From contig JAKQOG010000108.1 in the NCBI GenBank assembly GCA_029565395.1, forward strand, positions 62,001 to 126,000: a DNA stretch of 64,000 nt, in the 5' to 3' direction. This document shows positions 1 to 64,000 of this stretch, one piece after another (the stretch's first letter is position 1; each line of letters starts with the position of its first letter). The notes beneath the pieces are model-generated. The model had not been told where the DNA came from. It saw nothing but the letters and a program-made list of their open reading frames with translations, and did not search any database. This DNA is from Candidatus Hydrogenedentota bacterium. GTDB taxonomy: Bacteria; Hydrogenedentota; Hydrogenedentia; Hydrogenedentales; CAILVY01. Both the position numbers and the translations under genes were made by a program.

Positions 1-1
1 A

Positions 2-106
2 ACCTCTAAAGATCCCGCATGCGACTTCATCGCCATATCCGCCGCGCAGGACGAACACGTGCAACGGTGCAAAACCGCACTCGAAGTGTTGGACAACGCG
101 AAATAA
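2..106 (+). CDS. C-terminal end of an unidentified protein (partial, runs off window start)
   Basis: One frame is open from the window edge to a TAA at 104-106 and encodes 34 residues ending in LEVLDNAK. The composition (Asp, Ala, Glu, Gln, Cys) is protein-like, and the stop lies just before the convergent stop of the DHH phosphoesterase gene. The upstream part is outside the window, so no function can be given. It is the only in-frame reading that explains these first 100 bases. Confidence 0.45.
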   Translation, partial: TSKDPACDFIAISAAQDEHVQRCKTALEVLDNAK

Positions 107-122
107 AAAAAGTGGCGGATGG

Positions 123-1178
123 CTATTGCACCGCTTCTTCCGGTTGTGGTTGAGGCAGCAGGGGCCGCGCCTCCTTTCCGCGCGCGAACGCTTTTAGAAG
201 ACGTTCGCGCACAAGCGCCATGCGTTTTTCAGCATCGCCATTCACCAGCACCTGCCCGCCCGCCATTGCGCGGTGTCCCCCGCCCGTACCGATCATGCGC
301 ACCGCCTGTTTCATACGCCGCGCCATGTTATCCCGCAGATCCACGGCGCGCGCCGAAATATAAATTTTGCCATCACACAGCCCGTAGCACACCGTCGAGC
401 GCACTCCCTCAAGCCTCAGCAGCAAATCCGCCACCTCGGCAATCATTTCCGCGTTATCGCATTCCGGGATATGGCTGATCACGGTCTTGCCTGCGATCAC
501 GCATTCCGACAGACTCACCGCGAGCATGTTGAAATAGGCCGCGGGCACCGGGGCTCGGCGGATGCGCGCCAGCTTTTTCTTGTCGGCTCGGATGAATAAT
601 TCCTGATAGGCGTGCATGCCGGGAATGCTCGCTTCGCGTCCGAGATCCTGTGTGTCCGACTGCATCCCATAAAACAAGGCCGTCGCAAGATTCCGGTTAA
701 TCTTTACGCCAGAGACCGTGAGATATTCATACAGAATGGTGCACGCCGCGCCGTATTCCGGACGCACGTCAGCGAACTCCGTGGTCCATTTCGCGCGTTT
801 CGGCATCAAATGGTGATCAATGACAATATTGGGTACGCGTTTTTTCAGTAGAAGGTTGTTTCCGGTGTTGGGTTGGGCATCCACTAAGGCAATAATGCGG
901 TACGGGGAAATCTGCGCGGCAGAGAGGCGTTTCGCATGGATATGCAGCACATCCATCATGGCCCGGTTTTCCGCGCGCCCGCAAACGCCGCCATAACCAA
1001 TGTCCGCACGTTTTTTAGCATGATGAAACGCGAACTCACGCAGAGCCGCCGCGCATGCCAGCGCGTCCGGGTCGGGATTGTCCTGCATGAGAATCAGCAT
1101 ACGCCCCGGCCGCCGGCAGATCTCGATTACCTTCTGCACGTTCTCACGCGACTGTTCCAAGGCCTCTTCCACATTCAC
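123..1178 (-). CDS. DHH-family phosphoesterase (NrnA / bifunctional oligoribonuclease-pAp phosphatase type)
   Basis: A 351-aa soluble protein of the DHH/DHHA1 superfamily. The N-terminal domain shows NPDPDALA (metal-binding DxD, about residues 34-41), VDAQPNTGN and the signature IDHH (about 120-123). The C-terminal DHHA1 domain carries GTGGGHRAMAGGQ near residues 297-309, the substrate-binding glycine-rich loop. Family members hydrolyse nanoRNA dinucleotides, pAp or cyclic dinucleotides using two Mn2+ ions; which substrate applies here cannot be read from the sequence. The length is normal for NrnA-like enzymes. A purine-rich stretch (GAAAGGGA) precedes the ATG. It is transcribed alone, convergent with the partial gene at the window start and head-on behind the hydrolase gene that ends at 1225. 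Confidence 0.9.
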   Translation of the reverse strand: MNVEEALEQSRENVQKVIEICRRPGRMLILMQDNPDPDALACAAALREFAFHHAKKRADIGYGGVCGRAENRAMMDVLHIHAKRLSAAQISPYRIIALVDAQPNTGNNLLLKKRVPNIVIDHHLMPKRAKWTTEFADVRPEYGAACTILYEYLTVSGVKINRNLATALFYGMQSDTQDLGREASIPGMHAYQELFIRADKKKLARIRRAPVPAAYFNMLAVSLSECVIAGKTVISHIPECDNAEMIAEVADLLLRLEGVRSTVCYGLCDGKIYISARAVDLRDNMARRMKQAVRMIGTGGGHRAMAGGQVLVNGDAEKRMALVRERLLKAFARGKEARPLLPQPQPEEAVQ

Positions 1179-1224
1179 GCCGGGTCCCTTTCACCGTGCC
1201 CTGCGGATCGGGCGGCGGTATTGT

Positions 1225-2316
1225 TCAGGTTCTCTCAACGTTGAAATCGGGAACTTCTTTTACTTGTTCTTCCGGTGGCCGGAGGGGATTGTCCTGTTCG
1301 AGCAGCCAGCCGAGGCCGTCCTTCAGGACCTGGATGGTGTTCTGCAAATCGATGCCGACGTGGTCCGAGTTGTACCAGGTGATCTTTTTGGGGTCTTTGG
1401 CGGCCTGTTGCAGGGCTTCGCCGGCGGTGGCGGGCACGAGCACGTCAAACTTGCCATTCTGAAAATACACGGGCGTGGGGGCAATCTTGTCCGCGTAGTG
1501 GATGGGATCCGCCGCGCCGAGAAAGTACCGGGCAATGGGGACCACACACGAGACGATCATGCTTGCGATGCGGTCTTGTCTGGGGGTCAGTTTGGGCAGG
1601 GGCGGTTCCTCAGGGTTGATTTTTCCATGAACCCAGCCAAGCCCGGAGGCGATGCCGAGATGCGCCGCGGTGGAGTTCAGCAGCTTGCCCAAGTCGGCGC
1701 CGCCGTACACAAGCACGCCGGCGCGGATGCGTTTGTCCTTGGCCATGACGGTGGTGCCGGTGATGGCGCCGTAGCTTGCGCCGACGAGGTAGATGCGCTG
1801 GGGATCAATATCGGGATTCTCCGACAGATAATCGATCAGGCGGCGCGCCTCATTGATGGTTTTAGCCGGACGCTGCATAAAAGCCCGGGCTTCTTCCAGG
1901 AATGAGGCTTTGGATTGAAGCTTGCGTTCACCCTGCATGAACTGGTCGGCGCTCACAAAAGCAAAACCGGTCTGATTGAACGGCAGCGTAATCTCTTTCA
2001 GAAAATTTTTATTCTGGCCGATGCCATGCAGGAACAAAACCACCGGCAGTTTTTTGCCCGTGCGCTTGAGTGGTATGGACATTAGGGTGGGCACTTTTTC
2101 TCCCTGGTAGGCATCAAAAGTAAACTTGGTGAGGACGTAGCCTTCTTCGGGCGTTTCCTTGTTCACCTCGGTTTTTTCCAACACGGTAATGTTCAGCGGG
2201 GCTTTCGGTTCGTAGTTGTCGAAATAGTGTGCGTCCCGGTAGGCTTTGAATCCCCAAAGCAGGACCACCAATATCAACACAACACCGGCAGCAATTTTCA
2301 AGATTTTCTTGAGCAT
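1225..2316 (-). CDS. Membrane-anchored alpha/beta hydrolase (dienelactone hydrolase/esterase-like)
   Basis: A 363-aa protein with one N-terminal membrane segment (about residues 5-23, uncleaved anchor or signal peptide) followed by an alpha/beta-hydrolase domain. The oxyanion region FLHGIGQ lies near residue 95. The nucleophile elbow is GASYG (Ser about 182), the acidic residue is in NGKFDVLVP and the catalytic His is in SDHVGID, so the triad looks complete. The start has a good ribosome binding site (GAGGAAG about 5-11 nt upstream). The substrate is unknown; an envelope-bound esterase is the safest description. It is divergent from the histidine kinase gene. Confidence 0.85.
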   Translation of the reverse strand: MLKKILKIAAGVVLILVVLLWGFKAYRDAHYFDNYEPKAPLNITVLEKTEVNKETPEEGYVLTKFTFDAYQGEKVPTLMSIPLKRTGKKLPVVLFLHGIGQNKNFLKEITLPFNQTGFAFVSADQFMQGERKLQSKASFLEEARAFMQRPAKTINEARRLIDYLSENPDIDPQRIYLVGASYGAITGTTVMAKDKRIRAGVLVYGGADLGKLLNSTAAHLGIASGLGWVHGKINPEEPPLPKLTPRQDRIASMIVSCVVPIARYFLGAADPIHYADKIAPTPVYFQNGKFDVLVPATAGEALQQAAKDPKKITWYNSDHVGIDLQNTIQVLKDGLGWLLEQDNPLRPPEEQVKEVPDFNVERT

Positions 2317-2520
2317 TATGACTTCCTCTCTGAAACGAAAGCGTCTTGTGAAAACACCCGAATAACCGGAATAGACCTTCTGTCCGGACCTTTATGATAC
2401 CCTGACCATGGGGTTGTAGTTCAAGGAAGTGTGTGGCCGATAAAGAAGGGCGCACTTGTTTTCCCCTAACAGGTTGCGTATGGGCAAAGATTATGCGAGA
2501 CTTAGTGGAAAGGGGCGTGG

Positions 2521-2547
2521 CTGCACTACACCCCGTGTGCAGTTTTT
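2521..2547 (+). terminator. Short hairpin plus T-run in the leader of the two-component operon
   Basis: CTGCAC (2521-2526) pairs with GTGCAG (2537-2542) and is followed by TTTTT. No + strand gene lies upstream, so if it is real it acts as an attenuator in the kinase leader rather than as an operon end. The stem is only 6 bp, so confidence is low. Confidence 0.3.
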
Positions 2548-2565
2548 GCCGCCCTGCGTTGGGAC

Positions 2566-3726
2566 ATGATAAAGAAAAGAATCCAGATGCCCAAAACGAC
2601 CGCGTTGCAGGAGCGCATCAAAGAGTTGAGTTGTCTCTTGCATATGGCGGAGATTGCAGGAACACCCGGTATTTCCCTGGAGGACATCCTTCAGCAGACC
2701 GTTTCGCTGCTCATCTCTGCGTGGCAGTATCCTGAGATTACGACGGCGCGGATTGTTCTGGACGGCCAGAATTATGCGGCGGCAGGTTTCCGGGAGACGC
2801 GGTATATTCAGCGGGCGGATATAGTGGTTCATAGAGTGAAGCGGGGGTTTGCCGAGGTGGTCTATCTTAAAAAAAAGCCGGAACTTGATGAGGGTCCTTT
2901 TTTGCGGGAGGAGCGAAACCTGATCAACGCCGTGGCGCAGCAAGTGGGGTTGATTGCCGAGCGCAAGCAGGCGGAACAAGAACGTGCGCTACTGCAGAGC
3001 CAGCTTCGTCATGCCGATCGGCTTGCCACAATCGGGTTCCTCGCGGCGGGGGTGGCCCATGAATTGAACGAGCCGCTGGGCAACATCCTGGGGTTCGCAC
3101 AGTTGGCCAGGAAATGTCCGGCGTTGCCTGAAGCCGCCAACCAGGATCTGAAGAAAATCGAAACGGCGTCGTTGCATGCGCGGGAGGTCATCAGGAAGCT
3201 GCTGATGTTTGCCCGGCAGATGCCACCGGAGAAAACTCTGGTGGATATCAATCAGGTGGTACATGAAGGGCTGTACTTTATCGAAGCGCGTTGCGCCAAG
3301 GCGGGCATTGAGGTCGAATACGCTCTGGACTCCGCATTACCCTTGATTTTCGCCGATGCTTCTCAGATCAATCAAGTGCTGGTGAACCTTGTGGTCAACG
3401 CATTGCAGGCGATGCCGGAAGGCGGGAAGCTATTGATCCAGACGGAGACTGGCAAGGATCATATTTGCCTGAATGTTGAAGACACCGGCCCGGGGATGAG
3501 TCCGGACGTTCTTCAACGGGTTTTTGTGCCGTTCTTCACCACCAAGGATGTGGGGCAAGGCACAGGGCTTGGCCTGCCGGTGGTGCATGGCATCGTCACA
3601 TCGCACGAGGGAACTATTCTGATCCGGAGCGAGGTAGGGAAAGGAACCCGGTTTGAGATTCGCTTGCCGGTGGCGCCGTCAACAGAGACGGTCGAGGAGA
3701 ACCCGCACCATGTCCAAGAAGTCTGA
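2566..3726 (+). CDS. Cytosolic sensor histidine kinase (NtrB-like transmitter)
   Basis: A 386-aa kinase without membrane segments. Residues about 10-130 form a GAF-like sensory region followed by a coiled-coil stretch (ERKQAEQERALLQSQL). The phosphoacceptor H-box is GVAHELNEPLGNI (His about 165). The ATP-binding domain shows the N-box (NQVLVNLVVNALQAMPEGG), G1 (DTGPGM), F-box (FFTTK) and G2 (GTGLGL). All catalytic boxes are intact. A second ATG at 2587 is an alternative start; neither has a strong ribosome binding site. The gene overlaps the downstream sigma-54 response regulator by 17 bp, so the two are translationally coupled and presumably form one two-component system. The signal sensed is unknown; the neighbouring redox operon suggests a redox, oxygen, NO or NADH-related cue. 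Confidence 0.93.
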   Translation: MIKKRIQMPKTTALQERIKELSCLLHMAEIAGTPGISLEDILQQTVSLLISAWQYPEITTARIVLDGQNYAAAGFRETRYIQRADIVVHRVKRGFAEVVYLKKKPELDEGPFLREERNLINAVAQQVGLIAERKQAEQERALLQSQLRHADRLATIGFLAAGVAHELNEPLGNILGFAQLARKCPALPEAANQDLKKIETASLHAREVIRKLLMFARQMPPEKTLVDINQVVHEGLYFIEARCAKAGIEVEYALDSALPLIFADASQINQVLVNLVVNALQAMPEGGKLLIQTETGKDHICLNVEDTGPGMSPDVLQRVFVPFFTTKDVGQGTGLGLPVVHGIVTSHEGTILIRSEVGKGTRFEIRLPVAPSTETVEENPHHVQEV

Positions 3727-5077
3727 AAAGGAACGGATTCTGGTGGTGGATGATTCCGCGCCAACACTTGAGGTTTTGCAGCGGAATCTGACGGCGGAAG
3801 GGTATCAGGTGTTGACCGCTTCCAGCGTGGCCATGGCTATTGAATTGCTTGAGGCGAATAAGGTGGATTTGGTGATTACGGACTTCAAGATGCCCAAAGT
3901 GAGCGGCATGGACCTGGTGCGGCACGTGCGGGAGAATTTCCGGGATACGGAGGTCATGATGATTACCGGATATCCTTCGATCGAAGGGGCGGTCAAAGCG
4001 ATTAAGACTGGAGCGGAAGAGTATCTCTCGAAACCGTTTACGGACGAGGAACTGTCGTCCGCGGTCCGGCGGGCGCTTGACAAGCTGTATGTTCAGCGAT
4101 GCGGCGGCGTATCCGGGACGCAATTGCCGGTGATACCCCATGGCTTGTTGGGAGAATCGGAGGCGATGCGGAAGATAATTCAGGCGATTATGAAGGCGGC
4201 CACGACTTCTGCAACCGTGCTGATCACGGGCGAGAGCGGCACGGGGAAAGAGCTTGTTGCGCGCGCCGTGCACTATGGCAGTGAGCGATCCTCCGCGCCG
4301 TTTGTACCGGTCAATTGCGGCGGAATCCCCGACGGGTTGCTCGAAAGCGAGTTGTTCGGTCATGTCAAAGGGGCGTTCACGGGGGCTACGGAATCGCGTG
4401 CGGGGCTGTTTCATGCAGCGGACGGGGGCACGATTTTTCTCGACGAAGTGGGGGAAACCAGCACTTCCATGCAAGTTAAGCTGCTGCGGGTCTTGGAGTG
4501 CAAGGAGATTTGCATGGTAGGCTCCAATCGGGCCCGGAAAGTGGATGTGCGGATCCTGGCCGCCACCAACAAAGACCTGTTAGGGCTTGTAAGGAAGGGC
4601 AGTTTCCGCAAAGATTTGTTTTATCGGTTGAACGTCATCACTATTGCTCTCCCGCCGTTGCGGGAACGGGGTAATGACATCCTGCTCTTAACTACCCATT
4701 TTGCCCAACGGTTCGCGGCGGAGTTGGGCCGTCCGCAGCCCCATTTTTCGGAACGCGCCATGGCCGTGCTGAGAAAGTACGACTGGCCCGGCAATGTGCG
4801 CGAACTCGAGAATGTGGTCCAACGGCTTGTTCTCATGACGGATGGAGACCGCATTGACGCCCCCGATCTGCCCCGGCTTATGCGGTTCTCGGCCTTAAAA
4901 CACGCAGGACTGGATCGCACCTTGGCAGAAGTGGAAGCAGAGTATATCAATAATGTCCTCGCGAATGTACGCGGCAACAAGACCCGTGCCGCGGAGATCC
5001 TGGGCATTGACCGCAAGACTTTGCGGGAGAAACTTCGCGGATCGCTGATGGTTCCGGAGCATTCGTTGGGCGATTGA
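3710..5077 (+). CDS. Sigma-54-dependent response regulator (NtrC family)
   Basis: A 455-aa activator. I chose the ATG at 3710 because GAGGAG lies 10 nt upstream and the protein then begins directly with the receiver domain; 19 extra upstream codons read as junk. The receiver domain (1-125) has DD at 14-15, phospho-acceptor Asp 58 in ITDFKMP and a Lys in YLSKPF. The AAA+ domain has Walker A GESGTGKE, the sigma-54 contact loop GAFTGA, Walker B TIFLDEVGE and the R-finger region FYRLNV. The C-terminal Fis-type helix-turn-helix ends in RAAEILGIDRKTLREKLR. It overlaps the kinase gene. The nearest visible -24/-12 promoter is immediately downstream (5262-5277) with an inverted repeat at 5126-5146, so its likely target is the adjacent redox operon. 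Confidence 0.95.
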   Translation: MSKKSEKERILVVDDSAPTLEVLQRNLTAEGYQVLTASSVAMAIELLEANKVDLVITDFKMPKVSGMDLVRHVRENFRDTEVMMITGYPSIEGAVKAIKTGAEEYLSKPFTDEELSSAVRRALDKLYVQRCGGVSGTQLPVIPHGLLGESEAMRKIIQAIMKAATTSATVLITGESGTGKELVARAVHYGSERSSAPFVPVNCGGIPDGLLESELFGHVKGAFTGATESRAGLFHAADGGTIFLDEVGETSTSMQVKLLRVLECKEICMVGSNRARKVDVRILAATNKDLLGLVRKGSFRKDLFYRLNVITIALPPLRERGNDILLLTTHFAQRFAAELGRPQPHFSERAMAVLRKYDWPGNVRELENVVQRLVLMTDGDRIDAPDLPRLMRFSALKHAGLDRTLAEVEAEYINNVLANVRGNKTRAAEILGIDRKTLREKLRGSLMVPEHSLGD

Positions 5078-5125
5078 GCGCGGGGCACTTGCATTTGTCA
5101 GGGGTTGGCTTCTCCGGGGAATGAG

Positions 5126-5146
5126 ACTGGGGAGATTTTCCCCAGT
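5126..5146. promoter_or_regulatory. Candidate upstream activating sequence for the NtrC-type regulator
   Basis: A perfect inverted repeat ACTGGGGA-N5-TCCCCAGT. Its centre is about 150 bp upstream of the transcription start predicted from the -24/-12 element, a typical distance for sigma-54 enhancer sites. No T-run follows, so it is a poor Rho-independent terminator for the preceding regulator gene. Confidence 0.6.
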
Positions 5147-5261
5147 GGCCGAAAACTCTCCGGTGTAGAGAGAAACCTGTATCGGGCTGTTTGTGGCAGA
5201 TCTCCATAGAACAACCTCTTTTTCTTTATCCAGCAACACTTTCCAGGGGGCATCGTTCCAT

Positions 5262-5277
5262 TGGCACACCAATTGCT
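5262..5277 (+). promoter_or_regulatory. Sigma-54 promoter (-24/-12) of the redox operon
   Basis: TGGCAC (5262-5267), five bases, TTGCT (5273-5277) match the sigma-54 consensus TGGCAC-N5-TTGCW exactly. The start of transcription should be near 5288, about 30 nt before the first gene of the operon. An NtrC-family activator is encoded just upstream. Confidence 0.85.
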
Positions 5278-5319
5278 TTCACATGTCTGAACATATAACT
5301 AAAAAAGGGAAAGATACGA

Positions 5320-5589
5320 ATGAACTCCCCAATCGGTGAAACGCTATGCACCAAATGCAAGTGGGCGGCGGGTTGCACGTTCCCGAGCGAGTCGGGTGAA
5401 CCCATCCTCTCGTGCGAGTCCTTCGAACGCCTTCAAGGCTTGACGCGCAAGAGAACGGCATCACTCGCATCGATCAATCCGAGCCGGATTAATGGGCTTT
5501 GCGGGGATTGCGGGAATCGAGAGACGTGTGTTTTTCGGCAGCGGGAAGGCGGAACATGGCATTGTGAAGAATACCGTTTAGACGGATAG
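5320..5589 (+). CDS. Small cysteine-rich protein, first gene of the sigma-54 redox operon
   Basis: An 89-aa hydrophilic protein with nine Cys in two similar halves: CTKC-x4-GC...SCESF and CGDC-x5-C...WHCEEY. Each half could form a metal or Fe-S binding knuckle. There is no signal peptide or membrane segment. A purine-rich AAAGGGAAAG precedes the ATG. It is the first gene after the -24/-12 promoter and lies 7 nt from the NuoE-like gene, so it probably belongs to the same complex or serves its maturation or electron transfer. Small proteins of this type occur next to hydrogenase/NADH-dehydrogenase-like operons in anaerobes, but I do not recognise a named family. Confidence 0.75.
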   Translation: MNSPIGETLCTKCKWAAGCTFPSESGEPILSCESFERLQGLTRKRTASLASINPSRINGLCGDCGNRETCVFRQREGGTWHCEEYRLDG

Positions 5590-5596
5590 GGAACCG

Positions 5597-6469
5597 ATGA
5601 AACGGGATGGAAGGAGTTATGTGGTAGCGCAGGTAGATGAACGGGAGGTTTTGGCGGTTGTCGCCAAGCATGAAGCGGGTTGCGGCGGATTGATCGCTAT
5701 CCTGGAGGAGATCCAGGCAATATATGGTTATCTTCCTGAACAGGCGTTACGGCAGGTAGCGCAGGCTACGGACCGCTCATTAGTGGACATTTATGGCGTT
5801 TCGACCTTCTATCGGTCATTCAGCATGCAGCCGCGGGGCAAGCATCGGGTTTGTGTCTGCTTGGGAACGGCTTGTCACGTTCGGGGTGCTCAGAGTGTCA
5901 CGGAGGAGTTTGAACAGCGCCTTGGGATACAGTCAGGGGAGACTTCGGAAGACGGCGAGTTCAGCCTGGAAACCGTGAATTGCCTGGGCGCATGTGCGCT
6001 GGGCCCTGTCACGGTGGTAGACGGCAAGTATGTCTCAAAGGTAAAAACCTCCCAGGTTCGCGGCCTCTTGGACAAGGCCCGGAAGGGTTATGCACAGAGT
6101 GGAAACGGGGAAGACAAAGAGGCTTTTGCTATTGCGGTGAGTTGTCCCGTTTGCAGCCACAGTCTGATGGATGCGGGTTTCCCTTTGGATGACCATCCTT
6201 CCATCCATGTGAAGGTTTCCATCGATCACCAGGAGGGTTGCCTAAGGCTTTCCTCTCTGTATGGCAGCGGCAGCCTTGCTTCCGAGTGCGAGATTCCACC
6301 CGGTGAAGTGGCCATATTCCGGTGTCCGCACTGTCTGGCGGAACTTACCGGGGCAGATGATTGTTCTATATGTCAAGCCCCGATGGCCCCAATGGCTATT
6401 GTTGGAGGTGGAACCATGCATGTCTGTTTGCGGCGGGGCTGCCCGGGACATCTGCTTGACCTCCAATAA
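5597..6469 (+). CDS. NuoE/HydC-like NADH dehydrogenase 24-kDa [2Fe-2S] subunit with extra Cys-rich C-terminus
   Basis: A 290-aa protein. Residues about 15-160 form the thioredoxin-like [2Fe-2S] domain of complex I subunit NuoE and of HydC/HndA: the helical part GGLIAILEEIQAIYGYLP, then ligands in VCLGTACHVRGA and NCLGACALGP. This subunit passes electrons from the flavin of the NuoF-like partner. The normal family length is about 160 residues; here about 120 more follow, with CPVC, FRCPHC, CSIC and two further Cys, probably zinc ribbons. The extension is unusual. It sits 7 nt after the Cys-rich gene and upstream of the NuoF-like gene in the sigma-54 operon. Confidence 0.9.
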   Translation: MKRDGRSYVVAQVDEREVLAVVAKHEAGCGGLIAILEEIQAIYGYLPEQALRQVAQATDRSLVDIYGVSTFYRSFSMQPRGKHRVCVCLGTACHVRGAQSVTEEFEQRLGIQSGETSEDGEFSLETVNCLGACALGPVTVVDGKYVSKVKTSQVRGLLDKARKGYAQSGNGEDKEAFAIAVSCPVCSHSLMDAGFPLDDHPSIHVKVSIDHQEGCLRLSSLYGSGSLASECEIPPGEVAIFRCPHCLAELTGADDCSICQAPMAPMAIVGGGTMHVCLRRGCPGHLLDLQ

Positions 6470-6521
6470 CAAAAGGAAATAGGCAAACGGGTGGGTGATG
6501 AAGGGTGAAGGAGACACCGCA

Positions 6522-8369
6522 GTGAAGTTATCGTCGATTGAAAAGCTGACGGAATGGCGAAGTGTACTCGCGAAGAAAAACGCCTCTGGGAAATCCTGTC
6601 TCTGTATCTGCGCGGGCACAGCCTGTCAAGCCAGTGGCTCGAATGAGATTATCCGAGCCACGAAACGGGCTTTGATCGAACGCCGTCTGCTGGATAGGCT
6701 CTCGCTTCGGATCACGGGCTGCCACGGGTTTTGTGAAATGGGGCCCTTTGTTTTGACCGAGCCGCAGCAGGCATTCTATACCCAGGTGAAGGCGGAGGAT
6801 GTGCCCCGGATCATCGATGCGGCGCTTGCGGGCGAATATGTTGAAGAGTTGTTGTATAAGGATCCTTCGACGGGGCAGAAGTACTACCACCGCGGGGATA
6901 TCCCGTTTTTCAAAAACCAGCAACGGACGATTCTCGAGGCGAACCAGAAAATTGACCCGATCCGGATTCACGACTACATTGCGGAAGGCGGCTACCGCGG
7001 TTTAGAAAAGGTGTTGTCTGTCCAGGATCCTGTCTGGGTTGTGGAAGAGGTGAAGAAAGCGGGTCTGCGCGGCCGGGGCGGCGCGGGATTCCCCACGGGC
7101 CTGAAATGGGAGATGTTGGCGAAGCAGCGGAGCAATGGGGGCAAATTCCTTGTCTGCAATGCCGACGAAGGCGACCCAGGCGCGTACATGGATCGCAGCA
7201 TTCTGGAAGGCAACCCGCACAGTATTATCGAGGGAATGATTATCGGTGCGTATGGAACCGGCGCCACCAGCGGGGTGGTGTATGTGCGCAATGAATACCC
7301 AATCGCCATCAAACACTTGACCGCCGCGCTCCAGCAGGCGCGCACTCTAGGTCTCCTCGGCGGAAATATTCTGGGTGGCGGATTTTCCTTCGATATTGAA
7401 ATCGTGCGAGGTGCAGGGGCGTTTGTGTGCGGCGAGGAAACAGCGCTTATCCGATCCATCGAAGGAAAAATGGGAGAGCCGCGGCAGCGTCCGCCGTTTC
7501 CGATACAGCGGGGAATTAACGGAAAGCCCACCGCCATCAACAACGTGGAAACCTGGGCCAACATCCCGGTGATTATTGTGCGGGGCGCGGACGAATACGC
7601 GAAAATCGGAACCAAGAACAATTCCGGGACAAAGATATTCAGCCTGGTGGGGAAAATCCGGAACACAGGCCTGGTCGAAGTGCCCATGGGAATGACCATC
7701 AAGGAAATTGTGTATAACATCGGGGGCGGTCCCGTGGGCAAGGCGCAGATCAAGGCCGTTCAGACCGGCGGGCCGTCAGGCGGGTGCATCCCGGCCAGCA
7801 TGTTCGATCTTCAGATTGATTATGACAGCCTGTCGCGTGCAGGGTCCATTATGGGCTCCGGCGGCATGATCGTCATGGATGAGAACACCTGCATGGTGGA
7901 TCTTGCCAAATATTTTATGCGCTTCCTCAAAGAGGAATCCTGTGGCAAGTGTTTTACGTGCCGGAAAGGCACACAGCGGATGTATGAAATTCTGGACGAC
8001 ATTACGACAGGCAAGGGCACCCTTGAACACCTTGATCTTCTTGAAGAACTGGCCCATGTGGTGAAAGACACGACGATGTGCGGGCTGGGTCAGACCTCGG
8101 CTAATCCGGTGCTTTCCACCTTGCGTTATTTTCGCGATGAGTACCTGGCGCATATCCAGAACAGCCGCTGTCCCGCCCAAGTGTGCAAACCGCTGCTTTC
8201 ATACTCGATCAATAACAATTGCATAGGCTGCCAGGCCTGTGGCAAAGCCTGTTCCGTAAATGCCATTCATGGAGAGCGGAAGCAACGGCACTTTATTGAT
8301 GCATCCAAATGCATCAAGTGTGGAACATGCCGAAGTGTATGCAAGTATGACGCTGTGGAGGCTGCCTAG
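6522..8369 (+). CDS. NuoF/HydB-like NADH-binding flavo-iron-sulfur subunit
   Basis: I prefer the GTG at 6522 because AAGGAG lies 8 nt upstream; in-frame GTG 6495 and ATG 6498 are alternatives. The 615-aa protein has an N-terminal thioredoxin-like [2Fe-2S] domain (CAGTACQASG and TGCHGFCEMG). The NuoF core follows with the FMN/NADH loops GLRGRGGAGFPTGLKW and NADEGDPGAYMDR and the [4Fe-4S] site ESCGKCFTCRKGT. The C-terminal 2[4Fe-4S] ferredoxin domain has CIGCQACGKAC and CIKCGTCRSVC. This order is that of HydB/HndC from electron-bifurcating [FeFe] hydrogenases and related NADH:acceptor complexes. It oxidises or reduces NAD(H) at FMN and feeds the clusters of its partners. It ends 4 nt before the ferredoxin-like subunit gene. 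Confidence 0.93.
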   Translation: MKLSSIEKLTEWRSVLAKKNASGKSCLCICAGTACQASGSNEIIRATKRALIERRLLDRLSLRITGCHGFCEMGPFVLTEPQQAFYTQVKAEDVPRIIDAALAGEYVEELLYKDPSTGQKYYHRGDIPFFKNQQRTILEANQKIDPIRIHDYIAEGGYRGLEKVLSVQDPVWVVEEVKKAGLRGRGGAGFPTGLKWEMLAKQRSNGGKFLVCNADEGDPGAYMDRSILEGNPHSIIEGMIIGAYGTGATSGVVYVRNEYPIAIKHLTAALQQARTLGLLGGNILGGGFSFDIEIVRGAGAFVCGEETALIRSIEGKMGEPRQRPPFPIQRGINGKPTAINNVETWANIPVIIVRGADEYAKIGTKNNSGTKIFSLVGKIRNTGLVEVPMGMTIKEIVYNIGGGPVGKAQIKAVQTGGPSGGCIPASMFDLQIDYDSLSRAGSIMGSGGMIVMDENTCMVDLAKYFMRFLKEESCGKCFTCRKGTQRMYEILDDITTGKGTLEHLDLLEELAHVVKDTTMCGLGQTSANPVLSTLRYFRDEYLAHIQNSRCPAQVCKPLLSYSINNNCIGCQACGKACSVNAIHGERKQRHFIDASKCIKCGTCRSVCKYDAVEAA

Positions 8370-8373
8370 GAAT

Positions 8374-9060
8374 ATGAAGGGAAAAGTTACTGTCACCATT
8401 AATGGGCTCATTGTGGAGGTTGAAAAAGGCATGACGATCCTCGAGGCCGCCCAGTTCCTTGGATTTCCCATTCCGACGTTGTGCCACATGGAGGGCTTGT
8501 CCCCGTATGGCGCGTGCCGGCTGTGTGTTGTTGAGATTGGCGAAGGGGCGCGCGCGAAGCTGGTAACATCCTGCACCTATCCCGTGGAAGAAGGCCTAAA
8601 GGTGCGCACGGCGTCCACCCGGGTGTTGCGGGCGCGGAAGATGATCCTGGAACTGCTGCTGGCTTCCTGTCCGCAATCCAAAATCATCCAGGACCTTGCC
8701 GCGGCCCATGGGGTGCGGCAGCAGCGGTTTCGCCAGGAGCACGAAGACTGCATCCTGTGCGGATTATGCGTGCGGATGTGTGAGGAACAGATGATGGCGA
8801 AGGCGATCGGCTTCCGCAACCGCGGAGAGAAACGAAGCATCGGCACGCCGTTTGACGTTCACTCGGAAACGTGCCGGCTGTGCGGCGGGTGCATGTATGT
8901 GTGCCCGGCCTGCCAGCTCCGCTGCACCTACAACGAGCCTGAGAAAGCCATTTGCGGCGGGTGCGAAAATCTCACGCCGCCGTGTATTGAAAAAGATCCT
9001 TTTGATGACATGATGTGTTACATGACCCCGTGTGTTGCCTGTGAACAGCCCAAGAATTGA
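8374..9060 (+). CDS. [2Fe-2S]/2[4Fe-4S] electron-transfer subunit (HydA N-terminal/NuoG-like, no H-cluster domain)
   Basis: A 228-aa protein starting at the ATG four bases after the NuoF stop; upstream codons in frame lie inside the preceding gene. A plant-type [2Fe-2S] domain (CHMEGLSPYGACRLC...SC, residues about 30-70) is followed by two [4Fe-4S] motifs, CILCGLCVRMC and CRLCGGCMYVCP. An unusual Cys-rich tail (CQLRC, CGGC, CYMTPCVAC) follows. It matches the N-terminal Fe-S part of HydA/NuoG or HoxU-like subunits, but the catalytic H-cluster domain of hydrogenase is absent. It probably carries electrons from the NuoEF-like diaphorase to the glutamate-synthase-like enzyme encoded next, whose start is only 23 nt downstream. 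Confidence 0.88.
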   Translation: MKGKVTVTINGLIVEVEKGMTILEAAQFLGFPIPTLCHMEGLSPYGACRLCVVEIGEGARAKLVTSCTYPVEEGLKVRTASTRVLRARKMILELLLASCPQSKIIQDLAAAHGVRQQRFRQEHEDCILCGLCVRMCEEQMMAKAIGFRNRGEKRSIGTPFDVHSETCRLCGGCMYVCPACQLRCTYNEPEKAICGGCENLTPPCIEKDPFDDMMCYMTPCVACEQPKN

Positions 9061-9083
9061 CAGATGGAAAGGATGCGAAGACG

Positions 9084-10670
9084 ATGGAGAGTTCATTTTC
9101 AAAAGTAAACGCTTCGGCGGCCACGCTGACCAAGAACCGCACCGTGGGTTCCGTGGTGCCTGCATCAGGCCTGTGTGTGACCTGTGTGGACGGCTGCATT
9201 GGCATGTGCGAGGTCGGCAAGTCGGCCTATCGCGGCCACGAGGTCATTTATCCCCAGCCCTTTGGGGTGATTACCACGGCGGGCGAAAAGACTTATCCCG
9301 TGGACTATTCCCATTTTAATATCATGGGCACGGCCGTGGGCGCGCACGGAATCGAGGCGGACAGTGACAAGGCGATATTCCCGGCGGTGAACCTGGAGGT
9401 CCGCTTCGGGCACGACAACGGCATCAAGTATCGCTACCCGTGGCATATCCCGGGCATTGGTTCGACTAATGTCGCAAAGAATAACTGGGAAGGACTGGCC
9501 ATTGGCTCCGCCATCGCGGGAACCGGACTCACCATCGGCGAGAACGTCGTCGGGATGGACGAAGAGACCGTCATCAAGAAAGGACGCGTGGTGGACACGG
9601 TGGACCTCAAGCGCCGCGTGAAACTCTACCAGGACCACCAGCGGGACGGTTATGGCGCCATTATTGTTCAGGCAAACGTTGAAGACAGCCGGCTGGGCGC
9701 CCTCGAATACGCCATCGAGAAGCTCAATATTCAGTGCGTGGAACTCAAGTGGGGACAAGGCGCCAAAGACATCGGGGGCGAAGTCAAGATAGACAACCTC
9801 AAGAAAGCCCAACTGCTGTATGAACGCGGCTATATCGTGCTTCCCAATCCCATGGATCCCGATGTTATCAGGGCATTTGAGCACGGTGCTTTCAATGCCT
9901 TTGAACGGCACTCCCGGGTGGGCATGGTGGAGGAAGAATCGTTTGCAGAACGCGTGGAAGGCCTGCGGCGCGCCGGAGCCAAGTACATCTTCCTTAAAAC
10001 GGGCGCGTACCGCCCGGCGGATTTAGCCCGCGCGATCCGCTATGTATCAAAGTACAAATTGGACCTGTTGACGGTGGACGGAGCGGGCGGCGGCACCGGC
10101 ATGAGCCCCTGGCACATGATGAATGAATGGGGTATGCCGCCGGTGCATCTGCACTCGCTGCTCTACCAATATGCCAAGCGCCTGGCGGATCGTGGTGAAT
10201 ACCTGCCCGCGTTGGCCGTGGCCGGCGGATTCTCCTTTGAAGATCACATTTACAAGGGCCTTGCCCTGGGCGCGCCCTTCGTCAAACTCGTCGGCATGGC
10301 CCGCGCCCCCATCGCCGCAGCCATGGTCGGCAAAACCATCGGTCGCACCATTGACACCAACAACGTCCCGGTCTACATCTCGCGCTTCGGCAATTCCAAG
10401 GATGAGATTTTTGTAACGGCGGTGGAATTGCGCAGGAAACTGAACGACATTGAATTCGAGAAGGTTCCCACGGGCGCTTTGGGCCTGTATACGTACTACG
10501 AACGCCTGGCCCAGGGACTACGCCAGCTCTTGGCGGGAAACCGGAAGTTCTCCATGGAGCACGTGTCGCGCGATGATATCGCGGCTCTGACCCATGAAGC
10601 GGCTGATATCTCCGGCATACGCTATATCATGGACGTGGACCAGCAAGAGGTGGATTCCATTCTCGGATAA
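9084..10670 (+). CDS. FMN-binding glutamate-synthase-family oxidoreductase with N-terminal Cys motif
   Basis: A 528-aa protein. The ATG at 9084 has AAAGG about 14 nt upstream. It corresponds to the central FMN/TIM-barrel domain of glutamate synthase large subunit: DGAGGGTGMSPW, ALAVAGGFSFEDHIYKGLALGA and FVKLVGMARAPI are typical phosphate and FMN-binding segments. There is no amidotransferase (GATase II) domain and no beta-helix domain. The N-terminus has CVTCVDGCIGMC (about residues 28-39), a Cys cluster likely to bind an Fe-S centre. True glutamate synthase activity is uncertain, since such stand-alone proteins often have unknown substrates. The context (NADH and ferredoxin-like subunits directly upstream) suggests it is the acceptor or catalytic component of the complex. 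Confidence 0.85.
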   Translation: MESSFSKVNASAATLTKNRTVGSVVPASGLCVTCVDGCIGMCEVGKSAYRGHEVIYPQPFGVITTAGEKTYPVDYSHFNIMGTAVGAHGIEADSDKAIFPAVNLEVRFGHDNGIKYRYPWHIPGIGSTNVAKNNWEGLAIGSAIAGTGLTIGENVVGMDEETVIKKGRVVDTVDLKRRVKLYQDHQRDGYGAIIVQANVEDSRLGALEYAIEKLNIQCVELKWGQGAKDIGGEVKIDNLKKAQLLYERGYIVLPNPMDPDVIRAFEHGAFNAFERHSRVGMVEEESFAERVEGLRRAGAKYIFLKTGAYRPADLARAIRYVSKYKLDLLTVDGAGGGTGMSPWHMMNEWGMPPVHLHSLLYQYAKRLADRGEYLPALAVAGGFSFEDHIYKGLALGAPFVKLVGMARAPIAAAMVGKTIGRTIDTNNVPVYISRFGNSKDEIFVTAVELRRKLNDIEFEKVPTGALGLYTYYERLAQGLRQLLAGNRKFSMEHVSRDDIAALTHEAADISGIRYIMDVDQQEVDSILG

Positions 10671-10692
10671 ACAAGCAACGTGGTTATTCCCT

Positions 10693-10740
10693 CGGCGCCG
10701 TGTTGGGCCGCACACCACCACGGTGCCGTTGTTATTGGGG
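10693..10740 (+). terminator. Strong hairpin between the oxidoreductase and flavodiiron genes
   Basis: CGGCGCCGTG (10693-10702) pairs with CACGGTGCCG (10719-10728) with one G-U pair. The loop is 16 nt and TTGTTATT follows. It may be a leaky terminator that lowers expression of the flavodiiron gene relative to the upstream operon, or an RNA-processing or stability element. Confidence 0.45.
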
Positions 10741-10775
10741 GCATAGAAGTGCTTAATACCGAAAAAGGGGGGGAA

Positions 10776-10794
10776 TGTGCAACAATACCGCACA
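10776..10794. promoter_or_regulatory. Possible operator upstream of the flavodiiron gene
   Basis: TGTGC-N9-GCACA forms a short perfect dyad about 50 nt before the start codon at 10843. No convincing -35/-10 pair was found around it. It could be a regulator site or chance. Confidence 0.25.
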
Positions 10795-10842
10795 ATTTTC
10801 AGGCACATCGGATTTTAATGGCGGTTACGCGAGGAGACTATT

Positions 10843-12030
10843 ATGCATTGTCCGTTGCGCAATGGGATCGAATGGATAGGGTATGTGGATTGGACCATCC
10901 GTGATTTTCACAGCTACACCACCGAACAAGGGACAACATACAACGCCTATCTGGTGTTGGACCAGCAGAATGCATTGATCGATACCGTCAAAGCGCCCCA
11001 TGGGGAGGATCTGCTGCGGAATATCGCAGAGGTGGCGGATCCTGCATCGATTCGGTGGGTTGTATGCAACCATGCGGAGCCGGATCACGCCGGAGCATTG
11101 CCAAAAATTCTATCCGCGCTGCCCAACGCAACATTGGTCTGCAACGAGAAGTGCCGGCAGGCGCTTTCGCAGTATTTTGATACTGCTTCATGGAAGATTA
11201 AAGTCATTAGCCCCGGTGAAACGCTGCCCTTGGGCGAACGGACCCTCGAATTTATCAACACGCCGCTCGCACACTGGCCTGAGTCTATGTTCACGTATCT
11301 TCCGCAGGAAAAAATCCTCTTTTCGATGGACGCATTCGGACAACACTATGCATCGGCCCAGCGGTTCGATGACGATGCCTGCTTGGACGCCGCAATGATC
11401 GAAGCCAAGACCTATTTTGCAAACATTCTTATGCCCTATGGCGTTCCGACGGCGAAAGCCCTGACGGCGGCGGGGAAACTGGAAATTGAAATGATCGCGC
11501 CGTCGCACGGCATCATCTGGCGCACGCATTTGCCGAAGATTCTGGATGCCTATCGGGAGTGGACCTCCGGCGCACCCAAGCGCAAGGTGGTCGTGCTCTA
11601 TGATTCCATGTGGGAGAGCACGGCGCAGATGGCCAACGCCGTTTATGAAGGCGCGATCCACGAGGGCGTGGATGTCCGCTTGATTCATATCCGCCGGACC
11701 AATCTTACCCGCATCGCCACGGAGATCTTCGACGCGGCGGCGGTAGCCTTCGGGTCCGCTACCTTGAACATGTGGATGATGCCGATGGCCGGGGCGGTGC
11801 TGGCATATCTCCAGGGATTAAAACCGTCCAAGAAGGCGGCACTTGCATTTGGTTCGTACGGCTGGAGCAAGGGCGGCCCGGAGGTGGTGCATGAAGCTCT
11901 CGAAGCCATGAAATGGGACATGATCAGCCCGCCCATCAAAGCGCAATACCGTCCCACGCCACAAATTCTGGAGGAATGCCGTGCCGCCGGCGCGCAGCTC
12001 GCGGAAAAGGCCTTGGCGGCGGGAGGATAA
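10843..12030 (+). CDS. fprA: Flavodiiron protein (FprA-type NO/O2 reductase)
   Basis: A 395-aa A-type flavoprotein. The N-terminal metallo-beta-lactamase-like domain contains the diiron ligands in NHAEPDHAG (His77, Glu79, Asp81, plus His82). Further ligand candidates are in PLAHWPESM (His), FSMDAFGQH (Asp) and APSHGIIWR (His). The C-terminal flavodoxin domain starts at KRKVVVLYDSMWESTAQMA and binds FMN. No rubredoxin domain is fused. These enzymes reduce O2 or NO to harmless products in anaerobes, with electrons from rubredoxin, F420H2 or NADH-linked donors. A clear ribosome binding site (GAGGAG, 7 nt spacing) precedes the ATG. It lies 172 bp after the FMN oxidoreductase and shares its direction, so it may receive electrons from the NADH module and be induced by the adjacent sigma-54 regulator. 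Confidence 0.94.
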   Translation: MHCPLRNGIEWIGYVDWTIRDFHSYTTEQGTTYNAYLVLDQQNALIDTVKAPHGEDLLRNIAEVADPASIRWVVCNHAEPDHAGALPKILSALPNATLVCNEKCRQALSQYFDTASWKIKVISPGETLPLGERTLEFINTPLAHWPESMFTYLPQEKILFSMDAFGQHYASAQRFDDDACLDAAMIEAKTYFANILMPYGVPTAKALTAAGKLEIEMIAPSHGIIWRTHLPKILDAYREWTSGAPKRKVVVLYDSMWESTAQMANAVYEGAIHEGVDVRLIHIRRTNLTRIATEIFDAAAVAFGSATLNMWMMPMAGAVLAYLQGLKPSKKAALAFGSYGWSKGGPEVVHEALEAMKWDMISPPIKAQYRPTPQILEECRAAGAQLAEKALAAGG

Positions 12031-12130
12031 CGCTTCTTCGTCATGGACAGCCCATAGCACCCTTTTTTTGAGGTGGGAAACCACTCTCATTTCCGCAGAG
12101 TCTTAAATATGGAATGGTGTCGAGAGAGTA

Positions 12131-12172
12131 GAACCCGATATTGAGGGATAGGAAATGGGGGTATTCGGGTTC
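12131..12172. promoter_or_regulatory. Inverted repeat upstream of the RND efflux operon
   Basis: GAACCCGA (12131-12138) and TCGGGTTC (12165-12172) are perfect 8-bp arms separated by 26 bp, ending 12 bp before the membrane fusion protein start. The position suits an efflux-operon repressor site, but no regulator gene is adjacent. Confidence 0.35.
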
Positions 12173-12184
12173 TTGGGATGGTAA

Positions 12185-13531
12185 ATGGACATGACGGTTC
12201 CTAACAGGAAGCGTAGCGTTGCCATGCAAGCGGCCCTTGCGGTCATTGTGCTCATGGCGGGTGTGGGGTCGTACCTTGTCTTGGCGGGGATGCGGGAGCG
12301 CCCGCCGCAAACGGAGACTCCGGAAGCAAAGTTGAGCGTGGAAGTGTGGCGCATCCACCCCGAAGAGATTTCTGTTAGCATTACTGGCTATGGGACGGTG
12401 CGATCCCTAGATATGGTGGTTGTCACGCCTCAGGTGGCAGGAAAAGTGGTGGATGTGCATCCGAACCTTGACCTAGGGGGGGTAATCCAGCGGGAGGAGG
12501 TGCTTTTCCGCATTGAAGCGCGCGACTACGAAATTGCCAAGGCCCAAGCAGATGCGAAAATTGCTCAAATGAGGAGCACAATTGCCCTCCTGAAAAAGCA
12601 ATATGAAAATGACCAATCCCGGATTGACACACTCAAGCGGACGCGTGACTTGGCTGAAATTGAATTCAACCGGGACAAGGAATTATTCGATAAGCACCAA
12701 GTGGGCACGGAAGCCATGGTGCATATGTCGGAAGTGAACTTTAATCAGGCCAATGATACATTCACCATGGTAACGAATGCCATTGACCTGTACCCGCTTC
12801 GCATACAGGAAGCCGAGACAGGGCTTAGAGCGGCACAGTCCTTATTGGATCAGGCGTTAACCGCGCTGGAAAGAACCGAAGTGCGAGCCCCGTTTACCGG
12901 GCGGGTAAAAATGGCGCAAATCGAAGTGGGCCAATGCGTGGCTCCTGGGGTGCCCGCCGTTACGCTGGCCAATGACACCACGCTGGAAATCTCCGTGCCG
13001 CTGGACAGCCGTGATGTTGGGACATGGCTTGAGTATGAAGAACCGCAATCCCCTAATGGCGAAGCATGGTTTAGGAATGTGGACCCGGTGCGTTGCCAGG
13101 TAAAGTGGACCGAGGATCCGGAGAACAATCAGTGGCAGGGCACACTTGTGCGTGTTGAACGGTTTGATCCGATGACGCGCATGGTCACGGTAGCGGTTCG
13201 TGTGACGGGAGAGGATGCCTTGTCCAAGGACGGGGGAATGCCTTTGGTGGACGGCATGTTTTGCACGGTTGAGATTCCTGGCAAGACATTGCGCCAGGTA
13301 TTCCGTCTGCCGCGATGGGCGGTGACCTTCGAATCCGAGGTCTATGTGGCCAATGCGGAGTCGCGGCTGGAACGGCGCAAGGTAGGGATCATTCGTTCAG
13401 AAGAGGACGAGGTGTATATCTCTTCAGGACTGACGGAGGGAGATCTGGTTATTGTGACCCGCGTGGTCAGTCCATTGCCGAACTCCTTGCTGGAATACAC
13501 GATAACGAAGGAGGCGGCAGGCAACTCATGA
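12185..13531 (+). CDS. RND efflux periplasmic adaptor (membrane fusion protein)
   Basis: A 448-aa MFP. An N-terminal membrane anchor lies at residues about 15-35. The beta-barrel/lipoyl part begins with VVVTPQVAGKVVDVHPNLDLGG. A long alpha-helical hairpin spans about 115-215 (AKADAKIAQMRSTIALLKKQ, then RIQEAETGLRAAQSLLDQAL). The closing lipoyl half is ERTEVRAPFTGRVKMAQIEVGQ. The C-terminal region ends in a beta-rich membrane-proximal domain. It links the inner-membrane pump to the outer-membrane channel. An in-frame ATG at 12191 is an alternative start; the Shine-Dalgarno is weak for both. Its stop overlaps the pump start (ATGA), so the operon is translationally coupled. Confidence 0.92.
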   Translation: MDMTVPNRKRSVAMQAALAVIVLMAGVGSYLVLAGMRERPPQTETPEAKLSVEVWRIHPEEISVSITGYGTVRSLDMVVVTPQVAGKVVDVHPNLDLGGVIQREEVLFRIEARDYEIAKAQADAKIAQMRSTIALLKKQYENDQSRIDTLKRTRDLAEIEFNRDKELFDKHQVGTEAMVHMSEVNFNQANDTFTMVTNAIDLYPLRIQEAETGLRAAQSLLDQALTALERTEVRAPFTGRVKMAQIEVGQCVAPGVPAVTLANDTTLEISVPLDSRDVGTWLEYEEPQSPNGEAWFRNVDPVRCQVKWTEDPENNQWQGTLVRVERFDPMTRMVTVAVRVTGEDALSKDGGMPLVDGMFCTVEIPGKTLRQVFRLPRWAVTFESEVYVANAESRLERRKVGIIRSEEDEVYISSGLTEGDLVIVTRVVSPLPNSLLEYTITKEAAGNS

Positions 13532-16500
13532 GGGGTCTCCTCGCAGCATTTGCGCGCAACCGCGTCTTCGCCAACATGTTTATTGCGATTATTTACTTGG
13601 CCGGCTTTTTCGCGATGATGAAGATGGTCCGGGAGACCCTGCCCGAGATGGAGGTTGATCTTATTACAGTGGGCGTGGCATGGCCGGGAGCGGATCCGGA
13701 AGAGGTTGAGGAGGGGATTTGCCGCAAGATCGAGGAAGCAATAGAGAGCATCCAGGGGATCAAGCAATATAGCACCGTGGCCCAGGAAAACCTTGGGTAT
13801 GCGTACATTGAAGTAAACGAACGGTACGACCTCGCAACCGTAAAGGACCATGTCCGAAATGCCGTGGAAGCGATTTCAACCTTTCCCAAGGATGCTGAAC
13901 GCCCCATCACGGAGGCGCCCACATTCAAGGCGCACGTCCTCTTTGTTGCTTTGTTCGGAGAAAGCCTGCGCGAGCGGGAACTGAAAGAATGGGCGGAGCG
14001 GATGATGGAGGAGATCCGGGCGCTGCCGCCGGTGTCGCAAGTGGAAGTGCTCGGGGCGCGCGAGTACGAAATTGCCATTGAGCTTTCAGAGGAGCGGCTT
14101 CGCGAGTATGGATTGACTTTTGAACAGGTGGCGCTGGCGGTCCGCGCCAGCAACCTGAATCTTTCCGGCGGGCTGATGCGGACGGAAGGAGAGGAAATCC
14201 GCCTGCGGACGCTTGGCCGGAAGTATTCCACCGATGAATTCGCAAGGATTATTGTGTATGCGCGCCCGAACGGCGATGTCATTACGCTCGACCGCATCGC
14301 CACAATCAAAGATGATTTCACCGAAGATTATGTGATTTCCCGCTATAACGGCAAACCATGCCTTACGCTGATGGTCATGAAAACGGAAGAAGAGGATACC
14401 CTGGCGATTGATGAAGCTGTAAGCGCATATGTGGCCCAGAAAAAATTGCCGGAAGGCGTTCATGCGGAGATCTGGGGGGCAATGGCGGATGAACTGCAGG
14501 CACGGATTAACCTGCTTGTGCGGAATGGCCTTTTCGGCCTGAGCCTTGTGTTTCTCATGCTTTGGCTGTTCCTTGATATACGGCTGAGTTTCTGGGTGGC
14601 GCAGGGCATGCCGTTCTGCTTGTTTGGAGGGATGGCGCTTATCTGGTTTATGGGATCCACCTTGAACATGATCTCCTTGTTCGCAATGATCATGGCGCTC
14701 GGAATGCTCGTGGATGACGCCATCGTCGTGGGTGAGGCCATCTATCAACACAGGCGGAATGGGGAGCCTCCCTTGCAAGCGGCGATCAATGGTGTCATGG
14801 AGGTCGCGCTGCCTGTTCTAGCAGCAGTTACGACCACTATCGTGGCCTTCATCCCCTTATGTTTCGTCAGCGGGGTCATGGGCCGGTTGATCGTGATACT
14901 TCCAATAGTGGTTATTTCAGCGTTGTCCATTTCCCTGATCGAGTGCCTTCTGTGCATTCCCGCCCATTTGAACCACCTTCCTGATTTGAACCGGCCGGAT
15001 TTGGGCCGCAATGTAATGGCCCGGTTTGGCCGCCGGTTTCACAAGGCCGTGGATGATGGGGTGTACTGGTTCATCTATCATGCCTACGCGCCCTTTGCGC
15101 GCTTGGCCATACGGTGGCGCTATGTCAGCCTGGCCGTGGGGATTGCGGTCCTTTTGAGCGCGGGGGGGATCCTGGCGAGCGGAGTACTAAAATTTCAGTT
15201 TTTCCCGAAGATTGACGGCAATGAAATGGTTGCCCGCATCGAGTTTCCCACAGGCACCCCCCTGCCCGTAACGAAAGAAGCGGTGGCCAAGGTTGAAGAA
15301 GCCATTCGGCGCGTTGAGGAAAAAACAACTACCGTGTCAGGAAAGCCGCTCATCGTGAACACCTTCTCTCTGGCGGGGAGCACCATGAGTGTGGAAGGGT
15401 CCGCTCGCGGAAGCCATCGCGGCGCGGTTCGCGTGGAAATGCTCCCCTCATTGGAACGGGGAATTCATACAGAGGATTTAAAGGCGGCGTGGGAGAAAGA
15501 GGTGGGTCTCATTCCCGGCATTAAGTCGCTGGTATTTCGCGGGGGCATAGAGGGGCCGCCCGGCGCCCCCATCGAGATTTGGCTGCATGGACCAGATCTC
15601 GATGCCATCCAGAAAGCCGCTCATGAAACCATTGACAAGTTGAGAACGTATGCGGGGGTCTATCAAATCGAGGATGATTTTTCCCCGAGCAAGAACGAGA
15701 TTAAGCTTCGGCTGCGCCCCGACGCCCGGGCCCTGGGGCTGACGGAGGCCGATCTTGCCCGCCAGATTTATGGGGGCTACTTCGGCGAGGAAGCAGTGCG
15801 CCTTCAACGCGGCCGGGACGACATCCGTGTCCGCGTCCGGTATCCCGCCGAAGATCGGACGCGGGTAAGCGAACTTGAACGCATCCGCATCCGAACGCCA
15901 TTAGGGTTCGAGGCCCCTCTGCTATCTGTTGCCGACATAAGCTACGGCCCTGGCCCGACTTTTATCAAGCGGACCGACGGGGAACGGCGGGTCAAGGTGA
16001 CGGCGGATGTCAATGTGACGGTTGCCAACAGTAGCGAGGTCATCGCTGATCTGGGAGAGGCGTTCATACCCGCGCTTCAGAAAAAATATCCGGGGACTTC
16101 GGTTTCCTTTGAAGGAGAGCAACGCAACATGCGGGAATCGTTCGACAGCCTGTATGTAAGCTATCCCTTGGCCCTTCTGGGCATATTCATCCTTATCGCG
16201 TCCACCTTCCGATCCTACCTCCAACCGCTCGTTATTATGGTAATCATTCCGTTCGGAACCATTGGGGCGCTTTTGGGTCATCTTGCCATGGGTTACGATC
16301 TCTCCATTATGAGTTACTTTGGCATGGTGGCGCTGGCGGGAATCGTTGTAAATGATGCCATAGTGCTCATTAATCATCTCAATTCCCTCATAGGCGGCGG
16401 GGAACCATTTTTTGATGCGCTCTGGAAAGCGGGTGCGCGCCGTTTCATGGCGGTCTTCCTGACCACCATCACGACCGTGGGAGGCATGTCAACGCTGATA

Positions 16501-16758
16501 TTCGGACGAGATATTCAGGCGCAATTCCTCATCCCCATGGCCATAACGGTCTCGGCAGGACTCATATTCGCCACCCTGCTCACTTTGCTCTTCATCCCTT
16601 GCCTGTTGGGCATTCTTAATGACATGCGCCGTGCGGCGCACTATCTGGCCACGGGACGCTGGCCAACGCCGGAAGAGGTTGAGCCCGCCTGGATAGAGAG
16701 CAAGGAAGTGGATGAGGAGTCTTCGCCCCAGTTCGTTGAACCTGTGGGGGTTACATGA
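13528..16758 (+). CDS. RND efflux pump inner-membrane transporter (AcrB/MdtB/CusA-like superfamily)
   Basis: A 1076-aa protein, typical RND length. The start is the ATG of the ATGA overlap at 13528 with GGAGG 13-17 nt upstream; codons upstream in this frame lie within the adaptor gene. The first membrane helix (about 8-27) is followed by a periplasmic porter domain (GVAWPGADPEEVEEGICRKI). The TM4 proton-relay segment is GMLVDDAIVVGE and the TM10 segment is GIVVNDAIVLINH. Twelve membrane helices can be placed in two repeated halves. The substrate is unknown; absence of the CusA Met cluster and the aspartate relay favour organic compounds or lipids over Cu/Ag. Its stop overlaps the TolC-type gene start. 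Confidence 0.94.
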   Translation: MRGLLAAFARNRVFANMFIAIIYLAGFFAMMKMVRETLPEMEVDLITVGVAWPGADPEEVEEGICRKIEEAIESIQGIKQYSTVAQENLGYAYIEVNERYDLATVKDHVRNAVEAISTFPKDAERPITEAPTFKAHVLFVALFGESLRERELKEWAERMMEEIRALPPVSQVEVLGAREYEIAIELSEERLREYGLTFEQVALAVRASNLNLSGGLMRTEGEEIRLRTLGRKYSTDEFARIIVYARPNGDVITLDRIATIKDDFTEDYVISRYNGKPCLTLMVMKTEEEDTLAIDEAVSAYVAQKKLPEGVHAEIWGAMADELQARINLLVRNGLFGLSLVFLMLWLFLDIRLSFWVAQGMPFCLFGGMALIWFMGSTLNMISLFAMIMALGMLVDDAIVVGEAIYQHRRNGEPPLQAAINGVMEVALPVLAAVTTTIVAFIPLCFVSGVMGRLIVILPIVVISALSISLIECLLCIPAHLNHLPDLNRPDLGRNVMARFGRRFHKAVDDGVYWFIYHAYAPFARLAIRWRYVSLAVGIAVLLSAGGILASGVLKFQFFPKIDGNEMVARIEFPTGTPLPVTKEAVAKVEEAIRRVEEKTTTVSGKPLIVNTFSLAGSTMSVEGSARGSHRGAVRVEMLPSLERGIHTEDLKAAWEKEVGLIPGIKSLVFRGGIEGPPGAPIEIWLHGPDLDAIQKAAHETIDKLRTYAGVYQIEDDFSPSKNEIKLRLRPDARALGLTEADLARQIYGGYFGEEAVRLQRGRDDIRVRVRYPAEDRTRVSELERIRIRTPLGFEAPLLSVADISYGPGPTFIKRTDGERRVKVTADVNVTVANSSEVIADLGEAFIPALQKKYPGTSVSFEGEQRNMRESFDSLYVSYPLALLGIFILIASTFRSYLQPLVIMVIIPFGTIGALLGHLAMGYDLSIMSYFGMVALAGIVVNDAIVLINHLNSLIGGGEPFFDALWKAGARRFMAVFLTTITTVGGMSTLIFGRDIQAQFLIPMAITVSAGLIFATLLTLLFIPCLLGILNDMRRAAHYLATGRWPTPEEVEPAWIESKEVDEESSPQFVEPVGVT

Positions 16759-18449
16759 CCGGACGCACTGGATATTACCGATTGGCGGTCCGCCCGCCAC
16801 TCTACCTTGTTTGCTGTATCGTGTTGTTCTTTATCGAGGCAGAAGCCTTTGGGGAAATGGCGAAAGCGGATTGCCCGAAGGCGCCGGACACCGGCGAAAG
16901 TCACGTTGTGCCCCAAGCCGCTTCTTCCCAACAATCAGGACCGGATGCTGATATCACACTTGTGCAGGAAGACAGGAATGCGGGCGCGGCAGATGCATTG
17001 GATCTTGCCACGGCCCAGCGGCGCGCGTTGATGGCGAATCCCTCCCTCCATGCCGTAGCGGAACAAGTCGCCCAGGCCCGGGAGTACGTCCGTCAGGCAC
17101 GATCCCTGTATTTTCCACAACTCTCCTTATCCTACCGGGCCATGCGGACCCGATTTGACGGAGACTCCACGGAGGATATTTTTAATTTCGAGGAAGAAGG
17201 CCGCCGCACCCATCGCACCCACCGCGTCCATGAGACGCGCGTTCCGCGGGATGTAGGCCCGGACGACTCCGAACAGGATGGATTTGATACCGAAGACATT
17301 TCCGAAGCCCTGCGTGCTTTATTCGGCAGCGATGGCGCGCTGGACAACCTGTTAGGGGCCGGCGGGCTGGGAGGTTACTCATCAGAGGAGGACACCCAGA
17401 ACTACACGTTCGGCGTAACCGCGGGTCTGCTGCTTTTTGACGGCTTTTCGCGCCGGATGACTTCGGCGATGGCGCGCTTTGGCAGGGAGGAGACCAAGGC
17501 GGCGCTTCAAGAGGCGCGCCGCCTGCTGCTTGATGCCGTGGCGCTAAGTTTCTATGGCGTCCAGCTTGCGCGTGAAAACATACAAGTCGCCCGGAGCGAC
17601 AAAGAATTTAATGCGCGTCTCGTGAAGGAAGTGACGATCCGGCACAATCTGGGAAAAGCCTCCCTGAGTGACGTGCTCAACTTTGAAGTCCGGCAACAGG
17701 CGGCGGAAGCCGCTTTACTAGCCACAGAAAAGGAATACGAAACCGCGCGGATCGCCTTGGCCCTTGTCATGGGCGAACCAGATGTCCGGCTGCCGGATGG
17801 CCTTGATCTGGCTCCTCTGCCAGAAGAAAGTGATGAAACCATGCGTCCGCCCGATGAGGCCGCCGCAATCCGGTATGCCCTCGAACACCGGCCAGATCTC
17901 CAGCAGAAAGGGCACGGCATCAAACGCGCCCAAGCATCTGTCAAGGAACGTTATGGCGCTCTATCACCGCGCGTGTCACTGTTTGCCTCCTGGAACGATC
18001 AGCGCATGGAAAGCGGAGAATATGAACGCAAGACGGACTCCACGACCGTCGGTGTTGATGTCGCTTATGATGTATTTACAGGCGGGCGCAAAGTCTCGCG
18101 CATCCTGGAGGCCAGGCATGCCAAACGTCAAGCCGAGTTCCGGCGCGCCGAAACCGAACAAAAGGTTATTTCGGATGTACGGAAAGCATTGCTTGGCCTG
18201 AGAATCGCCCAACAACAAATCATCCTTCAGCGGACCGCCTCTGAAAATGTCCGGAGAAACCGTGATCTTGTGGAGAAGGAGTATCAAGCCGGGAAAGCCC
18301 CCTTGGTCAGGCTAAACCAGGGCCAGCGCGATCTTGTCGAAGCCCAGGCGCGCCTCGCGTTCGCCCGGGTAAACCTGATCAAGGCATGGCATGAACTTCG
18401 GACATCCACGGCCGAGACATTGGAGGCATTTCCAGACAGAACACCATGA
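16755..18449 (+). CDS. TolC-family outer-membrane efflux channel with an acidic/His-rich insertion
   Basis: A 564-aa protein starting at the ATGA overlap with the pump gene. The N-terminus has a hydrophobic signal segment (about 12-32) and a low-complexity stretch before the OEP domain begins with DLATAQRRALMANPSL. Two OEP repeats are visible, the first with TFGVTAGLLLFDGFSRR and the second with TVGVDVAYDVFTGGRK. An insertion at about residues 140-210 is very rich in Arg, His, Asp and Glu (RTHRTHRVHETR, then a DDSEQD segment), is unusual for TolC and may lie at the extracellular loop. It completes the tripartite efflux system. About 65 nt later comes a small peptide gene. Confidence 0.9.
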   Translation: MTGRTGYYRLAVRPPLYLVCCIVLFFIEAEAFGEMAKADCPKAPDTGESHVVPQAASSQQSGPDADITLVQEDRNAGAADALDLATAQRRALMANPSLHAVAEQVAQAREYVRQARSLYFPQLSLSYRAMRTRFDGDSTEDIFNFEEEGRRTHRTHRVHETRVPRDVGPDDSEQDGFDTEDISEALRALFGSDGALDNLLGAGGLGGYSSEEDTQNYTFGVTAGLLLFDGFSRRMTSAMARFGREETKAALQEARRLLLDAVALSFYGVQLARENIQVARSDKEFNARLVKEVTIRHNLGKASLSDVLNFEVRQQAAEAALLATEKEYETARIALALVMGEPDVRLPDGLDLAPLPEESDETMRPPDEAAAIRYALEHRPDLQQKGHGIKRAQASVKERYGALSPRVSLFASWNDQRMESGEYERKTDSTTVGVDVAYDVFTGGRKVSRILEARHAKRQAEFRRAETEQKVISDVRKALLGLRIAQQQIILQRTASENVRRNRDLVEKEYQAGKAPLVRLNQGQRDLVEAQARLAFARVNLIKAWHELRTSTAETLEAFPDRTP

Positions 18450-18516
18450 AAAAATGGTCCAGGCATAAACAGCAGCGTTGTTATAGAAAGCCTGAATGGC
18501 TTACAAGGAGACCAAG

Positions 18517-18693
18517 ATGAGCAACATGAGAATACACGGATTGGCCGGCCGGATTCCGGCAAAGGCGTCAAGTTTCAAAAATGACATTGACATCGCATTT
18601 GACATCATGGACCTGTTTTTTTGGGTGATTGATTTGATAAATGCCTTTCTGGATTTCATGCGCAATTTGGGTGACTATCTGAGCGGGGAATAA
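18517..18693 (+). CDS. Small hydrophobic protein downstream of the efflux operon
   Basis: A 58-aa protein with an excellent Shine-Dalgarno (AAGGAG, 7 nt before the ATG at 18517; the in-frame ATG at 18496 lacks one). The N-terminal 22 residues are basic and polar. Residues about 24-45 are hydrophobic with several Asp (IAFDIMDLFFWVIDLINAFL) and could form an amphipathic or membrane helix. The tail is GDYLSGE. It is not recognised. A role as a pump accessory peptide or independent secreted peptide is possible. Confidence 0.6.
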   Translation: MSNMRIHGLAGRIPAKASSFKNDIDIAFDIMDLFFWVIDLINAFLDFMRNLGDYLSGE

Positions 18694-18748
18694 CTCGCCG
18701 CTATTGAATAACTCCGGCGATTACCCGGCAACCATGGAGGATACCCTC

Positions 18749-20218
18749 GTGAAAACATTAATCCAGCATGTCACGCTTTGGAGTGTTATCTTGTGCTTGG
18801 GCATGGCGCTGGCGGGCTGTCCGCCCAACGCCTACCACACATTGACGCTAAACGTCTCTCCTCCAGGCGCCGGAGAGATACAGGTATCACCAGACCGGTC
18901 CGCCTACCTTGCTGGAACTGAAGTGATGCTCGAAGCCATTCCCATCGAAGGCTGGAATTTTTCCATTTGGCAAGGCACGGGATTCAACACAAGCAGTTCG
19001 CCCACGAAGCTGCGCATCTATCAGGATGAGACTATTACCGCCATATTCCTTCCCAACCTTGAAGGGGAAGCGGAGGGAACGGAAGAAGGCGAGGCCGAAG
19101 GCGAAGGCGAATTCCCGGGATTCATCAAAGATCCTGGATTTGAAGAAGGTATGAACACCACGGCATGGCGTCAAACCTCCCGGAATTTTGCAACGGTAGT
19201 GTGTGATGAGGCCCGGTGCGGGATGCTGGAGGGGGTTGGGCCGCATTCGGGGCAGTATTGGGCGTACTTCAGCAGCACCCCTTCCGGCGGCCAGGAATCG
19301 GCATCCATCGAACAAACCGTTGCCATGCCGAGGTCTGACGCGGCATTTCTCAATTTTTACCTGGCAATCCCGAAAGCAGAAGGCCCATGCAGTCTTCGCG
19401 TGTCTCTTGAGGACCGCGTAGTATTCGAAGTTACGGAATTGGATGCCTCTCTATATCAAGAATATCGGATGGTTGAACTCGATGTTTCAGGATGGGCAAA
19501 TGGCGGGGAGTATCTGCTGCGCTTCGACTACTACAATGAAGCGAGTCCTGGAGATCTAATGGCGATTTTTGTGGATGACGTAATGCTGACCCTGGAGGGA
19601 CAGGGGGAAGGCGAGGGGGAAGAGGAAGGCGTGTGGGAAGGCGGCGAAGAAGGCGAGGGTGAAGGGGAAGGCGTGTGGGAAGGCGGCGAAGAAGGCGAGG
19701 GTGAAGGGGAGGGCGTGTGGGAAGGTGAAGAAGAAGGGTCCGGCGAAGGGGAGGGCGTGTGGGAAGGTGAAGAAGAAGGGTCCGGCGAAGGGGAGGGGGA
19801 AACATCGCCACTATGTACGTTCACCTTAGACAGTATACAGATGGTCCCTCCGATACAAAGTACCGCTACCGGCACGGCTGAATTCCGGGTAATGGATGAA
19901 GCGGGCAATATGTTGCTAACCATCCAGCACAATGTCAGCCGGCCATTACTTGCTTTGCTATATTCCGGTGAGGCTGAAACTAATGGAACGGCCATAGTGA
20001 ATCTGGGCACACCCTTATCCCCAATTACTTGTGTCTTCACTTCTCTGGAGTACATTTTTCTGACAAGCCATCCTTATTATATCCAAATTAGCAGTATGGC
20101 CCATCCAAATGGGGAAATCCGGGGCCAGATAAATTGTGATCAAGATGAAGGCGCGGCGGAAGGCGTGGTGGAAAGCGAAGGGGAACTGGAAGGCGAGGTC
20201 GAAAGCGAAGGCGAATGA
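18749..20218 (+). CDS. Lipoprotein with InlB-like repeat, EGE linkers and CHRD domain
   Basis: I chose GTG at 18749: GGAGG lies 8 nt upstream and a compact lipoprotein signal with lipobox LAGC follows (Cys about residue 24). TTG 18704 and ATG 18734 are upstream options. Domains: a bacterial InlB-type beta repeat (LNVSPPGAGEIQVSP...ITAIF), a first Glu-Gly linker, a beta-sandwich module (about 125-285), a second long linker containing four 14-residue repeats of the GVWEGGEEGEGEGE type, and a CHRD domain (Cys-TFTLDSIQ...HPNGEIRGQI). It ends inside a third EGE linker (ELEGEVESEGE) without the dockerin-like module that follows such linkers elsewhere in this window, so the C-terminus may be truncated. 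Likely outer-membrane anchored and extracellular. Confidence 0.82.
   Translation: MKTLIQHVTLWSVILCLGMALAGCPPNAYHTLTLNVSPPGAGEIQVSPDRSAYLAGTEVMLEAIPIEGWNFSIWQGTGFNTSSSPTKLRIYQDETITAIFLPNLEGEAEGTEEGEAEGEGEFPGFIKDPGFEEGMNTTAWRQTSRNFATVVCDEARCGMLEGVGPHSGQYWAYFSSTPSGGQESASIEQTVAMPRSDAAFLNFYLAIPKAEGPCSLRVSLEDRVVFEVTELDASLYQEYRMVELDVSGWANGGEYLLRFDYYNEASPGDLMAIFVDDVMLTLEGQGEGEGEEEGVWEGGEEGEGEGEGVWEGGEEGEGEGEGVWEGEEEGSGEGEGVWEGEEEGSGEGEGETSPLCTFTLDSIQMVPPIQSTATGTAEFRVMDEAGNMLLTIQHNVSRPLLALLYSGEAETNGTAIVNLGTPLSPITCVFTSLEYIFLTSHPYYIQISSMAHPNGEIRGQINCDQDEGAAEGVVESEGELEGEVESEGE
19629..19796 (+). repeat. Four tandem 42-bp units inside the CHRD lipoprotein gene
   Basis: GTGTGGGAAGG recurs at 19631, 19673, 19715 and 19757, an exact 42-bp period. 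Units 1-2 and 3-4 are near identical pairs, encoding GVWEGGEEGEGEGE twice and GVWEGEEEGSGEGE twice. Because 42 is a multiple of three, copy-number change keeps the frame. Confidence 0.9.
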
Positions 20219-20253
20219 TACCAGCAAATGCGAAAGCCTTGTAGCGGCCAGAG

Positions 20254-21624
20254 CTACTTCCATTCTATGTGGATGGTTTGACGGTCTTTGGCGCTGCTGT
20301 TGGCGTGTGTCACATACAGGGAATTGGGGTCGAAGGGTTGCTCTTTTCCGTTGATTAACAGTTGGGTCACGGAGAGGCTGCGGGGAATAAAAATGATAGT
20401 GGGGGCATCGATATCCAGCGGATCATAGGCGAGATCGAAGCATTTTTCACCAACGGTATATTCAGGATTTTTACCGGCGATGCGCTGCGGATATACTTGG
20501 ATGAGATGTTCGAGTATGGGGGTGGCCTGCCCATTATCGTCCACAATGCCGAAGCGGACGTCCGAGCTTTTGTCGTAGGAGTAATAGGTCCAGCCGATGT
20601 GATAACGGTTCATCCAATACACTGTATCGTTGAGGTAGTCATCGAATCCGGTCATATCGGGCGCCACGCCGAATTCCGTGATCAGCAGCGGCATATGCAG
20701 GGATTCCGCTATGTTTACCTTAACGCGCATGTTGCGCGGCATGAGCCATCGGGTCAGACGGCCATACACTTTCCGCACATGCAGGAAGATATCGTAGTCG
20801 TGAACGGCCAGGATGCTTCCGGAGGACGGCGCGAATGAAAGACCGGACCGCAGCCCGATGGCCGTATAGTTTGCCGGTTCGAATACGAGCGGAATGCGGA
20901 ATCCGTTTTGCCTGTGCATCGCCTGGATATCTTCATAAAATGTAGACAGCGCCTTCTTCTCGAACCGCAGCCCAAGCCAGGGCCACGGTTCATTCATGAC
21001 TTCAATTCCAACAATGTTGCGCTGCTTATCGACCTGCCGGAGGAGATATTCAAGCATGTCCACATACCGTGCTTTCATGGAACTGGTCCGCCAGAAAGTG
21101 TCAAACGAATGCATCACTGCCGGTTCCAGATAATTGAGATTCCAGGGTTCCCGGGGCGTAAATTTTCGTCCGCCGTCATGCACCATCCAATCGGGGAAGC
21201 CATTGCCCGTAAAACGCTTGGCGTAGAGATCCTGATGCACATCGAGAATGACGTCGATGCCGAGTTCATCCAGCCAGCGGATACGTTCCAGTGTTTGGGC
21301 TATGTATTCCTCGTTGAAGCCGCCATCCTCCGGCTCCATGGCCTCCCAAAAGACCAGATAGCGGACCAAATTGAACCCCCAGGCGTTCAAGCGGGCAAAG
21401 TCATCGCGCGTCTGCCACGGGAGATGATTTTCCGCATGCTTGGCATTACTGGCCACATTGACCCCGTGATAAATGACAATCCGCCCTTCTGTGTCACGGA
21501 TATAGTGTGTGGTATGGGCTGGCGCGCACTCGCGAAGTCCCATCACAAGCAACACGAATCCCAACACGCCCGCCACAAGGAGCACGATACGCCGCTTTTT
21601 ACCCGATACGCCCGATGACGACAT
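20254..21624 (-). CDS. Glycoside hydrolase family 5 enzyme (endoglycoceramidase-like)
   Basis: A 456-aa protein with an N-terminal membrane/signal segment (about 11-30). A GH5 barrel follows: the opening IYHGVNVASNAK, then NLVRYLVFWEAMEP, ILDVHQDLYAKRF, the acid/base Glu in MNEPWPW (about 210) and the nucleophile Glu in LLITEFG (about 316). A beta-sandwich C-terminal domain follows, as in endoglycoceramidase-type GH5 enzymes that cut the glycan-ceramide bond. The subfamily assignment rests on DVHQDLYA and the two-domain arrangement; a general beta-glycosidase is the alternative. The gene is convergent with the CHRD lipoprotein and divergent from the kelch/Ig giant protein. Another ceramide-related domain occurs at 43062-45203. 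Confidence 0.88.
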   Translation of the reverse strand: MSSSGVSGKKRRIVLLVAGVLGFVLLVMGLRECAPAHTTHYIRDTEGRIVIYHGVNVASNAKHAENHLPWQTRDDFARLNAWGFNLVRYLVFWEAMEPEDGGFNEEYIAQTLERIRWLDELGIDVILDVHQDLYAKRFTGNGFPDWMVHDGGRKFTPREPWNLNYLEPAVMHSFDTFWRTSSMKARYVDMLEYLLRQVDKQRNIVGIEVMNEPWPWLGLRFEKKALSTFYEDIQAMHRQNGFRIPLVFEPANYTAIGLRSGLSFAPSSGSILAVHDYDIFLHVRKVYGRLTRWLMPRNMRVKVNIAESLHMPLLITEFGVAPDMTGFDDYLNDTVYWMNRYHIGWTYYSYDKSSDVRFGIVDDNGQATPILEHLIQVYPQRIAGKNPEYTVGEKCFDLAYDPLDIDAPTIIFIPRSLSVTQLLINGKEQPFDPNSLYVTHANSSAKDRQTIHIEWK

Positions 21625-21699
21625 ACACGTTGCCTGCTAAGATTCAAGATTGGTGAAGTATATCATAGACATGGTATTGAAACATTCGAACGTGTGCTA

Positions 21700-21728
21700 T
21701 TGACAAAAGGGGTATGAAGAATTATGAT
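21700..21728 (+). promoter_or_regulatory. Consensus sigma-70 promoter of the giant kelch/Ig-like protein gene
   Basis: TTGACA (21700-21705), 17-bp spacer, TATGAT (21723-21728). The leader of about 115 nt begins with two tandem copies of GTGTATAAG (21739-21758). The start codon at 21850 has AGGAG upstream. Confidence 0.75.
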
Positions 21729-21849
21729 AGGGAAGAGAGTGTATAAGGGTGTATAAGCACGTCAGTGTGGTAGAAAGACGTGTTTTCATATAAATGGTGG
21801 CTTTTGGCACCCGCCAAGGTGTGTGCCGCATAAAGAAGGAGAGGGGACT

Positions 21850-24800
21850 ATGAAGACTCTAAGGTGTGGCAGATCTTTGAACAACAAGGGGCCTTTCATT
21901 CGAGTTGCATTGGTAACCATGGGGTTCTTACTTTCCTTGTGGTCTGGTGATGTCTTTGCTGACTACACCTTGACCACTACCGTGGATGGTCCAGGTCGGG
22001 TTACCTCGGCCGGATGGCTGTATGATGATTTTGCTGATGGTGACATTAATGGCTGGAGCTGTTGGTCAGGATCCACATGGACGGTCGTCAATGGCGCCGT
22101 AACACGAACATCTTCTGGGGGTGCTCTTGGACGCTCACAATTAGTCGGTGACATTGAAGTGCGCTATTCTTTTATGTATACGGAATCTCCCGATGCCTCG
22201 TATATTGAACTTACATGTAGAATCCGTGATATTGACGCTTCGCCGGCCCAACGTATCTGGATTCAAGCGTATGCAGACCGTATAAGAATAAGAGAAGATT
22301 ATGATGGCGCAGAGCACTTCTTGGCAACCAATATGAGCGTTTCTCACGTGCCCAATGTGTGGTACGATATTTATATCAAATGTCTCGGAACGCATATCGA
22401 GGTGTGGCGTGCTGAACACGGTCAGCCGTTGGAATTGGTATTGAGCTCCGATGCCATTCATCTTCAACAGACACAGTATTTCTCCATGGCCTTGGGCCAG
22501 AATGTGAATGGTTTCTTTGACAATATTGAAGTGCATCCCAATACGTATGCAGACGGAACTTCTCTTTACCTCAGTGCCATTCCGGAGTCCGGAGAGGCTT
22601 TTCTGAACTGGACGGGCAGCGTGGAAAGCGAATCCGATCCTATTAAAGTAGAGATGACTCAGGACATGAATCTCACGGCTCATTTCGGCACGCCGGAATC
22701 TGCGAATCTGCAATGGATGCAAGCTGCGCCTGCCGCCCCATGGTCAGCCCGGACGGGGGCCAGTGGCGCTGTATATGATGGGAAGATGTGGGTTGTCGGC
22801 GGGGATGATGGATCGTTAAAAAACGATGTGTGGAGTTCCACGGACGGCGCGCACTGGACACAGGTGTTGGCGAACGCGCCGTTTACTCCCCGGCGCAGTG
22901 CAGCCGCAATCGTGCACAACAGTCTTTTATGGATAGTGGGAGGTTTGGATGGTCCTGATGAAACAGACATTGCCTCCGATATCTGGAACACGCCGGACGG
23001 TGAAAACTGGAATCAGGTTGCAACTACACTGCTTTTCGCCTCGGGCGGACCCTACCTGCCCTCGTCCAATTGGGAATGGTTCGACCGAACGTATACTGTT
23101 TTTATGGATAAGATCTGGGATTTTGGCGGGGGATACCGGTCTGGTTATTCTCTCACCGTAATGGATACGCCATGGTATACCGCCAATGGGACCTCCTGGA
23201 CAAATACAGGCGCTTCGTTTGGGCTTGGCAAGCAGGGTCATGCCGCAACCGGTCATGCCGGGCGGCTTTTTGTTCTGGGTGGCACAGACGATGAAGGAAA
23301 CACAGACGATCCAATCTGCTACTCAGAGGATGGCGCCGTGTGGAGTCAAACAGACGGTCTGTTCCCAGTAAAAGAAAACGCTCTTCAGGGGCGTCTTGAT
23401 CATCGTGTCACATCATTTGGACACCGCCTCTGGCTAACAGGCGGCATGGTGGAGGCAGCCCTCTTGAATGATGTCTGGCGCTCCAACGATGGAATTACCT
23501 GGGCGCAAGACACCGCGGAGGCGCCCTGGAGTCCACGCAAGAACCACCTGCTGATGTCGTTTGAGGGACAGTTATGGCTCATGGGCGGCGAGACCGGTTC
23601 CGGTCTTTTGAACGATGTCTGGTATCTTGGATATCCATTTACCAATATCTCCGCTACCCCGTCCGCCGCCGGTCCGGGCACGACGGTATCGATTTCGTTT
23701 GATACGTCTGTGGAATTGACTGAGGTTCCTGTCATAACAGTAAATAACCATGCTGCCACGTATGCATCGCTCTCCGGAAGCACGTACACATATTCCTACA
23801 CCGTGCAGGAGTCAGATCCTGATGGTGCAGCGGTTATTCAACTACTGGGGGAATGGGAAAATGGCATGGTTGGTCCCCAGTACAACGACACTGCATTCTA
23901 TATTGATGCTACGCCTCCGGAATTTATCACCGTTTCATGCGTACCCTCGATTGCTGAAGAAGGCAACAACGTGCTGATAACCTTTGCCGCGTCAGAATCC
24001 TTGACCGGCAATCCATCGGTTACCGTCAATGGAAATCCTGCCGTCTTTGAATCCAACGATGGGCTAAACTACACCTATTCCTATACTGTGCTGTCCTCTG
24101 ATGGAGAAGGGTATGCGCTTATTGCCATAAGTGGCGTTGATTTGTTCGGAAACAACGGCGCCTCAGAAAACAATGATGCATTAAACGTGGACAACACACC
24201 TCCGGTCATTTCCTCCATTACTGCGACCCCGGACACGGTCGGATCCGGGGGGATCACAACGATTAGATTCACAGCCTCAGAACTCCTGATGGATGGGGCG
24301 GCGGTGACGGTTAATGGGAATCCCGCCCTCTTCGTTGGTGAAAACGCCATGGTCTATACCTACACCTATACGGTATTGGAGACCGACCCAAACGGCTATG
24401 CGCTGATCGCGGTTGCCGCTACGGATCTTATCGGGCACCCTGGGGAACAAAGTAGCGACTCAGCTTTGTACATCGATAAAGACCTGCCCGCTATCACCAG
24501 TTTTGACGTCGCCCCGTCCATGGCGAAGACCGGGACCAGCGTGAACATAATGTTCATCGTTTCTGAAACACTTTCTGAAAACCCCATTGTAACGGTGAAC
24601 GGCCACCTGGCGAGTATCGCGGAAAGCCGTAACTTAGACTATACATATAATTACACGGTGACGGGTTCCGACCCGGACGGCCCGGCGGCGATTCACGTGG
24701 TCCTCAATGACTTGTCCGGCAATACAGGAACGTACGACAGCACGGACACATTGACGGTGGACAATACCCCTCCGTCGTTCAACACGGTGGCGGCAATCCC

Positions 24801-26934
24801 CCCGCGCGCCAAACAGGGTGTTTTGGTTGTTCTGTCATTTAAGATTTCTGAAACGCTTCCCCAGAATCCCGATGTGAAGGTGAACGCACACCCCGCTACA
24901 TTTGTAAACATGTCAGGATTGGATTGTTGGTATTCCTATCTTGTTCAGCCCAGCGACCCTGAAGGGGCGGCAGCCATCAGCTTTATCGGCGTGGATTCGG
25001 CCGGAAATACCGGCACCTACGCGGATGTGACCGCATTAACCATTGACAATACACCACCCACATTCATCTCTTTTGCGGCTAATCCATCTCTTGCCAAAGA
25101 AAATACCCCCGTAACCATCACCTTCACGGCTTCCGAAACGCTGCTTCAGAATCCTGATGTCAATATAAATGGCCACACAGCCTCATTTGTCAGTTCGGAT
25201 GCACATCAATTCACTTACAATTATCTCGTAACATCCGCGGATGCTGATGGCAACGCGTTAATAACCGTTTCGGGAACGGATATCGCTGAGAATCTTGGGT
25301 CCGGAAGCAATTCCGATGTGCTCACCGTGGACAAGACACCCCCGAGCTTCCTGGATTTTTCAGCCAATCCCAATCGTGTCAATACCGGCGATGTTACCGA
25401 AATCTATTTTACCGCTTCAGAAATCCTGGCCGATACGCCTGTAGTGACGGTCAACGATGAACCGGCTACGTATATTGACAATAGCGGCCTCAACTATCGC
25501 TATAACTACACGATACTATCTTCGGATGAAGAAGGGATGGCCGTTATCAGTGTCATGGCCTCGGATGTGGCGGGGAACACCGGGACTACCATCAACAACG
25601 ATACACTTTACGTAGACCGGACACCGCCGGTGTTCAGCGAATTTGTGTCTGATCCCCCCTCAGCCAAAGATTGGGGTGTCGTGCATATCTCCTTCACCGC
25701 ATCAGAACTGCTGAGCGAGCCGCCTATGGTCATGGTAAATGGGCATCTGGCTGAATTCGCCAGCAACGCCGATCTTCTCTATACCTTTATTTACACCGTC
25801 GTTGCTTCAGATCCCGAAGGCGATGCCACTATTGTGGTATCCGGCGCCGATACGGTGGGCAACAGCGGAGAGAGCACCAACGTTACCGCCCTGGACATAG
25901 ACCGCACACCGCCCTTGGTTACGATCAGCAGCCTTGTTACGAACGACACCTCCCCGGCATTGTCTGGAACTATCAACGAGCCTACGTCGGAAATTCATCT
26001 GATTCTGGCTGGACAAGATCCGCCGATTGTGAACAATGGCGATGGAACCTGGACGCTGGCGGATGATTTGCTCGATCCATTAGGCCAAGGCGTGCACGAT
26101 ATCCCGGTGCAGGCGGTGGATATTGCGGGCAACGTAGGAACGTATGCGGGAATCGGCGCACTAATCATTGACATCACACCCCCCGTGGTAACAATGAACG
26201 GCGATGCTGAAATGACGATTTCGGTGTTCGACACCTTCAGTGATCCGGGCGCTTCCGTAACGGACAACCTGGATCCTTCCGTGACCGTTGTCACCTTGGG
26301 CACGGTGAATACCTTGGTGGTAGGGGAGTATACACTGACCTATACGGCACGGGACGAAGCGGGCAATGACGCCATACCTCCAACGCGAACGGTACAGGTG
26401 GTGGATCTTACACCGCCAGTGCTCACCCTGCTGGGGGATAATCCCTTAACGGTTAATACCGGGGAGGCTTACGTTGATCCCGGCGCCATGGCACAAGATA
26501 ATTACGATGGCGATATCTCAGATCAAATCGTGGTTACAGGATTGCCTATAGACACCGCTCTTCCGGGAGAATACACCCTCTACTACAACGTGGCGGATTC
26601 CAGCGGCAACGCCGCCGAGGAAATCACGCGCACCGTACTCGTGGTTCTAGGCACCCACAGTGCCGATCCGGATGGTGATGGTATTATCAGTCTGTCTGAG
26701 TTGCTGCGTGTAATCCAGTTTTATAATTCAAACGGAATCCATTGCCAAGACGGAACAGAAGACGGTTACGCACCAGGAGCCGGTGATCAAAGCTGTATCC
26801 CCCATCACAGCGATTACAATCCGCAGGATTGGCGAATAAATCTTTCGGAGGTGCTGCGTATGATCCAGTTCTTCAATTCCAGTGGATATCACCCCTGTGA
26901 GGGAAGCGAAGACGGCTTTTGCCCGGGACTTTAA
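21850..26934 (+). CDS. Giant secreted protein: InlB repeat, kelch repeats, nine or more Ig-like repeats, dockerin-like C-terminus
   Basis: A 1694-aa exported protein; the ATG at 21850 follows AAGGAGAGG and gives a clean Sec signal ending in GDVFA. Order: a jelly-roll-like domain (about 40-230), an InlB-type repeat (LYLSAIPESGEAFLNWTG...), kelch-type beta-propeller repeats (MWVVGG, LLWIVGG, RLFVLGG, RLWLTGG, QLWLMGG; about 300-590), then about nine tandem Ig-like repeats of roughly 95 residues. Each Ig-like repeat carries FTASETL, VTVNGxPA, YTYTYTV and VDxTPP. Two DUF5011-type repeats (GEYTLTYTARDEAGN) follow. The C-terminal 90 residues form the dockerin-like module with EF-hand loop DPDGDGIISLSE. 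No EGE linker. Probably cell-surface adhesion or carbohydrate contact; no catalytic site seen. Confidence 0.88.
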   Translation: MKTLRCGRSLNNKGPFIRVALVTMGFLLSLWSGDVFADYTLTTTVDGPGRVTSAGWLYDDFADGDINGWSCWSGSTWTVVNGAVTRTSSGGALGRSQLVGDIEVRYSFMYTESPDASYIELTCRIRDIDASPAQRIWIQAYADRIRIREDYDGAEHFLATNMSVSHVPNVWYDIYIKCLGTHIEVWRAEHGQPLELVLSSDAIHLQQTQYFSMALGQNVNGFFDNIEVHPNTYADGTSLYLSAIPESGEAFLNWTGSVESESDPIKVEMTQDMNLTAHFGTPESANLQWMQAAPAAPWSARTGASGAVYDGKMWVVGGDDGSLKNDVWSSTDGAHWTQVLANAPFTPRRSAAAIVHNSLLWIVGGLDGPDETDIASDIWNTPDGENWNQVATTLLFASGGPYLPSSNWEWFDRTYTVFMDKIWDFGGGYRSGYSLTVMDTPWYTANGTSWTNTGASFGLGKQGHAATGHAGRLFVLGGTDDEGNTDDPICYSEDGAVWSQTDGLFPVKENALQGRLDHRVTSFGHRLWLTGGMVEAALLNDVWRSNDGITWAQDTAEAPWSPRKNHLLMSFEGQLWLMGGETGSGLLNDVWYLGYPFTNISATPSAAGPGTTVSISFDTSVELTEVPVITVNNHAATYASLSGSTYTYSYTVQESDPDGAAVIQLLGEWENGMVGPQYNDTAFYIDATPPEFITVSCVPSIAEEGNNVLITFAASESLTGNPSVTVNGNPAVFESNDGLNYTYSYTVLSSDGEGYALIAISGVDLFGNNGASENNDALNVDNTPPVISSITATPDTVGSGGITTIRFTASELLMDGAAVTVNGNPALFVGENAMVYTYTYTVLETDPNGYALIAVAATDLIGHPGEQSSDSALYIDKDLPAITSFDVAPSMAKTGTSVNIMFIVSETLSENPIVTVNGHLASIAESRNLDYTYNYTVTGSDPDGPAAIHVVLNDLSGNTGTYDSTDTLTVDNTPPSFNTVAAIPPRAKQGVLVVLSFKISETLPQNPDVKVNAHPATFVNMSGLDCWYSYLVQPSDPEGAAAISFIGVDSAGNTGTYADVTALTIDNTPPTFISFAANPSLAKENTPVTITFTASETLLQNPDVNINGHTASFVSSDAHQFTYNYLVTSADADGNALITVSGTDIAENLGSGSNSDVLTVDKTPPSFLDFSANPNRVNTGDVTEIYFTASEILADTPVVTVNDEPATYIDNSGLNYRYNYTILSSDEEGMAVISVMASDVAGNTGTTINNDTLYVDRTPPVFSEFVSDPPSAKDWGVVHISFTASELLSEPPMVMVNGHLAEFASNADLLYTFIYTVVASDPEGDATIVVSGADTVGNSGESTNVTALDIDRTPPLVTISSLVTNDTSPALSGTINEPTSEIHLILAGQDPPIVNNGDGTWTLADDLLDPLGQGVHDIPVQAVDIAGNVGTYAGIGALIIDITPPVVTMNGDAEMTISVFDTFSDPGASVTDNLDPSVTVVTLGTVNTLVVGEYTLTYTARDEAGNDAIPPTRTVQVVDLTPPVLTLLGDNPLTVNTGEAYVDPGAMAQDNYDGDISDQIVVTGLPIDTALPGEYTLYYNVADSSGNAAEEITRTVLVVLGTHSADPDGDGIISLSELLRVIQFYNSNGIHCQDGTEDGYAPGAGDQSCIPHHSDYNPQDWRINLSEVLRMIQFFNSSGYHPCEGSEDGFCPGL

Positions 26935-27273
26935 TGCTTCTCCCATATATTTTCCCAGGGGATTTCCAACAGAAGAGGAGAATTGCGTTCTATCAAACGC
27001 TCGATCAAAGAATCGCGCGTCAGGGGAGCGCGACATTCTATGAAAACAAAGCCAATGTGCGTTTGATCGTCCAGGCAATAAACTTCGAGTATGAAGGGGG
27101 TGTGCTGAATCCGCCTGCGTACAATTTTTGCCGGTGCAGCATGGTATACTTCGGCGTTACGCCTGCTATGCTTCGCAAGTGTACGGAAGACGGGTTGCCG
27201 GGCAGTTGACAGCCAGATTTTTAAAAACGCTAAACATGTCTTCACATTGGGAAATGGAAAGGAGATTCACGGC
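26935..27273. other. Intergenic region with possible extended -10 promoter and an ambiguous minus-strand ORF
   Basis: TGGTATACT at 27142-27150 fits an extended -10 element for the downstream oxidoreductase. TTGACA at 27206 has no good -10 partner. The minus strand stays open from 27245 (GTG) to 26931; its last 60 codons look protein-like (FVFIECRAPLTRDSLIERL) but the start region does not. It may be a decayed gene fragment; I cannot support it as a gene. Confidence 0.3.
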
Positions 27274-28377
27274 ATGCCGGTTATACGAACAAGTGAACAG
27301 GCGCTGGAGGTGGGAAACAAACCGCTTCGTTACGTTCAGATTGGCATTGGGGGGTGGGGTCAGCATTGGTACACGGAGGTGTTGCCCCGCTTGCGTGCGC
27401 TTGGGCTGGCGGAGGCGGTTGCCGCGGTTGATATCAATCCGGAGGTTTTGCGGGCGGCGAAGGAGAACCTGAGTCTGTGGGATGATCAATTGTATACGGA
27501 TGCCGCCGAAGCGGTGGCCGCCACACGGCCTGATTTCGTTATTATCGTCGTGCCTCCCGCCAAACACGAAGCGATGGTGGATATCGCTGTCGAACACAAA
27601 TGCCATATTTTGAGTGAGAAGCCGATTGCCGACACCATGGCTGCCTGTGTTCGTATCCATAAGAAGGTAACAGCCGCCGGCCTGAAAATGGCCGTGACCA
27701 TGAGCCATCGTTTTGATCAGGATAAGCAGTCTCTTGAACAGTCCGTTAAGAGCGGGAAATACGGGCCGTTGAACTACATTGTGCACCGGTTTACACACAA
27801 TTGCCGGGAATTTGGAAGCTGGGGGGTCGCCTTCCGCCACCAGATTCCCGATCCGCTGTTGATTGAGGGTGCCGTACACCATTTCGATTGTTTGCGCGCC
27901 ATTTCAAACGCTAATGCCAAGGTCGTGTATGCCGTGGCGTGGAATCCTCCGTGGGGCGAGTACGCCGGGGATTCTACGGCTTTGGTGACAATTATGATGG
28001 AGAATGGGGTGAAGTGTTTTTACGAAGGCGCCAAAGCCAACGCCAGTACATTAAACGGATGGGAAAATGATTACATCCGCGCCGAATGCCGCGACGGTAC
28101 TCTCGAGTTGGATCAGCGGCGTCTCCACGTGTTACACGGCCCGGCGTGGGAGGCGCCCGCTTCAGAAGAATTGTCTTTGCTGGAGCAACCCGTTTGGAAG
28201 AATGCCTGGCTTGCGGAACTGTTCGTTCACTGGTTGAATGGCGGTGATGCGCCGCCCAACATCCTGGAGGATAACCTCCAGTGTGCCGCGCTGCTTTTTG
28301 CAGCGATTGAATCCGCGCACACGCGTCAACCGGTGGATGTTTCCGCCTTTTTGGCGCGCCACTTGGGCAATGACTGA
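27274..28377 (+). CDS. Gfo/Idh/MocA-family NAD(P)-dependent oxidoreductase
   Basis: A 367-aa cytosolic enzyme; ATG 27274 has AAAGGAG nine nt upstream, better than the TTG at 27247. The Rossmann fold begins VQIGIGGWGQHW (about 25-36) and the characteristic EKP motif is in ILSEKPIA (about 120). The C-terminal alpha/beta domain has EGAVHHFDCLRAI, corresponding to the usual GG-x-HxxD substrate-binding helix. Such enzymes oxidise or reduce sugars, inositols or their derivatives. No specific substrate can be assigned. It is monocistronic, followed by a convergent small gene. Confidence 0.9.
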   Translation: MPVIRTSEQALEVGNKPLRYVQIGIGGWGQHWYTEVLPRLRALGLAEAVAAVDINPEVLRAAKENLSLWDDQLYTDAAEAVAATRPDFVIIVVPPAKHEAMVDIAVEHKCHILSEKPIADTMAACVRIHKKVTAAGLKMAVTMSHRFDQDKQSLEQSVKSGKYGPLNYIVHRFTHNCREFGSWGVAFRHQIPDPLLIEGAVHHFDCLRAISNANAKVVYAVAWNPPWGEYAGDSTALVTIMMENGVKCFYEGAKANASTLNGWENDYIRAECRDGTLELDQRRLHVLHGPAWEAPASEELSLLEQPVWKNAWLAELFVHWLNGGDAPPNILEDNLQCAALLFAAIESAHTRQPVDVSAFLARHLGND

Positions 28378-28447
28378 GCCCTGTGAAATTTTGGTTGCCG
28401 GACTACAGGAGGATTCCCGCGGCCCGGCAACCAACAATATCCGGGAA

Positions 28448-28645
28448 TCATGTTTCGGACACGGTTTGTCCGCAAAAATCACAAATCTTGATTTTTACCA
28501 AAGCTATGCTGAGCCACATGGGGAGCCAGAGCCCCAGAGTGCAGATGGTGCGCAAGAATTCTTTTTTGTGATCGACATTTTTTATGTGAAATGGGACGTT
28601 TTTCTTGCAAATGGTGCAATAACAGGTGTTCTGAGGGGTCTCCAT
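28448..28645 (-). CDS. Small zinc-ribbon membrane protein (LITAF-like arrangement)
   Basis: A 65-aa protein. ATG 28645 has AAAGGAAAG 4-12 nt upstream; an in-frame upstream ATG would add 20 non-conserved-looking residues. CTIC near the N-terminus and CDFC near the C-terminus flank a hydrophobic segment (TLGLWLPMWLSIALV), as in proteins where two CxxC knuckles join a zinc site at the membrane surface. Function unknown. It is the last of three minus-strand genes starting at 30075. Confidence 0.6.
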   Translation of the reverse strand: METPQNTCYCTICKKNVPFHIKNVDHKKEFLRTICTLGLWLPMWLSIALVKIKICDFCGQTVSET

Positions 28646-28808
28646 AATCTTTCCTTTCGTGATGCCGTGCCTGACCGAAGTTGCGGATGAGGCGCGGCGA
28701 AACATTCTTTTCCAGCGTTATTTGTGGGGAGGGTTGAATACGGAAGAAGCTGCCACGCCCTGGTTGGGCGGGAAGTTTAACCGGTTTCGTGCAGAAAAAA
28801 GAATCGGC

Positions 28809-29174
28809 TCATAGAAGGAGAGCGTGTTGGAGAAGACGCAAAGGCCGTGATGGCGCCGAAGCGGCGGCGCTATCGATCGGCAATAGCCGGGCATAGGAAT
28901 CATTCCAGATCCTGGCCCAGGCTGGGCTGCTCACCGATGAGGTGAAGGTGAAGCGGAATCCCGTATCGCGGGAGCCATTTCCCCACTGGACCACCTCGGC
29001 GGTTTCGCACGCGGTGTCGTGCAACTGTGCGCCCCTCTCTGTTTCATCGAGGGTCTTGTCTGAAGAAACCACATGAAACGGAAGCACAATCAGTGCGGCG
29101 ACGCACATCGCCACCGTCAAACGGAGCATATTCTGCATCCGGCGGAGAAACCCATAGGTATGTTCAGGATTCAT
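28809..29174 (-). CDS. Hypothetical small secreted protein
   Basis: A 121-aa ORF with a hydrophobic segment (MLRLTVAMCVAALIVLPF, about residues 16-33) resembling a signal peptide, then a polar region without recognised motif. On the minus strand TTGCAG-N17-TAAAAT lies so close that the transcript would begin at about the first ATG. The last 20 residues look random. Same strand and 73 bp after the hydrolase gene. It could be a spurious ORF. Confidence 0.33.
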   Translation of the reverse strand: MNPEHTYGFLRRMQNMLRLTVAMCVAALIVLPFHVVSSDKTLDETERGAQLHDTACETAEVVQWGNGSRDTGFRFTFTSSVSSPAWARIWNDSYARLLPIDSAAASAPSRPLRLLQHALLL

Positions 29175-29247
29175 GCTTATATTTTACCCGAACATGCGCC
29201 CGGCTGCAATTGGTGGAATTAAATAGGATCATATTAAACAGGGCGGA

Positions 29248-30075
29248 TCATGGCGCTGTTGTAGACGGAGGGGTGGCCGGGGATGGAGTGAGAATGAATT
29301 CCAGGGCTGCTTTGGCGTCCTCGTACGTCGTGGAATGACCGCCTTCTGCGCGGTACAGCATCAAGGGGGGACGTCCCAGTTTTGTAAGGATCGCCGCCAA
29401 TCGCAAGACGCTGTGCGGCGGCACCAGGGTATCTTTGCCACCGGCCGTGAATGCCACCGGCATGGTGAACCGTTCCGGCCAGTATTCGGCGCTGCGATTT
29501 TTGTATTCGAGTGGAGCTTCCTGCTTGGTCTTCCCGAAGGATTCCCGGATGGCGTCCTGAAACTGATCATATTCGAGATGGTTCGCAGTGCCGTTCATTG
29601 CGGCCACGCCATGGATAAGATCCGGGTGCAAAGCGGTGAAAGTGAGCGCGGAACTGCCGCCCATCGACCCGCCACAGAGAAATACGTGGCGGATGCGGTA
29701 CTGCTTCTTGAGATCGCCGATGATCTGTACGAGGTCGGCTTCCGCTTTGGGCCCCATCCAGGAGGTTTTCGCGCGGTAATCCGGCGATACGAACAACATG
29801 CCATGTTGAATCGCAAAATCCCGCGTGGCGCGGCATTCATCCCTTGGGTCTTTGGCGAATTGCCAGCGGTCGGAGCCATGCCCATGCAGCGCGATCAAGG
29901 TGTCATGCTCCTGTGCGGGATCGAAGTCTTGCGGCAATCCCAGCACATAGGCTTGCGTGGTTTCGTCCACCGCCGCGGTGAATTGGACGTCCCGCAGTTC
30001 GAGTGCGTTCTCCCCGATAGCGTTAAAGGCGGACCAAACCATCCATCCAATCACTAGGAAACCACGTTTCCGCAT
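29248..30075 (-). CDS. Secreted alpha/beta hydrolase (esterase D/prolyl-oligopeptidase-like)
   Basis: A 275-aa protein with an N-terminal signal segment (about 4-20). The core is an alpha/beta hydrolase: ALHGHGSDRWQF (oxyanion region), nucleophile elbow GGSMGGSS (Ser about 134), acid residue in AGGKDTLVPP and His in EGGHSTTYED. The family includes feruloyl and acetylxylan esterases and phospholipase/carboxylesterase-type enzymes. AAGGTG lies 6 nt before the ATG. The substrate is unknown, but a role in removing acyl groups from polysaccharides fits the neighbouring glycosidases. Confidence 0.87.
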   Translation of the reverse strand: MRKRGFLVIGWMVWSAFNAIGENALELRDVQFTAAVDETTQAYVLGLPQDFDPAQEHDTLIALHGHGSDRWQFAKDPRDECRATRDFAIQHGMLFVSPDYRAKTSWMGPKAEADLVQIIGDLKKQYRIRHVFLCGGSMGGSSALTFTALHPDLIHGVAAMNGTANHLEYDQFQDAIRESFGKTKQEAPLEYKNRSAEYWPERFTMPVAFTAGGKDTLVPPHSVLRLAAILTKLGRPPLMLYRAEGGHSTTYEDAKAALEFILTPSPATPPSTTAP

Positions 30076-30360
30076 GCTATCACCTTATGAATATTTGCGT
30101 TTTCAGATACATACCAGAAAACAAATGTAATGGAGAAGCATGCCTTTTTCCAAATGGAGAAGCGGCTTGTTTCTTCACAATTTTTGTGCTAGGTTCTAAT
30201 CGAATCATAAAGTATTGGCGCAGTATAATTTAATTCGCTGCATTATTATTCAAACGCAGTGGAAAGTGGGTGGAAACCCGGGGCGCGGGGCAGGATTCAC
30301 GCGCCAAGGTGCAGTACATAGATGGGCCCACCGTGCGTGGTTGGTGTAAAGGAAAAAAGT

Positions 30361-32706
30361 ATGGGTGCAAAAACGATGGGAATCATAGGACGCAGTGTTC
30401 TTGGAGGCGTGTTGTTCCTCTGTCTGGCAATGAACGGACAGGCCACGGAAGATCCCGTGCCGCGGATTTTGCTGGTTGGCGACAGCTATGATGCGTTCTT
30501 GTGGGGATTCCGTTCTTTCAAAACCGTCTTGCCTGAGTTTCCGGGGCTGGAGCGTTTCCTTGAGGTGGGTTCGCGCACGGCGATCATGGGGGTCAAGAGT
30601 TGTGAATACAAACAAGCGGACTTTATTGCAGATGTAAGAGCTGAACTCGACCGGTATCCCACCATCGATATTGTGAATATCACATTGGGCCCAAATGATT
30701 TCCTGAGTGGCACGGTGAATGTGCTGCCCGAGGATCTTGGGCGGGAAGTGGATTGGGAGGATTTTCTCGACCACCCCGAATGGGATGAACAATGGCTGTT
30801 CGACGCAATTGCCGGTCATATCACGGAGTTGGTGGATGCCATTCTGGCGATGCGCCCAGACATACGCATCACGCTGTGCGGCACGGCGTATGGCAATCTT
30901 CCCGAGGACATGGCGGCGGAAATGGGCATTGATCTGCTTCGTTTTCAGACTGCTTGGGTGAACATGTACAGCGCCATTAAATCCATTATGGATACTCGAG
31001 ACCGGGTGTTCTTTGTGCATAATTTCGGGTTGCTCCAGCATCTCTATGGCGTGCCGGAGGCCGACCCGCCTATTGCACCGGGGGTGCTGCCCATGCCGGG
31101 AGGATATCCCGGCTATACCCCATATCCTGGCGGCGATCCGGCGCTCAATTGCCCATTGGACCTGTTGATCGATGATTTTGGGCATTTAACGGAACAGGGG
31201 TATATGGAAATCGCGCGCCGTTGCGTGAGTGAGTTTTTCCAAACCTGGCTCTCGTGGCCCAAAGCCCTGGAGATCCGCCAGACCGATGCGGCGGCGCCGC
31301 TGTATACGTATCAGGTCAGATTCAGCGAGGCGGTCACGGGTGTAGATGCAACCGATTTCGCGCCCGCCACCGTGGAATACGGCCCAGTACCCGGGGCGGC
31401 TATCGAATCCGTGACGGGAGCAGATGCGCTCTATACGGTGACGGTAAATATGAACGCGGAACCCGGTTCGCCCGTATTGCTGCTGCAGGATGACGACACG
31501 ATTATCGATGCGGATCTTAATCCCCTGGGTGGTCCAGGAGCGGGCAACGGCGATTTTTCCGCCAATGGTGTGTTCCCCTTTCAAGATCTTCTGTCCCCCG
31601 CGCCGGGGGATTTTGAGGCTGCGATGTGTGCGTTGCAGGAGTCCTATTATCCCTACCACCGCTATGCCGAAGGGTCCGTGACGGGGCTGTCCTTTGTCCC
31701 GGAAGAATGCGATATGAACGGCGGCGTGGACTTCGGTGAAGATCCCGTGGTCATTCTTGGCAATGGATATCTCGAAGCGTATGAATTTGCGTTGATCACG
31801 GCGTGTGTGAACGACCCTGCACTGGATCTTTCCGCAACGGGCGGCGTAACGCATGCCATTGTGGCGGAAGCCTGGGAAAACAACTATCAACATATGGTGG
31901 AAAACCTGGGTGGAACCGAGGGCCTTCCCATACGATTCCTTCCGGGCGCCGATACCATCCTGGCGGGATATATCACCTTGGGCGACCCCATTTCCTCCAT
32001 CCTGCCGATTCTGCTGATTTCCATGTTGAACCAGCAGCTTGGCGAGTTTATCCCCGGCCTTACCACCCCAAATCCCGCGGATTACATTCAGCTTGGCGAG
32101 CATATCGGGTATTCGGGGGATGCCGATGCGGACGGATTTACCAATGGTGAAGAATATCAGTACTTCGTCACCAGCGACGACTACGAAACCGGTAAAATGC
32201 AGTACATCGAGGCGGCATTGAATCCAAGCCGTTATCCTGGTTCGGAAGGAGAAGAGGAAGGAGTCATTGAAGGACAAACCGAGGGTGAAGGCGAAGGGAA
32301 TGCCGAGGGACAAATCGAAGGGATCGCGGAAGGGCAGACGGAGGGAGAGGGGGAAGGTATGCCCTCCGAAGGATCGCCGGAGGAAGGTGAAGGATTAACC
32401 GAAGGGGAAACAGTAATTTACACAGCAGACCAAAATGGCGACCACCAGATCAGCCTTTCGGAACTCCTCCGTGTAATCCAATTCTTCAATTCGAACGGTT
32501 TCCATTGCGAAACGGGTACGGAAGATGGTTTTGCGCCTGGCCCCGGCGATCAGGCCTGCGCCCCGCACGCCAGCGATTACAATCCCCAGGATTGGCAAAT
32601 AAGTCTGTCGGAACTTCTTCGCATCATTCAGTTCTTCAACTCGGGCGGGTATCACGCCTGCCCCGGCGAGGGTACCGAAGACGGCTTCTGTCCCGGAACG
32701 GCATAA
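30361..32706 (+). CDS. SGNH-hydrolase-like secreted protein with EGE linker and dockerin-like C-terminus
   Basis: A 781-aa protein. ATG 30361 follows AAAGGAAAAAAGT and starts a Sec signal ending near NGQATE; upstream codons to 30322 read as non-protein. The SGNH/GDSL signature is present: block I ILLVGDSYD (Ser about 42), block III LGPNDF (about 110) and block V DDFGHLT (Asp/His about 271-276). A beta-sandwich domain (about 300-400) and a helical region follow, with EF-hand-like DADADGFTNGEEY near 583. Then come a 55-residue Glu-Gly linker (VIEGQTEGEGEGNAEGQ type) and the dockerin-like module with loop DQNGDHQISLSE. Probably an extracellular carbohydrate esterase or lipase. Confidence 0.83.
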   Translation: MGAKTMGIIGRSVLGGVLFLCLAMNGQATEDPVPRILLVGDSYDAFLWGFRSFKTVLPEFPGLERFLEVGSRTAIMGVKSCEYKQADFIADVRAELDRYPTIDIVNITLGPNDFLSGTVNVLPEDLGREVDWEDFLDHPEWDEQWLFDAIAGHITELVDAILAMRPDIRITLCGTAYGNLPEDMAAEMGIDLLRFQTAWVNMYSAIKSIMDTRDRVFFVHNFGLLQHLYGVPEADPPIAPGVLPMPGGYPGYTPYPGGDPALNCPLDLLIDDFGHLTEQGYMEIARRCVSEFFQTWLSWPKALEIRQTDAAAPLYTYQVRFSEAVTGVDATDFAPATVEYGPVPGAAIESVTGADALYTVTVNMNAEPGSPVLLLQDDDTIIDADLNPLGGPGAGNGDFSANGVFPFQDLLSPAPGDFEAAMCALQESYYPYHRYAEGSVTGLSFVPEECDMNGGVDFGEDPVVILGNGYLEAYEFALITACVNDPALDLSATGGVTHAIVAEAWENNYQHMVENLGGTEGLPIRFLPGADTILAGYITLGDPISSILPILLISMLNQQLGEFIPGLTTPNPADYIQLGEHIGYSGDADADGFTNGEEYQYFVTSDDYETGKMQYIEAALNPSRYPGSEGEEEGVIEGQTEGEGEGNAEGQIEGIAEGQTEGEGEGMPSEGSPEEGEGLTEGETVIYTADQNGDHQISLSELLRVIQFFNSNGFHCETGTEDGFAPGPGDQACAPHASDYNPQDWQISLSELLRIIQFFNSGGYHACPGEGTEDGFCPGTA

Positions 32707-32993
32707 ACACACTAAAAAGCCGTTACCGGTGCTGTAAGATTCTGAACTTGCTTGCTCGTCTGTTTTCATTTTTCCACGAACATCAAAACAACGCCAGGAC
32801 ATTTCGATGGCAGGGCTGGGGCTATCCTGCCAAGCATGTGGAAATATGGAAGTTCTGTTATTGGAAATGCGATACTAGAACCCAGACAGAGTCATCTTGG
32901 GCGGAGAGGCAGGTGCTGCAGAGGATTCCTGCGCGCAATGGATGCCGGAGACGAATCCGCCTGGGGAATTGCCACAGTAAGGAGTACGTAGTT
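32707..32993 (+). other. Leader/intergenic region before the C25-like giant gene
   Basis: 287 bp with no convincing ORF. TGGCAGG (32808-32814) and CCTGCCA (32826-32832) form a 7-bp stem with an 11-nt loop, without a T-run. No clear sigma-70 promoter was found. AAGGAG at 32979-32984 is the ribosome binding site of the next gene. Confidence 0.4.
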
Positions 32994-35900
32994 ATGTGGA
33001 CATCCGGGGATCTCTTCAAAACCGTAACAGTAATAGCTTTTTTATTTTGCAGTTCCGTAGCGGTCGCGCAGATGTCGAATGGGACTCCGCAACGGCAGGT
33101 GAAAATGACCGAGTGGCGGGATGAGACGGGCGCGCCTCGTCCAGAGCGCGTGGCGCCGGTCTGGAAGGGCGAGAACCGGATCGAGCGCGTTCCCGGCTCC
33201 GAAGTCAAGGCCAAGGCCCCAACGGGCAAGTATGTGCCGCGCATCGCATTGTTGGTCGAACATAATCTCCGTTTGGAGATAGGGGATGCCCTCGCCCAAT
33301 ACCAGGCGGACCTTGCGGATACCGGGTATTCGACCTTTGTGGTTGATGTCTGGGGCGGCACGCCGGGGTTTGTGCGCGAAACGCTTCAGGACGCCTATGC
33401 TGAGCCCGAATCGATTGAGGGCGCGGTTCTCATGGGGGACATCTCCTATATTGAATATGAAGTGATGCAGAAAAACAACGCCGGCAACTGGGAGCGTGAG
33501 GCATTCCCCTGTGATTTGCATTACATGGACCTGGACGGTGTTTGGTCTGACACACTCAATGATCGCGAAGTGGTGGCGGGTAATGGCTTTTACGACACCT
33601 GGACCGAGACGGATGATGTCCGCGAACTGGAAATCTGGGTGTGCCGCCTGCCGACGCACAACATGCCGAAGTTGGGCGATGAAGTCGACTTGATGAACAG
33701 CTATTTCACGCGCAATCACCGCTACCGCCTTCAACGGCAGTCGTACACCGGCATGCTGGTGTACCCCGATGACGACTGGTCAGCGTTTGGTCCGGGCGAC
33801 CAGACAAATGCCGAGCGGGTTTACGATCCCTGCCTGGTAACCGCTATATATGATCGAAACGAAACCACTGCCACGGATTACATGGAGCGTCTGGCGAATC
33901 CGGTGCAAATGCTTCATATCCGGTCGCATGGATATCCGGGCGGGCATGGGTTCAGTGAAGCGGACGGAGAGGATTGGGGCAATGTGACCTGTGCAACGTA
34001 CCGGGACATCGATCCGCAGGCACGGTTTTACTCACTGTTTGTCTGTTCGGGATGCGATTACACCGCCGCGGATTTCCTGGGCGGCACAACCGTGTTGAAT
34101 CCCGAAGGCGGCGGTTTGCTTGCCGTGGGCAGCACAAAATCCGGCGGCATGCTGGACGATGTTCATTTCTACACCTCGCTTCAATTAAGCGCATGTTTTG
34201 GCAGGGCCTTTGTGAGCTGGTACAACGCCCTGCCGAATGATCCCCATTGGCGCTATGGCATGGTGCTGATCGGCGATGCCACTCTCACCCCGAAGACGGC
34301 GTATAACGATGATTTCATCGATGCCCGCGAAATCATGATGAACCAAGACCCCTCCGGCGCATACCGGGCCGCCGAGTATGGTGACAACCGTTGCGCCACG
34401 GTGCAGTCGGGTGAGCCAAATCACGCAGGATTACCGTGCGCGAAATCCCTGTGGTGGCATTACACCCCTTCAGAAAGCGGGTTGTGTTTTCTCGACACGT
34501 TCGGCAGCAGTTTCAATACGCAATTGGCCGTGTATACCGGCGGCTCGGTGGGTACGCTTACCTTGGTGGCCGCCGATGGGGGTGACAAAGAGGCGTCCAG
34601 CCAGGTAACCTTTACCGCCGCCGCTGGAACCACGTATCGCATTGCAGTGGATGGCTCCGCAATCGCAAATGGCTATATCACGATGAATTGCGCATTGTTC
34701 TCCGTGCCATTGAACGATAATTTTGCCGATGCCGTTGCCATCGGCGGCGAAAGGGGCAGCACGACGGGGCATAATTTCTCCGCGACCGGCGAGACCGGCG
34801 AAACCGCCCACGGTCCGGAAATCCGCTCGGTGTGGTGGGTGTGGAATGCCCCGAAGAAATGCCGCGTATATTTTGATACCGTTGGCAGCGATTTCAACAC
34901 CGTTCTCGGCGCTTACACGGGAACCAGCCCTGATGCGCTTACTGAAATCGCCTTCAATGACGATACAGACGGCGAACAGAGCGAAGTGTTGTTTCTCGCC
35001 GAAGCAGGACAGTCCTTCCATATTCTCGTGGATGGGGCTGCGGACGGGGCCCATACGGAGACCGGAAACATTTTTCTGAATTGGCAGATTGAATCCATGC
35101 CCGCCACGGATATGTTCGCGGATCGTGAGACTATCCGCGGCATGGGCGGCGTGGCACAGGCGAGTAATGTGGGCGCGAGCAAAGAGACGGGCGAACCCAA
35201 CCATGCCGGGAACGCGGGTGGAAAATCTGTCTGGTGGCGTTTCGACCCGCCTGTAGTGGAACTGGGTGGTGACGGAAACACCGTCACCTTTACTACAAAG
35301 GGCTCGTCATTTAACACGACGTTGGCGGTGTATACCGGGTCCAGCGTAAACAACCTCACCCTGGTGGCGTCTAATAACAATGCGGCCAGCGGCGTGATAT
35401 ACAGCACGGTTTCCTTTCCCATGCAGGGCACTTATTATGCCATCGCGGTCGACGGCTATAACGCCGCATCGGGAAATATTGTTCTGACGTGGAATGTGAA
35501 TGATAATTTTGCGGATAGTCTTAACCTAGGTTCTGCAAGTTCGGGGGACAAGCCGGGGAGCACTCTTGGCGCAACCAAGGAGACAGACGAACCCACGCAT
35601 GCGGATTTTGGTTCGGCCAACCATAGCGTATGGTACACCTGGATGGCGCCCGCCAACGGCTTGTTCTCGGTTACTACCGCCTATGGCGCGTTCAGAGTGT
35701 TTGTGGATATTTACACGGGGGAGGCTTTGGCCGAATTGGAGACGGCGCCCGGACGGCAATTGCTAGATGGGCGCCAGCGAGTCACGTGTTGTGTGGAAGC
35801 TGGAACCGTCTACCACATTGCAGCAGCTACGGTGGAACAAACCGATTTTTATCTCGTTTGGGAATTGGCTACTGGTACGGCTTCGCTCGATCTGGACGTC

Positions 35901-38900
35901 TCGGCCGGGCAGGGTGGCATCGAAGTGGATGGCGCTGGCGTGACGCTTCCTTACAGTGCTGCCTTTGACCGCTGTGAATCCGTGCAACTAAAAGCGGTTC
36001 CCACCATTCTTGGGTGGAAATTTCTTTCTTGGTCCGGAGATGTAGACTCGTCGCAAAACCCCATTACGGTGTCACTTGCTGAAAACAAAACCATATCCGC
36101 CGCCTTCCGCGAATGTGAAGTACGCACGCTTTCCATCGATGCCGAAGGGCCCGGGACCATTCGCGTAAATGGTGTGACGCGTCCCCTGCCCTATACCGGC
36201 TCGTTCAATGATGGGGATTCAGTGGCTGTGGTGGCCTTTCCCGCGGCTGGATATGCCTTGGGGGAATGGTCTGGCGATATCACGTCGGTGGATAATCCGT
36301 TGTTCCTCACCATGGATCAGGATTATTCCATCCCCGGCTCGTTTTTGCCAAAACAAATGGCCGCCATCGGGGCCGTAAAAGACGCAACCCTTTATTTTGA
36401 TCTGTATGGCACTATTGCCAACGGAAGCGGCCAGTATCTTTTTGCCGGGCTTTCGGACGACGCATCCCCGCTGAAACGCCGCGCCGCGCTTCAGTTTGAC
36501 GTGGCGTCCATCCTTCCTGCCGACGCGCACATTGTGGATGCCCAGCTAAAACTGTATCACGAATACCTCAACAGCGAATCCAATGCTTCTCTGACCATTA
36601 CCAAAATAGCGCGGAGTTGGGGAGAAGGCGCTTCGGACGCGGAAGGCGATGAAGCTGCAGGCACGACGGCCCTCACTGATGACGTAACCTGGCGGCATCG
36701 CTTCAGCGGCGGCGAATGGTGGAGCATGATCGGCGGCGATGTTCAGGGTACAACTACGGCCCAAGCAGCGATTGGCGGCGAAGGTTCGTGGACGATTGCG
36801 TCGCTGCCCGGCGGATCGCGCGCCCAGATTATCGCCGATGTTCAATCTTGGCTAGACCAGCCGGATAGCAATAATGGCTGGATGCTGAAATCGGACGAAA
36901 GCACCATCACCGGAGTTAAACGCCTTGCCTCCCGTGAACATCCCGACGCCGACAAACAACCCCGGCTTGTGATCACCTATGTGTCTGAGACTTCCGGGGA
37001 AGGCGAAGGCGAAGAACCTTGCACCGAATACACCTGGGCGCAAACCGCGCCGGAAATCGGCGGCACTTCGATGGTGGCCGGTGTGAGCGTTTCCGAAGGC
37101 GGCACGGTGATGGACGTGAATATCACCGTCAACATTACCCAATACGCCAACAATGAAACGACGCTCAGTCTGGAATCGCCGTCTGGCACAATCGTCTATC
37201 TCATTGATCAAAACTGCACCGGGTATAACATGATTAACACGGTCTTTGATGACGAGGCGTCAGTATCGATTAACGATGGAACCGCACCTTATGCGGGCAC
37301 TTTCCGTCCGGTTCAGCCGTTGTCCGTATTCATAGGAGAACCGGCAAACGGCCCCTGGAAACTGCATGTGGCCGACAGCGCGTTGTCCGGTGAGGATTAC
37401 GATCTGACGCTGAACAGTTGGTCCTTATGTCTGTCCACAGAGGGGGGTGAAGGCGAGGGCGAATCCGGTTGTACCCAATACCCGGCGGTGGACACGCCTG
37501 TCACGATCGATAGTGGCGGCGTAACAACCTCCTCTATCGAAATCTTTGATACAGGCGTGATCCAGGATCTCAATATGGTTTTCGACATGCCTTGTGAATC
37601 TACCTCTGCGTTTGAACTGCGTCTTACCTCCCCGCAAGGAACCGAGGTCCTTCTTTTTAGTGAGCTGGACCATAACGGTGAGAATTTTGAAATGACGGAG
37701 TTGGATGATGAAGCCGCCATGAGCATTTACGATGGCTATCCGCCCTATAATGCATCGTACATTCCGCAACAAGCCTTCTCCGCTTTTGACGGCGAATCCA
37801 TGGCTGGTGTTTGGCAACTCACGATCACCGGTATGAGCAATAGTGAAGGAACGTTGAACGCTTGGCATTTGTGCATTCAATCCGAGGCCACTGGGGAAGG
37901 GGAAGGTGAAGAAGGCTGCACGGCATACACCGCCGCGGATACCCCGGTGACCGTCCCTGCAGAAGGCGGCGGCGCTTCTTCCATTGAGGTGGCCGATACC
38001 ATCTCTATCGCGGATATCAACATAACCCTTACCCTTGCCTGCGGTGACGCGACCGATATCTCGCTCTTCCTCGAATCGCCCGGCGGGAATGAAGTGAAGC
38101 TGGTGGAAACCGCGGCCTCCGCCGGCGCCAATTTTACGGGCACCACTTTCGACGATGAGGCCGCGATAAGCATTTACGATGGAACCGTGCCCTATACCGG
38201 CTCTTTCCGCCCGGCCTCGTTGTTGTCCGCTTTGGACGGTGAATCCGCCGCTGGCACGTGGACGCTTCATGTGCTGAATGCCGATACACATTCCGCGGAA
38301 ATCACCAGTTGGAGCGCATGCATCCTGCCCATGCCTGGCGAAGGCGCGGTAGAAGGGGAAGGCGGAGGCGAAGGTGAAATCGAAGGAGAGGGAGAAGTGG
38401 ACGTGTGTCTGGAAAGTACCGCTTCCCCATCTGGCTCTCTCCTGTTCTCCGCGGATTTCGAAGACGGATTGGATGGATTCGAAATCGATAACAGTTTCGG
38501 CATAGCCCTGGGCCTTTGGCGCAGAACAGATACCTGTATTGCCGCCGATCCAGGACATTCGTCGTCATTCGTGATGTATTTCGGCGAAACCTCCCTCTGT
38601 TCCTACGACTACGGGGATGCCGAACAAGGGGTGATCACTTCCCCTGAAATTGACCTGACTACGGCCATTACGCCTGAACTGCGCTTCGCGTATTTCCTCG
38701 AAACCGAACTCAGCGCGCCCGGGTATGATTACGCCACTGTGGAAATTTCCGCGGATGGCGGGGCATTTGAAGTACTGACCGACAATAGCCTTGTGCAGGA
38801 AACCCCGCCGCACCTATGCGATCCTAGTGGGGCGTGGAAACAGGCCGCGCTGGATCTTTCCGCCTATACAGGTTCCGTGATTCGTGTCCGGTTCGGATTC

Positions 38901-39515
38901 AATTCCGTTGATGCGGCGAATAACGATTTCGACGGATTCGCCGTGGATGATGTTGCGGTCTACGATATCACCCCCGTTGAAGGTGAAGGCGGTGAAGAAG
39001 GGCCGGTTGAAGGCGAAGTCGAGGGAGAAGGCGCTGTCGAAGGCGAAGGCGGTGAAGAAGGTCCCATCGAGGGTGAAGTCGAAGGAGAAGGCGGTGAAGA
39101 AGGACAGATCGAAGGTGAAGTCGAGGGCGTGCCCTCCGAAGGCTCGCTGGAGGAGGGTGAAGGCGGTGAAGAGGGTCCACTCGAAGGCCAAGGCGAGGGC
39201 GAAGGCGAGATTACTTGCCATACTGCTGACCAGGATTGCAACGGCCTCGTGAACCTGTCTGAATTGCTGCGCGTGATCCAATTTTTCAATTCGGGCGGGT
39301 TACATTGCGCAGAAGGGACAGAAGACGGGTATGCGCCCGGTCCCGGCGATACGGCCTGTACCCCGCATGCCAGCGACTACAACGCTCAGGATTGGTTGAT
39401 CAACCTCTCCGAACTCCTTCGCATTATTCAGTTCTTCAATTCCGGCGGGTATCATGCCTGTGAAGGCAGCGAAGACGGGTATTGCCCCGGTCTATTCAAG
39501 AGCAACGACAATTAA
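32994..39515 (+). CDS. Giant gingipain-like (C25) protease with P-domains, EGE linker and dockerin-like C-terminus
   Basis: A 2173-aa exported protein; ATG 32994 has AAGGAG 9 nt upstream and a signal peptide ending in SSVAVAQ. Residues about 80-420 resemble caspase-fold C25 peptidases: catalytic-His candidate in IRSHGYPGGHGF (about 311) and Cys candidate in FVCSGCDYTAAD (about 350-353). Then follow: four PPC-like beta domains (about 436-960, each with SVWW and FNTxLAVYTG), two InlB-type repeats, a DNRLRE-like domain (AALQFDVASILP...DAQLKLY), three proprotein-convertase P-domains (LNSWSLCL, LNAWHLCI, ITSWSACI), a MAM-like beta sandwich, a Glu-Gly linker and the dockerin-like module. Likely a cell-surface or secreted endopeptidase for polymer or protein degradation. 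Confidence 0.86.
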   Translation: MWTSGDLFKTVTVIAFLFCSSVAVAQMSNGTPQRQVKMTEWRDETGAPRPERVAPVWKGENRIERVPGSEVKAKAPTGKYVPRIALLVEHNLRLEIGDALAQYQADLADTGYSTFVVDVWGGTPGFVRETLQDAYAEPESIEGAVLMGDISYIEYEVMQKNNAGNWEREAFPCDLHYMDLDGVWSDTLNDREVVAGNGFYDTWTETDDVRELEIWVCRLPTHNMPKLGDEVDLMNSYFTRNHRYRLQRQSYTGMLVYPDDDWSAFGPGDQTNAERVYDPCLVTAIYDRNETTATDYMERLANPVQMLHIRSHGYPGGHGFSEADGEDWGNVTCATYRDIDPQARFYSLFVCSGCDYTAADFLGGTTVLNPEGGGLLAVGSTKSGGMLDDVHFYTSLQLSACFGRAFVSWYNALPNDPHWRYGMVLIGDATLTPKTAYNDDFIDAREIMMNQDPSGAYRAAEYGDNRCATVQSGEPNHAGLPCAKSLWWHYTPSESGLCFLDTFGSSFNTQLAVYTGGSVGTLTLVAADGGDKEASSQVTFTAAAGTTYRIAVDGSAIANGYITMNCALFSVPLNDNFADAVAIGGERGSTTGHNFSATGETGETAHGPEIRSVWWVWNAPKKCRVYFDTVGSDFNTVLGAYTGTSPDALTEIAFNDDTDGEQSEVLFLAEAGQSFHILVDGAADGAHTETGNIFLNWQIESMPATDMFADRETIRGMGGVAQASNVGASKETGEPNHAGNAGGKSVWWRFDPPVVELGGDGNTVTFTTKGSSFNTTLAVYTGSSVNNLTLVASNNNAASGVIYSTVSFPMQGTYYAIAVDGYNAASGNIVLTWNVNDNFADSLNLGSASSGDKPGSTLGATKETDEPTHADFGSANHSVWYTWMAPANGLFSVTTAYGAFRVFVDIYTGEALAELETAPGRQLLDGRQRVTCCVEAGTVYHIAAATVEQTDFYLVWELATGTASLDLDVSAGQGGIEVDGAGVTLPYSAAFDRCESVQLKAVPTILGWKFLSWSGDVDSSQNPITVSLAENKTISAAFRECEVRTLSIDAEGPGTIRVNGVTRPLPYTGSFNDGDSVAVVAFPAAGYALGEWSGDITSVDNPLFLTMDQDYSIPGSFLPKQMAAIGAVKDATLYFDLYGTIANGSGQYLFAGLSDDASPLKRRAALQFDVASILPADAHIVDAQLKLYHEYLNSESNASLTITKIARSWGEGASDAEGDEAAGTTALTDDVTWRHRFSGGEWWSMIGGDVQGTTTAQAAIGGEGSWTIASLPGGSRAQIIADVQSWLDQPDSNNGWMLKSDESTITGVKRLASREHPDADKQPRLVITYVSETSGEGEGEEPCTEYTWAQTAPEIGGTSMVAGVSVSEGGTVMDVNITVNITQYANNETTLSLESPSGTIVYLIDQNCTGYNMINTVFDDEASVSINDGTAPYAGTFRPVQPLSVFIGEPANGPWKLHVADSALSGEDYDLTLNSWSLCLSTEGGEGEGESGCTQYPAVDTPVTIDSGGVTTSSIEIFDTGVIQDLNMVFDMPCESTSAFELRLTSPQGTEVLLFSELDHNGENFEMTELDDEAAMSIYDGYPPYNASYIPQQAFSAFDGESMAGVWQLTITGMSNSEGTLNAWHLCIQSEATGEGEGEEGCTAYTAADTPVTVPAEGGGASSIEVADTISIADINITLTLACGDATDISLFLESPGGNEVKLVETAASAGANFTGTTFDDEAAISIYDGTVPYTGSFRPASLLSALDGESAAGTWTLHVLNADTHSAEITSWSACILPMPGEGAVEGEGGGEGEIEGEGEVDVCLESTASPSGSLLFSADFEDGLDGFEIDNSFGIALGLWRRTDTCIAADPGHSSSFVMYFGETSLCSYDYGDAEQGVITSPEIDLTTAITPELRFAYFLETELSAPGYDYATVEISADGGAFEVLTDNSLVQETPPHLCDPSGAWKQAALDLSAYTGSVIRVRFGFNSVDAANNDFDGFAVDDVAVYDITPVEGEGGEEGPVEGEVEGEGAVEGEGGEEGPIEGEVEGEGGEEGQIEGEVEGVPSEGSLEEGEGGEEGPLEGQGEGEGEITCHTADQDCNGLVNLSELLRVIQFFNSGGLHCAEGTEDGYAPGPGDTACTPHASDYNAQDWLINLSELLRIIQFFNSGGYHACEGSEDGYCPGLFKSNDN

Positions 39516-39578
39516 ATTCCTTGAACACGAAACGTGTCGAATCCGCATGCATAACGTAGTTCTGCCCGTTATTAATGC

Positions 39579-39608
39579 TTGACATCTAACTGTTAGACAT
39601 GATACATT
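39579..39608 (+). promoter_or_regulatory. Promoter with a palindrome in its spacer, upstream of the membrane protein/GH36 pair
   Basis: TTGACA (39579-39584), 18-bp spacer, TACATT (39603-39608). The spacer contains the perfect dyad TCTAAC-T-GTTAGA (39585-39597), a good position for a repressor of the downstream glycosidase pair. Confidence 0.5.
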
Positions 39609-39663
39609 ATGCATGGTGAATGTGTCCTGTTTTATAGGTGAAACAACATTAAAGGAATGGGAT

Positions 39664-40047
39664 ATGCGAAACGGGCTTGGAATAACCTTTCAGGTGCTGC
39701 GCTGGGCAGGCCTGGTGCTTGGGGCGCTCATTGTGCTGGTGTTTTTGGTGATTATGATTGGCGAGGGTTCGCATCCGCCATTAATGACACTCAGTGTGGA
39801 AAGCTTGCTTACGTGGTGTCTGCTGGTTTGGTGTGTTGGCGTTTTTGCCGCCGTTATGTGGCCTGCCACAGGCGCTTTGCTGGGACTATTCGGAGTTGGC
39901 GCATTTTATGCGTTCAATCTTTTTTGGAGTGGAAGGTTTCCCAATGGTCCAGTCTTCCCATTAATGTGGATTCCACCATTTGCTTCCACAATATTCTGGG
40001 TGTATGGTAAGCGTCCGGGAGGTGTGAAAAAAACAGAAGCACCCTAA
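39664..40047 (+). CDS. Small integral membrane protein upstream of the alpha-galactosidase
   Basis: A 127-aa protein with about four hydrophobic helices (starting near residues 9, 42, 70 and 96) and a short basic tail. ATG 39664 follows AAAGGAATGG. It resembles the widely distributed uncharacterised DUF7670-type membrane proteins, an assignment made from memory. It is 12 bp upstream of the GH36-like gene and probably co-transcribed from the promoter at 39579; no functional link is evident. Confidence 0.7.
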   Translation: MRNGLGITFQVLRWAGLVLGALIVLVFLVIMIGEGSHPPLMTLSVESLLTWCLLVWCVGVFAAVMWPATGALLGLFGVGAFYAFNLFWSGRFPNGPVFPLMWIPPFASTIFWVYGKRPGGVKKTEAP

Positions 40048-40059
40048 AAGGACGTATTA

Positions 40060-42096
40060 ATGGTGTTGATTGCAGTAGTGCTTGCTTTGGGAGAAGCGGT
40101 GTGGGGTGTCTCGCCCTCGGCGGATGAACGCACAGAAATGCAACATTGGGCTGAAACGCATCTGAGTGCGGCGGCATCCTCCTTCCCGTTCTCGTTCTCG
40201 TATGATGGGCGCCCATTTGCAGAACTGGCTCCAAGTTGGAGGGTAAAGGAATCTGTGACACCGCTGGATTCTGTCCGCACAGAACACACCCTTGTATGGA
40301 CCAGCCCCTCGCAGGAAGTGGAGATACGCTGTCAGTCGATTCAATATTCCGATTATCCTGTTGTTGAGTGGCTTGTATTGATTAAAAATAACAGTGAGCA
40401 GGACAGCGGAGTCTTCGAAAATATTCAAGGTGTGGATCTCTTACTGCCCTTTGATGGGAATACTGCTGCGACCCTTCACCATGGAAGGGGCAGTCAAGCC
40501 AAATCTTCCGATTTTGCCGATTTGCGGGAGGAGATTGTGCCCGGTGCAGAGATTGTTTTTGCTTCGCATGGCGGCGGAGGAAAACGGGGGGGAAGTCCGT
40601 CTGTCGAGTCGCTTCCTTTCTTTGAAATTGAAACCGCAAGCCAAGGAACAATATTTGGCTTAGGGTGGACCGGACCTTGGAAGGCCAGGGTTGTCCGGAA
40701 TGCTGGCGGCGCCATGCGGGTGATTGCAGGCTTGGAGACAGTGCATCTGCGCCTGCATCCCGGTGAGGAAGTTCGCGGGATGCGTGTAGCGATGCTTTCG
40801 TGGAAAGGCGATACCTTTCGCGCGCACAATCTGTGGCGGCGATTCATCTTTGCACATTACTCGCCCATGCCCGGTGGAAAACCATTCAATGGCTTAATTA
40901 CAGATAGCAGTTGGGGCAACTGGATGCCCGCAAACCGCCACATTGAAGAAATGAACTGGTGGAGAGACCATGATCTCCCCATGGAATGCTACTGGGTGGA
41001 TGCCGGCTGGACCGACATGAGTTTGGGCTGGCCCGCTCACCAATCACAGCAAGTGCCCAACAAAGATCTCTTCCCCGATGGGATGAAACCGCTATCGGAT
41101 GCCGCTCATGCACGCGGCATGAAATTTCTGCTCTGGATGGTCCCTCAGAGCGTTCATCCCGAAGTGGGCATTGGAAAAGTGCATCCGGAATGGCTCGGCG
41201 AGCCTTTTGGCGGCCCCGAGTATGGCGACATGATTTTTCACGGCCTGGATATGGGAAAACCGGAAGTTATCCAACATATGATTGATCACTTCTCCAAGGT
41301 GATTAGGGATTTCAGTGTGGATGTTTTCCGGCAGGACGGCGGCAATCTATGGCCTGAAGATAAAAATCCGGACCGCATCGGCGCCAGTTCAATGCATTAT
41401 ATTCAGGGCTCCTATGATTTTTGGGATGGATTATTGAAGAATCATCCCAATCTTCTGATTGACAACTGCGCGGAAGGCGGGCGCAAGATCGACCTGGAAA
41501 CGATTAAACGAAGCATCGTGCTCTGGCGAAGCGATTGGCAATGCTCCTCGGAATTTGATCCCACCTTTGTTCAGGGATTCACGTATGGGCTCCTTCCATG
41601 GACACCGCTCTGCGGAGGCACCGTCCTCACTGACAAATTGACCGTGTATGGATTCCGCAGCGCCTATTGCCCCGCTCTCCAAATGGCGTGGGCAATGAAA
41701 CCAGTCCCGAATCTTCAAGATCGCTGGGCCAATGTGGATCTGGATCTCCTGCGTCGACTGCTCAACGAATACATAATCCTGCGCCCCTATCTCTTCGGAG
41801 ACTTTTATCCGCTGACACCGTACAGCACAGAGAACACGGACTGGCTGGTGTGGCAATTCGACCGTCCCGATCTCGGCGAAGGGCTGGTGCAGGCTTTCCG
41901 CAGAAGCAACTGTGATGCGGCGCAGCAGACTTTTGCACTTCACGGCCTCGATGCAGCCGTCCCGTATACGGTCGAGAATGTGGATGAGAAAAATCCCGCG
42001 CGGATTCTTGGCCAATCCCTAATGGAACAGGGAATCTCAATCACTCTTAACGAAAAGCCTGGCGCGGCCATTGTGACCTATAAAAAGCGCAAGTAA
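40060..42096 (+). CDS. Glycoside hydrolase family 36-like alpha-galactosidase (clan GH-D)
   Basis: A 678-aa protein with a short N-terminal hydrophobic segment (possible signal peptide ending before SPSADE). An N-terminal beta-sandwich (to about 280) precedes the barrel: SSWGNWMPANRH, ECYWVDAGW, GMKFLLWMVPQ. The nucleophile Asp is in DVFRQDGG (about 426) and the acid/base Asp in IVLWRSDWQ (about 491). DNCAEGGRKIDLE is also typical of GH36. The C-terminal beta domain ends in a Lys-rich tail. AAAGGA lies 7 nt before the ATG. It should remove alpha-linked galactose or related terminal sugars, in the periplasm if the signal is real. Confidence 0.87.
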   Translation: MVLIAVVLALGEAVWGVSPSADERTEMQHWAETHLSAAASSFPFSFSYDGRPFAELAPSWRVKESVTPLDSVRTEHTLVWTSPSQEVEIRCQSIQYSDYPVVEWLVLIKNNSEQDSGVFENIQGVDLLLPFDGNTAATLHHGRGSQAKSSDFADLREEIVPGAEIVFASHGGGGKRGGSPSVESLPFFEIETASQGTIFGLGWTGPWKARVVRNAGGAMRVIAGLETVHLRLHPGEEVRGMRVAMLSWKGDTFRAHNLWRRFIFAHYSPMPGGKPFNGLITDSSWGNWMPANRHIEEMNWWRDHDLPMECYWVDAGWTDMSLGWPAHQSQQVPNKDLFPDGMKPLSDAAHARGMKFLLWMVPQSVHPEVGIGKVHPEWLGEPFGGPEYGDMIFHGLDMGKPEVIQHMIDHFSKVIRDFSVDVFRQDGGNLWPEDKNPDRIGASSMHYIQGSYDFWDGLLKNHPNLLIDNCAEGGRKIDLETIKRSIVLWRSDWQCSSEFDPTFVQGFTYGLLPWTPLCGGTVLTDKLTVYGFRSAYCPALQMAWAMKPVPNLQDRWANVDLDLLRRLLNEYIILRPYLFGDFYPLTPYSTENTDWLVWQFDRPDLGEGLVQAFRRSNCDAAQQTFALHGLDAAVPYTVENVDEKNPARILGQSLMEQGISITLNEKPGAAIVTYKKRK

Positions 42097-42130
42097 CGCA
42101 AAGGATGATGGCACTGCCAAAGATAGCCAC

Positions 42131-42219
42131 GAAGGCACGGACGACGGTTTCTGTCCCGAACCCGCATGGAAACAGAGGATTATTCATGGCAGGCAGTGCA
42201 AACAACAGCAGCAGGGCTG
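42131..42219 (+). pseudogene. Orphan fragment of a dockerin-like C-terminus
   Basis: From 42131 one frame reads EGTDDGFCPEPAW and stays open to a TAG at 42217-42219. This matches the last residues of the dockerin-like module in neighbouring proteins (GTEDGFCPG). No start or upstream module is present, and the preceding gene is in another context, so it is a relic of a deleted or recombined secreted-protein gene. Confidence 0.5.
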
Positions 42220-42506
42220 TTAGTATATAAGGGTTCTGGACGGGACACTTCGTCTGATTCAACATACGCATGCCCCCAAAGCTGGGAGAAACCGGGAGGC
42301 ATGCCACCGGGGCATATACCTTGCGTACTTATTGTCAGCGTATGTAATTTCGGATAATCCATCAACTGCAATATACGGAATTTATATGGGAAGAGGGTTG
42401 CTTTTCTAAGAAAGGCGGAGCAAAATAGTAAAGGCAGAGCCGTTCTGTGAAGAGAACGGTTGCGGCGAGTGCTTATTTTTCATAACAGGAGTGACATATT
42501 GGACTT
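42220..42506 (+). other. Non-coding leader upstream of the PilZ gene with two hairpins
   Basis: GCTTTTCT-AAG-AAAGGC-type pairing at about 42401-42417 and a perfect stem CCGTTCT (42440-42446)/AGAACGG (42453-42459) with a 6-nt loop lie in the 110 nt before the PilZ start. They do not match the c-di-GMP riboswitch consensus I know. No ORF supported here. Confidence 0.35.
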
Positions 42507-42959
42507 ATGCAACAACAAATGCACAATAGCCATCCCATGGCTGAGGCCGGGCAGAAGGGGCCCGATGATAAAGAAATCAAACGCGAACGGCGGCGCGTCA
42601 TCCGCCATCAGTGCCGGGTTCACATTGAGATGCTCGTGCGATGTGAAAGTGGGTATACCGGCGACCGGACCACGAACACCGTCGAAGTAAAGGGGCGTCT
42701 TCTTGACCTGAGCGTCGAGGGGGCCATGCTACACACAAAGCAAAACTTCTCTGTGGGGCAGGAACTCCGGTTGACGATTTTCCTGCCGGATCGGCCGGCG
42801 GTGGTTACGACCGCATCGGTGCGCTGGTGCAAGCCCATGCCAGGGAAAGTAGAAGAGTTTGCTTCTGGCGCGCTTTTCCTGACGGTATCCCGGGAGGGGC
42901 TGAGTGTTATAGAGGCGTTCCTGAAAGAATTGGAGCGTGCCTTGGGCAATGTGACTTGA
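42507..42959 (+). CDS. PilZ-domain protein (c-di-GMP receptor)
   Basis: A 150-aa soluble protein. The PilZ signature is present: a basic arginine-rich RxxxR element (RRRVIRHQCRV, about 28-38) and the DxSxxG motif in LLDLSVEGAML (about 72-76), followed by the six-stranded barrel (VGQELRLTIFLP, ASVRWCKP). It should bind cyclic di-GMP and control motility, adhesion or exopolysaccharide by protein contact. AGGAG lies about 15 nt upstream of the ATG, rather far. It stands alone, convergent with the ceramidase fusion gene. Confidence 0.88.
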   Translation: MQQQMHNSHPMAEAGQKGPDDKEIKRERRRVIRHQCRVHIEMLVRCESGYTGDRTTNTVEVKGRLLDLSVEGAMLHTKQNFSVGQELRLTIFLPDRPAVVTTASVRWCKPMPGKVEEFASGALFLTVSREGLSVIEAFLKELERALGNVT

Positions 42960-43061
42960 ACCCCGTTCGGATACCGGCACAAGAAGTTTTTGGCGCTTTT
43001 TCCCGCCCATATTCAACACCCCTCTCTTTCGTAATGGTGCTATGACGAAAAAGGAGGGAGT

Positions 43062-45203
43062 TCAAGGCCAAAGCGAATTCAAGACCTCTACGGTTTCATT
43101 GACGAGAATCTGACCTCCTTCAGGGCTCACGATAAACTTGTCCGCGCTATATCCCCCGCCTTTTATGGCTTCGGCGGTAGGCAGATATCCGGACGCCGCA
43201 TCGCAGAGCTGGACCGGGAACGTCAATATGGCGCGCGTGCGCGCCTGGATGCGCAATCCATAGTCGAGAAAGAATTCGAACGGATTTGTGGCCATGGCGA
43301 TATCGCCTATCCGGAGCGCATGAAACCGCACGGGATGCACGGAATCGGTTTCGTAAAAAGGTTCTCTTGGGGGCTGGATCTCGGGCAGATCCACGTCGAT
43401 AAGGAGATGCTTGAAGGCGAGCGCAAACTTAATGTCGTTTAAGGCCGTTGGAAGGACATCGTCCACGGCATGTGTGATCCGGTTCGCTATCTCCTGACGG
43501 CGCGATATGCCTTTGCGCGCCAACATCGCCTCCTCGGCGGCTTTGCGGAACATGCGGTGCGGCGAAATGTCGCCCGCGGCCGCGCATTGCGGAAAAATAA
43601 ATATGCCCTCCCCGTGGCGCTGTTTGAGTTCCTGCCGGGTTTCATGCCAGAAATCCGCGGAGAACTGCGACAGGCTTTCCGTTTCCTGCGAAGGGCATGC
43701 AATGTTGACTATCATGCCGGTGAGGGTTTTGTCCGGTTTCCAGAAGAAGAGCAGTTGAACACCCGTATCGGCGCTTCCTTCGAATCCTGCGAAGTCCTCG
43801 CGGCTCGTGTCGCCATACATGAGGGCTGTGCCGTTAAAATACTGGGCACGGCGGTTAATGCCGACGGCGGCGGAGCCAAGCGCCCAGCTCATACCGGCGG
43901 GGGAGCGGTTCTGCCATGCCTCCACAACCGCTTGGGTAACTTGCTGAACGAAAAAATTGCCGTATTCCGAAGCGGTCATCACCCCCGCATCTTGGCTGAC
44001 ATCATATCGGCCTTTGAACGTTTCGTCGCGAAGGCCGGGGCCATCGTGCGTATGGGTGGCATTGATTATAATCTTGCCGGGATCGAGATCGGGCAATTGC
44101 GCTTTGATGGTCCCACGCACGCGGTCCGTAATACGTTTCTCGATGGAAACCAGGTCGCACGAAACCAGCACCGCTTGCTCTTTGATATCGTTGGGGCCTC
44201 GGGTTTCCAGTGCAAGCGCGGTGGCGGTAAGCGGGTCAAGAACCCCCGTGGAAATTCGTTTATGGAATTGGCCCACCAGCGCAGCAGGCTTGGGCGGGGT
44301 AATATCGATGGAGGCCCACCCTGCAAACAGCGGATCTTCGTGATTGGCTTCGGCGGCTAGCGTTTCAAGCGTTTGGGCGAACCACTTTCCGCATTCTTCG
44401 ACACGCGGCAGGTTGTTGTCCATTTCAGATTCGTATTCGACCGCAAACAGGGCCGGAGTGATCCGAAGTTCGCGGAGCGTGCGCAAGGCGAGTTCAAGCT
44501 CGCCGCATCCTTGGCCCCATGGCACGTCATGCGCGTCCATCGCGGCCACATTGAGATCCTTAAGATGGACGGCCAGGAGGCGCTTCCCCAGAATCCGGAA
44601 TGCATCGGCAGGTTTCAAGCCGGAACGCAGCCAATGCCCGGTGTCGCCACACGCGCCAATGCGCGGACCGCGCCCTTGGCAAACGCGCGCGACCTCTTCT
44701 GGATTCCAGTATCGCGAACTTCCCTTGGGGTGATTATGGATGGCAAGGTTGATATTGTATTCGTTGCAGCATCGTTCGATGACATCGAGGGCTTCGGGCG
44801 CAGGCTCAGAGACGATAAACGCCACACCGAGCTTGCGGGCAAACTCAAAAATGCGGCGGCACGCCGCTTCATCACCGGGAATGTCATGAATGTAAATGCT
44901 GGTGAGTTTCACCGTGGATTGATCGAGCTTGACGCGGATCTGCGAAATAACCTCATCAGTCAAGGCCGTGTCGAGCTTGATTTCCGCGCCGGGCATCACG
45001 CGCTGCCCCTCGAACGCTTCGATGTTTCCCATGCCAATCGAAGCAGTCTTGTCAATCGCTTCATAGAAGGAGAATTGGTTGAAACACCAGGCTGCCGTCC
45101 CAACGCGCCATCCGAAGGGCGTTTCCGCCACGGCGGCTCCAAAACAAACAAGGCAGACGACAGCCAAGAGTATGCAGACTGGGCATGGGCGGCGCGTAAT
45201 CAT
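43062..45203 (-). CDS. Secreted fusion of a sugar-epimerase-like TIM barrel with a neutral-ceramidase-like domain
   Basis: A 713-aa protein. I use ATG 45203, three bases after the upstream stop, with GGTGGAG 9 nt before it; GTG 45218 would overlap. A signal peptide covers about 1-26. Residues about 30-285 form a xylose-isomerase-like barrel (GTAAWCFNQFSFYEAIDKTA, IHNHPKG, ACGDTGHW, VHLKDL, AVEYE) with its usual metal ligands. From about 300 the neutral/alkaline ceramidase-like N-terminal domain starts (AGWASIDITPP; ATHTHDGPG as the zinc site; GINRR; CAAAGDISP). The ceramidase Ig-like C-terminal domain appears absent. Both halves look intact. It follows the Tat-exported oxidoreductase with 2-nt spacing, so the two form an operon for a sugar or polyol conversion in the periplasm. 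Confidence 0.85.
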   Translation of the reverse strand: MITRRPCPVCILLAVVCLVCFGAAVAETPFGWRVGTAAWCFNQFSFYEAIDKTASIGMGNIEAFEGQRVMPGAEIKLDTALTDEVISQIRVKLDQSTVKLTSIYIHDIPGDEAACRRIFEFARKLGVAFIVSEPAPEALDVIERCCNEYNINLAIHNHPKGSSRYWNPEEVARVCQGRGPRIGACGDTGHWLRSGLKPADAFRILGKRLLAVHLKDLNVAAMDAHDVPWGQGCGELELALRTLRELRITPALFAVEYESEMDNNLPRVEECGKWFAQTLETLAAEANHEDPLFAGWASIDITPPKPAALVGQFHKRISTGVLDPLTATALALETRGPNDIKEQAVLVSCDLVSIEKRITDRVRGTIKAQLPDLDPGKIIINATHTHDGPGLRDETFKGRYDVSQDAGVMTASEYGNFFVQQVTQAVVEAWQNRSPAGMSWALGSAAVGINRRAQYFNGTALMYGDTSREDFAGFEGSADTGVQLLFFWKPDKTLTGMIVNIACPSQETESLSQFSADFWHETRQELKQRHGEGIFIFPQCAAAGDISPHRMFRKAAEEAMLARKGISRRQEIANRITHAVDDVLPTALNDIKFALAFKHLLIDVDLPEIQPPREPFYETDSVHPVRFHALRIGDIAMATNPFEFFLDYGLRIQARTRAILTFPVQLCDAASGYLPTAEAIKGGGYSADKFIVSPEGGQILVNETVEVLNSLWP

Positions 45204-45205
45204 GG

Positions 45206-46510
45206 TCACAGGCTCCACCCGTTGTACATGGGACGTTTGAGCATGCTGTTGGCTTCGTCCTGTCCAGGGAAACGTTCAGTCTTTGGATCCCATTTAAGCT
45301 TCTTATGCGTGCGGGCTGCAATATCCGCGAGCATCCCAAGGATCGAGGCCTTATGGGCGGCGTCCACGTCCGAGACCGGATCCTTGCGGGAACGGATGCA
45401 CTGAAGCAGGTTGTTTCCATGATGCGTTGAGTCGGTAAGCGCTACGTCGGTGTCTTTGAATGCAACCTTTAACAAGGATTCGGGTTCGGCCCAGATGCCT
45501 GAGCGGTCCACGTGGACCCAGCCCGCGTCGCCGATAAAGCGGCATCCCGATTTCCGCTGGACGCTGTCGCTGAACAGCATCTTGAAGTCCCCGGCATACG
45601 TGAATGTCGCGTTCCACATGTCGACGTTGTCGGTGAAGCCCTCGTTTCGATAGGTTGCCGTGCATTCGAGTTCGAAGGAGTCATCGCCGATTTTTGGGCA
45701 GCCCCAATTGGCAATATCGAGATGATGAACGCCCCAGTTGGAGATGAATCCGGTGCAGTAATCGAAAATCAGGTACCAGTCCGGCCAGGCCACACGCCCA
45801 GGATTGTACGGCTTGTCCGGGGCGGGTCCGCGCCACATGGCCCAGTCGAATCCTTCGGGCACAGGCTGGGGATCAAGCGAGCCCTTGTATTTGGGGCGGT
45901 ACTTTGGGCCTTCCGTGGCCACCTCAACCGTATGGATCCTGCCGAGGTATCCGTTCCTGGCCAGGGTGCATGCAAGTTGAAAATCAGGCAGTGACCGCTG
46001 CCACGTACCTGTCTGAAACACACGTTTGGTTTCCCGGACCACGTCGCGGATGCGGCGGGATTCCTCCACGGATACGCCCAGGGGCTTCTCACAATACATG
46101 TCCTTGCCCGCCTTTGCCGCCGCGATGGCGATCAGAGCATGCCAGTGGTCCTGGACCGCGATCATCACGGCATCAATATCTTTGCGTGCAAGCAACTCGC
46201 GATAATCGCCGTACATGGTGCAACCGGTGTCTCCGTATTGGGCATCGACAAGCTCCTTGGCTTTTTGACGGCGGTCTTCATACGTGTCGCATACGGCGAC
46301 AACCCGGCAGTCGGGAAGGCCGAGGAACTTGTTCATGTTATCCGTGCCCATGCTGCCCACGCCGATGCACCCCAGGGTAATCTTGTTGCTTGGCGCGCTC
46401 GCGCCCTCCGCACCGAAAACCGAGCAGGGCACAATGGATGGCAGACCCAGCGCTGTACCCACAACAAGAGAATGCTTCAGAAACTGGCGGCGATTAGTTC
46501 TGGAATTCAT
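45206..46510 (-). CDS. Tat-exported Gfo/Idh/MocA-family oxidoreductase
   Basis: A 434-aa protein. The N-terminus has a twin-arginine signal (NRRQFLKHSLVVG). The Rossmann fold follows: GCIGVGSMG, then the EKP motif in MYCEKPLG and the substrate region FISNWGVHHLDIANW. The C-terminal region contains RPMYNGWSL. Such Tat-exported members carry a tightly bound cofactor and act on sugars in the periplasm, often next to TIM-barrel isomerases, as here. AAAGGAG lies 5 nt before the ATG. First gene of a two-gene operon with the epimerase/ceramidase fusion. Confidence 0.92.
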   Translation of the reverse strand: MNSRTNRRQFLKHSLVVGTALGLPSIVPCSVFGAEGASAPSNKITLGCIGVGSMGTDNMNKFLGLPDCRVVAVCDTYEDRRQKAKELVDAQYGDTGCTMYGDYRELLARKDIDAVMIAVQDHWHALIAIAAAKAGKDMYCEKPLGVSVEESRRIRDVVRETKRVFQTGTWQRSLPDFQLACTLARNGYLGRIHTVEVATEGPKYRPKYKGSLDPQPVPEGFDWAMWRGPAPDKPYNPGRVAWPDWYLIFDYCTGFISNWGVHHLDIANWGCPKIGDDSFELECTATYRNEGFTDNVDMWNATFTYAGDFKMLFSDSVQRKSGCRFIGDAGWVHVDRSGIWAEPESLLKVAFKDTDVALTDSTHHGNNLLQCIRSRKDPVSDVDAAHKASILGMLADIAARTHKKLKWDPKTERFPGQDEANSMLKRPMYNGWSL

Positions 46511-46775
46511 GGAAACTCCTTTACCGTTGATCTCCTCGTGCTACAAGAAGCACTCGGCGACATTGAAATTAGTCCGGTTTGATCGCCTTTCTCCTTCGCA
46601 CCGCAGGTGCGGAAATACCTGCTGTCACACGCGATCATACCCATACTGCAATTAAATCATATCTCCTTATCAGGGTTCCATTGGAACATCTGACTTTCAG
46701 GAACGTGAGTCCAGATTCCAACGCCGTCCGGGCTAACCATGTCCTTCCCAAGAATTTATCGAACAGGGTCTTTAT

Positions 46776-46904
46776 CAGGCATTTGCGAAATAGGCCTTTC
46801 TATCTAAAAATTAAAAGATACAGGGTAAATTACTGGCATTGCACAGCCGAATCGTTGCTTTTTCATTTACCCAGAGGAGAAAAAGGCCTATTTCGCAAAT
46901 GCCT
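46776..46904. mobile_element. MITE-like element with 23-bp perfect inverted ends
   Basis: Bases 46777-46799 and 46882-46904 are perfect inverted repeats of 23 bp (left end begins AGGCATTTGCGAAATAGG). The direct repeat CTTTAT flanks the element (46770-46775 and 46905-46910), consistent with a target duplication. Nested arms GGGTAAAT (46823-46830)/ATTTACCC (46865-46872) allow a long hairpin. It encodes no protein. It lies between the Tat oxidoreductase and the PHP-protein gene, 15 bp upstream of that gene's -35 box. Confidence 0.75.
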
Positions 46905-46918
46905 CTTTATACATGTTC

Positions 46919-46947
46919 TTGCTATTTCTTGGATTTCTCAGTAAAAT
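46919..46947 (+). promoter_or_regulatory. Promoter of the PHP-domain protein gene, next to the MITE
   Basis: TTGCTA (46919-46924), 17-bp spacer, TAAAAT (46942-46947); 4/6 and 5/6 consensus matches. Leader of about 57 nt to the ATG at 47011. Confidence 0.5.
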
Positions 46948-47010
46948 TTGGGGTGAGGGTTGCCATATCATGCTGGAAATGAGCCTGTACAACGTACTGG
47001 GGAGGTTGGA

Positions 47011-49380
47011 ATGTTTGCGTGTCATCAAAGCGCTTGGCTGAGTCTGGTAATGGCTGTATTTGTAGCGATGCCCGCCGGTGCTTTCAGCAACATGACGCTT
47101 CAAAAGACAGCGGAGGGTGCAGCCGAAGGCGTGGCACCGCCCGCCGGTTTACAGTGGATCTATTTCGCGCATCATACCCACACGGACTACAGCGATGGCC
47201 GGGACACGGTTCAGAACCGCATTTTGGAAGCAGCGAGCTTTGGGGCGGACATTGTCTCGATCACCGACCACAATACGATGCTGCAATGTCATGATCCGTG
47301 GTTCATCGAACAAGACGGATGCATTCCGATGTGCGGGGACGAATGGGGTGGCATGGGCCGGGGGCATGCCTGTGTATTAAACATGAGTGGGGATGATCCG
47401 CTCGATGTAATGCCCGACGGAACCTTGTACCCTCTGGACATCATGCTTCCGCAAATGCTGGCACGCGGCGGCACCATTTTTATCAATCACCCTTTCGACG
47501 ATGGAAATGGCTGGCCGGAGGGTTTTGCACGCGCGGGAATTTGTGGCGTGGGGGCGTGGACTACGCCCTTTCCGAACGCGGATGCCCGGGGCTGGTGGGC
47601 GGGCCATATCACCAATGGCCGCATCCTGGTGGCCATCGGAGAGAGTGACCATCACCTGGAAAAGATTCTATCCACCGCGATCAGCAATTCGCTGGTGCCC
47701 TGCAACTATGTGCTGGCGGCCAGCAAACAGCCCGCCGATGTTCAATCCGCCGTGAAAACCGGCAGGATATCGATCGCCGGATCGAAAGGAGCTGCGCGCA
47801 CGTTTGTGTGGTGTGATCAGGACGGTGACGGCGTGTATGAGACGCCCATGGGCACGAACATTGTCGTGACCCAGCCGAAACGGCTGCGTTTCCGGGCGGA
47901 AGTCTACGATGGCGCCGGATTTTTGGGAAATATCATGGTCTACTCGATGAGCGGCGGCATCAAAACCACCTTGGGCAGCGGCAGCCCCTGGCGCATCGAT
48001 TACGAAGCTGATGTCACGTCTGATACAAAGGACTTTGTGCGCGCCGAACTCAGAGGCGCCTTTGGCATTTTTCAGTCCCTCTCTAATCCCATCTACATCA
48101 ACTTTGCACCAACAGTAACGCTGACCGCTGATCCCGCGAATCCGGTAAGTGGTGCGATAGGGGTATCGGCTACGTTGAGCGCGGCGACGGCAGATTTTGG
48201 TGCGGACGACATTGCCGCAAGCAATGCAACCGTGAGCAATTTCACAGGCGGCGGCGCAAACTACAGTTTCACATTGACCCCCATCGCGAACGGTCTGTTC
48301 TCATGTTTCGTGCCGGCGGAAAGATTCTACGATGGTGTCGGCAATCCCAATCTGGCCAGTGCAACGCTCGCGCGCACCTATGAAGCCATCGTCGAAGGCC
48401 AGCCCGAAGGGATTGTTGAAGGAGAAGGCATGGCCGAGGGAGAAGGCGGACCGGAGGGCGAATTGGAAGGTGTTGTTGAAGGTGTTATCGAAGGCCAGCC
48501 CGAAGGGATTGGCGAGGGTGAAGGCATGGCCGAAGGAGAAGGCGGGCTGGAAGGCACTGGGGAAGGTGAATTGGAAGGCGCATCAGAAGGCATCCTCGAA
48601 GGCCAGTCTGAAGGGGAGGAGGAGGGTGTGCCGTCCGAAGGTCAAGCTGAAGGAATAATCGAGGGACAACCGGAAGGTTCTGTTGAAGGGGCACTGGAAG
48701 GCGATCTAGAGGGAAGTATCGAAGGGCAGCCGGAAGGGGGCGTGGAAGGCGAGGAGGAAGGGATTGTCGAGGGCGAATTGGAAGGGTTGCTTGAAGGTGA
48801 TCTGGAAGGTGTCCTCGAAGGCCAGCAAGAAGGCCAAACAGAAGGTGGAGCGGAGGGTTATACCGAAGGTGTAATAGAGGGGGTCGAAGAAGGCATTGAT
48901 GAAGGCCAACCGGAAGGCCTGATAGAAGGCGAAGCTGAAGGCTTGCCCGAAGAAGGGGCACCGGAGGAGGGGCAAGTCGAAGGTATCATGAACGAAGGGG
49001 ACACGGAAGGCGTACCTGAAGGCGAGGAAGAAGGCATAGTCTCCGAAGGCTTGCCGGAGGAGGGCCAAGCCGAAGGCGAAGGCTATCCGTTCCACACCGC
49101 CGATCAAGACCTTGACAACCTCATCAGCCTGTCGGAATTGCTGCGGGTGATCCAATTCTTCAATTCGAACGGATTCCATTGCGAGGCTGGCACGGAAGAT
49201 GGTTATGCGCCCGGACCGGGCGATCAAAGCTGCGCCCCGCATGCCAGCGACTACAATCCGCAGGATTGGCAGATAAATCTGTCCGAGTTGCTGCGCATGA
49301 TCCAGTTCTTCAATTCGGACGGGTACCATGCTTGCCCCGGCGAAGATACGGAGGACGGTTTCTGTCCCAAGCCCATGTAA
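47011..49380 (+). CDS. Secreted PHP-domain phosphoesterase-like protein with a 230-residue EGE linker and dockerin-like C-terminus
   Basis: A 789-aa protein; ATG 47011 has GGGGAGG 5-11 nt upstream and begins a Sec signal ending in PAGAFS. The PHP fold follows: metal motif HHTHTDYSDG (about 55-64), then SITDHNTM, INHPFDDG and GESDHH. All metal-ligand clusters are present, so it may be an active phosphoesterase or polysaccharide-associated hydrolase. A beta-sandwich region (about 270-455) is followed by the longest EGE linker in the window, then the dockerin-like module with EF-hand loop DQDLDNLISLSE. Substrate unknown. The MITE lies close upstream. Confidence 0.83.
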   Translation: MFACHQSAWLSLVMAVFVAMPAGAFSNMTLQKTAEGAAEGVAPPAGLQWIYFAHHTHTDYSDGRDTVQNRILEAASFGADIVSITDHNTMLQCHDPWFIEQDGCIPMCGDEWGGMGRGHACVLNMSGDDPLDVMPDGTLYPLDIMLPQMLARGGTIFINHPFDDGNGWPEGFARAGICGVGAWTTPFPNADARGWWAGHITNGRILVAIGESDHHLEKILSTAISNSLVPCNYVLAASKQPADVQSAVKTGRISIAGSKGAARTFVWCDQDGDGVYETPMGTNIVVTQPKRLRFRAEVYDGAGFLGNIMVYSMSGGIKTTLGSGSPWRIDYEADVTSDTKDFVRAELRGAFGIFQSLSNPIYINFAPTVTLTADPANPVSGAIGVSATLSAATADFGADDIAASNATVSNFTGGGANYSFTLTPIANGLFSCFVPAERFYDGVGNPNLASATLARTYEAIVEGQPEGIVEGEGMAEGEGGPEGELEGVVEGVIEGQPEGIGEGEGMAEGEGGLEGTGEGELEGASEGILEGQSEGEEEGVPSEGQAEGIIEGQPEGSVEGALEGDLEGSIEGQPEGGVEGEEEGIVEGELEGLLEGDLEGVLEGQQEGQTEGGAEGYTEGVIEGVEEGIDEGQPEGLIEGEAEGLPEEGAPEEGQVEGIMNEGDTEGVPEGEEEGIVSEGLPEEGQAEGEGYPFHTADQDLDNLISLSELLRVIQFFNSNGFHCEAGTEDGYAPGPGDQSCAPHASDYNPQDWQINLSELLRMIQFFNSDGYHACPGEDTEDGFCPKPM
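48391..49083 (+). repeat. Long Glu-Gly low-complexity tract (EGE linker)
   Basis: About 690 bp of degenerate gaaggc-type triplet pairs encode about 230 residues made almost only of E, G, P, Q, V, I and L in EGxxEG steps. Antisense frames give artefactual Pro/Ser-rich ORFs. Similar but shorter tracts occur at 32242-32412 and 38976-39213. Confidence 0.85.
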
Positions 49381-49546
49381 CTGCTGGAGGGTTGGGAAGA
49401 GACCTATAACGGCCAAGCCAAAGGGCTGGTGGATTCTGAACAGACTTCCACGACCGTGCAATTCAGCAATAGTTGGCTGGGTTATAAAAGTGGTTTTGGG
49501 AATGTCCTTGCTCTTCAGCTTCTATTCTAATTAATGCGCCCGTTTC

Positions 49547-49591
49547 AAAAAAAAGGCAGGAATCCAGGCATGTTCGCCGGAGATTCCTGCC
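49547..49591 (-). terminator. Rho-independent terminator of the vWA/HEFGH protein gene
   Basis: Read on the minus strand: GGCAGGAATC (from 49591) pairs perfectly with GATTCCTGCC (to 49555), loop 17 nt, then eight T. It starts 18 nt after the stop of the gene ending at 49609. Confidence 0.88.
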
Positions 49592-49608
49592 CAACTGATC
49601 ACAGGGTG

Positions 49609-52600
49609 TTATTGTTTTGACGGTGCCGGCTGATAAGACCGTATATTTCGCATGCATAGCAATACGGCCGCCATGACAATCAGAAGCAGTGCGTCACCAG
49701 CATCCGGTTTTGGAAAGCCCGTGCTTATTGTTCCCGCTCCGCCATTGCATCGCGTGCGGCTGGGCGCCGCATTAATCGTTATTGTGACCGTGTCGGGCTG
49801 ACTTAATGCGCCATTATTGTCTTCCACGATCAGTGTAAATGTATATTCACCCTGGCCAAGCGTGACGGTGGGTCCGGCCACATCGTCAGGATCCGGCGTT
49901 CCCGACCAATGGTAGGCCACAATAGTGCCGTCAGAATCAGAGGAGGCGCTTCCATTCAGAACGACATTTATTGTGTCATTTTCCAGTGTAAGGGTCTGGT
50001 CGTCACCAGCATTCGCCACAGGGGCGGCGTTTACATTGCTTACCTCGAACGCGTCGAGGGCGGCTGCCACTTCACTGCCGGTCGTTATCATAACATCACG
50101 GAACCCCATCTCGGCCAAGCTTGCGATAGTGATATTAAGTTCAGCTTCGGTGGCGCTTATGATGGTGGTGGAGTTAACGGTGATCCCGCCGCCGCTAAAG
50201 CTCCCCACGGACACACCATTAACAAAGTGGGTGCTTGTGCCTGTGACCGTGATGTTGAGGGAGGTGCCGGGCGTTCCAGTGGCAGGATCAATAGTATCGA
50301 TTTTCGCAACCGTCTCAGCCAGGGTCTTCGTCACCACGAGGAACGGTCCTACGATACTTTCATCCGCGTATTCACTGGAACTCGTCGTATTAACCGACAC
50401 GCTGCGATAACCGAGTACGGCATCCGCGGCAATGGTGATATTGGCTACACCCTCCGTAAGACTGGTGGGCGTAAACGAATTGACGGTTATCCCTGTTCCA
50501 AAGTCTGCCATGGAGGTGCCATCGAAATGGGTGTTGGCAGCGGTTACAATCACATCCAGCGTTTCATCCGTGCCGCCTTGTGCGGGAGAGACACTGACAA
50601 TTGTCGGCACATACAGGACATCCTCGACCTGGAAAATGCCCCTGCCGACGGCCTCTTCCGTGTTTTCAACTCCTAGCTCCGTGGTGATGGTTACATCGCG
50701 GAATCCCAATTCCGCGTCCGGGGCAATAGTGATGTTGGCTTGGTATTTGGTTGCCGATAGTGTGGCGCCCGAGTTTATCGTTACACCGCCGCCGCTGATA
50801 GCGAGTTGGCTGGTGGCATTGAAATTGGTGCTGGAAGCAGTGATTAAAATATTCAGGCTCGAACCACGGTTGCCTTGCGGCGGATTCACATCGGGAATGG
50901 AAGGGAATGCCGCGCCGGTCATAATGCTCAAGGCTACATTGTTAAAACGAGTGGGAGATCCCGCGTTTACCTCTGGAACAAACGAAAAGATGCCTGCTGT
51001 CTCCGCGGCAATCGAAGAAAAGACCGCTATAGCGCCGGTGGGATACACTTCCGGGGGGATTACAGGCGAAATACAGTCCGGACCGTCGCACTCCGGTGGC
51101 GTCTTGATCGGATCAATCTCATCAAGGCAGTTGCCCTCGTTACAGTGAGGCGGAATGAAATACGGGACGCCGGTCGAGGTCGTGAAGTACGTTCCCCGTT
51201 TCCAGCTTTCACTGCAGCTCGCCGAAAGCAGGACGTCAACTCGGATGCCCTTGGCGCGCAGAGCGGCGATAGTAGAGGAAATATTCAGTCCTGCATGGGC
51301 GTCCGCGTCTGTGGCGAATAATATCCGCCCGCCGCGAATGGTATTCTTTGATGCCAGGTTAAGCGCTTCCACAGACGCTTCCGGGCAGTCGTCCCCCCAA
51401 GAAGCGTACAGGCTGCTGACAACGGACTGTATTGCACTCAGATCTTTTGACACAATGCGGGATGTCACATCATCTTTGAACGTGATCACATTTACCACAA
51501 CGGAGGCTGACGACGCGACAAGATCCGCGACAAATGCGGTCAGTGCGCTCCGCACGCCGCCGATTTCCTCCGTCATACTACCCGTATCATCGATAACAAA
51601 AGCGATGTCCGCTCCCCCAATGGTTCGCGCACAACTGATGTAGGTTCCAGTTGCCGGGGCGGAGGTGTTGCGGCCTTTGACCACCCACTTAATGATGTCA
51701 CCACTGCCCAGAATGGTGGCCCATTCTTCTCCGGTCGGCGTCCATGGCGGCCCGTCCACTTCCGGTGATGTAAAATACAGCGTGGTAAAATCCGCATTCC
51801 AGAACTCCACCGTAAACTTGTTCAGCAGAAAAGAGGGGCCGGCGCCGTTCTTATTCCAATTGAAGGCAGGGGGCGGGGCGGCAGGGGAAAAGACCTCGCC
51901 GTCGAGGGGGTTGGTGGGCTCCGGGGATACTTTGTGATCCATGAAAATACCGCCATAACTGACTTTTTGCAGCATACTGGCGCCTGATATCAGTTGATTC
52001 CAAAAAGCGGACAAGGTGGTGGCGCCGGCATCATGCGCTGTCCTGTAAACAGTGTATGCACCGAGCGTAACCTCGTCATTGCCATCCGTCGTGGAATCGT
52101 AAAGATCATATAGAATGCGCTGAACCGCGAGTTCGTGGTCTTCTCCCAGGCTGGCAAGGGATCCTATGGTGTCCAGATCGTAATCAATCGATGAATAACT
52201 GGGCGAGTAACGCGTGTCACCTACACGGGGAATGTTGAGGGAACTTGCATTTTGTTGAATCTGACCGGTGGTGCCGAAATATGTCGCAAAACCCTCATCC
52301 CAGGCAAGGTGCGTGCCATCGTTCTTGCCCCTGTCTTCAGCGGCATTGGTATCAATATAATGCGTTCCGCCCGGATTGTCCTCTATGTTTACCGTATCCG
52401 TGAAGTAGTGGCCGAATTCATGATGAATCACGTCCCATTCCACCCAGGCAATTCCCCGGATGTTTAGCTTTGATCCATCATAGAAGGATGCCGTGCCGCC
52501 TATAGGGAACAGCGTATCAATCCTAGGCAGAGTATATGCAATGCTAGGCGTATACGAAGCAATGGTCACCAGAGCATCATGGACAGAAAAGGCTTTATTG

Positions 52601-53565
52601 TTGTCATCAACATTATTGGCGGTCAGATTGATGGTAAGCGTGGAGCCATCGGCTACATCCTCCGTGACGGAGGATTCCATGGATTGCACGTTTCCCGAAC
52701 CGTCCGGCAGTAGAACACGTCCATAGGTGCTGTCTTGTGCAAGAACGCGGATGAAGATGTCCCGGCCGTTGAGTCCATAGGTGTCCGTATTGTTGATATA
52801 GGCATAAAAGGAGCCACTATACCCCGTAGACACGGTTGTGACGAGTTCGGAACCCACAATGCTTTTATCCCGTATTTCAACATCAACATATCTGGATACG
52901 TGCGTGGTGCCTGCGCCATCGGTCCAGCGTATGTCGCCGGAAACCGTTATATAACCACTTTGTTTGGCGCCGGCGTTGTCCAGTGCTTTTTCCTCGGCCG
53001 CGCCGCCGGTCAGGATGCGCTCCAATTCCCGTTCATAGTCCGCCTTGGCCAAGCCGCCCTCGGCGTGCCGAAGTTTGGCAATCTCCAACTCCAGTGCTGA
53101 ATATCCCGCATCGCCGGCAAGGGCCTTGTCGCCGGCGGCAACCAAAAACAGAGGGGCCGAATTCCAGAACATCACATTGCCGCCATCGTCCATGGCGCTA
53201 ACCGTCCCTCGTATTTCACTCTTTCCCATACTGGCAAGTGTAACCGTTGTCGTGGCGGTGTATACCCGGTCCTTCGTCAGTGGACCCAAGGTTACCGTTT
53301 TCGGTCCCATAATGTTCGCATCCCCATGGAGAACCGTAAATTCCGCCTGTCCGTTTGGGACATCCACCAACGGCGTGATCGAAAGCACTACTTGCGCCGC
53401 TTGCCCAATCCCCAGAGTATTCTTATTTGCCTGCATGGAAACCTCAATAGGGGGAGCAGGTTCGATGGCGTGGGCAGTGGTGGCCAAACAAAGAATGCCC
53501 GCCAGCATTAGCAGCATCGCGATCCCCAACAGCGTAATCTTGTCTTGTGTAACATCATGGAACAT
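49609..53565 (-). CDS. Giant exported protein with HEFGH metalloprotease motif, vWA domain, three tandem repeats, PKD and C-terminal membrane anchor
   Basis: A 1318-aa protein; ATG 53565 has GGGAGG 8 nt upstream and a signal peptide ending in TTAHA. Order: beta-rich region, a SHOCT-like helical module (AGDAGYSALELEIAKLRHAEGG, about 150-190), beta domains, zinc-protease motif IHHEFGHYF (about 380), and a vWA domain with MIDAS FVIDDTGSM (about 658). The vWA domain is interrupted by a Cys/Pro-rich insertion. Three tandem ~95-residue IPT-like repeats (GFRDVTITT) and a PKD domain (VANAGDDQTL) follow. The C-terminus CNGGAG...GDALLLIVMAAVLL plus a basic tail resembles protein-sorting signals with GG, one helix and basic end. 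Probably anchored or processed at the surface. It follows the lipoprotein gene with 100-nt spacing. Confidence 0.85.
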   Translation of the reverse strand: MFHDVTQDKITLLGIAMLLMLAGILCLATTAHAIEPAPPIEVSMQANKNTLGIGQAAQVVLSITPLVDVPNGQAEFTVLHGDANIMGPKTVTLGPLTKDRVYTATTTVTLASMGKSEIRGTVSAMDDGGNVMFWNSAPLFLVAAGDKALAGDAGYSALELEIAKLRHAEGGLAKADYERELERILTGGAAEEKALDNAGAKQSGYITVSGDIRWTDGAGTTHVSRYVDVEIRDKSIVGSELVTTVSTGYSGSFYAYINNTDTYGLNGRDIFIRVLAQDSTYGRVLLPDGSGNVQSMESSVTEDVADGSTLTINLTANNVDDNNKAFSVHDALVTIASYTPSIAYTLPRIDTLFPIGGTASFYDGSKLNIRGIAWVEWDVIHHEFGHYFTDTVNIEDNPGGTHYIDTNAAEDRGKNDGTHLAWDEGFATYFGTTGQIQQNASSLNIPRVGDTRYSPSYSSIDYDLDTIGSLASLGEDHELAVQRILYDLYDSTTDGNDEVTLGAYTVYRTAHDAGATTLSAFWNQLISGASMLQKVSYGGIFMDHKVSPEPTNPLDGEVFSPAAPPPAFNWNKNGAGPSFLLNKFTVEFWNADFTTLYFTSPEVDGPPWTPTGEEWATILGSGDIIKWVVKGRNTSAPATGTYISCARTIGGADIAFVIDDTGSMTEEIGGVRSALTAFVADLVASSASVVVNVITFKDDVTSRIVSKDLSAIQSVVSSLYASWGDDCPEASVEALNLASKNTIRGGRILFATDADAHAGLNISSTIAALRAKGIRVDVLLSASCSESWKRGTYFTTSTGVPYFIPPHCNEGNCLDEIDPIKTPPECDGPDCISPVIPPEVYPTGAIAVFSSIAAETAGIFSFVPEVNAGSPTRFNNVALSIMTGAAFPSIPDVNPPQGNRGSSLNILITASSTNFNATSQLAISGGGVTINSGATLSATKYQANITIAPDAELGFRDVTITTELGVENTEEAVGRGIFQVEDVLYVPTIVSVSPAQGGTDETLDVIVTAANTHFDGTSMADFGTGITVNSFTPTSLTEGVANITIAADAVLGYRSVSVNTTSSSEYADESIVGPFLVVTKTLAETVAKIDTIDPATGTPGTSLNITVTGTSTHFVNGVSVGSFSGGGITVNSTTIISATEAELNITIASLAEMGFRDVMITTGSEVAAALDAFEVSNVNAAPVANAGDDQTLTLENDTINVVLNGSASSDSDGTIVAYHWSGTPDPDDVAGPTVTLGQGEYTFTLIVEDNNGALSQPDTVTITINAAPSRTRCNGGAGTISTGFPKPDAGDALLLIVMAAVLLCMRNIRSYQPAPSKQ

Positions 53566-53665
53566 AGTCATATCCTCCCATTGTTGTGCCGAATGCGCCA
53601 TTTATACACAAAAAGCGGTATCCGGCAGCTATCCCTCAACATTAACGCTTGAGCGTTGATGCATT

Positions 53666-54397
53666 TCACGGTTGTGCCGATGTATTGGGCGCCGTTATGG
53701 TGATAGTTTCGGCCGCCCTTCCTGATTTAATTCGTTGTTTCTGCCGGCTATATTCCGGCTCTTTGAGCTCTCCGGCGTCAAGCTGACGCTTAAGCTCGGC
53801 TAATTCCAACTCCATAAAACCAACATCGCCCGCCCACACTCTCTTTTCATTGACGACCATGTATAGAACACGTGAGAGTGAGAATAATTCGTGTTGATTG
53901 TTATCATAGGCCCTTGCCCAAACGCGCACTTCAAACTTGCCTGGTTTTACAAAGCGCGCCTGTATGGAAGCGCTATGCGCTTCGCCGGATAAGGACGGAC
54001 CTAAGTCTATCTCAGGAGTAGTCTCGTATGCCAGCGCCTCTGTCTGGGCAAACTGTACCAGGAGCCGTGCCACGTCCCGTTCCGTTTTTACCTGTACAGA
54101 CAAACGTCCGGTTTTCCCCAGCGACAGAGCTTCTGGATGTTCTACCGCAACTGAAATATTCAGGGGCACAGCGGGTTCCATGGCGGGGGCGGGCGGAGCA
54201 GTATTCCCGGCTGCTTTTAGCGCACCGTTTTTTAAGCGCGGTTCATCCGTCGGATAGGTTATTGTATGGGCTGTGCCAGAGGGAGAAATATGCTTTTCGT
54301 TGTTCTTTCCACCTTGATTGCACCCACTGGCCGCCGACATGAAAAGAATAACGAAAGCAAAGTATATTTCCTGAGTCACTATACGTTTACAGATCAT
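53666..54397 (-). CDS. Lipoprotein sharing a module with the adjacent vWA/HEFGH protein
   Basis: A 243-aa protein with signal and lipobox SAASGC (Cys about 26). A beta domain (about 75-180) has PLNISVAVEHPEALSLGKTGRLSVQV, similar to the start of the mature vWA protein (PIEVSMQANKNTLGIGQAAQVVLSI). Then comes WAGDVGFMELELAELKRQLDAGE, matching AGDAGYSALELEIAKLRHAEGG of the neighbour. It looks like a short paralogue of the neighbour's N-terminal 200 residues, and both are likely expressed together. A consensus sigma-70 promoter lies 47 bp upstream. Function unknown; possibly an outer-membrane partner. Confidence 0.8.
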   Translation of the reverse strand: MICKRIVTQEIYFAFVILFMSAASGCNQGGKNNEKHISPSGTAHTITYPTDEPRLKNGALKAAGNTAPPAPAMEPAVPLNISVAVEHPEALSLGKTGRLSVQVKTERDVARLLVQFAQTEALAYETTPEIDLGPSLSGEAHSASIQARFVKPGKFEVRVWARAYDNNQHELFSLSRVLYMVVNEKRVWAGDVGFMELELAELKRQLDAGELKEPEYSRQKQRIKSGRAAETITITAPNTSAQP

Positions 54398-54443
54398 ACG
54401 CCGCCTTCAATCACGACATACTTTTTACCCTATTATGAACGGC

Positions 54444-54472
54444 ATTATATGTTTGGGCATATTTGCTGTCAA
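54444..54472 (-). promoter_or_regulatory. Perfect consensus sigma-70 promoter of the lipoprotein/vWA operon
   Basis: On the minus strand TTGACA (54472-54467), exactly 17 bp, TATAAT (54449-54444). Leader of about 40 nt to the ATG at 54397. All 12 consensus positions match. Confidence 0.9.
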
Positions 54473-54573
54473 GGCAACGTATCACATTTCGGATAGGTTT
54501 TATTGACGGCATTTGGGAAAACTCCGCAGTAATCCCTTATTTCTGTTTTCATCTATTACGGATGACGCCGGTA

Positions 54574-55881
54574 TTACGTTGCCCGCGCGGATTTCTCCAG
54601 CAGGCGTGGATACGCCAGGCCGTAAATCGCAGGGGCGATGAAGCCGATCAAGGGCAAAATGAAGCAAATGGCCATGCTGTGGTAGAGATCCGCAAGCAAG
54701 CCCATGAACGGTGGGGCGATGGCCCCGCCCACGATGGACATGATCTGAAAGGAGGCCGCGATCTTGGTCTTCTCGCCCAGATTGCGCAGGCTCATCGCGA
54801 AAATGAATGGGAACATGATGGACATAAAGAGCCAGCAGAACGGCAGCACCATCCAGGAAACATGTTTAATGTTCGCCATCACGATCAGGATGATGACGCA
54901 GTTAATGATGCCGTACAGGGAGAGCAAAAGGTTCGGTTTGATGACACGCGTAATCGGCGCGCCGGAAAAACGGCCGATGGCGTACAGTACCATAGCGAAG
55001 GTGATCACGTAGGCGGCCGTGGCTTCAGGGGTGGCGGCTTTAGTGATGACGCCATACCATGCAAAAAGCGCTGAAGTAACGGATTCGCCGGAAGCGTCTT
55101 TGACAATGGCATTTTCCAGGATATAGTTCACGGCAAAGGCGTTAACGCCTACCTGGGCGGCGATATAGAGGAATTGCGTGACGATGCCGAAAATAAGATG
55201 GGGCTGACGAATCAGCGGGGCTTTATGGACCGAGGCATCGTCCGCATCCTCTGATGCATTACCGCTGTCTATGTCCGGCAATTTAATTAGGCGAAAAATG
55301 CCGAACACCACCAGCACCACACACCCAAGGACAACATATGGGATTATGAGTGTGTTGAAATCTACAGGCTCTCCAGCAGCTTGTTTCTGGCGGAAGATGA
55401 ACGCGCCTCCCACGGTTGGCGCGATGATGTACGCGACCGAGTTGAAGGCCTGCGCAGTGGATAGACGCCCTGCCGCGCCGTCCTTCGGACCCAACACGGT
55501 AACATAAGGATTCGCCGCCGTTTCGATGCACGCCAATCCGCTGGAAAGAACAAACAATGCGAACAAGAACGCCCAAAACGCCTTGAAAACCAGCCCGGCA
55601 GGGATAAACAGGAACGCACCGATGGCCAGCACCACCAGTCCCAGCAGAATGCCCTTTTGGTAGCCGATCCGGCGGATCAACAGCGCGGAGGGCAATGCCA
55701 TCAGAAAATATGCGCCAAAGACGGACGTCTGAATAAAGCCCGACTGAAACTTGCTAACCTCCAGAATATTCTGGAAGTGCTTGTTTAGAACGTCCAGCAT
55801 GGCATGGCAAAATCCCCAGATGAAAAACAGGGAGGCCACCATGAGAAACGGAAACAGGTATTGATTGCGGGCTGATTTCAT
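54574..55881 (-). CDS. fucP: Sugar MFS transporter of the FucP (L-fucose:H+ symporter) family
   Basis: A 435-aa protein with about 12 membrane helices. The N-terminus YLFPFLMVASLFFIWGFCHAMLDVLN and the helix-4 region GLACIETAANPYVTVLGP are hallmark FucP-family segments. The mid loop is acidic (NASEDADDASVHK). I prefer ATG 55881, because the promoter at 55943-55972 lies between it and the first in-frame codon at 55953; ATG 55926 remains possible. Family members import L-fucose, galactose, glucose or N-acetylglucosamine with protons; the exact sugar is not decidable. No fucose catabolic genes are adjacent, but GH36 and GH5 enzymes are within 35 kb. Confidence 0.88.
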   Translation of the reverse strand: MKSARNQYLFPFLMVASLFFIWGFCHAMLDVLNKHFQNILEVSKFQSGFIQTSVFGAYFLMALPSALLIRRIGYQKGILLGLVVLAIGAFLFIPAGLVFKAFWAFLFALFVLSSGLACIETAANPYVTVLGPKDGAAGRLSTAQAFNSVAYIIAPTVGGAFIFRQKQAAGEPVDFNTLIIPYVVLGCVVLVVFGIFRLIKLPDIDSGNASEDADDASVHKAPLIRQPHLIFGIVTQFLYIAAQVGVNAFAVNYILENAIVKDASGESVTSALFAWYGVITKAATPEATAAYVITFAMVLYAIGRFSGAPITRVIKPNLLLSLYGIINCVIILIVMANIKHVSWMVLPFCWLFMSIMFPFIFAMSLRNLGEKTKIAASFQIMSIVGGAIAPPFMGLLADLYHSMAICFILPLIGFIAPAIYGLAYPRLLEKSARAT

Positions 55882-55942
55882 AATACGCTCATCCTGATTA
55901 TGTTTAGGTATGGTTAGGGGTTCCATCAAAATACTGTGCACG

Positions 55943-55972
55943 ATTATCGCCATTTTGAAGGGAATTTATCAA
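55943..55972 (-). promoter_or_regulatory. Promoter of the sugar transporter gene
   Basis: Minus strand TTGATA (55972-55967), 18-bp spacer, GATAAT (55948-55943). Predicted start near 55936 supports the downstream translation start. Confidence 0.5.
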
Positions 55973-56164
55973 GGACAGAATATTTCCTGGCAGGGAAAGG
56001 TTGAGTAAACGGCAAAATTCGGGACAGCCTCAAGGAAAACGCCCAACGGTGACATGGTTTTGCTGTAAATTGACGAAAACGCGTGGAAGCGCCCGCCCGC
56101 CTTGAATATGCTTCAAGATTATGGTTGAGGACATACCGATGCGAACCGGGGCCAGCAGGCTCCT

Positions 56165-58345
56165 TTAATATTTCCGGGCATGCCAGCAGGTGCCGCTGCC
56201 CGACGTGAAGAAGCCGTTTTCCATGGAATCGCAGTCTTCGGAAAACACTGCTTCCATGCCGTTTTTGCCTTCACCGAACGAGATGGAGATGGTGTTGTCC
56301 GTAACGCTCCATGTATAGCCGCTGATGACACCGAGCCAATGATCGGAGATGGTTCCATCGTCTCTGAAATGCCACAGATTATCGCTGTCGGTGTTTCCAT
56401 CGCAGTCGTAGTCATACTCAATGAGCCAGCGGTCCCAGGGGTTCTGGTCGGTCCCATTGGGTGCGCAGGGGCCTTCCGGCTCGGTTGGCACAAGCTGGGC
56501 CGTCAAATCAATCGAAATGGGCCCATCCACGCTCACGTTGCTTAAGAGGATAATGACTTGCTTGTTGTCCGTGCCGAAATGCTCAAAGGAAACGATGGGA
56601 CTTTCCTCCGTAACTTCGGAGCCATCGTGCCCGTTCTCGTATACCTTCACTCGCACCGAATTGCCCAGCAGGTCCGGGAGCCAGTTGATGGTTTCAAAGG
56701 TCAGGGTCAGCTCGGAATCAAATCCATCCCCATTCAGAACAAGGGAGTTTGTTGCAAAAGGTGGAATCTCTCTCAGGGCCGTGATGTCCGTGTAACTCAG
56801 TGTGGTGGTTTCGTCGCCGGTAAGAAAAACATGCTCATGGATAGACCCTTCCTGGAAGCGATTGCGATTGAGTGTCCATTGCGCCGTGGGATCTCCGGGG
56901 CGGAGGTGGCTCTCGGCGTTGTTTTCATACGCGCGATTGCGGGCGAAGTCCCAATACACATTCGCCGCGGACTCGTTGAATTGAAGTTTCAAGGCCTTGT
57001 GGAGCCCGACTCGATACGCGATCAGGTACGATTCGATGGATGAGTTCCAGCGATGCAGACCTGTTTCAGCATTGAGATGTTTTCGCGTCTGTTCAAGGAC
57101 GCCGTTCTTGTCGTTATCTGCATCCTTTCCGTTACCCGCCAAAAACGCCAGGGTCCCCCCGCCATGCCGTTTGGCCACATACGCGAAGAAGTCATGGTTG
57201 GTGTAACTCGCCATGCGTGGCTGACAAATACCCAGGGGCTGACTGAGAACCAGCGAATAGTCGTTTGTTTCTGTATTGGGCCGCACGGCGATCGTATTGC
57301 CCTTGTCGAGGGTATGTCCGACAACCGTGGCCATCCCTTCGTTATAGCCGGTAAAGGCGCGGGTCTTGTCGGGATATATCCCCATCTTGAGGTCGTACCC
57401 GCTGACGATGGCGTGAAACATTTCATGGGCAATAGCATTTTTGGAGGTGCCCAGCCAGTTCGACGGTTCCCACGCAATAACAGGTACGGCGATGTTGAGC
57501 TGCCCAAACACTTCCTGATTGTTGGGGGAGTGGAAGAAATTCCGCTTTTCCACCAGGTGAAGCATCAAGCGTTTTTGACCGTCGTTCCGGGTGCGGACCT
57601 CGAGATTCGGCTGGCGGAAGCCGAGCCCCTGGAGATATTCAGCCGACTCCCAAGCTGTCCTGAGAATCCGTTCTCTGACCACCAGACGGATATCCTCTCG
57701 TGTGACGGTTGACGGCTCTTTGAGCAATACCTCCCCGACGGCTTCGCGCACGAGCTGTGCATCCGCGTCCAGATGAATGGTCCATCGCGTAGTCTCCCAA
57801 TCGGGCAGTTGAGTTAAAATTTTTCCGGTATCCTCTTCCTCCTCCACCTCGATACGGTGAGCGTTGTACATAACTTGCAGCGTTGCCAGAAACGGCAGAC
57901 CGAGAAGCGGGACACGAATCGTGTTGCCTATGATGTCTCCCATCAGCGTGTAGGTTTCGTCTTCTATCTTGGCTTTTACAAACACCTCAACATTCCCGGC
58001 GCCAGCGGCTACGGCAGCGGTATCGAACGGCAGTGTGACGTGAAACGGCTCCCCGATGGAAGGCACAGACGCCCCCTGGTCATTGGAGAGCGTAAACATG
58101 CTTGAGACGGCCGCTTCGTTCTCATCGATATCGACTTCCTCCCCGGCGGCATCTTGCTCCAGGGAGATCTTCACATTTTCCGGCAACGCACCTGGCGGTA
58201 CGTCCAACGAAGCGCTATTGATGGAAATAATGCCACCGTTGGGACCGAGCGTCTCTTCTATTTTTCTCAACGGTTGTTTGGGACAAGCGGCCAGGATCAG
58301 CACCAGAATCCCTGCCATGAGATAACAGCAAATACGGCTTTTCAT
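56165..58345 (-). CDS. Lipoprotein with ZU5 domain and HExxH metalloprotease-like region
   Basis: A 726-aa protein; ATG 58345 has GGGAGG 9 nt upstream, and 61 upstream codons read as non-protein. Lipobox LAAC at about 20-23. Residues about 35-140 form a ZU5 domain (LGPNGGIISINSASLDVPPGALPENVKISLE in pieces). A helical segment precedes the zinc motif IAHEMFHAIVSGYD (about 335) with a downstream Glu in YNEGMATVVGH, the pattern of gluzincin proteases. A beta-sandwich and a small C-terminal domain (about 660-726, DRWLIEYDYDCDGNTD) follow. Probably an outer-membrane anchored protease or surface protein. Unlike its neighbours it has no EGE linker. Confidence 0.8.
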   Translation of the reverse strand: MKSRICCYLMAGILVLILAACPKQPLRKIEETLGPNGGIISINSASLDVPPGALPENVKISLEQDAAGEEVDIDENEAAVSSMFTLSNDQGASVPSIGEPFHVTLPFDTAAVAAGAGNVEVFVKAKIEDETYTLMGDIIGNTIRVPLLGLPFLATLQVMYNAHRIEVEEEEDTGKILTQLPDWETTRWTIHLDADAQLVREAVGEVLLKEPSTVTREDIRLVVRERILRTAWESAEYLQGLGFRQPNLEVRTRNDGQKRLMLHLVEKRNFFHSPNNQEVFGQLNIAVPVIAWEPSNWLGTSKNAIAHEMFHAIVSGYDLKMGIYPDKTRAFTGYNEGMATVVGHTLDKGNTIAVRPNTETNDYSLVLSQPLGICQPRMASYTNHDFFAYVAKRHGGGTLAFLAGNGKDADNDKNGVLEQTRKHLNAETGLHRWNSSIESYLIAYRVGLHKALKLQFNESAANVYWDFARNRAYENNAESHLRPGDPTAQWTLNRNRFQEGSIHEHVFLTGDETTTLSYTDITALREIPPFATNSLVLNGDGFDSELTLTFETINWLPDLLGNSVRVKVYENGHDGSEVTEESPIVSFEHFGTDNKQVIILLSNVSVDGPISIDLTAQLVPTEPEGPCAPNGTDQNPWDRWLIEYDYDCDGNTDSDNLWHFRDDGTISDHWLGVISGYTWSVTDNTISISFGEGKNGMEAVFSEDCDSMENGFFTSGSGTCWHARKY

Positions 58346-58836
58346 GATATGGTCCTCCCAAAGTTGTTTTACCCAGTAATCCCCAGTACGGCGAAAGGAT
58401 TTTTGAACGGACATCACATGCTTGATGATGTCTTTGATGGCTGGAAAGACGGTCGTGCGCGACAGGAAGCGGGGAAAAGAAAGACAAATGAAGGAGAAAA
58501 CCAGGATATAGGCACGTGCAACAGCCAATGAAAACCACTCTCCACCATCCTTCCCTCAACAATCTGTTTTACATACAGTCAAAACAGAGCAGGATGGCGG
58601 CCCGACCATCAGTACACTGCTGCCTCCGGCCCTTGCAGGACCGGACCCTTCCGAAACTATGCCACATGTTCAGAGTATCAGAGGCGCTGTCGAACGTCAA
58701 GCGTTTCAAACTGGAAACGATTTATTGCACAGGCTTGGCCGGAGTGTGTTTTTAAAAAGCGCACGAATGCGGTGGTTTTCCCACGACCGTGAAAAGCGAT
58801 GGCGGTCTCCATTCGAAAACACCATCCGCTGTATTG
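58346..58836. other. Intergenic stretch of 490 bp without supported gene
   Basis: Only weak ORFs in both strands. On the minus strand TTGACG (58700-58695) with TACTCT 17 bp away is a poor promoter candidate for the ZU5 lipoprotein. No repeat or RNA gene seen. Confidence 0.3.
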
Positions 58837-61008
58837 CTACTTTATTATCCCGAGTTCGGAAAGAAGAGTATCGGCCTTATCCACGGCGCCCAGATACCAT
58901 AAAACGTACCGCATATCCACGGCAATCGTACGCGATATTTGCTTATCGAACAGGTACTTGCTCGATATCCCCTCATAATTGCCGTCGAAGACAAGACCGG
59001 TCAGTTCGAAACGCTTGTTCAACACGGGCGAACCGGAATTGCCGCCGGTAATGTCCAGATCTGAAAGAATATCCAGCGGCAGGTCGTTTAATGCTGCGTC
59101 TATGTAGCGGCCGAATGGGCCTGCTTTCGCCGCAGTCAACAATGCTGGGGGTGAATTGAAGGGATGTTCACCGGTGTCTTTTTTCAACAGTTCCGACATG
59201 CATGAAAAAGGATAGTACTCGGGGCTGCCGGCCTGTGGTTTGTACCCGCGGACCGTGCCGTAGGTAATACGCAGCGTCGCATTGGCATCCGGGGCGATCA
59301 TGCCGCCTTTGTATTGAAGCAGCGCGTCCATATATTTCGGCTTGAGCAGGGCAAGGTTCGCGCCGTATCGCTTGTCGATATCCTCTTTTTTCTTTAGAAG
59401 GGGCCGTAACCGGAGTGCCAGTTGTATGAGTGGGTCCTGACTCTGCCGTAGATCACGCACGGTCGCTTCACGAAACAGTTTCTGCCGGGTCTCGAGCGAT
59501 TCCAATGATGACCCCGCATACATCTCGTTCAAGATTGCTGCAGTGCCCTTCTCGCCGGCATGAGCGCTCCCGGGAAAGGCTGCGAGAAGCTTTGACCGGC
59601 TGCGTGAACCCGGCATCCCCTGCACTCGTTTAATCAAATACTCCAGCCCCGCGACATCGATGCGCCGGTCATAGTTTTTCTGATTGGACTCTTCCGATGC
59701 AATCAACTTCTCCCAATTCTTTTCCTGATAGTCAGGTTCGCGATCCCAATCCTTTTTCGGCCGTTCTTCGGCCATGCGCAGGACGGCGTATGCGCTCGAA
59801 ACGAGCGTGGCGCTTCTTGTTACGTAATCCAACAGCATCCGATCCTGCATCTTGCGCGCATACTGTCCGCACTCACATTCCATGTCCTCCAACACGTCGC
59901 CCCATTGGGCGGTTCGCTGTGGATCGGCATGGATCCAGTCGGACAGGCCCTTCTCATTGGCTTCCACTATCGAGACAAGATTCATGCGCTTGACCTGTTC
60001 CTGGAGCGCCTCGAGGAACAGCAAGGAGTTCATGCGGTAGAAGATCGGCCCCCCCAATTTAACCTTCAACTCGGCATCTGAGGCGCTGAGATCTTTATAG
60101 ATGTCAACGGTATCCTGAAATATCTCTATTTTTAGGGGGTTCTGTGTATCGATCAGATATTTATATTCAAAACTCGTCTTCAACCGGTCGGTATGGCCTG
60201 GAAATCCCGCCACCATGACGAAATCGTCGGGATGAAGAGGCTCGCTGGCAATCTTGAAGTAACTCTTGGGTTTGTACGGCACGTTGTCGGGACTGTATAG
60301 AACGCTATTACCGTCTTTATCGACGTAAGCGCGCAGAAACGCGAAGTCCCCGGCATGCCGCGGCCAATGCCAGTTATCGATGTCGCCGCCGAACGACCCC
60401 ACGGACATGGGTGGCGCTTCCACCAGGCGAAGATCCTTAATCTCGATGCGTTTGACCAGATAATAGCGTTGTCCGTCGAAATAGCTTGCGACTTCGCATT
60501 TAAGATTTGCATTCTTCGCCTCGCATGCCTTGGCAAGCTCGGTGGAGCGCCGTTCAATTTCTTTCATGCGCTTGAGCGGATCATGGATTTTTTCCAAGCC
60601 GTCGCGTATCGCCGCCGTGACATCCTCAAACTCGAAGTCAACGTATATCCGCGAACTGGGAGGGGCCTTGAGTTCCTGGTCGCGTGTTCGCGCAATATAC
60701 CCGTTCTGCACATAGTCGGCATCGGGCGTTGAATTGAACTGTAAAATCGAAATAACGCAATGATGATTCGTTACGATCAAACCCTCCGGCGAAACAAACG
60801 ATGCCGAACACCCGCCAAGCCAAACCACACTCGATAATGGCCCATGGAGCGTGTCCGACAGCGTTTCCGGGTGTTCTACCCCAAGCTCCGACAGGATCTT
60901 GGCATGCTCTCCGATCTGCATGGGCGTCCACATGCCGCCCGGATTTTCAAACGCACCCGCAGCAACAGCCGCGCCCATCAGCACTGCAATGAACAAAACA
61001 TTTTTCAT
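58837..61008 (-). CDS. S46 family dipeptidyl-peptidase (DPP7/DPP11-like)
   Basis: A 723-aa exported serine exopeptidase; ATG 61008 has GGAG 9 nt upstream and a signal ending near AAGAFE. The chymotrypsin-like double barrel has the catalytic His in TNHHCVISI (about 82), Asp in GGDIDNWHWPRHAGDF and Ser in TGGNSGSPVL. The residue that sets P1 preference lies in GLVFDGNYEG: Gly there is typical of DPP7 (broad/hydrophobic P1), whereas DPP11 has Arg (acidic P1). A long helical insertion closes the active site. It releases dipeptides from oligopeptides in the periplasm, for growth on peptides. Transcribed alone; a TTGACA-N17-CATGAT promoter lies at 61102-61130. Confidence 0.94.
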   Translation of the reverse strand: MKNVLFIAVLMGAAVAAGAFENPGGMWTPMQIGEHAKILSELGVEHPETLSDTLHGPLSSVVWLGGCSASFVSPEGLIVTNHHCVISILQFNSTPDADYVQNGYIARTRDQELKAPPSSRIYVDFEFEDVTAAIRDGLEKIHDPLKRMKEIERRSTELAKACEAKNANLKCEVASYFDGQRYYLVKRIEIKDLRLVEAPPMSVGSFGGDIDNWHWPRHAGDFAFLRAYVDKDGNSVLYSPDNVPYKPKSYFKIASEPLHPDDFVMVAGFPGHTDRLKTSFEYKYLIDTQNPLKIEIFQDTVDIYKDLSASDAELKVKLGGPIFYRMNSLLFLEALQEQVKRMNLVSIVEANEKGLSDWIHADPQRTAQWGDVLEDMECECGQYARKMQDRMLLDYVTRSATLVSSAYAVLRMAEERPKKDWDREPDYQEKNWEKLIASEESNQKNYDRRIDVAGLEYLIKRVQGMPGSRSRSKLLAAFPGSAHAGEKGTAAILNEMYAGSSLESLETRQKLFREATVRDLRQSQDPLIQLALRLRPLLKKKEDIDKRYGANLALLKPKYMDALLQYKGGMIAPDANATLRITYGTVRGYKPQAGSPEYYPFSCMSELLKKDTGEHPFNSPPALLTAAKAGPFGRYIDAALNDLPLDILSDLDITGGNSGSPVLNKRFELTGLVFDGNYEGISSKYLFDKQISRTIAVDMRYVLWYLGAVDKADTLLSELGIIK

Positions 61009-61101
61009 GGTCTTCTCCAACGACACCCTTTATGCACGTACAAACGCCTTGGTCCATTTATGGTTAGCCACCGCTACCACAGCACGCCAACCATCCCGCA
61101 C

Positions 61102-61130
61102 ATCATGGGAGCATTGGCGTGGAATGTCAA
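61102..61130 (-). promoter_or_regulatory. Promoter of the S46 peptidase gene
   Basis: Minus strand TTGACA (61130-61125), 17 bp, CATGAT (61107-61102): perfect -35, 4/6 -10. Leader of about 90 nt. Confidence 0.5.
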
Positions 61131-61254
61131 GGAACTTTCCTGCATGATTTTGGTTATATCTGCCATTTTCCATGCGCATCAAGACATGAATTTTGGGGCG
61201 TGGTGAAATATAGTGAAGTAAGGTGGATCTCAAGGCAAGCAGGCTATGAGTGAC

Positions 61255-61290
61255 TTGCATTTGTCCCGAAAAATAGGTATAATTCGGGAC
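61255..61290 (+). promoter_or_regulatory. Promoter with palindromic operator upstream of the AbiEi-like gene
   Basis: TTGCAT (61255-61260), 17 bp, TATAAT (61278-61283). Perfect arms GTCCCGAA (61263-61270) and TTCGGGAC (61283-61290) flank the -10 box, as expected for autorepression by an antitoxin. Confidence 0.7.
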
Positions 61291-61308
61291 AGAAAGAGGA
61301 TATAGGCC

Positions 61309-61929
61309 ATGGAAACGACAGAGACGCGCGTATTGGCGAGAATTCGTGGCGCGGAAAAGGGCAGTGCTTTTACGGCCAAGGATTTTTTGGATCTGGCAGG
61401 CTATGAGGCTGCGAAGAAAAGCCTGCTCCGCTTGACAAATTCTGGAAAACTCCGCCGCATATTGCGAGGTGTTTACGATTATCCCGCCTATAGCGCCGCA
61501 CGAAAAGGTCCGGCAAGTCCAAACCCGGATGCGATTGCTCGCGCCATTGCCCGCGCTCATGGTTGGACCCTGGTTCCGGCCGGAGATACCGCCCTCAATC
61601 TATTAGGCCTCTCCTCCCAAGTTCCTGCTCAATGGCACTATTTCAGCGATGGCCCAACGAAACGTTATGAATGGGACTCTGGAAGCATCTATCTGACCCA
61701 CCGCGCCAACAAAGAAACGACTGGGTTATCGGCGCAAACGGCTCTATTGGTTCAAGCGCTCAAGACGCTCGGAAAAGAACGGGCGGACAACCAGGTCGTT
61801 GAGGCGCTTCGCGCCAAGTTGACACGCAAAGACTGCGCTTGCGCTCTTCGTGAATCGCGCTACGCCACAACATGGGTTCACGAATTTATCAAACGTTTGG
61901 CCGACGAGGAAGATTCCCCACATGCGTAA
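61309..61929 (+). CDS. AbiEi-like antitoxin / DUF6088-family protein
   Basis: A 206-aa protein. The N-terminal winged helix (FTAKDFLDLAGYEAAKKSLLRLTNSGKLRRILRGVY in pieces, about 22-60) and the following core PDAIARAIARAHGWTLVPAGDTALNLLGLSSQVPAQW are typical of type IV antitoxins of the AbiEi/DUF6088 group. These bind their own promoter and counter a nucleotidyltransferase toxin (AbiEii). A good AAGAGGA Shine-Dalgarno and a palindromic operator lie upstream. The toxin gene normally overlaps the stop; here only a short stump follows, so this is probably an orphan antitoxin. Confidence 0.82.
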   Translation: METTETRVLARIRGAEKGSAFTAKDFLDLAGYEAAKKSLLRLTNSGKLRRILRGVYDYPAYSAARKGPASPNPDAIARAIARAHGWTLVPAGDTALNLLGLSSQVPAQWHYFSDGPTKRYEWDSGSIYLTHRANKETTGLSAQTALLVQALKTLGKERADNQVVEALRAKLTRKDCACALRESRYATTWVHEFIKRLADEEDSPHA

Positions 61930-62011
61930 CATCGCGCAACAGCCTGAACTGCGATATAATTTTCACACCAGGTTGGTAGAAGAACACATACAAGTGCTAT
62001 ACTGTGACTAG
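61922..62011 (+). pseudogene. Stump of the AbiEii-like toxin gene
   Basis: An ATG inside the antitoxin stop region (cATGcgTAA, 8-bp overlap, the usual coupling in such pairs) opens a frame MRNIAQQPELRYNFHTRL that stops after 29 codons. The first residues resemble N-termini of AbiEii partners. The remaining roughly 200 codons are missing, replaced by sequence leading to the DUF2971 gene. Confidence 0.42.
61973..62003 (+). promoter_or_regulatory. Weak promoter candidate of the DUF2971 gene
   Basis: TTGGTA (61973-61978), 19 bp, TATACT (61998-62003). The spacing is suboptimal. Another TATAAA lies too close to the start codon. Confidence 0.3.
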
Positions 62012-62042
62012 GTCCATTTTGTGTTCAATGGAATTATAAATT

Positions 62043-63032
62043 ATGTATCCATATCAGCCGTTCGATTTGATCAAATCAGCGTCACATACAAATGAATTGC
62101 AGAGCGCTGTGCAAGAATTTGAGAATACACTCTGGCAACAGAAACACGAGTTGAATGTTCCACTTTTTCATTACACATCACTTGAGCCCGTAATGGGCAT
62201 ATTGAAAGAGCGTTGTCTCAGGCTTTCAGACATAACTTCATTCAACGATCCCTATGAACAGAAATACGGTATATCGGTTATCTCTGCAGCAATAGATAAT
62301 GCTGTAGAGAATGAGATTGATGACGATATAAGTAATTTTTTGAAAGGGATCCCAAAACAATTAAAAATACATGAAAATATTTACCATATATTCGTCGCTT
62401 GTTTTTGTGAAGACGGTAATCTCCTGAGCCAATGGAGAGAATATACAAATAAAGGTGGAGGATACTCACTGGGTTTTGAATTTACGGAGACAACACACAT
62501 GACATTACGCCCCACTTCTCTAAAAATGAAGTTTCGTCCACGTTTAAGAAAAGTAATTTACGATCCTGCGGAACAAAAAGAGTGTATTGATGCGTTTTTA
62601 AGACTTGTTATTGATGCAGTCCGAACTGCATATTCAAGAAAACGGCCAACAGGGCGGTTCGAAGCATATTTGAAACCAACTGAAGTACTAAATCCTTTGA
62701 TGGATTTGGTTACCTGCTTCAAGCATCATGCATATAAAGAAGAAAAAGAATGGCGGATTGTATATTTCAAGCGGAGGAATGGCGGCGATGATAAATTTGT
62801 GGAGTTCATAGTGGATAAGGATACGTTAAAACCATACTTGCCGGGTTTCTTATTTGAAAATCTGCAGGACGGTATCTATTTTCCATTAAAAAAAATACAC
62901 TTCGGGCCATTGTTGGATCCAATTCATGCAAAAACAAGCATGGAGTTATTGCTCCTTAAGAATGCGACTGAAAACCATCCCATTAAGCTGAGTCCCATAC
63001 CAGTTCGCGGCCCTGATTTCGTTACCCGGTAG
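62043..63032 (+). CDS. DUF2971 domain protein
   Basis: A 329-aa soluble protein. The three conserved stretches of DUF2971 are present: LFHYTSLEPVMGILKERCLRLSDITSFNDPYE (in pieces, about 40-72), CFCEDGNLLSQWREYTNKGGGYSLGFE (about 120-146) and FKHHAYKEEKEWRIVYF (about 230-246). The family is frequent in genomic islands and suspected of a role in stress or phage defence; its biochemical function is not known to me. The gene is visibly AT-richer than its surroundings and uses different codons (AAA, ATA, TTA), suggesting transfer. The start has no strong ribosome binding site. Confidence 0.85.
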   Translation: MYPYQPFDLIKSASHTNELQSAVQEFENTLWQQKHELNVPLFHYTSLEPVMGILKERCLRLSDITSFNDPYEQKYGISVISAAIDNAVENEIDDDISNFLKGIPKQLKIHENIYHIFVACFCEDGNLLSQWREYTNKGGGYSLGFEFTETTHMTLRPTSLKMKFRPRLRKVIYDPAEQKECIDAFLRLVIDAVRTAYSRKRPTGRFEAYLKPTEVLNPLMDLVTCFKHHAYKEEKEWRIVYFKRRNGGDDKFVEFIVDKDTLKPYLPGFLFENLQDGIYFPLKKIHFGPLLDPIHAKTSMELLLLKNATENHPIKLSPIPVRGPDFVTR

Positions 63033-63509
63033 TTCAATATCAGGCGTCAAGTCAACCACGCTCATTATTGGTTTGTTCCAAACAGCGCCATCCGGTTATC
63101 TTCCCTGTTTCGGTGGCTGATGATAGCGATTCGCTAATGATGATATTTCCGTTCTGGGTGGTTAAGGGTATCAGAATATAAAAGGCCAATCCTCTTAGCA
63201 TTCTGGAGCCTTCTCAAACAGTCTTGCATGTGTTTTTTTGCTCCTGCTGTAAACGTTTGACAATTGTTGTTGTCGCATCGGCTGCTGCGCGTATAACCGG
63301 ATAATACGCCTAGGCCGTCGGATAAGCGATCCTGGTTGGGGGGTAAGGATTTAAGGTCGGGGGATAAGGGCATTGCAAGAGAGTTTGGTGATTATGAATC
63401 TAATGGACAGGATTACAGGATGGGCAGGATACGCGCAGAGATGTTCCTAATGGTTTGGGGAGTTGGTCCCTGATATTTTGTGTCAGATCGTGTATACTTT
63501 AAACCATAT
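63033..63509. other. Intergenic stretch with G-rich and CAGGAT repeats
   Basis: No supported gene. GGGGGGTAAGG and GGGGGATAAGGG occur near 63336-63369. At 63405-63430 three CAGGAT units lie in close succession (GGACAGGATTACAGGAT, then GGGCAGGAT), a short repeat type common between genes of accessory regions. Confidence 0.4.
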
Positions 63510-63707
63510 ATGGAAAAGCCAAGCGCAAATATTGAGACTTCCTTTGATGAACCAATTGTGCGGGAAGTCCGTGAAGCGGGCGATGAAATGGCTCGCGAAG
63601 CCGGCGACGATTTGCACACGCTTTGTGAGCGTTTGCAAAAAGCGGAAAGTGAGCATACAGAGTGTCTTGCGGCAGGAATCCCAGCGGCAAATCGAGTGCG
63701 AAAGTAA
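63510..63707 (+). CDS. Small acidic hypothetical protein
   Basis: A 65-aa protein from ATG 63510 (TTG 63480 is an upstream option without support). The stretch PIVREVREAGDEMAREAGDDLHTLCERLQKAE looks like the many short alpha-helical proteins starting with DPIVxEVRxxRD found beside toxin-antitoxin genes. No ribosome binding site; TATACT at 63492 is 12 nt before the ATG, so it might be nearly leaderless. Convergent with the ATPase gene, stops 3 nt apart. Confidence 0.45.
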   Translation: MEKPSANIETSFDEPIVREVREAGDEMAREAGDDLHTLCERLQKAESEHTECLAAGIPAANRVRK

Positions 63708-63710
63708 TTT

Positions 63711-64000
63711 CTACTTCCAGTCATCACCCGGCATGATCCGGCGCATGAATTCATCAAACATGGGCACAGTAAATGCAGTATCGCCGTGATACGGGCTCCA
63801 AATCATACCTTTGGCTATTAACTGGTTCCTTATCGGACCGAGGGAAGTCACTTCACGCCCCATTTTTTCAGCAATATCGCCTGAGCGATGCGGGCCTGGG
63901 CCTAATCCGGCCATTGTCCGGAGGTATTTCTTTTCGACAGGCGTAAGCCGATCAAATCGCACCCGGAAAAAACTATCGTCGAGGGCGGCGATGGCCGTCA
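63711..64000 (-). CDS. C-terminal part of an AAA-family ATPase (partial, continues beyond window)
   Basis: The reading frame is open from the stop at 63711 through the window end. The 96 visible residues run from AIAALDDSFFRVRFDRLTPVEKKYLRTM through GPHRSGDIAEKMGREVTSLGPIRNQLIAKGMI to HGDTAFTVPMFDEFMRRIMP. This is the winged-helix tail typical of stand-alone bacterial/archaeal-type AAA ATPases found as accessory genes. The nucleotide-binding part is outside the window. Confidence 0.78.
   Translation of the reverse strand, partial: TAIAALDDSFFRVRFDRLTPVEKKYLRTMAGLGPGPHRSGDIAEKMGREVTSLGPIRNQLIAKGMIWSPYHGDTAFTVPMFDEFMRRIMPGDDWK

Follow-up and report, generated by a model that had tools for sequence, protein, structure and literature searches.

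The region 2566-10670 of the window (the whole 64 kb stretch of DNA analysed here) probably comprises a sigma-54 two-component circuit and one operon for a soluble, likely electron-bifurcating enzyme of the Bfu family, in which an FMN subunit of the glutamate-synthase-like (Glt) type takes the place of a hydrogenase as the third-substrate module; this enzyme is referred to below as Glt-Bfu. The order kinase, activator, small Cys protein, BfuC, BfuB, BfuA and Glt recurs in Hydrogenedentota relatives and in many loci of many phyla, as a search for the gene order in related genomes, proposed in an earlier note on this DNA, makes clear. More than 560 loci of the gene cluster are present in one genome scan. 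On all contigs of sufficient length, the genes for BfuC, BfuB, BfuA and the GltB-type FMN subunit occur together, and no Glt gene with upstream room is found without BfuA.

Regulatory genes, operator and promoter

The first gene (2566-3726, forward strand) encodes a soluble sensor histidine kinase with the HisKA and HATPase_c domains of Pfam. Its N-terminus is a GAF-like region unrecognised by Pfam; in some relatives a further GAF domain stands at the N-terminus. The second gene (3710-5077, forward strand, ATG at 3710) overlaps the first by exactly 17 bp and encodes an NtrC-type response regulator, in which Pfam identifies Response_reg, Sigma54_activat and HTH_8 (Fis) domains, together with the GAFTGA sigma-54 contact motif. 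In other loci, kinase homologues (49-71% identical) lie directly 5' of the corresponding operon, and the activator homologues of linked loci are 60-82% identical.

Motif scoring and conservation define a putative activator-binding palindrome, ACTGGGGAGATTTTCCCCAGT, at 5126-5146 (site 1). Its 8-bp arms match exactly around a 5-nt centre (ACTGGGGA-GATTT-TCCCCAGT), and it gives the best score of its motif across the window. Site 2, a degenerate copy 18 bp further 3' (5144-5164), scores 7.7, which is weak within the window. Across the related loci the palindrome usually appears as such a tandem pair, with the consensus YGGGGA-N5-TCCCCR; a second site is present in 39 upstream regions, 36 of them with the 18-bp spacing. 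A linked kinase and activator are found in 36 of the 55 loci having at least 8.9 kb of upstream sequence, and the palindrome precedes the operon in all 36, compared with 3 of the 19 loci lacking them (Fisher p = 3e-11). Of 43 homologous upstream regions, 19 contain the simpler pattern GGGG-N7-CCCC; in shuffles the number never exceeds 4. The regions used to refine the operator matrix are also those on which it was scored, a circularity that affects the seed count, the spacing and the 3/19 result less.

The -24/-12 (sigma-54) promoter, TGGCACACCAATTGC, is located at 5262-5276 on the forward strand and reads TGGCAC-N5-TTGC; its conserved dinucleotides are spaced as GG-N10-GC, and transcription is predicted to start at about 5288. 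With at most one mismatch, the element is present in 30 of the 43 homologous upstream regions (shuffle mean, 0.27 of 43). The 17-bp overlap, the perfect inverted repeat and the exact promoter had all been described in the earlier note and are borne out. Its broader proposal, a dedicated two-component/sigma-54 circuit for an NADH-linked flavo-iron-sulfur operon, also stands: the kinase, the receiver/AAA+/HTH activator, the upstream tandem operator and the promoter are co-conserved across phyla. Dedicated regulation of the operon is highly probable; the phosphorylated activator would bind 5126-5164 and open the sigma-54 polymerase at 5262-5276.

The circuit seems to serve a single target. The combined operator and promoter pattern gives three matches in the genome, of which only this locus is convincing, with operator scores of at most 6.3 and 12.6 at the other two versus 28.6 here, and a wider regulon in this genome was rejected. 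An operator-like site at window position 18682 was set aside, no -24/-12 element having been noticed nearby. The loose half-operator GGGGAN5YCCC is uninformative (152 genome matches versus 79 for the reversed control).

Small Cys protein and Bfu core

The operon opens with a small protein (5320-5589, forward strand), recognised by its conserved position and by eight invariant cysteines forming two Cys4 motifs, CxxCx5Cx12C and CxxCx5Cx11C. It has no match in Pfam or NCBIfam and probably binds metal. The next three genes, all on the forward strand, have Pfam counterparts for every domain defining BfuA, BfuB and BfuC (Schut et al. 2022, PMC9304861), and to judge from their sequences the enzyme core very likely belongs to the Bfu (HydABC) family. 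BfuC (5597-6469) is NuoE/HydC-like and contains the NuoE-type [2Fe-2S] domain (PF01257, 2.5e-45), followed by a Cys-rich, zinc-ribbon-like C-terminal extension. BfuB (6495-8369) is NuoF/HydB-like, with FMN and an NADH site, and combines PF01512 (Nuo51 FMN), PF10531 (SLBB), PF10589 (NADH_4Fe-4S) and PF00037 (4Fe-4S ferredoxin). Its closest solved structure is the bifurcating NiFe-hydrogenase subunit HydB (7t2r, E=8e-225), and the ligands of clusters B1-B5, including the C-terminal 2x[4Fe-4S], align with those of A. mobile HydB over 35-621. BfuA (8374-9060) is NuoG-N-like and resembles the Type 2 form: it holds [2Fe-2S] and 2x[4Fe-4S] domains with two CxxCxxCxxxC motifs, and neither the His-ligated A3 motif nor A5 is present, the absence of A5 being less sure because of extra C-terminal cysteines. 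This Cys-rich C-terminus is specific to the Glt-linked family; the closest solved structure to BfuA is 9mqx chain A.

Clusters B2-B5 are found in BfuB, from both the Cys positions and the HydB alignment, and they are absent from non-bifurcating BfuB homologues (Schut et al. 2022, PMC9304861). A full cluster set in the NuoF-like subunit, a feature missed in the earlier note, is a mark of ferredoxin-interacting, bifurcating enzymes. Glt-Bfu may thus well be electron-bifurcating, an assignment whose sole basis is this cluster content.

The Glt subunit, its substrate and the flavodiiron gene

The Glt gene (9084-10670, forward strand, alternative start TTG at 9057) encodes an FMN TIM-barrel subunit, as assigned by Pfam, AF2 and Foldseek, with an N-terminal CxxCxxxCxxxC motif and a conservation of 75-88% across loci. 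The FMN synthase domain is recognised by Pfam as Glu_synthase with 49 bits (cut-off 20.4), as a partial match covering profile positions 185-304. The AF2 model (pTM 0.84) retrieves FMN barrels in Foldseek, including the glutamate synthases 7mfm and 1ofd, and the QGAK and GGTGxSP motifs are common to Glt and canonical GltB. Glt lacks the 3Fe-4S cysteines that canonical glutamate synthase has, and searching the PDB with a profile built from the Glt alignment gives nothing at 1e-3. Pfam detects no glutaminase (GATase_2) domain in the polypeptide, and Glt is therefore classed as GltB-like only and not as a glutamate synthase.

The neighbourhood of the operon speaks for a link to glutamate. Glutamate dehydrogenase genes lie inside it in two loci (L065, L077) and directly adjoin it in five others (L054, twice, L056, L058, L068, L088); these loci belong to different phyla and are a minority of the total. 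A binomial estimate for this adjacency is 8.6e-12, which is only indicative because it takes the loci to be independent and two genes in 3500 to encode the dehydrogenase. The genome of the window already carries genes for GltB, in full length, and for glutamate dehydrogenase, so glutamate synthesis alone does not require Glt-Bfu. The chances that glutamate/2-oxoglutarate is the third substrate are about even.

An alternative is that Glt acts on another 2-oxo or 2-hydroxy acid (lactate, glycolate, 2-hydroxyglutarate or similar), making the complex a Bfu-linked hydroxy-acid dehydrogenase. The first Foldseek matches are indeed flavocytochrome b2 (top) and glycolate/lactate oxidases, and Glt is little similar to canonical GltB, with a profile-profile probability of only 39%. 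Its identity is nevertheless higher to 7mfm and 1ofd (16-17%, the highest among the Foldseek matches listed) than to the oxidases listed (10-14%). The catalytic His of the oxidases, moreover, sits in a motif that we take to correspond to GAGGGTGMSP in Glt, where no His is found. Together with the Pfam assignment and the glutamate dehydrogenase neighbours, this makes the alternative unlikely.

A transhydrogenase-like hub comparable to Sporomusa Nfn/Stn, in which the Glt FMN merely relays electrons and NADP(H), reached via a fused GltD, is the third partner, appears quite improbable. It agrees with the fusion of BfuB to a GltD-like FAD/NAD(P) module, seen in about two thirds of loci (48 of the 74 tree rows for which the BfuB tail was scored), but the version in the window and 25 other tree rows carry a Fer4 tail without GltD, and the Glt subunit is constant and highly conserved.

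In the favoured reading, BfuBC would exchange electrons with NAD(H) and ferredoxin, and BfuA, by way of its own clusters and the extra Cys clusters, would hand electrons to the Glt subunit. At its FMN, Glt would convert 2-oxoglutarate and glutamate into each other by way of 2-iminoglutarate, or do so with a closely related 2-oxo/2-amino acid pair, and ammonium/glutamate metabolism would be tied to the NADH and ferredoxin pools. More tentatively, Glt-Bfu could be a bifurcating/confurcating glutamate synthase/dehydrogenase of many uncultured phyla that turns over NAD(H) and ferredoxin together as it interconverts 2-oxoglutarate and glutamate; it would have its own sigma-54 kinase and activator, and a GltD module that binds NADP would repeatedly have taken the place of the BfuB tail.

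The flavodiiron gene (10843-12030, forward strand) lies 172 bp 3' of the Glt gene and outside the conserved unit. Being on the same strand, at this distance and with no terminator found in between, it could be co-transcribed with the operon in this genome. In none of the related loci examined does a flavodiiron gene lie 3' of the operon on the operon strand; in L065 it is about 2 kb away on the opposite strand. In a genome of the same genus that lacks the cluster, the orthologue is found on its own, and another genome (G011) has cluster and orthologue on separate contigs. Of the six redox genes ending in a flavodiiron protein that the earlier note had grouped together, five form the conserved unit, and the sixth is probably just a neighbour; gene order and stand-alone orthologues speak against it as the terminal oxidase of the operon. 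The NADH-to-flavodiiron path induced by NO or O2, proposed in that note, is accordingly very improbable, the conserved partner of the core being Glt.

Comparison with known systems

No description of a glutamate-synthase-type Bfu was found in the open-access literature, although one could exist elsewhere, and the Glt-Bfu unit appears to be undescribed. If the proposed reading is true, nitrogen metabolism would count among the processes tied to energy conservation at the level of ferredoxin, and an abundant unnamed gene cluster of mostly uncultured bacteria would acquire a function. The tight co-occurrence of regulator, operator and promoter can serve directly as a signature, both to annotate the enzyme from sequence and to probe the signal of its kinase.

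NtrBC/AtoSC-type two-component systems and NorR-norVW likewise pair a sigma-54 activator with a -24/-12 promoter and, upstream, a palindromic operator. NorR has no receiver domain, whereas the activator described here has one as well as a cognate kinase; the operator differs, the target is a single operon, and the flavodiiron gene is not the conserved regulated gene. Glutamate synthase (the GltB FMN domain with GltD) shares with Glt the barrel fold, QGAK and GGTGxSP, and in many relatives a counterpart of its GltD is joined to BfuB. Unlike glutamate synthase, Glt is tied to a Bfu core, has no glutaminase domain and carries CxxCxxxCxxxC in place of the 3Fe-4S cysteines.

The "glutamate synthase-linked" [FeFe]-hydrogenases of HydDB group A2 (PMC5037454) also link hydrogenase-type electron transfer genes with Glt-type genes. 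In contrast to that group, no hydrogenase domain is present here, and a NuoF-type subunit, excluded by the A2 rule, is. Sporomusa-type Nfn/Stn (PMC7483475, PMC10482914), termed Nfn-Bfu in PMC9304861, similarly joins a Bfu-type core to a GltD/NfnB-type module. Its NADP-binding module lies within BfuA, whereas here the module, if present, replaces the BfuB tail, and Glt-Bfu adds a GltB-type subunit.

There is also a close likeness to Bfu Type 2 (for example Wor-Bfu; PMC9304861), which likewise has a BfuB with FMN and B1-B5, a BfuC with one [2Fe-2S], a short BfuA (A1, A2 and A4, no A3) and an additional third-substrate subunit. Neither "glutamate" nor "GltA" occurs in the main text of PMC9304861. 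The third-substrate subunit here is a glutamate-synthase-type FMN protein, which is not one of the functions listed there, and Glt-Bfu further differs in the extra Cys-rich C-terminus of BfuA, the extra Cys-rich domain of BfuC, the dedicated kinase and activator, and the small Cys protein.

Regulatory genes, operator and promoter

The regulatory arrangement described in the earlier note is present in the window, and the conservation of operator and promoter across loci gives it stronger support than its author could have known. As stated there, the kinase (2566-3726) and activator (3710-5077) genes overlap by 17 bp and are followed by a palindrome at 5126-5146 and a -24/-12 element at 5262-5276. 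The kinase carries HisKA and HATPase_c domains (Pfam), and the activator contains receiver, sigma-54 activation and Fis HTH domains (Pfam) together with a GAFTGA motif. The genes 3' of the promoter encode, in order, a small protein (5320-5589), NuoE-, NuoF- and NuoG-N-like subunits (BfuC, 5597-6469; BfuB, 6495-8369; BfuA, 8374-9060), a glutamate-synthase-like protein (Glt, 9084-10670) and a flavodiiron protein (10843-12030). The small protein, located between promoter and enzyme genes, comprises 89 aa with two CxxC-C-C(EEY/F) motifs and has no family match in Pfam or NCBIfam; its eight cysteines are invariant across phyla.

GGGG-N7-CCCC palindromes occur in 19 of the 43 regions upstream of the operon, versus at most 4 in ten shuffles. 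The symmetric matrix derived from them identifies a site in 43/43 regions; this count is in part circular, since those same regions also served to refine the matrix. Three further observations are not, or less, circular. Of the 39 regions that contain a second operator copy, 36 have it at a distance of exactly 18 bp; the copy in the window (5144-5164) is weak. Within equal 3.5-kb stretches, the operator is found in 36/36 loci with linked kinase and activator versus 3/19 without (p = 3e-11, only indicative because the loci are related). Furthermore, a -24/-12 element deviating at no more than one position is observed in 30/43 regions, versus 0.27 expected. In the window's own genome (7.5 Mb, 290 contigs), a strong operator and promoter occur at the Glt-Bfu operon only. 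From these sequence patterns we infer that the activator would bind 5126-5164 and drive this single operon. An operator-like palindrome (score 20.2) is also seen at 18682-18702, just 5' of a predicted lipoprotein-like gene, with no matching -24/-12 element noticed.

Distribution of the unit and the flavodiiron gene

The window is taken as Hydrogenedentota because the Glt tree places its protein in a fully supported clade of own-order sequences, including Candidatus Hydrogenedentes UBA2224. The search for the same gene order in related genomes, proposed earlier, recovered the complete series from kinase through small Cys protein, BfuC, BfuB and BfuA to Glt in five same-order relatives with sufficient flank (loci L021, L024, L025, L026 and L027); at L030 it is visible from the small Cys protein onward. 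Occurrence within the order is patchy: among 60 genomes examined, about 13 contain clear close homologues of the unit, two further genomes have homologues at ~50% identity, and the same-genus genome G001 has none. A scan of GTDB genomes confirmed at least 564 loci encoding the glutamate-synthase-like protein. The best 80 of these (75-88% identity) include Planctomycetota, Zixibacteria, KSB1, Ignavibacteriota, Acidobacteriota, Myxococcota and other Deltaproteobacteria, Bacteroidota, Armatimonadota, Latescibacterota, Coatesbacteria, Spirochaetota and others. BfuA lies directly 5' of Glt in every locus with enough room, and kinase and activator are linked in 36 of the 55 loci having at least 8.9 kb upstream.

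At L030:1410-5074, the operon is directly flanked by a further NuoEFG/HydABC-like gene set, which is encoded on the other strand and accompanied by a response-regulator-like gene. In some loci (L042:11606-13885, L084:11848-14649), the gene 3' of the operon on its strand encodes another large protein, whose N-terminus is of a similar GAF-like type; that of L084 is kinase-like.

The proposal that the unit responds to NO or O2 through the flavodiiron protein is not supported. The closest orthologue of this protein (77%) is found in G001, which lacks the Glt-Bfu cluster; in the genome G011, orthologue and cluster lie on separate contigs, and other orthologues have unrelated surroundings. Since no terminator was found between operon and flavodiiron gene in the window, the latter may be read through from the operon in this genome. 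Directly 3' of it, at 12185-18449, lie genes for an RND efflux adaptor, a pump and a TolC-like protein.

Enzyme composition and predicted function

BfuB aligns over its full length with bifurcating HydB subunits (best 7t2r, E = 8e-225), the alignment covering the N-terminal [2Fe-2S] site, the B1 cluster, the CxxxxC region and two C-terminal [4Fe-4S] sites; clusters B2-B5 are absent from non-bifurcating homologues (Schut et al. 2022, PMC9304861). BfuA, whose best solved relative is 9mqx chain A, contains A1, A2 and A4-type motifs and additional conserved cysteines, with no His-ligated A3 motif in its sequence. By the published domain definition, these genes are predicted to encode a Bfu enzyme with the Type 2 layout. 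The window BfuC comprises 290 aa with a Cys-rich extension as in other phyla, unlike the short BfuC (about 183-196 aa) of several Hydrogenedentota relatives.

At the BfuB C-terminus, a 66-aa 2x[4Fe-4S] tail and a GltD module of ~510 aa have replaced one another several times, even where the Glt subunits of two loci are closely related (L079/L081, L083/L104 and others). The GltD-type FAD/NAD(P) module replaces the tail in about two-thirds of loci, and well-supported branches of the Glt tree show at least six or seven switches of tail type; therefore, the enzyme is built around BfuBC, BfuA and Glt, and the NAD(P) module is optional.

Glt is predicted as a barrel (pTM 0.84), and its model matches FMN-dependent hydroxy-acid oxidases and glutamate synthases in Foldseek, the latter with the highest sequence identity among the matches listed. 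Genomic context points the same way, toward a glutamate-linked subunit: genes for glutamate dehydrogenase, representing two or more subfamilies, lie within the operon (L065, L077) or adjoin it (L054, on both sides, L056, L058, L068, L088), with others nearby. The window's genome also encodes full-length GltB and glutamate dehydrogenase, so Glt-Bfu is not the sole glutamate route here. The most likely function is that of a bifurcating or confurcating glutamate-linked oxidoreductase. This model is thermodynamically plausible, because the 2-oxoglutarate plus ammonium/glutamate couple lies near -0.12 V and NADH oxidation could thus pay for ferredoxin reduction.

Glt shares the QGAK and GGTGxSP motifs with canonical GltB, and the Gln and Lys of QGAK presumably sit at the 2-oxoglutarate site of glutamate synthase. 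In contrast to GltB, Glt has neither a glutaminase domain nor the 3Fe-4S cysteines; it has an invariant N-terminal CxxCxxxCxxxC. Compared with the published Bfu enzymes, whose classification has no such entry (Schut et al. 2022, PMC9304861), the third subunit here is of the glutamate-synthase type.

Follow-up and report, generated by a model that had tools for sequence, protein, structure and literature searches.

Bacterial MITEs, which are non-autonomous DNA transposons, are described in sections of a review (PMC10969869) as elements shorter than 500 bp, with inverted ends of up to 30 bp and stable stem-loop folds, that occupy AT-rich intergenic sites and whose target duplications are best preserved in young copies. 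The word Hydrogenedentota does not occur in that review (PMC10969869), and a literature search restricted to its best-ranked results yielded no report of MITEs in Hydrogenedentes or Hydrogenedentota. Excerpts of the paper on the hupL MITE of Candidatus Thiomargarita nelsonii, an uncultured host, describe a multicopy family for which ISfinder offered no likely parental IS family (PMC4853749). The 64,000-nucleotide stretch of DNA analysed here (the window) comes from a genome of the phylum Candidatus Hydrogenedentota (G000; 7.5 Mb, 290 contigs) and contains an element that an earlier note had read as MITE-like and 129 bp long. The element is real and the reading as a MITE stands, although its length, fixed by comparison of copies, is 130 bp. 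The element and its surroundings are as follows.

45206 to 46510, minus strand: divergent neighbour, a GFO/IDH/MocA-type oxidoreductase with a TAT-like signal (TAT match below cut-off)
46771 to 46775, no strand: target duplication TTTAT, left copy
46776 to 46905, plus strand: 130-bp MITE, the terminal C at either end counted (limits from 51 complete copies compared)
46777 to 46799, plus strand: left terminal inverted repeat, 23 bp, perfect
46882 to 46904, minus strand: right terminal inverted repeat, 23 bp, perfect
46906 to 46910, no strand: target duplication TTTAT, right copy
46919 to 46947, plus strand: TTGCTA-17-TAAAAT, a promoter-like site ahead of the downstream gene and not part of the MITE
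47011 to 49380, plus strand: downstream gene with a weak PHP-domain match, an Ig-like domain and Glu/Gly-rich repeats

The perfect 23-bp ends, found just where they had been described, sit inside 28-nt arms that are 93% complementary, and a 20-base end pattern allowing up to three mismatches occurs at two sites in the window against 0.01 expected. Comparison of the copies gives the termini as CAGGC...GCCTC, a terminal C on both sides interrupting the inverted symmetry by one base. The last base of the element is the C preceding the right TTTAT, and the C preceding the left TTTAT is a target base, there by chance; the flanking direct repeats previously given as CTTTAT are therefore present but one base too long, the duplication being the 5-bp TTTAT. 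C...C termini are retained in 40 of the 51 complete copies from the element's own genome and 11 deviate; copy L077, read in the orientation of its interior, carries a G in place of the C at each terminus. With a length below 500 bp the element contains no transposase gene. Among ORFs of at least 60 aa, the longest across it (46579-46944, 121 aa) spans the element and lies mostly beyond it, and another (46888-47103, 71 aa) overlaps its final 18 bp; both look like chance frames, in keeping with the lack of coding capacity already proposed.

The earlier note had suggested searching the genome for the ends, and searches with the whole element showed it to be multicopy. With the element and short flanks as query, BLAST returned at least 103 matches in G000, comprising at least 40 matches to copies (58-166 bases, 72-100% identity; the best 40 of 86 candidates) and a remainder in which one end of the element matched the other. 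A sequence-only profile built from 28 aligned copies gave at least 50 matches (the best 50 of 2117 candidates), and 57 distinct matches above 55 bits were counted within the 70 own-genome loci scanned. Several assembly contigs stop inside MITE copies. Since some of the 57 matches are partial copies at contig ends, possibly two halves of one copy, the true copy number is about fifty or more, with 51 copies complete and flanked by 30 bp on either side. Pairwise identity among the 28 aligned copies ranges from 63 to 99% (median 78%), a spread that suggests old as well as fairly recent rounds of expansion; the closest siblings of the window copy in this set are 97.7, 96.9 and 96.2% identical to it. 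Mean column identity in the same alignment is 94% and 95% at the two ends compared with 82% in the middle.

Exact abutting target duplications flank 25 of the 51 complete copies, measuring 5 bp in 17, 6 bp in six and 7 bp in two. When left and right flanks were re-paired at random 1000 times, the mean was 0.69 duplications and the maximum five. Duplications are present in 17 of the 19 best-scoring copies compared with eight of the 32 others; an exact duplication of at least 5 bp is absent from 26 copies, 24 of which belong to the lower-scoring 32. The duplicated bases are 73% AT, the 30-bp flanks 58% and the loci 47%. Neighbouring genes were assigned by a rough rule (ORFs of at least 100 aa, longest first) and are known as ORFs only. 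By this rule 46 of the 51 copies lie between two ORFs and four are bordered by an ORF on a single side; the remaining one, flagged as inside an ORF, is the window copy, in a 121-aa frame that has no support. Eleven of the 51 copies are overlapped by an ORF over 2-158 bp, the overlap exceeding 30 bp in four of them. Copies adjoin ORFs on either strand, in 23 co-directional, 19 divergent and four convergent gaps. Divergent gaps are generally longer, and so the imbalance of 19 to 4 (P=0.003, gap length not corrected for) may only reflect space.

We searched 68 genomes of the phylum, including one from the same genus as G000 (G001) and one from the same family (G002). Under stricter filters the profile matched four of these, namely G000, G002 and two genomes at E values of 0.005-0.01 that are probably chance. 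The end pattern, again with up to three mismatches, matched six, with 38 sites in G000, 29 in G002 and one in each of four others. Neither the profile nor the end pattern found the element in G001. In a collection of genome contigs, from which the element's own genome was possibly omitted, 15 of the 16 stretches matching the end pattern came from CALEDJ01, which is G002, and one from JAJRPE01 (G026, same order as G000); the latter may be a chance match, there being no partner end in its 7.9-kb locus. The end pattern had no exact match in a collection of viral contigs, and the element had no match in a plasmid collection.

At least two further MITE families in G002 share the end sequence of the window copy; they measure about 100 and 111 bp. 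Termini in the 111-bp family are mostly C...C, and 18 of 22 copies of the ~100-bp family have G...C; exact 5-6 bp duplications flank 14 of the 31 distinct copies at the G002 loci examined, a count that has no shuffle control. At one locus (L108:1354-1567, on contig C19 of G002) one MITE lies within another with a clean 6-bp duplication: the 111-bp element at 1415-1525 splits a ~100-bp element and has TTGATG on either side. Joined together, the two halves of the host align across the join with four undivided sister copies, two of which (L183 and L186) have a single TTGATG there and two a one-base variant. This is a direct empty-site comparison, and the nesting gives a relative order of transposition. 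A second cluster, at L105, holds three MITE copies within about 550 bp. Empty sites, which the earlier note had also proposed as a check, were thus found once in a related genome and for other MITE families, but not in G001, where the joined flanks of the window copy and nine other copies (10 searched of the 18 joined) had no match.

With multicopy dispersal, conserved ends, target duplications and one empty site (in G002) all observed, and with most copies lying clear of long ORFs, we regard the element as almost certainly a MITE, one whose clear presence among the searched genomes is limited to a single family-level lineage of Candidatus Hydrogenedentota. A rival reading is an immobile regulatory RNA (a hairpin, attenuator or terminator) that is conserved ahead of genes. 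It would account for the strong RNA fold (-51.6 kcal/mol, z -7.2), for five Rfam hairpin or snoRNA families matching 46500-47100 at E values up to 1 (the best, a microRNA precursor family, at 7e-5) and for the more frequent position of copies at the 5' than at the 3' sides of ORFs. However, 23-bp inverted ends give such a fold and explain the weak Rfam matches, all of which fall under their gathering scores (34.6 against 90 bits for the best), and the copies stand beside ORFs of either strand with target duplications. A rule-based scan found no terminator-like site within the element, and G001 retains the downstream gene and its promoter-like site without it. The earlier note had held that a lone genomic copy, kept by distant relatives as a terminator or RNA element, would speak against a MITE; instead we found many copies with inverted ends and target duplications, confined by the profile to four genomes of the phylum, two of them weakly matched. 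An immobile RNA element is accordingly very unlikely. Even less probable is a HUH-type (REP/RAYT-like) family of palindromic repeats. Its short inverted repeats, many copies and location mostly between ORFs would be in line with such a family, as would the failure to find a DDE transposase with these ends by PF01609 in two genomes, but the element's repeats are truly terminal and its target is duplicated over 5-7 bp. Such duplication is not an expected outcome of HUH transposition, which works on single strands.

A different question is whether the MITE has been recruited at this locus to set expression of the PHP-domain gene, as an upstream insulator, a protein-binding site or curved DNA. The gene probably starts near 47011, judged by eye from a ribosome-site-like stretch (GGGGAGG), its listed ORF beginning at TTG 46960; its PHP match, at 24.4 bits, falls just short of the curated threshold of 26.4. 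TTGCTA, the -35-like hexamer, begins at 46919, 13 bp past the end of the element and not 15 bp as first stated, which together with the bias of copies towards gene starts speaks for recruitment, and sections of the review record cases in which bacterial MITEs affect nearby genes (PMC10969869). Against this, no part of the promoter-like site falls within the element (0.9 sites of its kind are expected by chance across the 601 scanned bases), and the G001 orthologue (81% identical) has TTGCTC-17-TAAAAT ahead of the gene, under different upstream sequence and with no MITE. Upstream of the promoter-like site the G000 and G001 loci do not align, and no exact empty site is therefore demonstrable in G001. 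Because the scan detected no promoter-like or terminator-like site inside the element, a regulatory effect is unproven; the influence on transcription raised by the earlier note is possible, and recruitment we consider improbable. The simplest view of the window copy, inserted fairly recently beside a promoter-like site that was already there, is that it is a neutral passenger.

In the downstream product itself (46960-49380), long Glu/Gly-rich 'EGE' repeats occur along with a C-terminal stretch that holds two repeats like DQDLDNLISLSELLRVIQFFN, which we take to resemble dockerin-type or EF-hand calcium repeats. A distant relative, 40% identical, lies elsewhere in G000 (C99:12499-13494). An orthologue in another family of the order (L230; G012, C58:19471-20547) is 83% identical over the matched part, as close as that of the same-genus G001, which hints at gene transfer.

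The preferred reading, that of a MITE, implies a partner. A transposase made elsewhere in the cell would bind the ~23-bp ends (C-AGGCATTTGCGAAATAGGCC...), excise or copy the element and insert it in AT-rich, mostly intergenic DNA, where repair of a staggered cut would produce the 5-7 bp duplication. The earlier note had called the element non-autonomous and mobilised in trans. Copies, ends and duplications bear out the MITE, but its mobilisation in trans by a cut-and-join (DDE-type) transposase is something we infer, since the search turned up no transposase whose ends match. A partner would have AGGCATTTGCG ends; searching G000 and G002 with PF01609 only gave two elements in G000, none in G002 and no transposase flanked by the MITE ends. 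Both G000 elements (L197 on C35; L198, C217:137661-138569) have a DDE_Tnp_1 domain in open frames of about 610 aa, on which grounds they are presumably IS1634-like; inverted repeats of 20 nt (95%) surround the gene in L198, and those of L197 are 14 nt of related sequence. Their inverted repeats, of the type CCCAACTTCCGCAGTTA, are unlike those of the MITE, and both were rejected as partners. Members of the IS1634 family leave 5-6 bp duplications. On C107, two ends separated by 6.6 kb proved to belong to a pair of decayed MITE copies (one of them partial) around genes that by eye read as glutamate synthase; a pair 2.3 kb apart on C51 was likewise two MITE copies. The repeated ends AGGCATTTGCAAAACAGGTGTC in G002 are, among the matches listed, those of MITEs of about 100 bp.

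The best candidate for the partner is an unassembled repeat seen only at the ends of contigs C251, C265, C249 and C215. The last three have 140 identical bases in common, starting AGGCATTTGCGAAATAGGTGTCAGCC, and C251 stops 98 bases into a different sequence starting AGGCATTTGCGAAATAGGCC (repeat start C251:60164), so that both carry the same inverted-repeat start on unrelated interiors. The C251 flank, TTGAT, is the C265 flank read from the opposite side, which would fit a single element lying between them and flanked by a 5-bp duplication. The C251 interior occurs once in G000 and the other end three times, and these ends may therefore belong to different elements or to copies missing from the assembly. 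Neither contig-end sequence has a further match in G000, and the interior of the candidate repeat is thus absent from the assembly. From the end shared by C265, C249 and C215 a frame extends inward; 36 residues of it, used as a query, gave nothing convincing in the 68 genomes (best non-self E value 0.0096) and no match in plasmids or solved structures, and the candidate's end sequence had no match in plasmids. A more far-reaching possibility, to which we give low odds, is that the ends define an undescribed IS family restricted to Hydrogenedentota, with variable 5-7 bp duplications, whose unassembled autonomous copy (C251/C265/C249/C215) drives several MITE families in parallel across related genera. 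Finding the parent transposase would define the system.

These data document an expanded MITE family in an uncultured phylum. Every feature listed for bacterial MITEs such as Correia, MITEAba12, BrickBuilt, Chunjie and Nezha in the sections of the review (PMC10969869) is present in the element, whereas its end and internal sequences differ, having no plasmid match and, for the end pattern, no exact viral match; the named MITEs were compared by description only. The IS1634-like elements on C35 and C217 reside in the same genome as the MITE, but an IS1634-derived MITE would share ends with its parent and these two PF01609 elements do not share theirs with it. The hupL MITE is likewise a multicopy family of an uncultured bacterium, but in the excerpts of its description (PMC4853749) it has 19-bp ends and 10-bp direct repeats, compared with 23-bp ends and 5-7 bp duplications here. 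In conclusion, the element represents a new family among the bacterial MITEs, a well-known kind of element.
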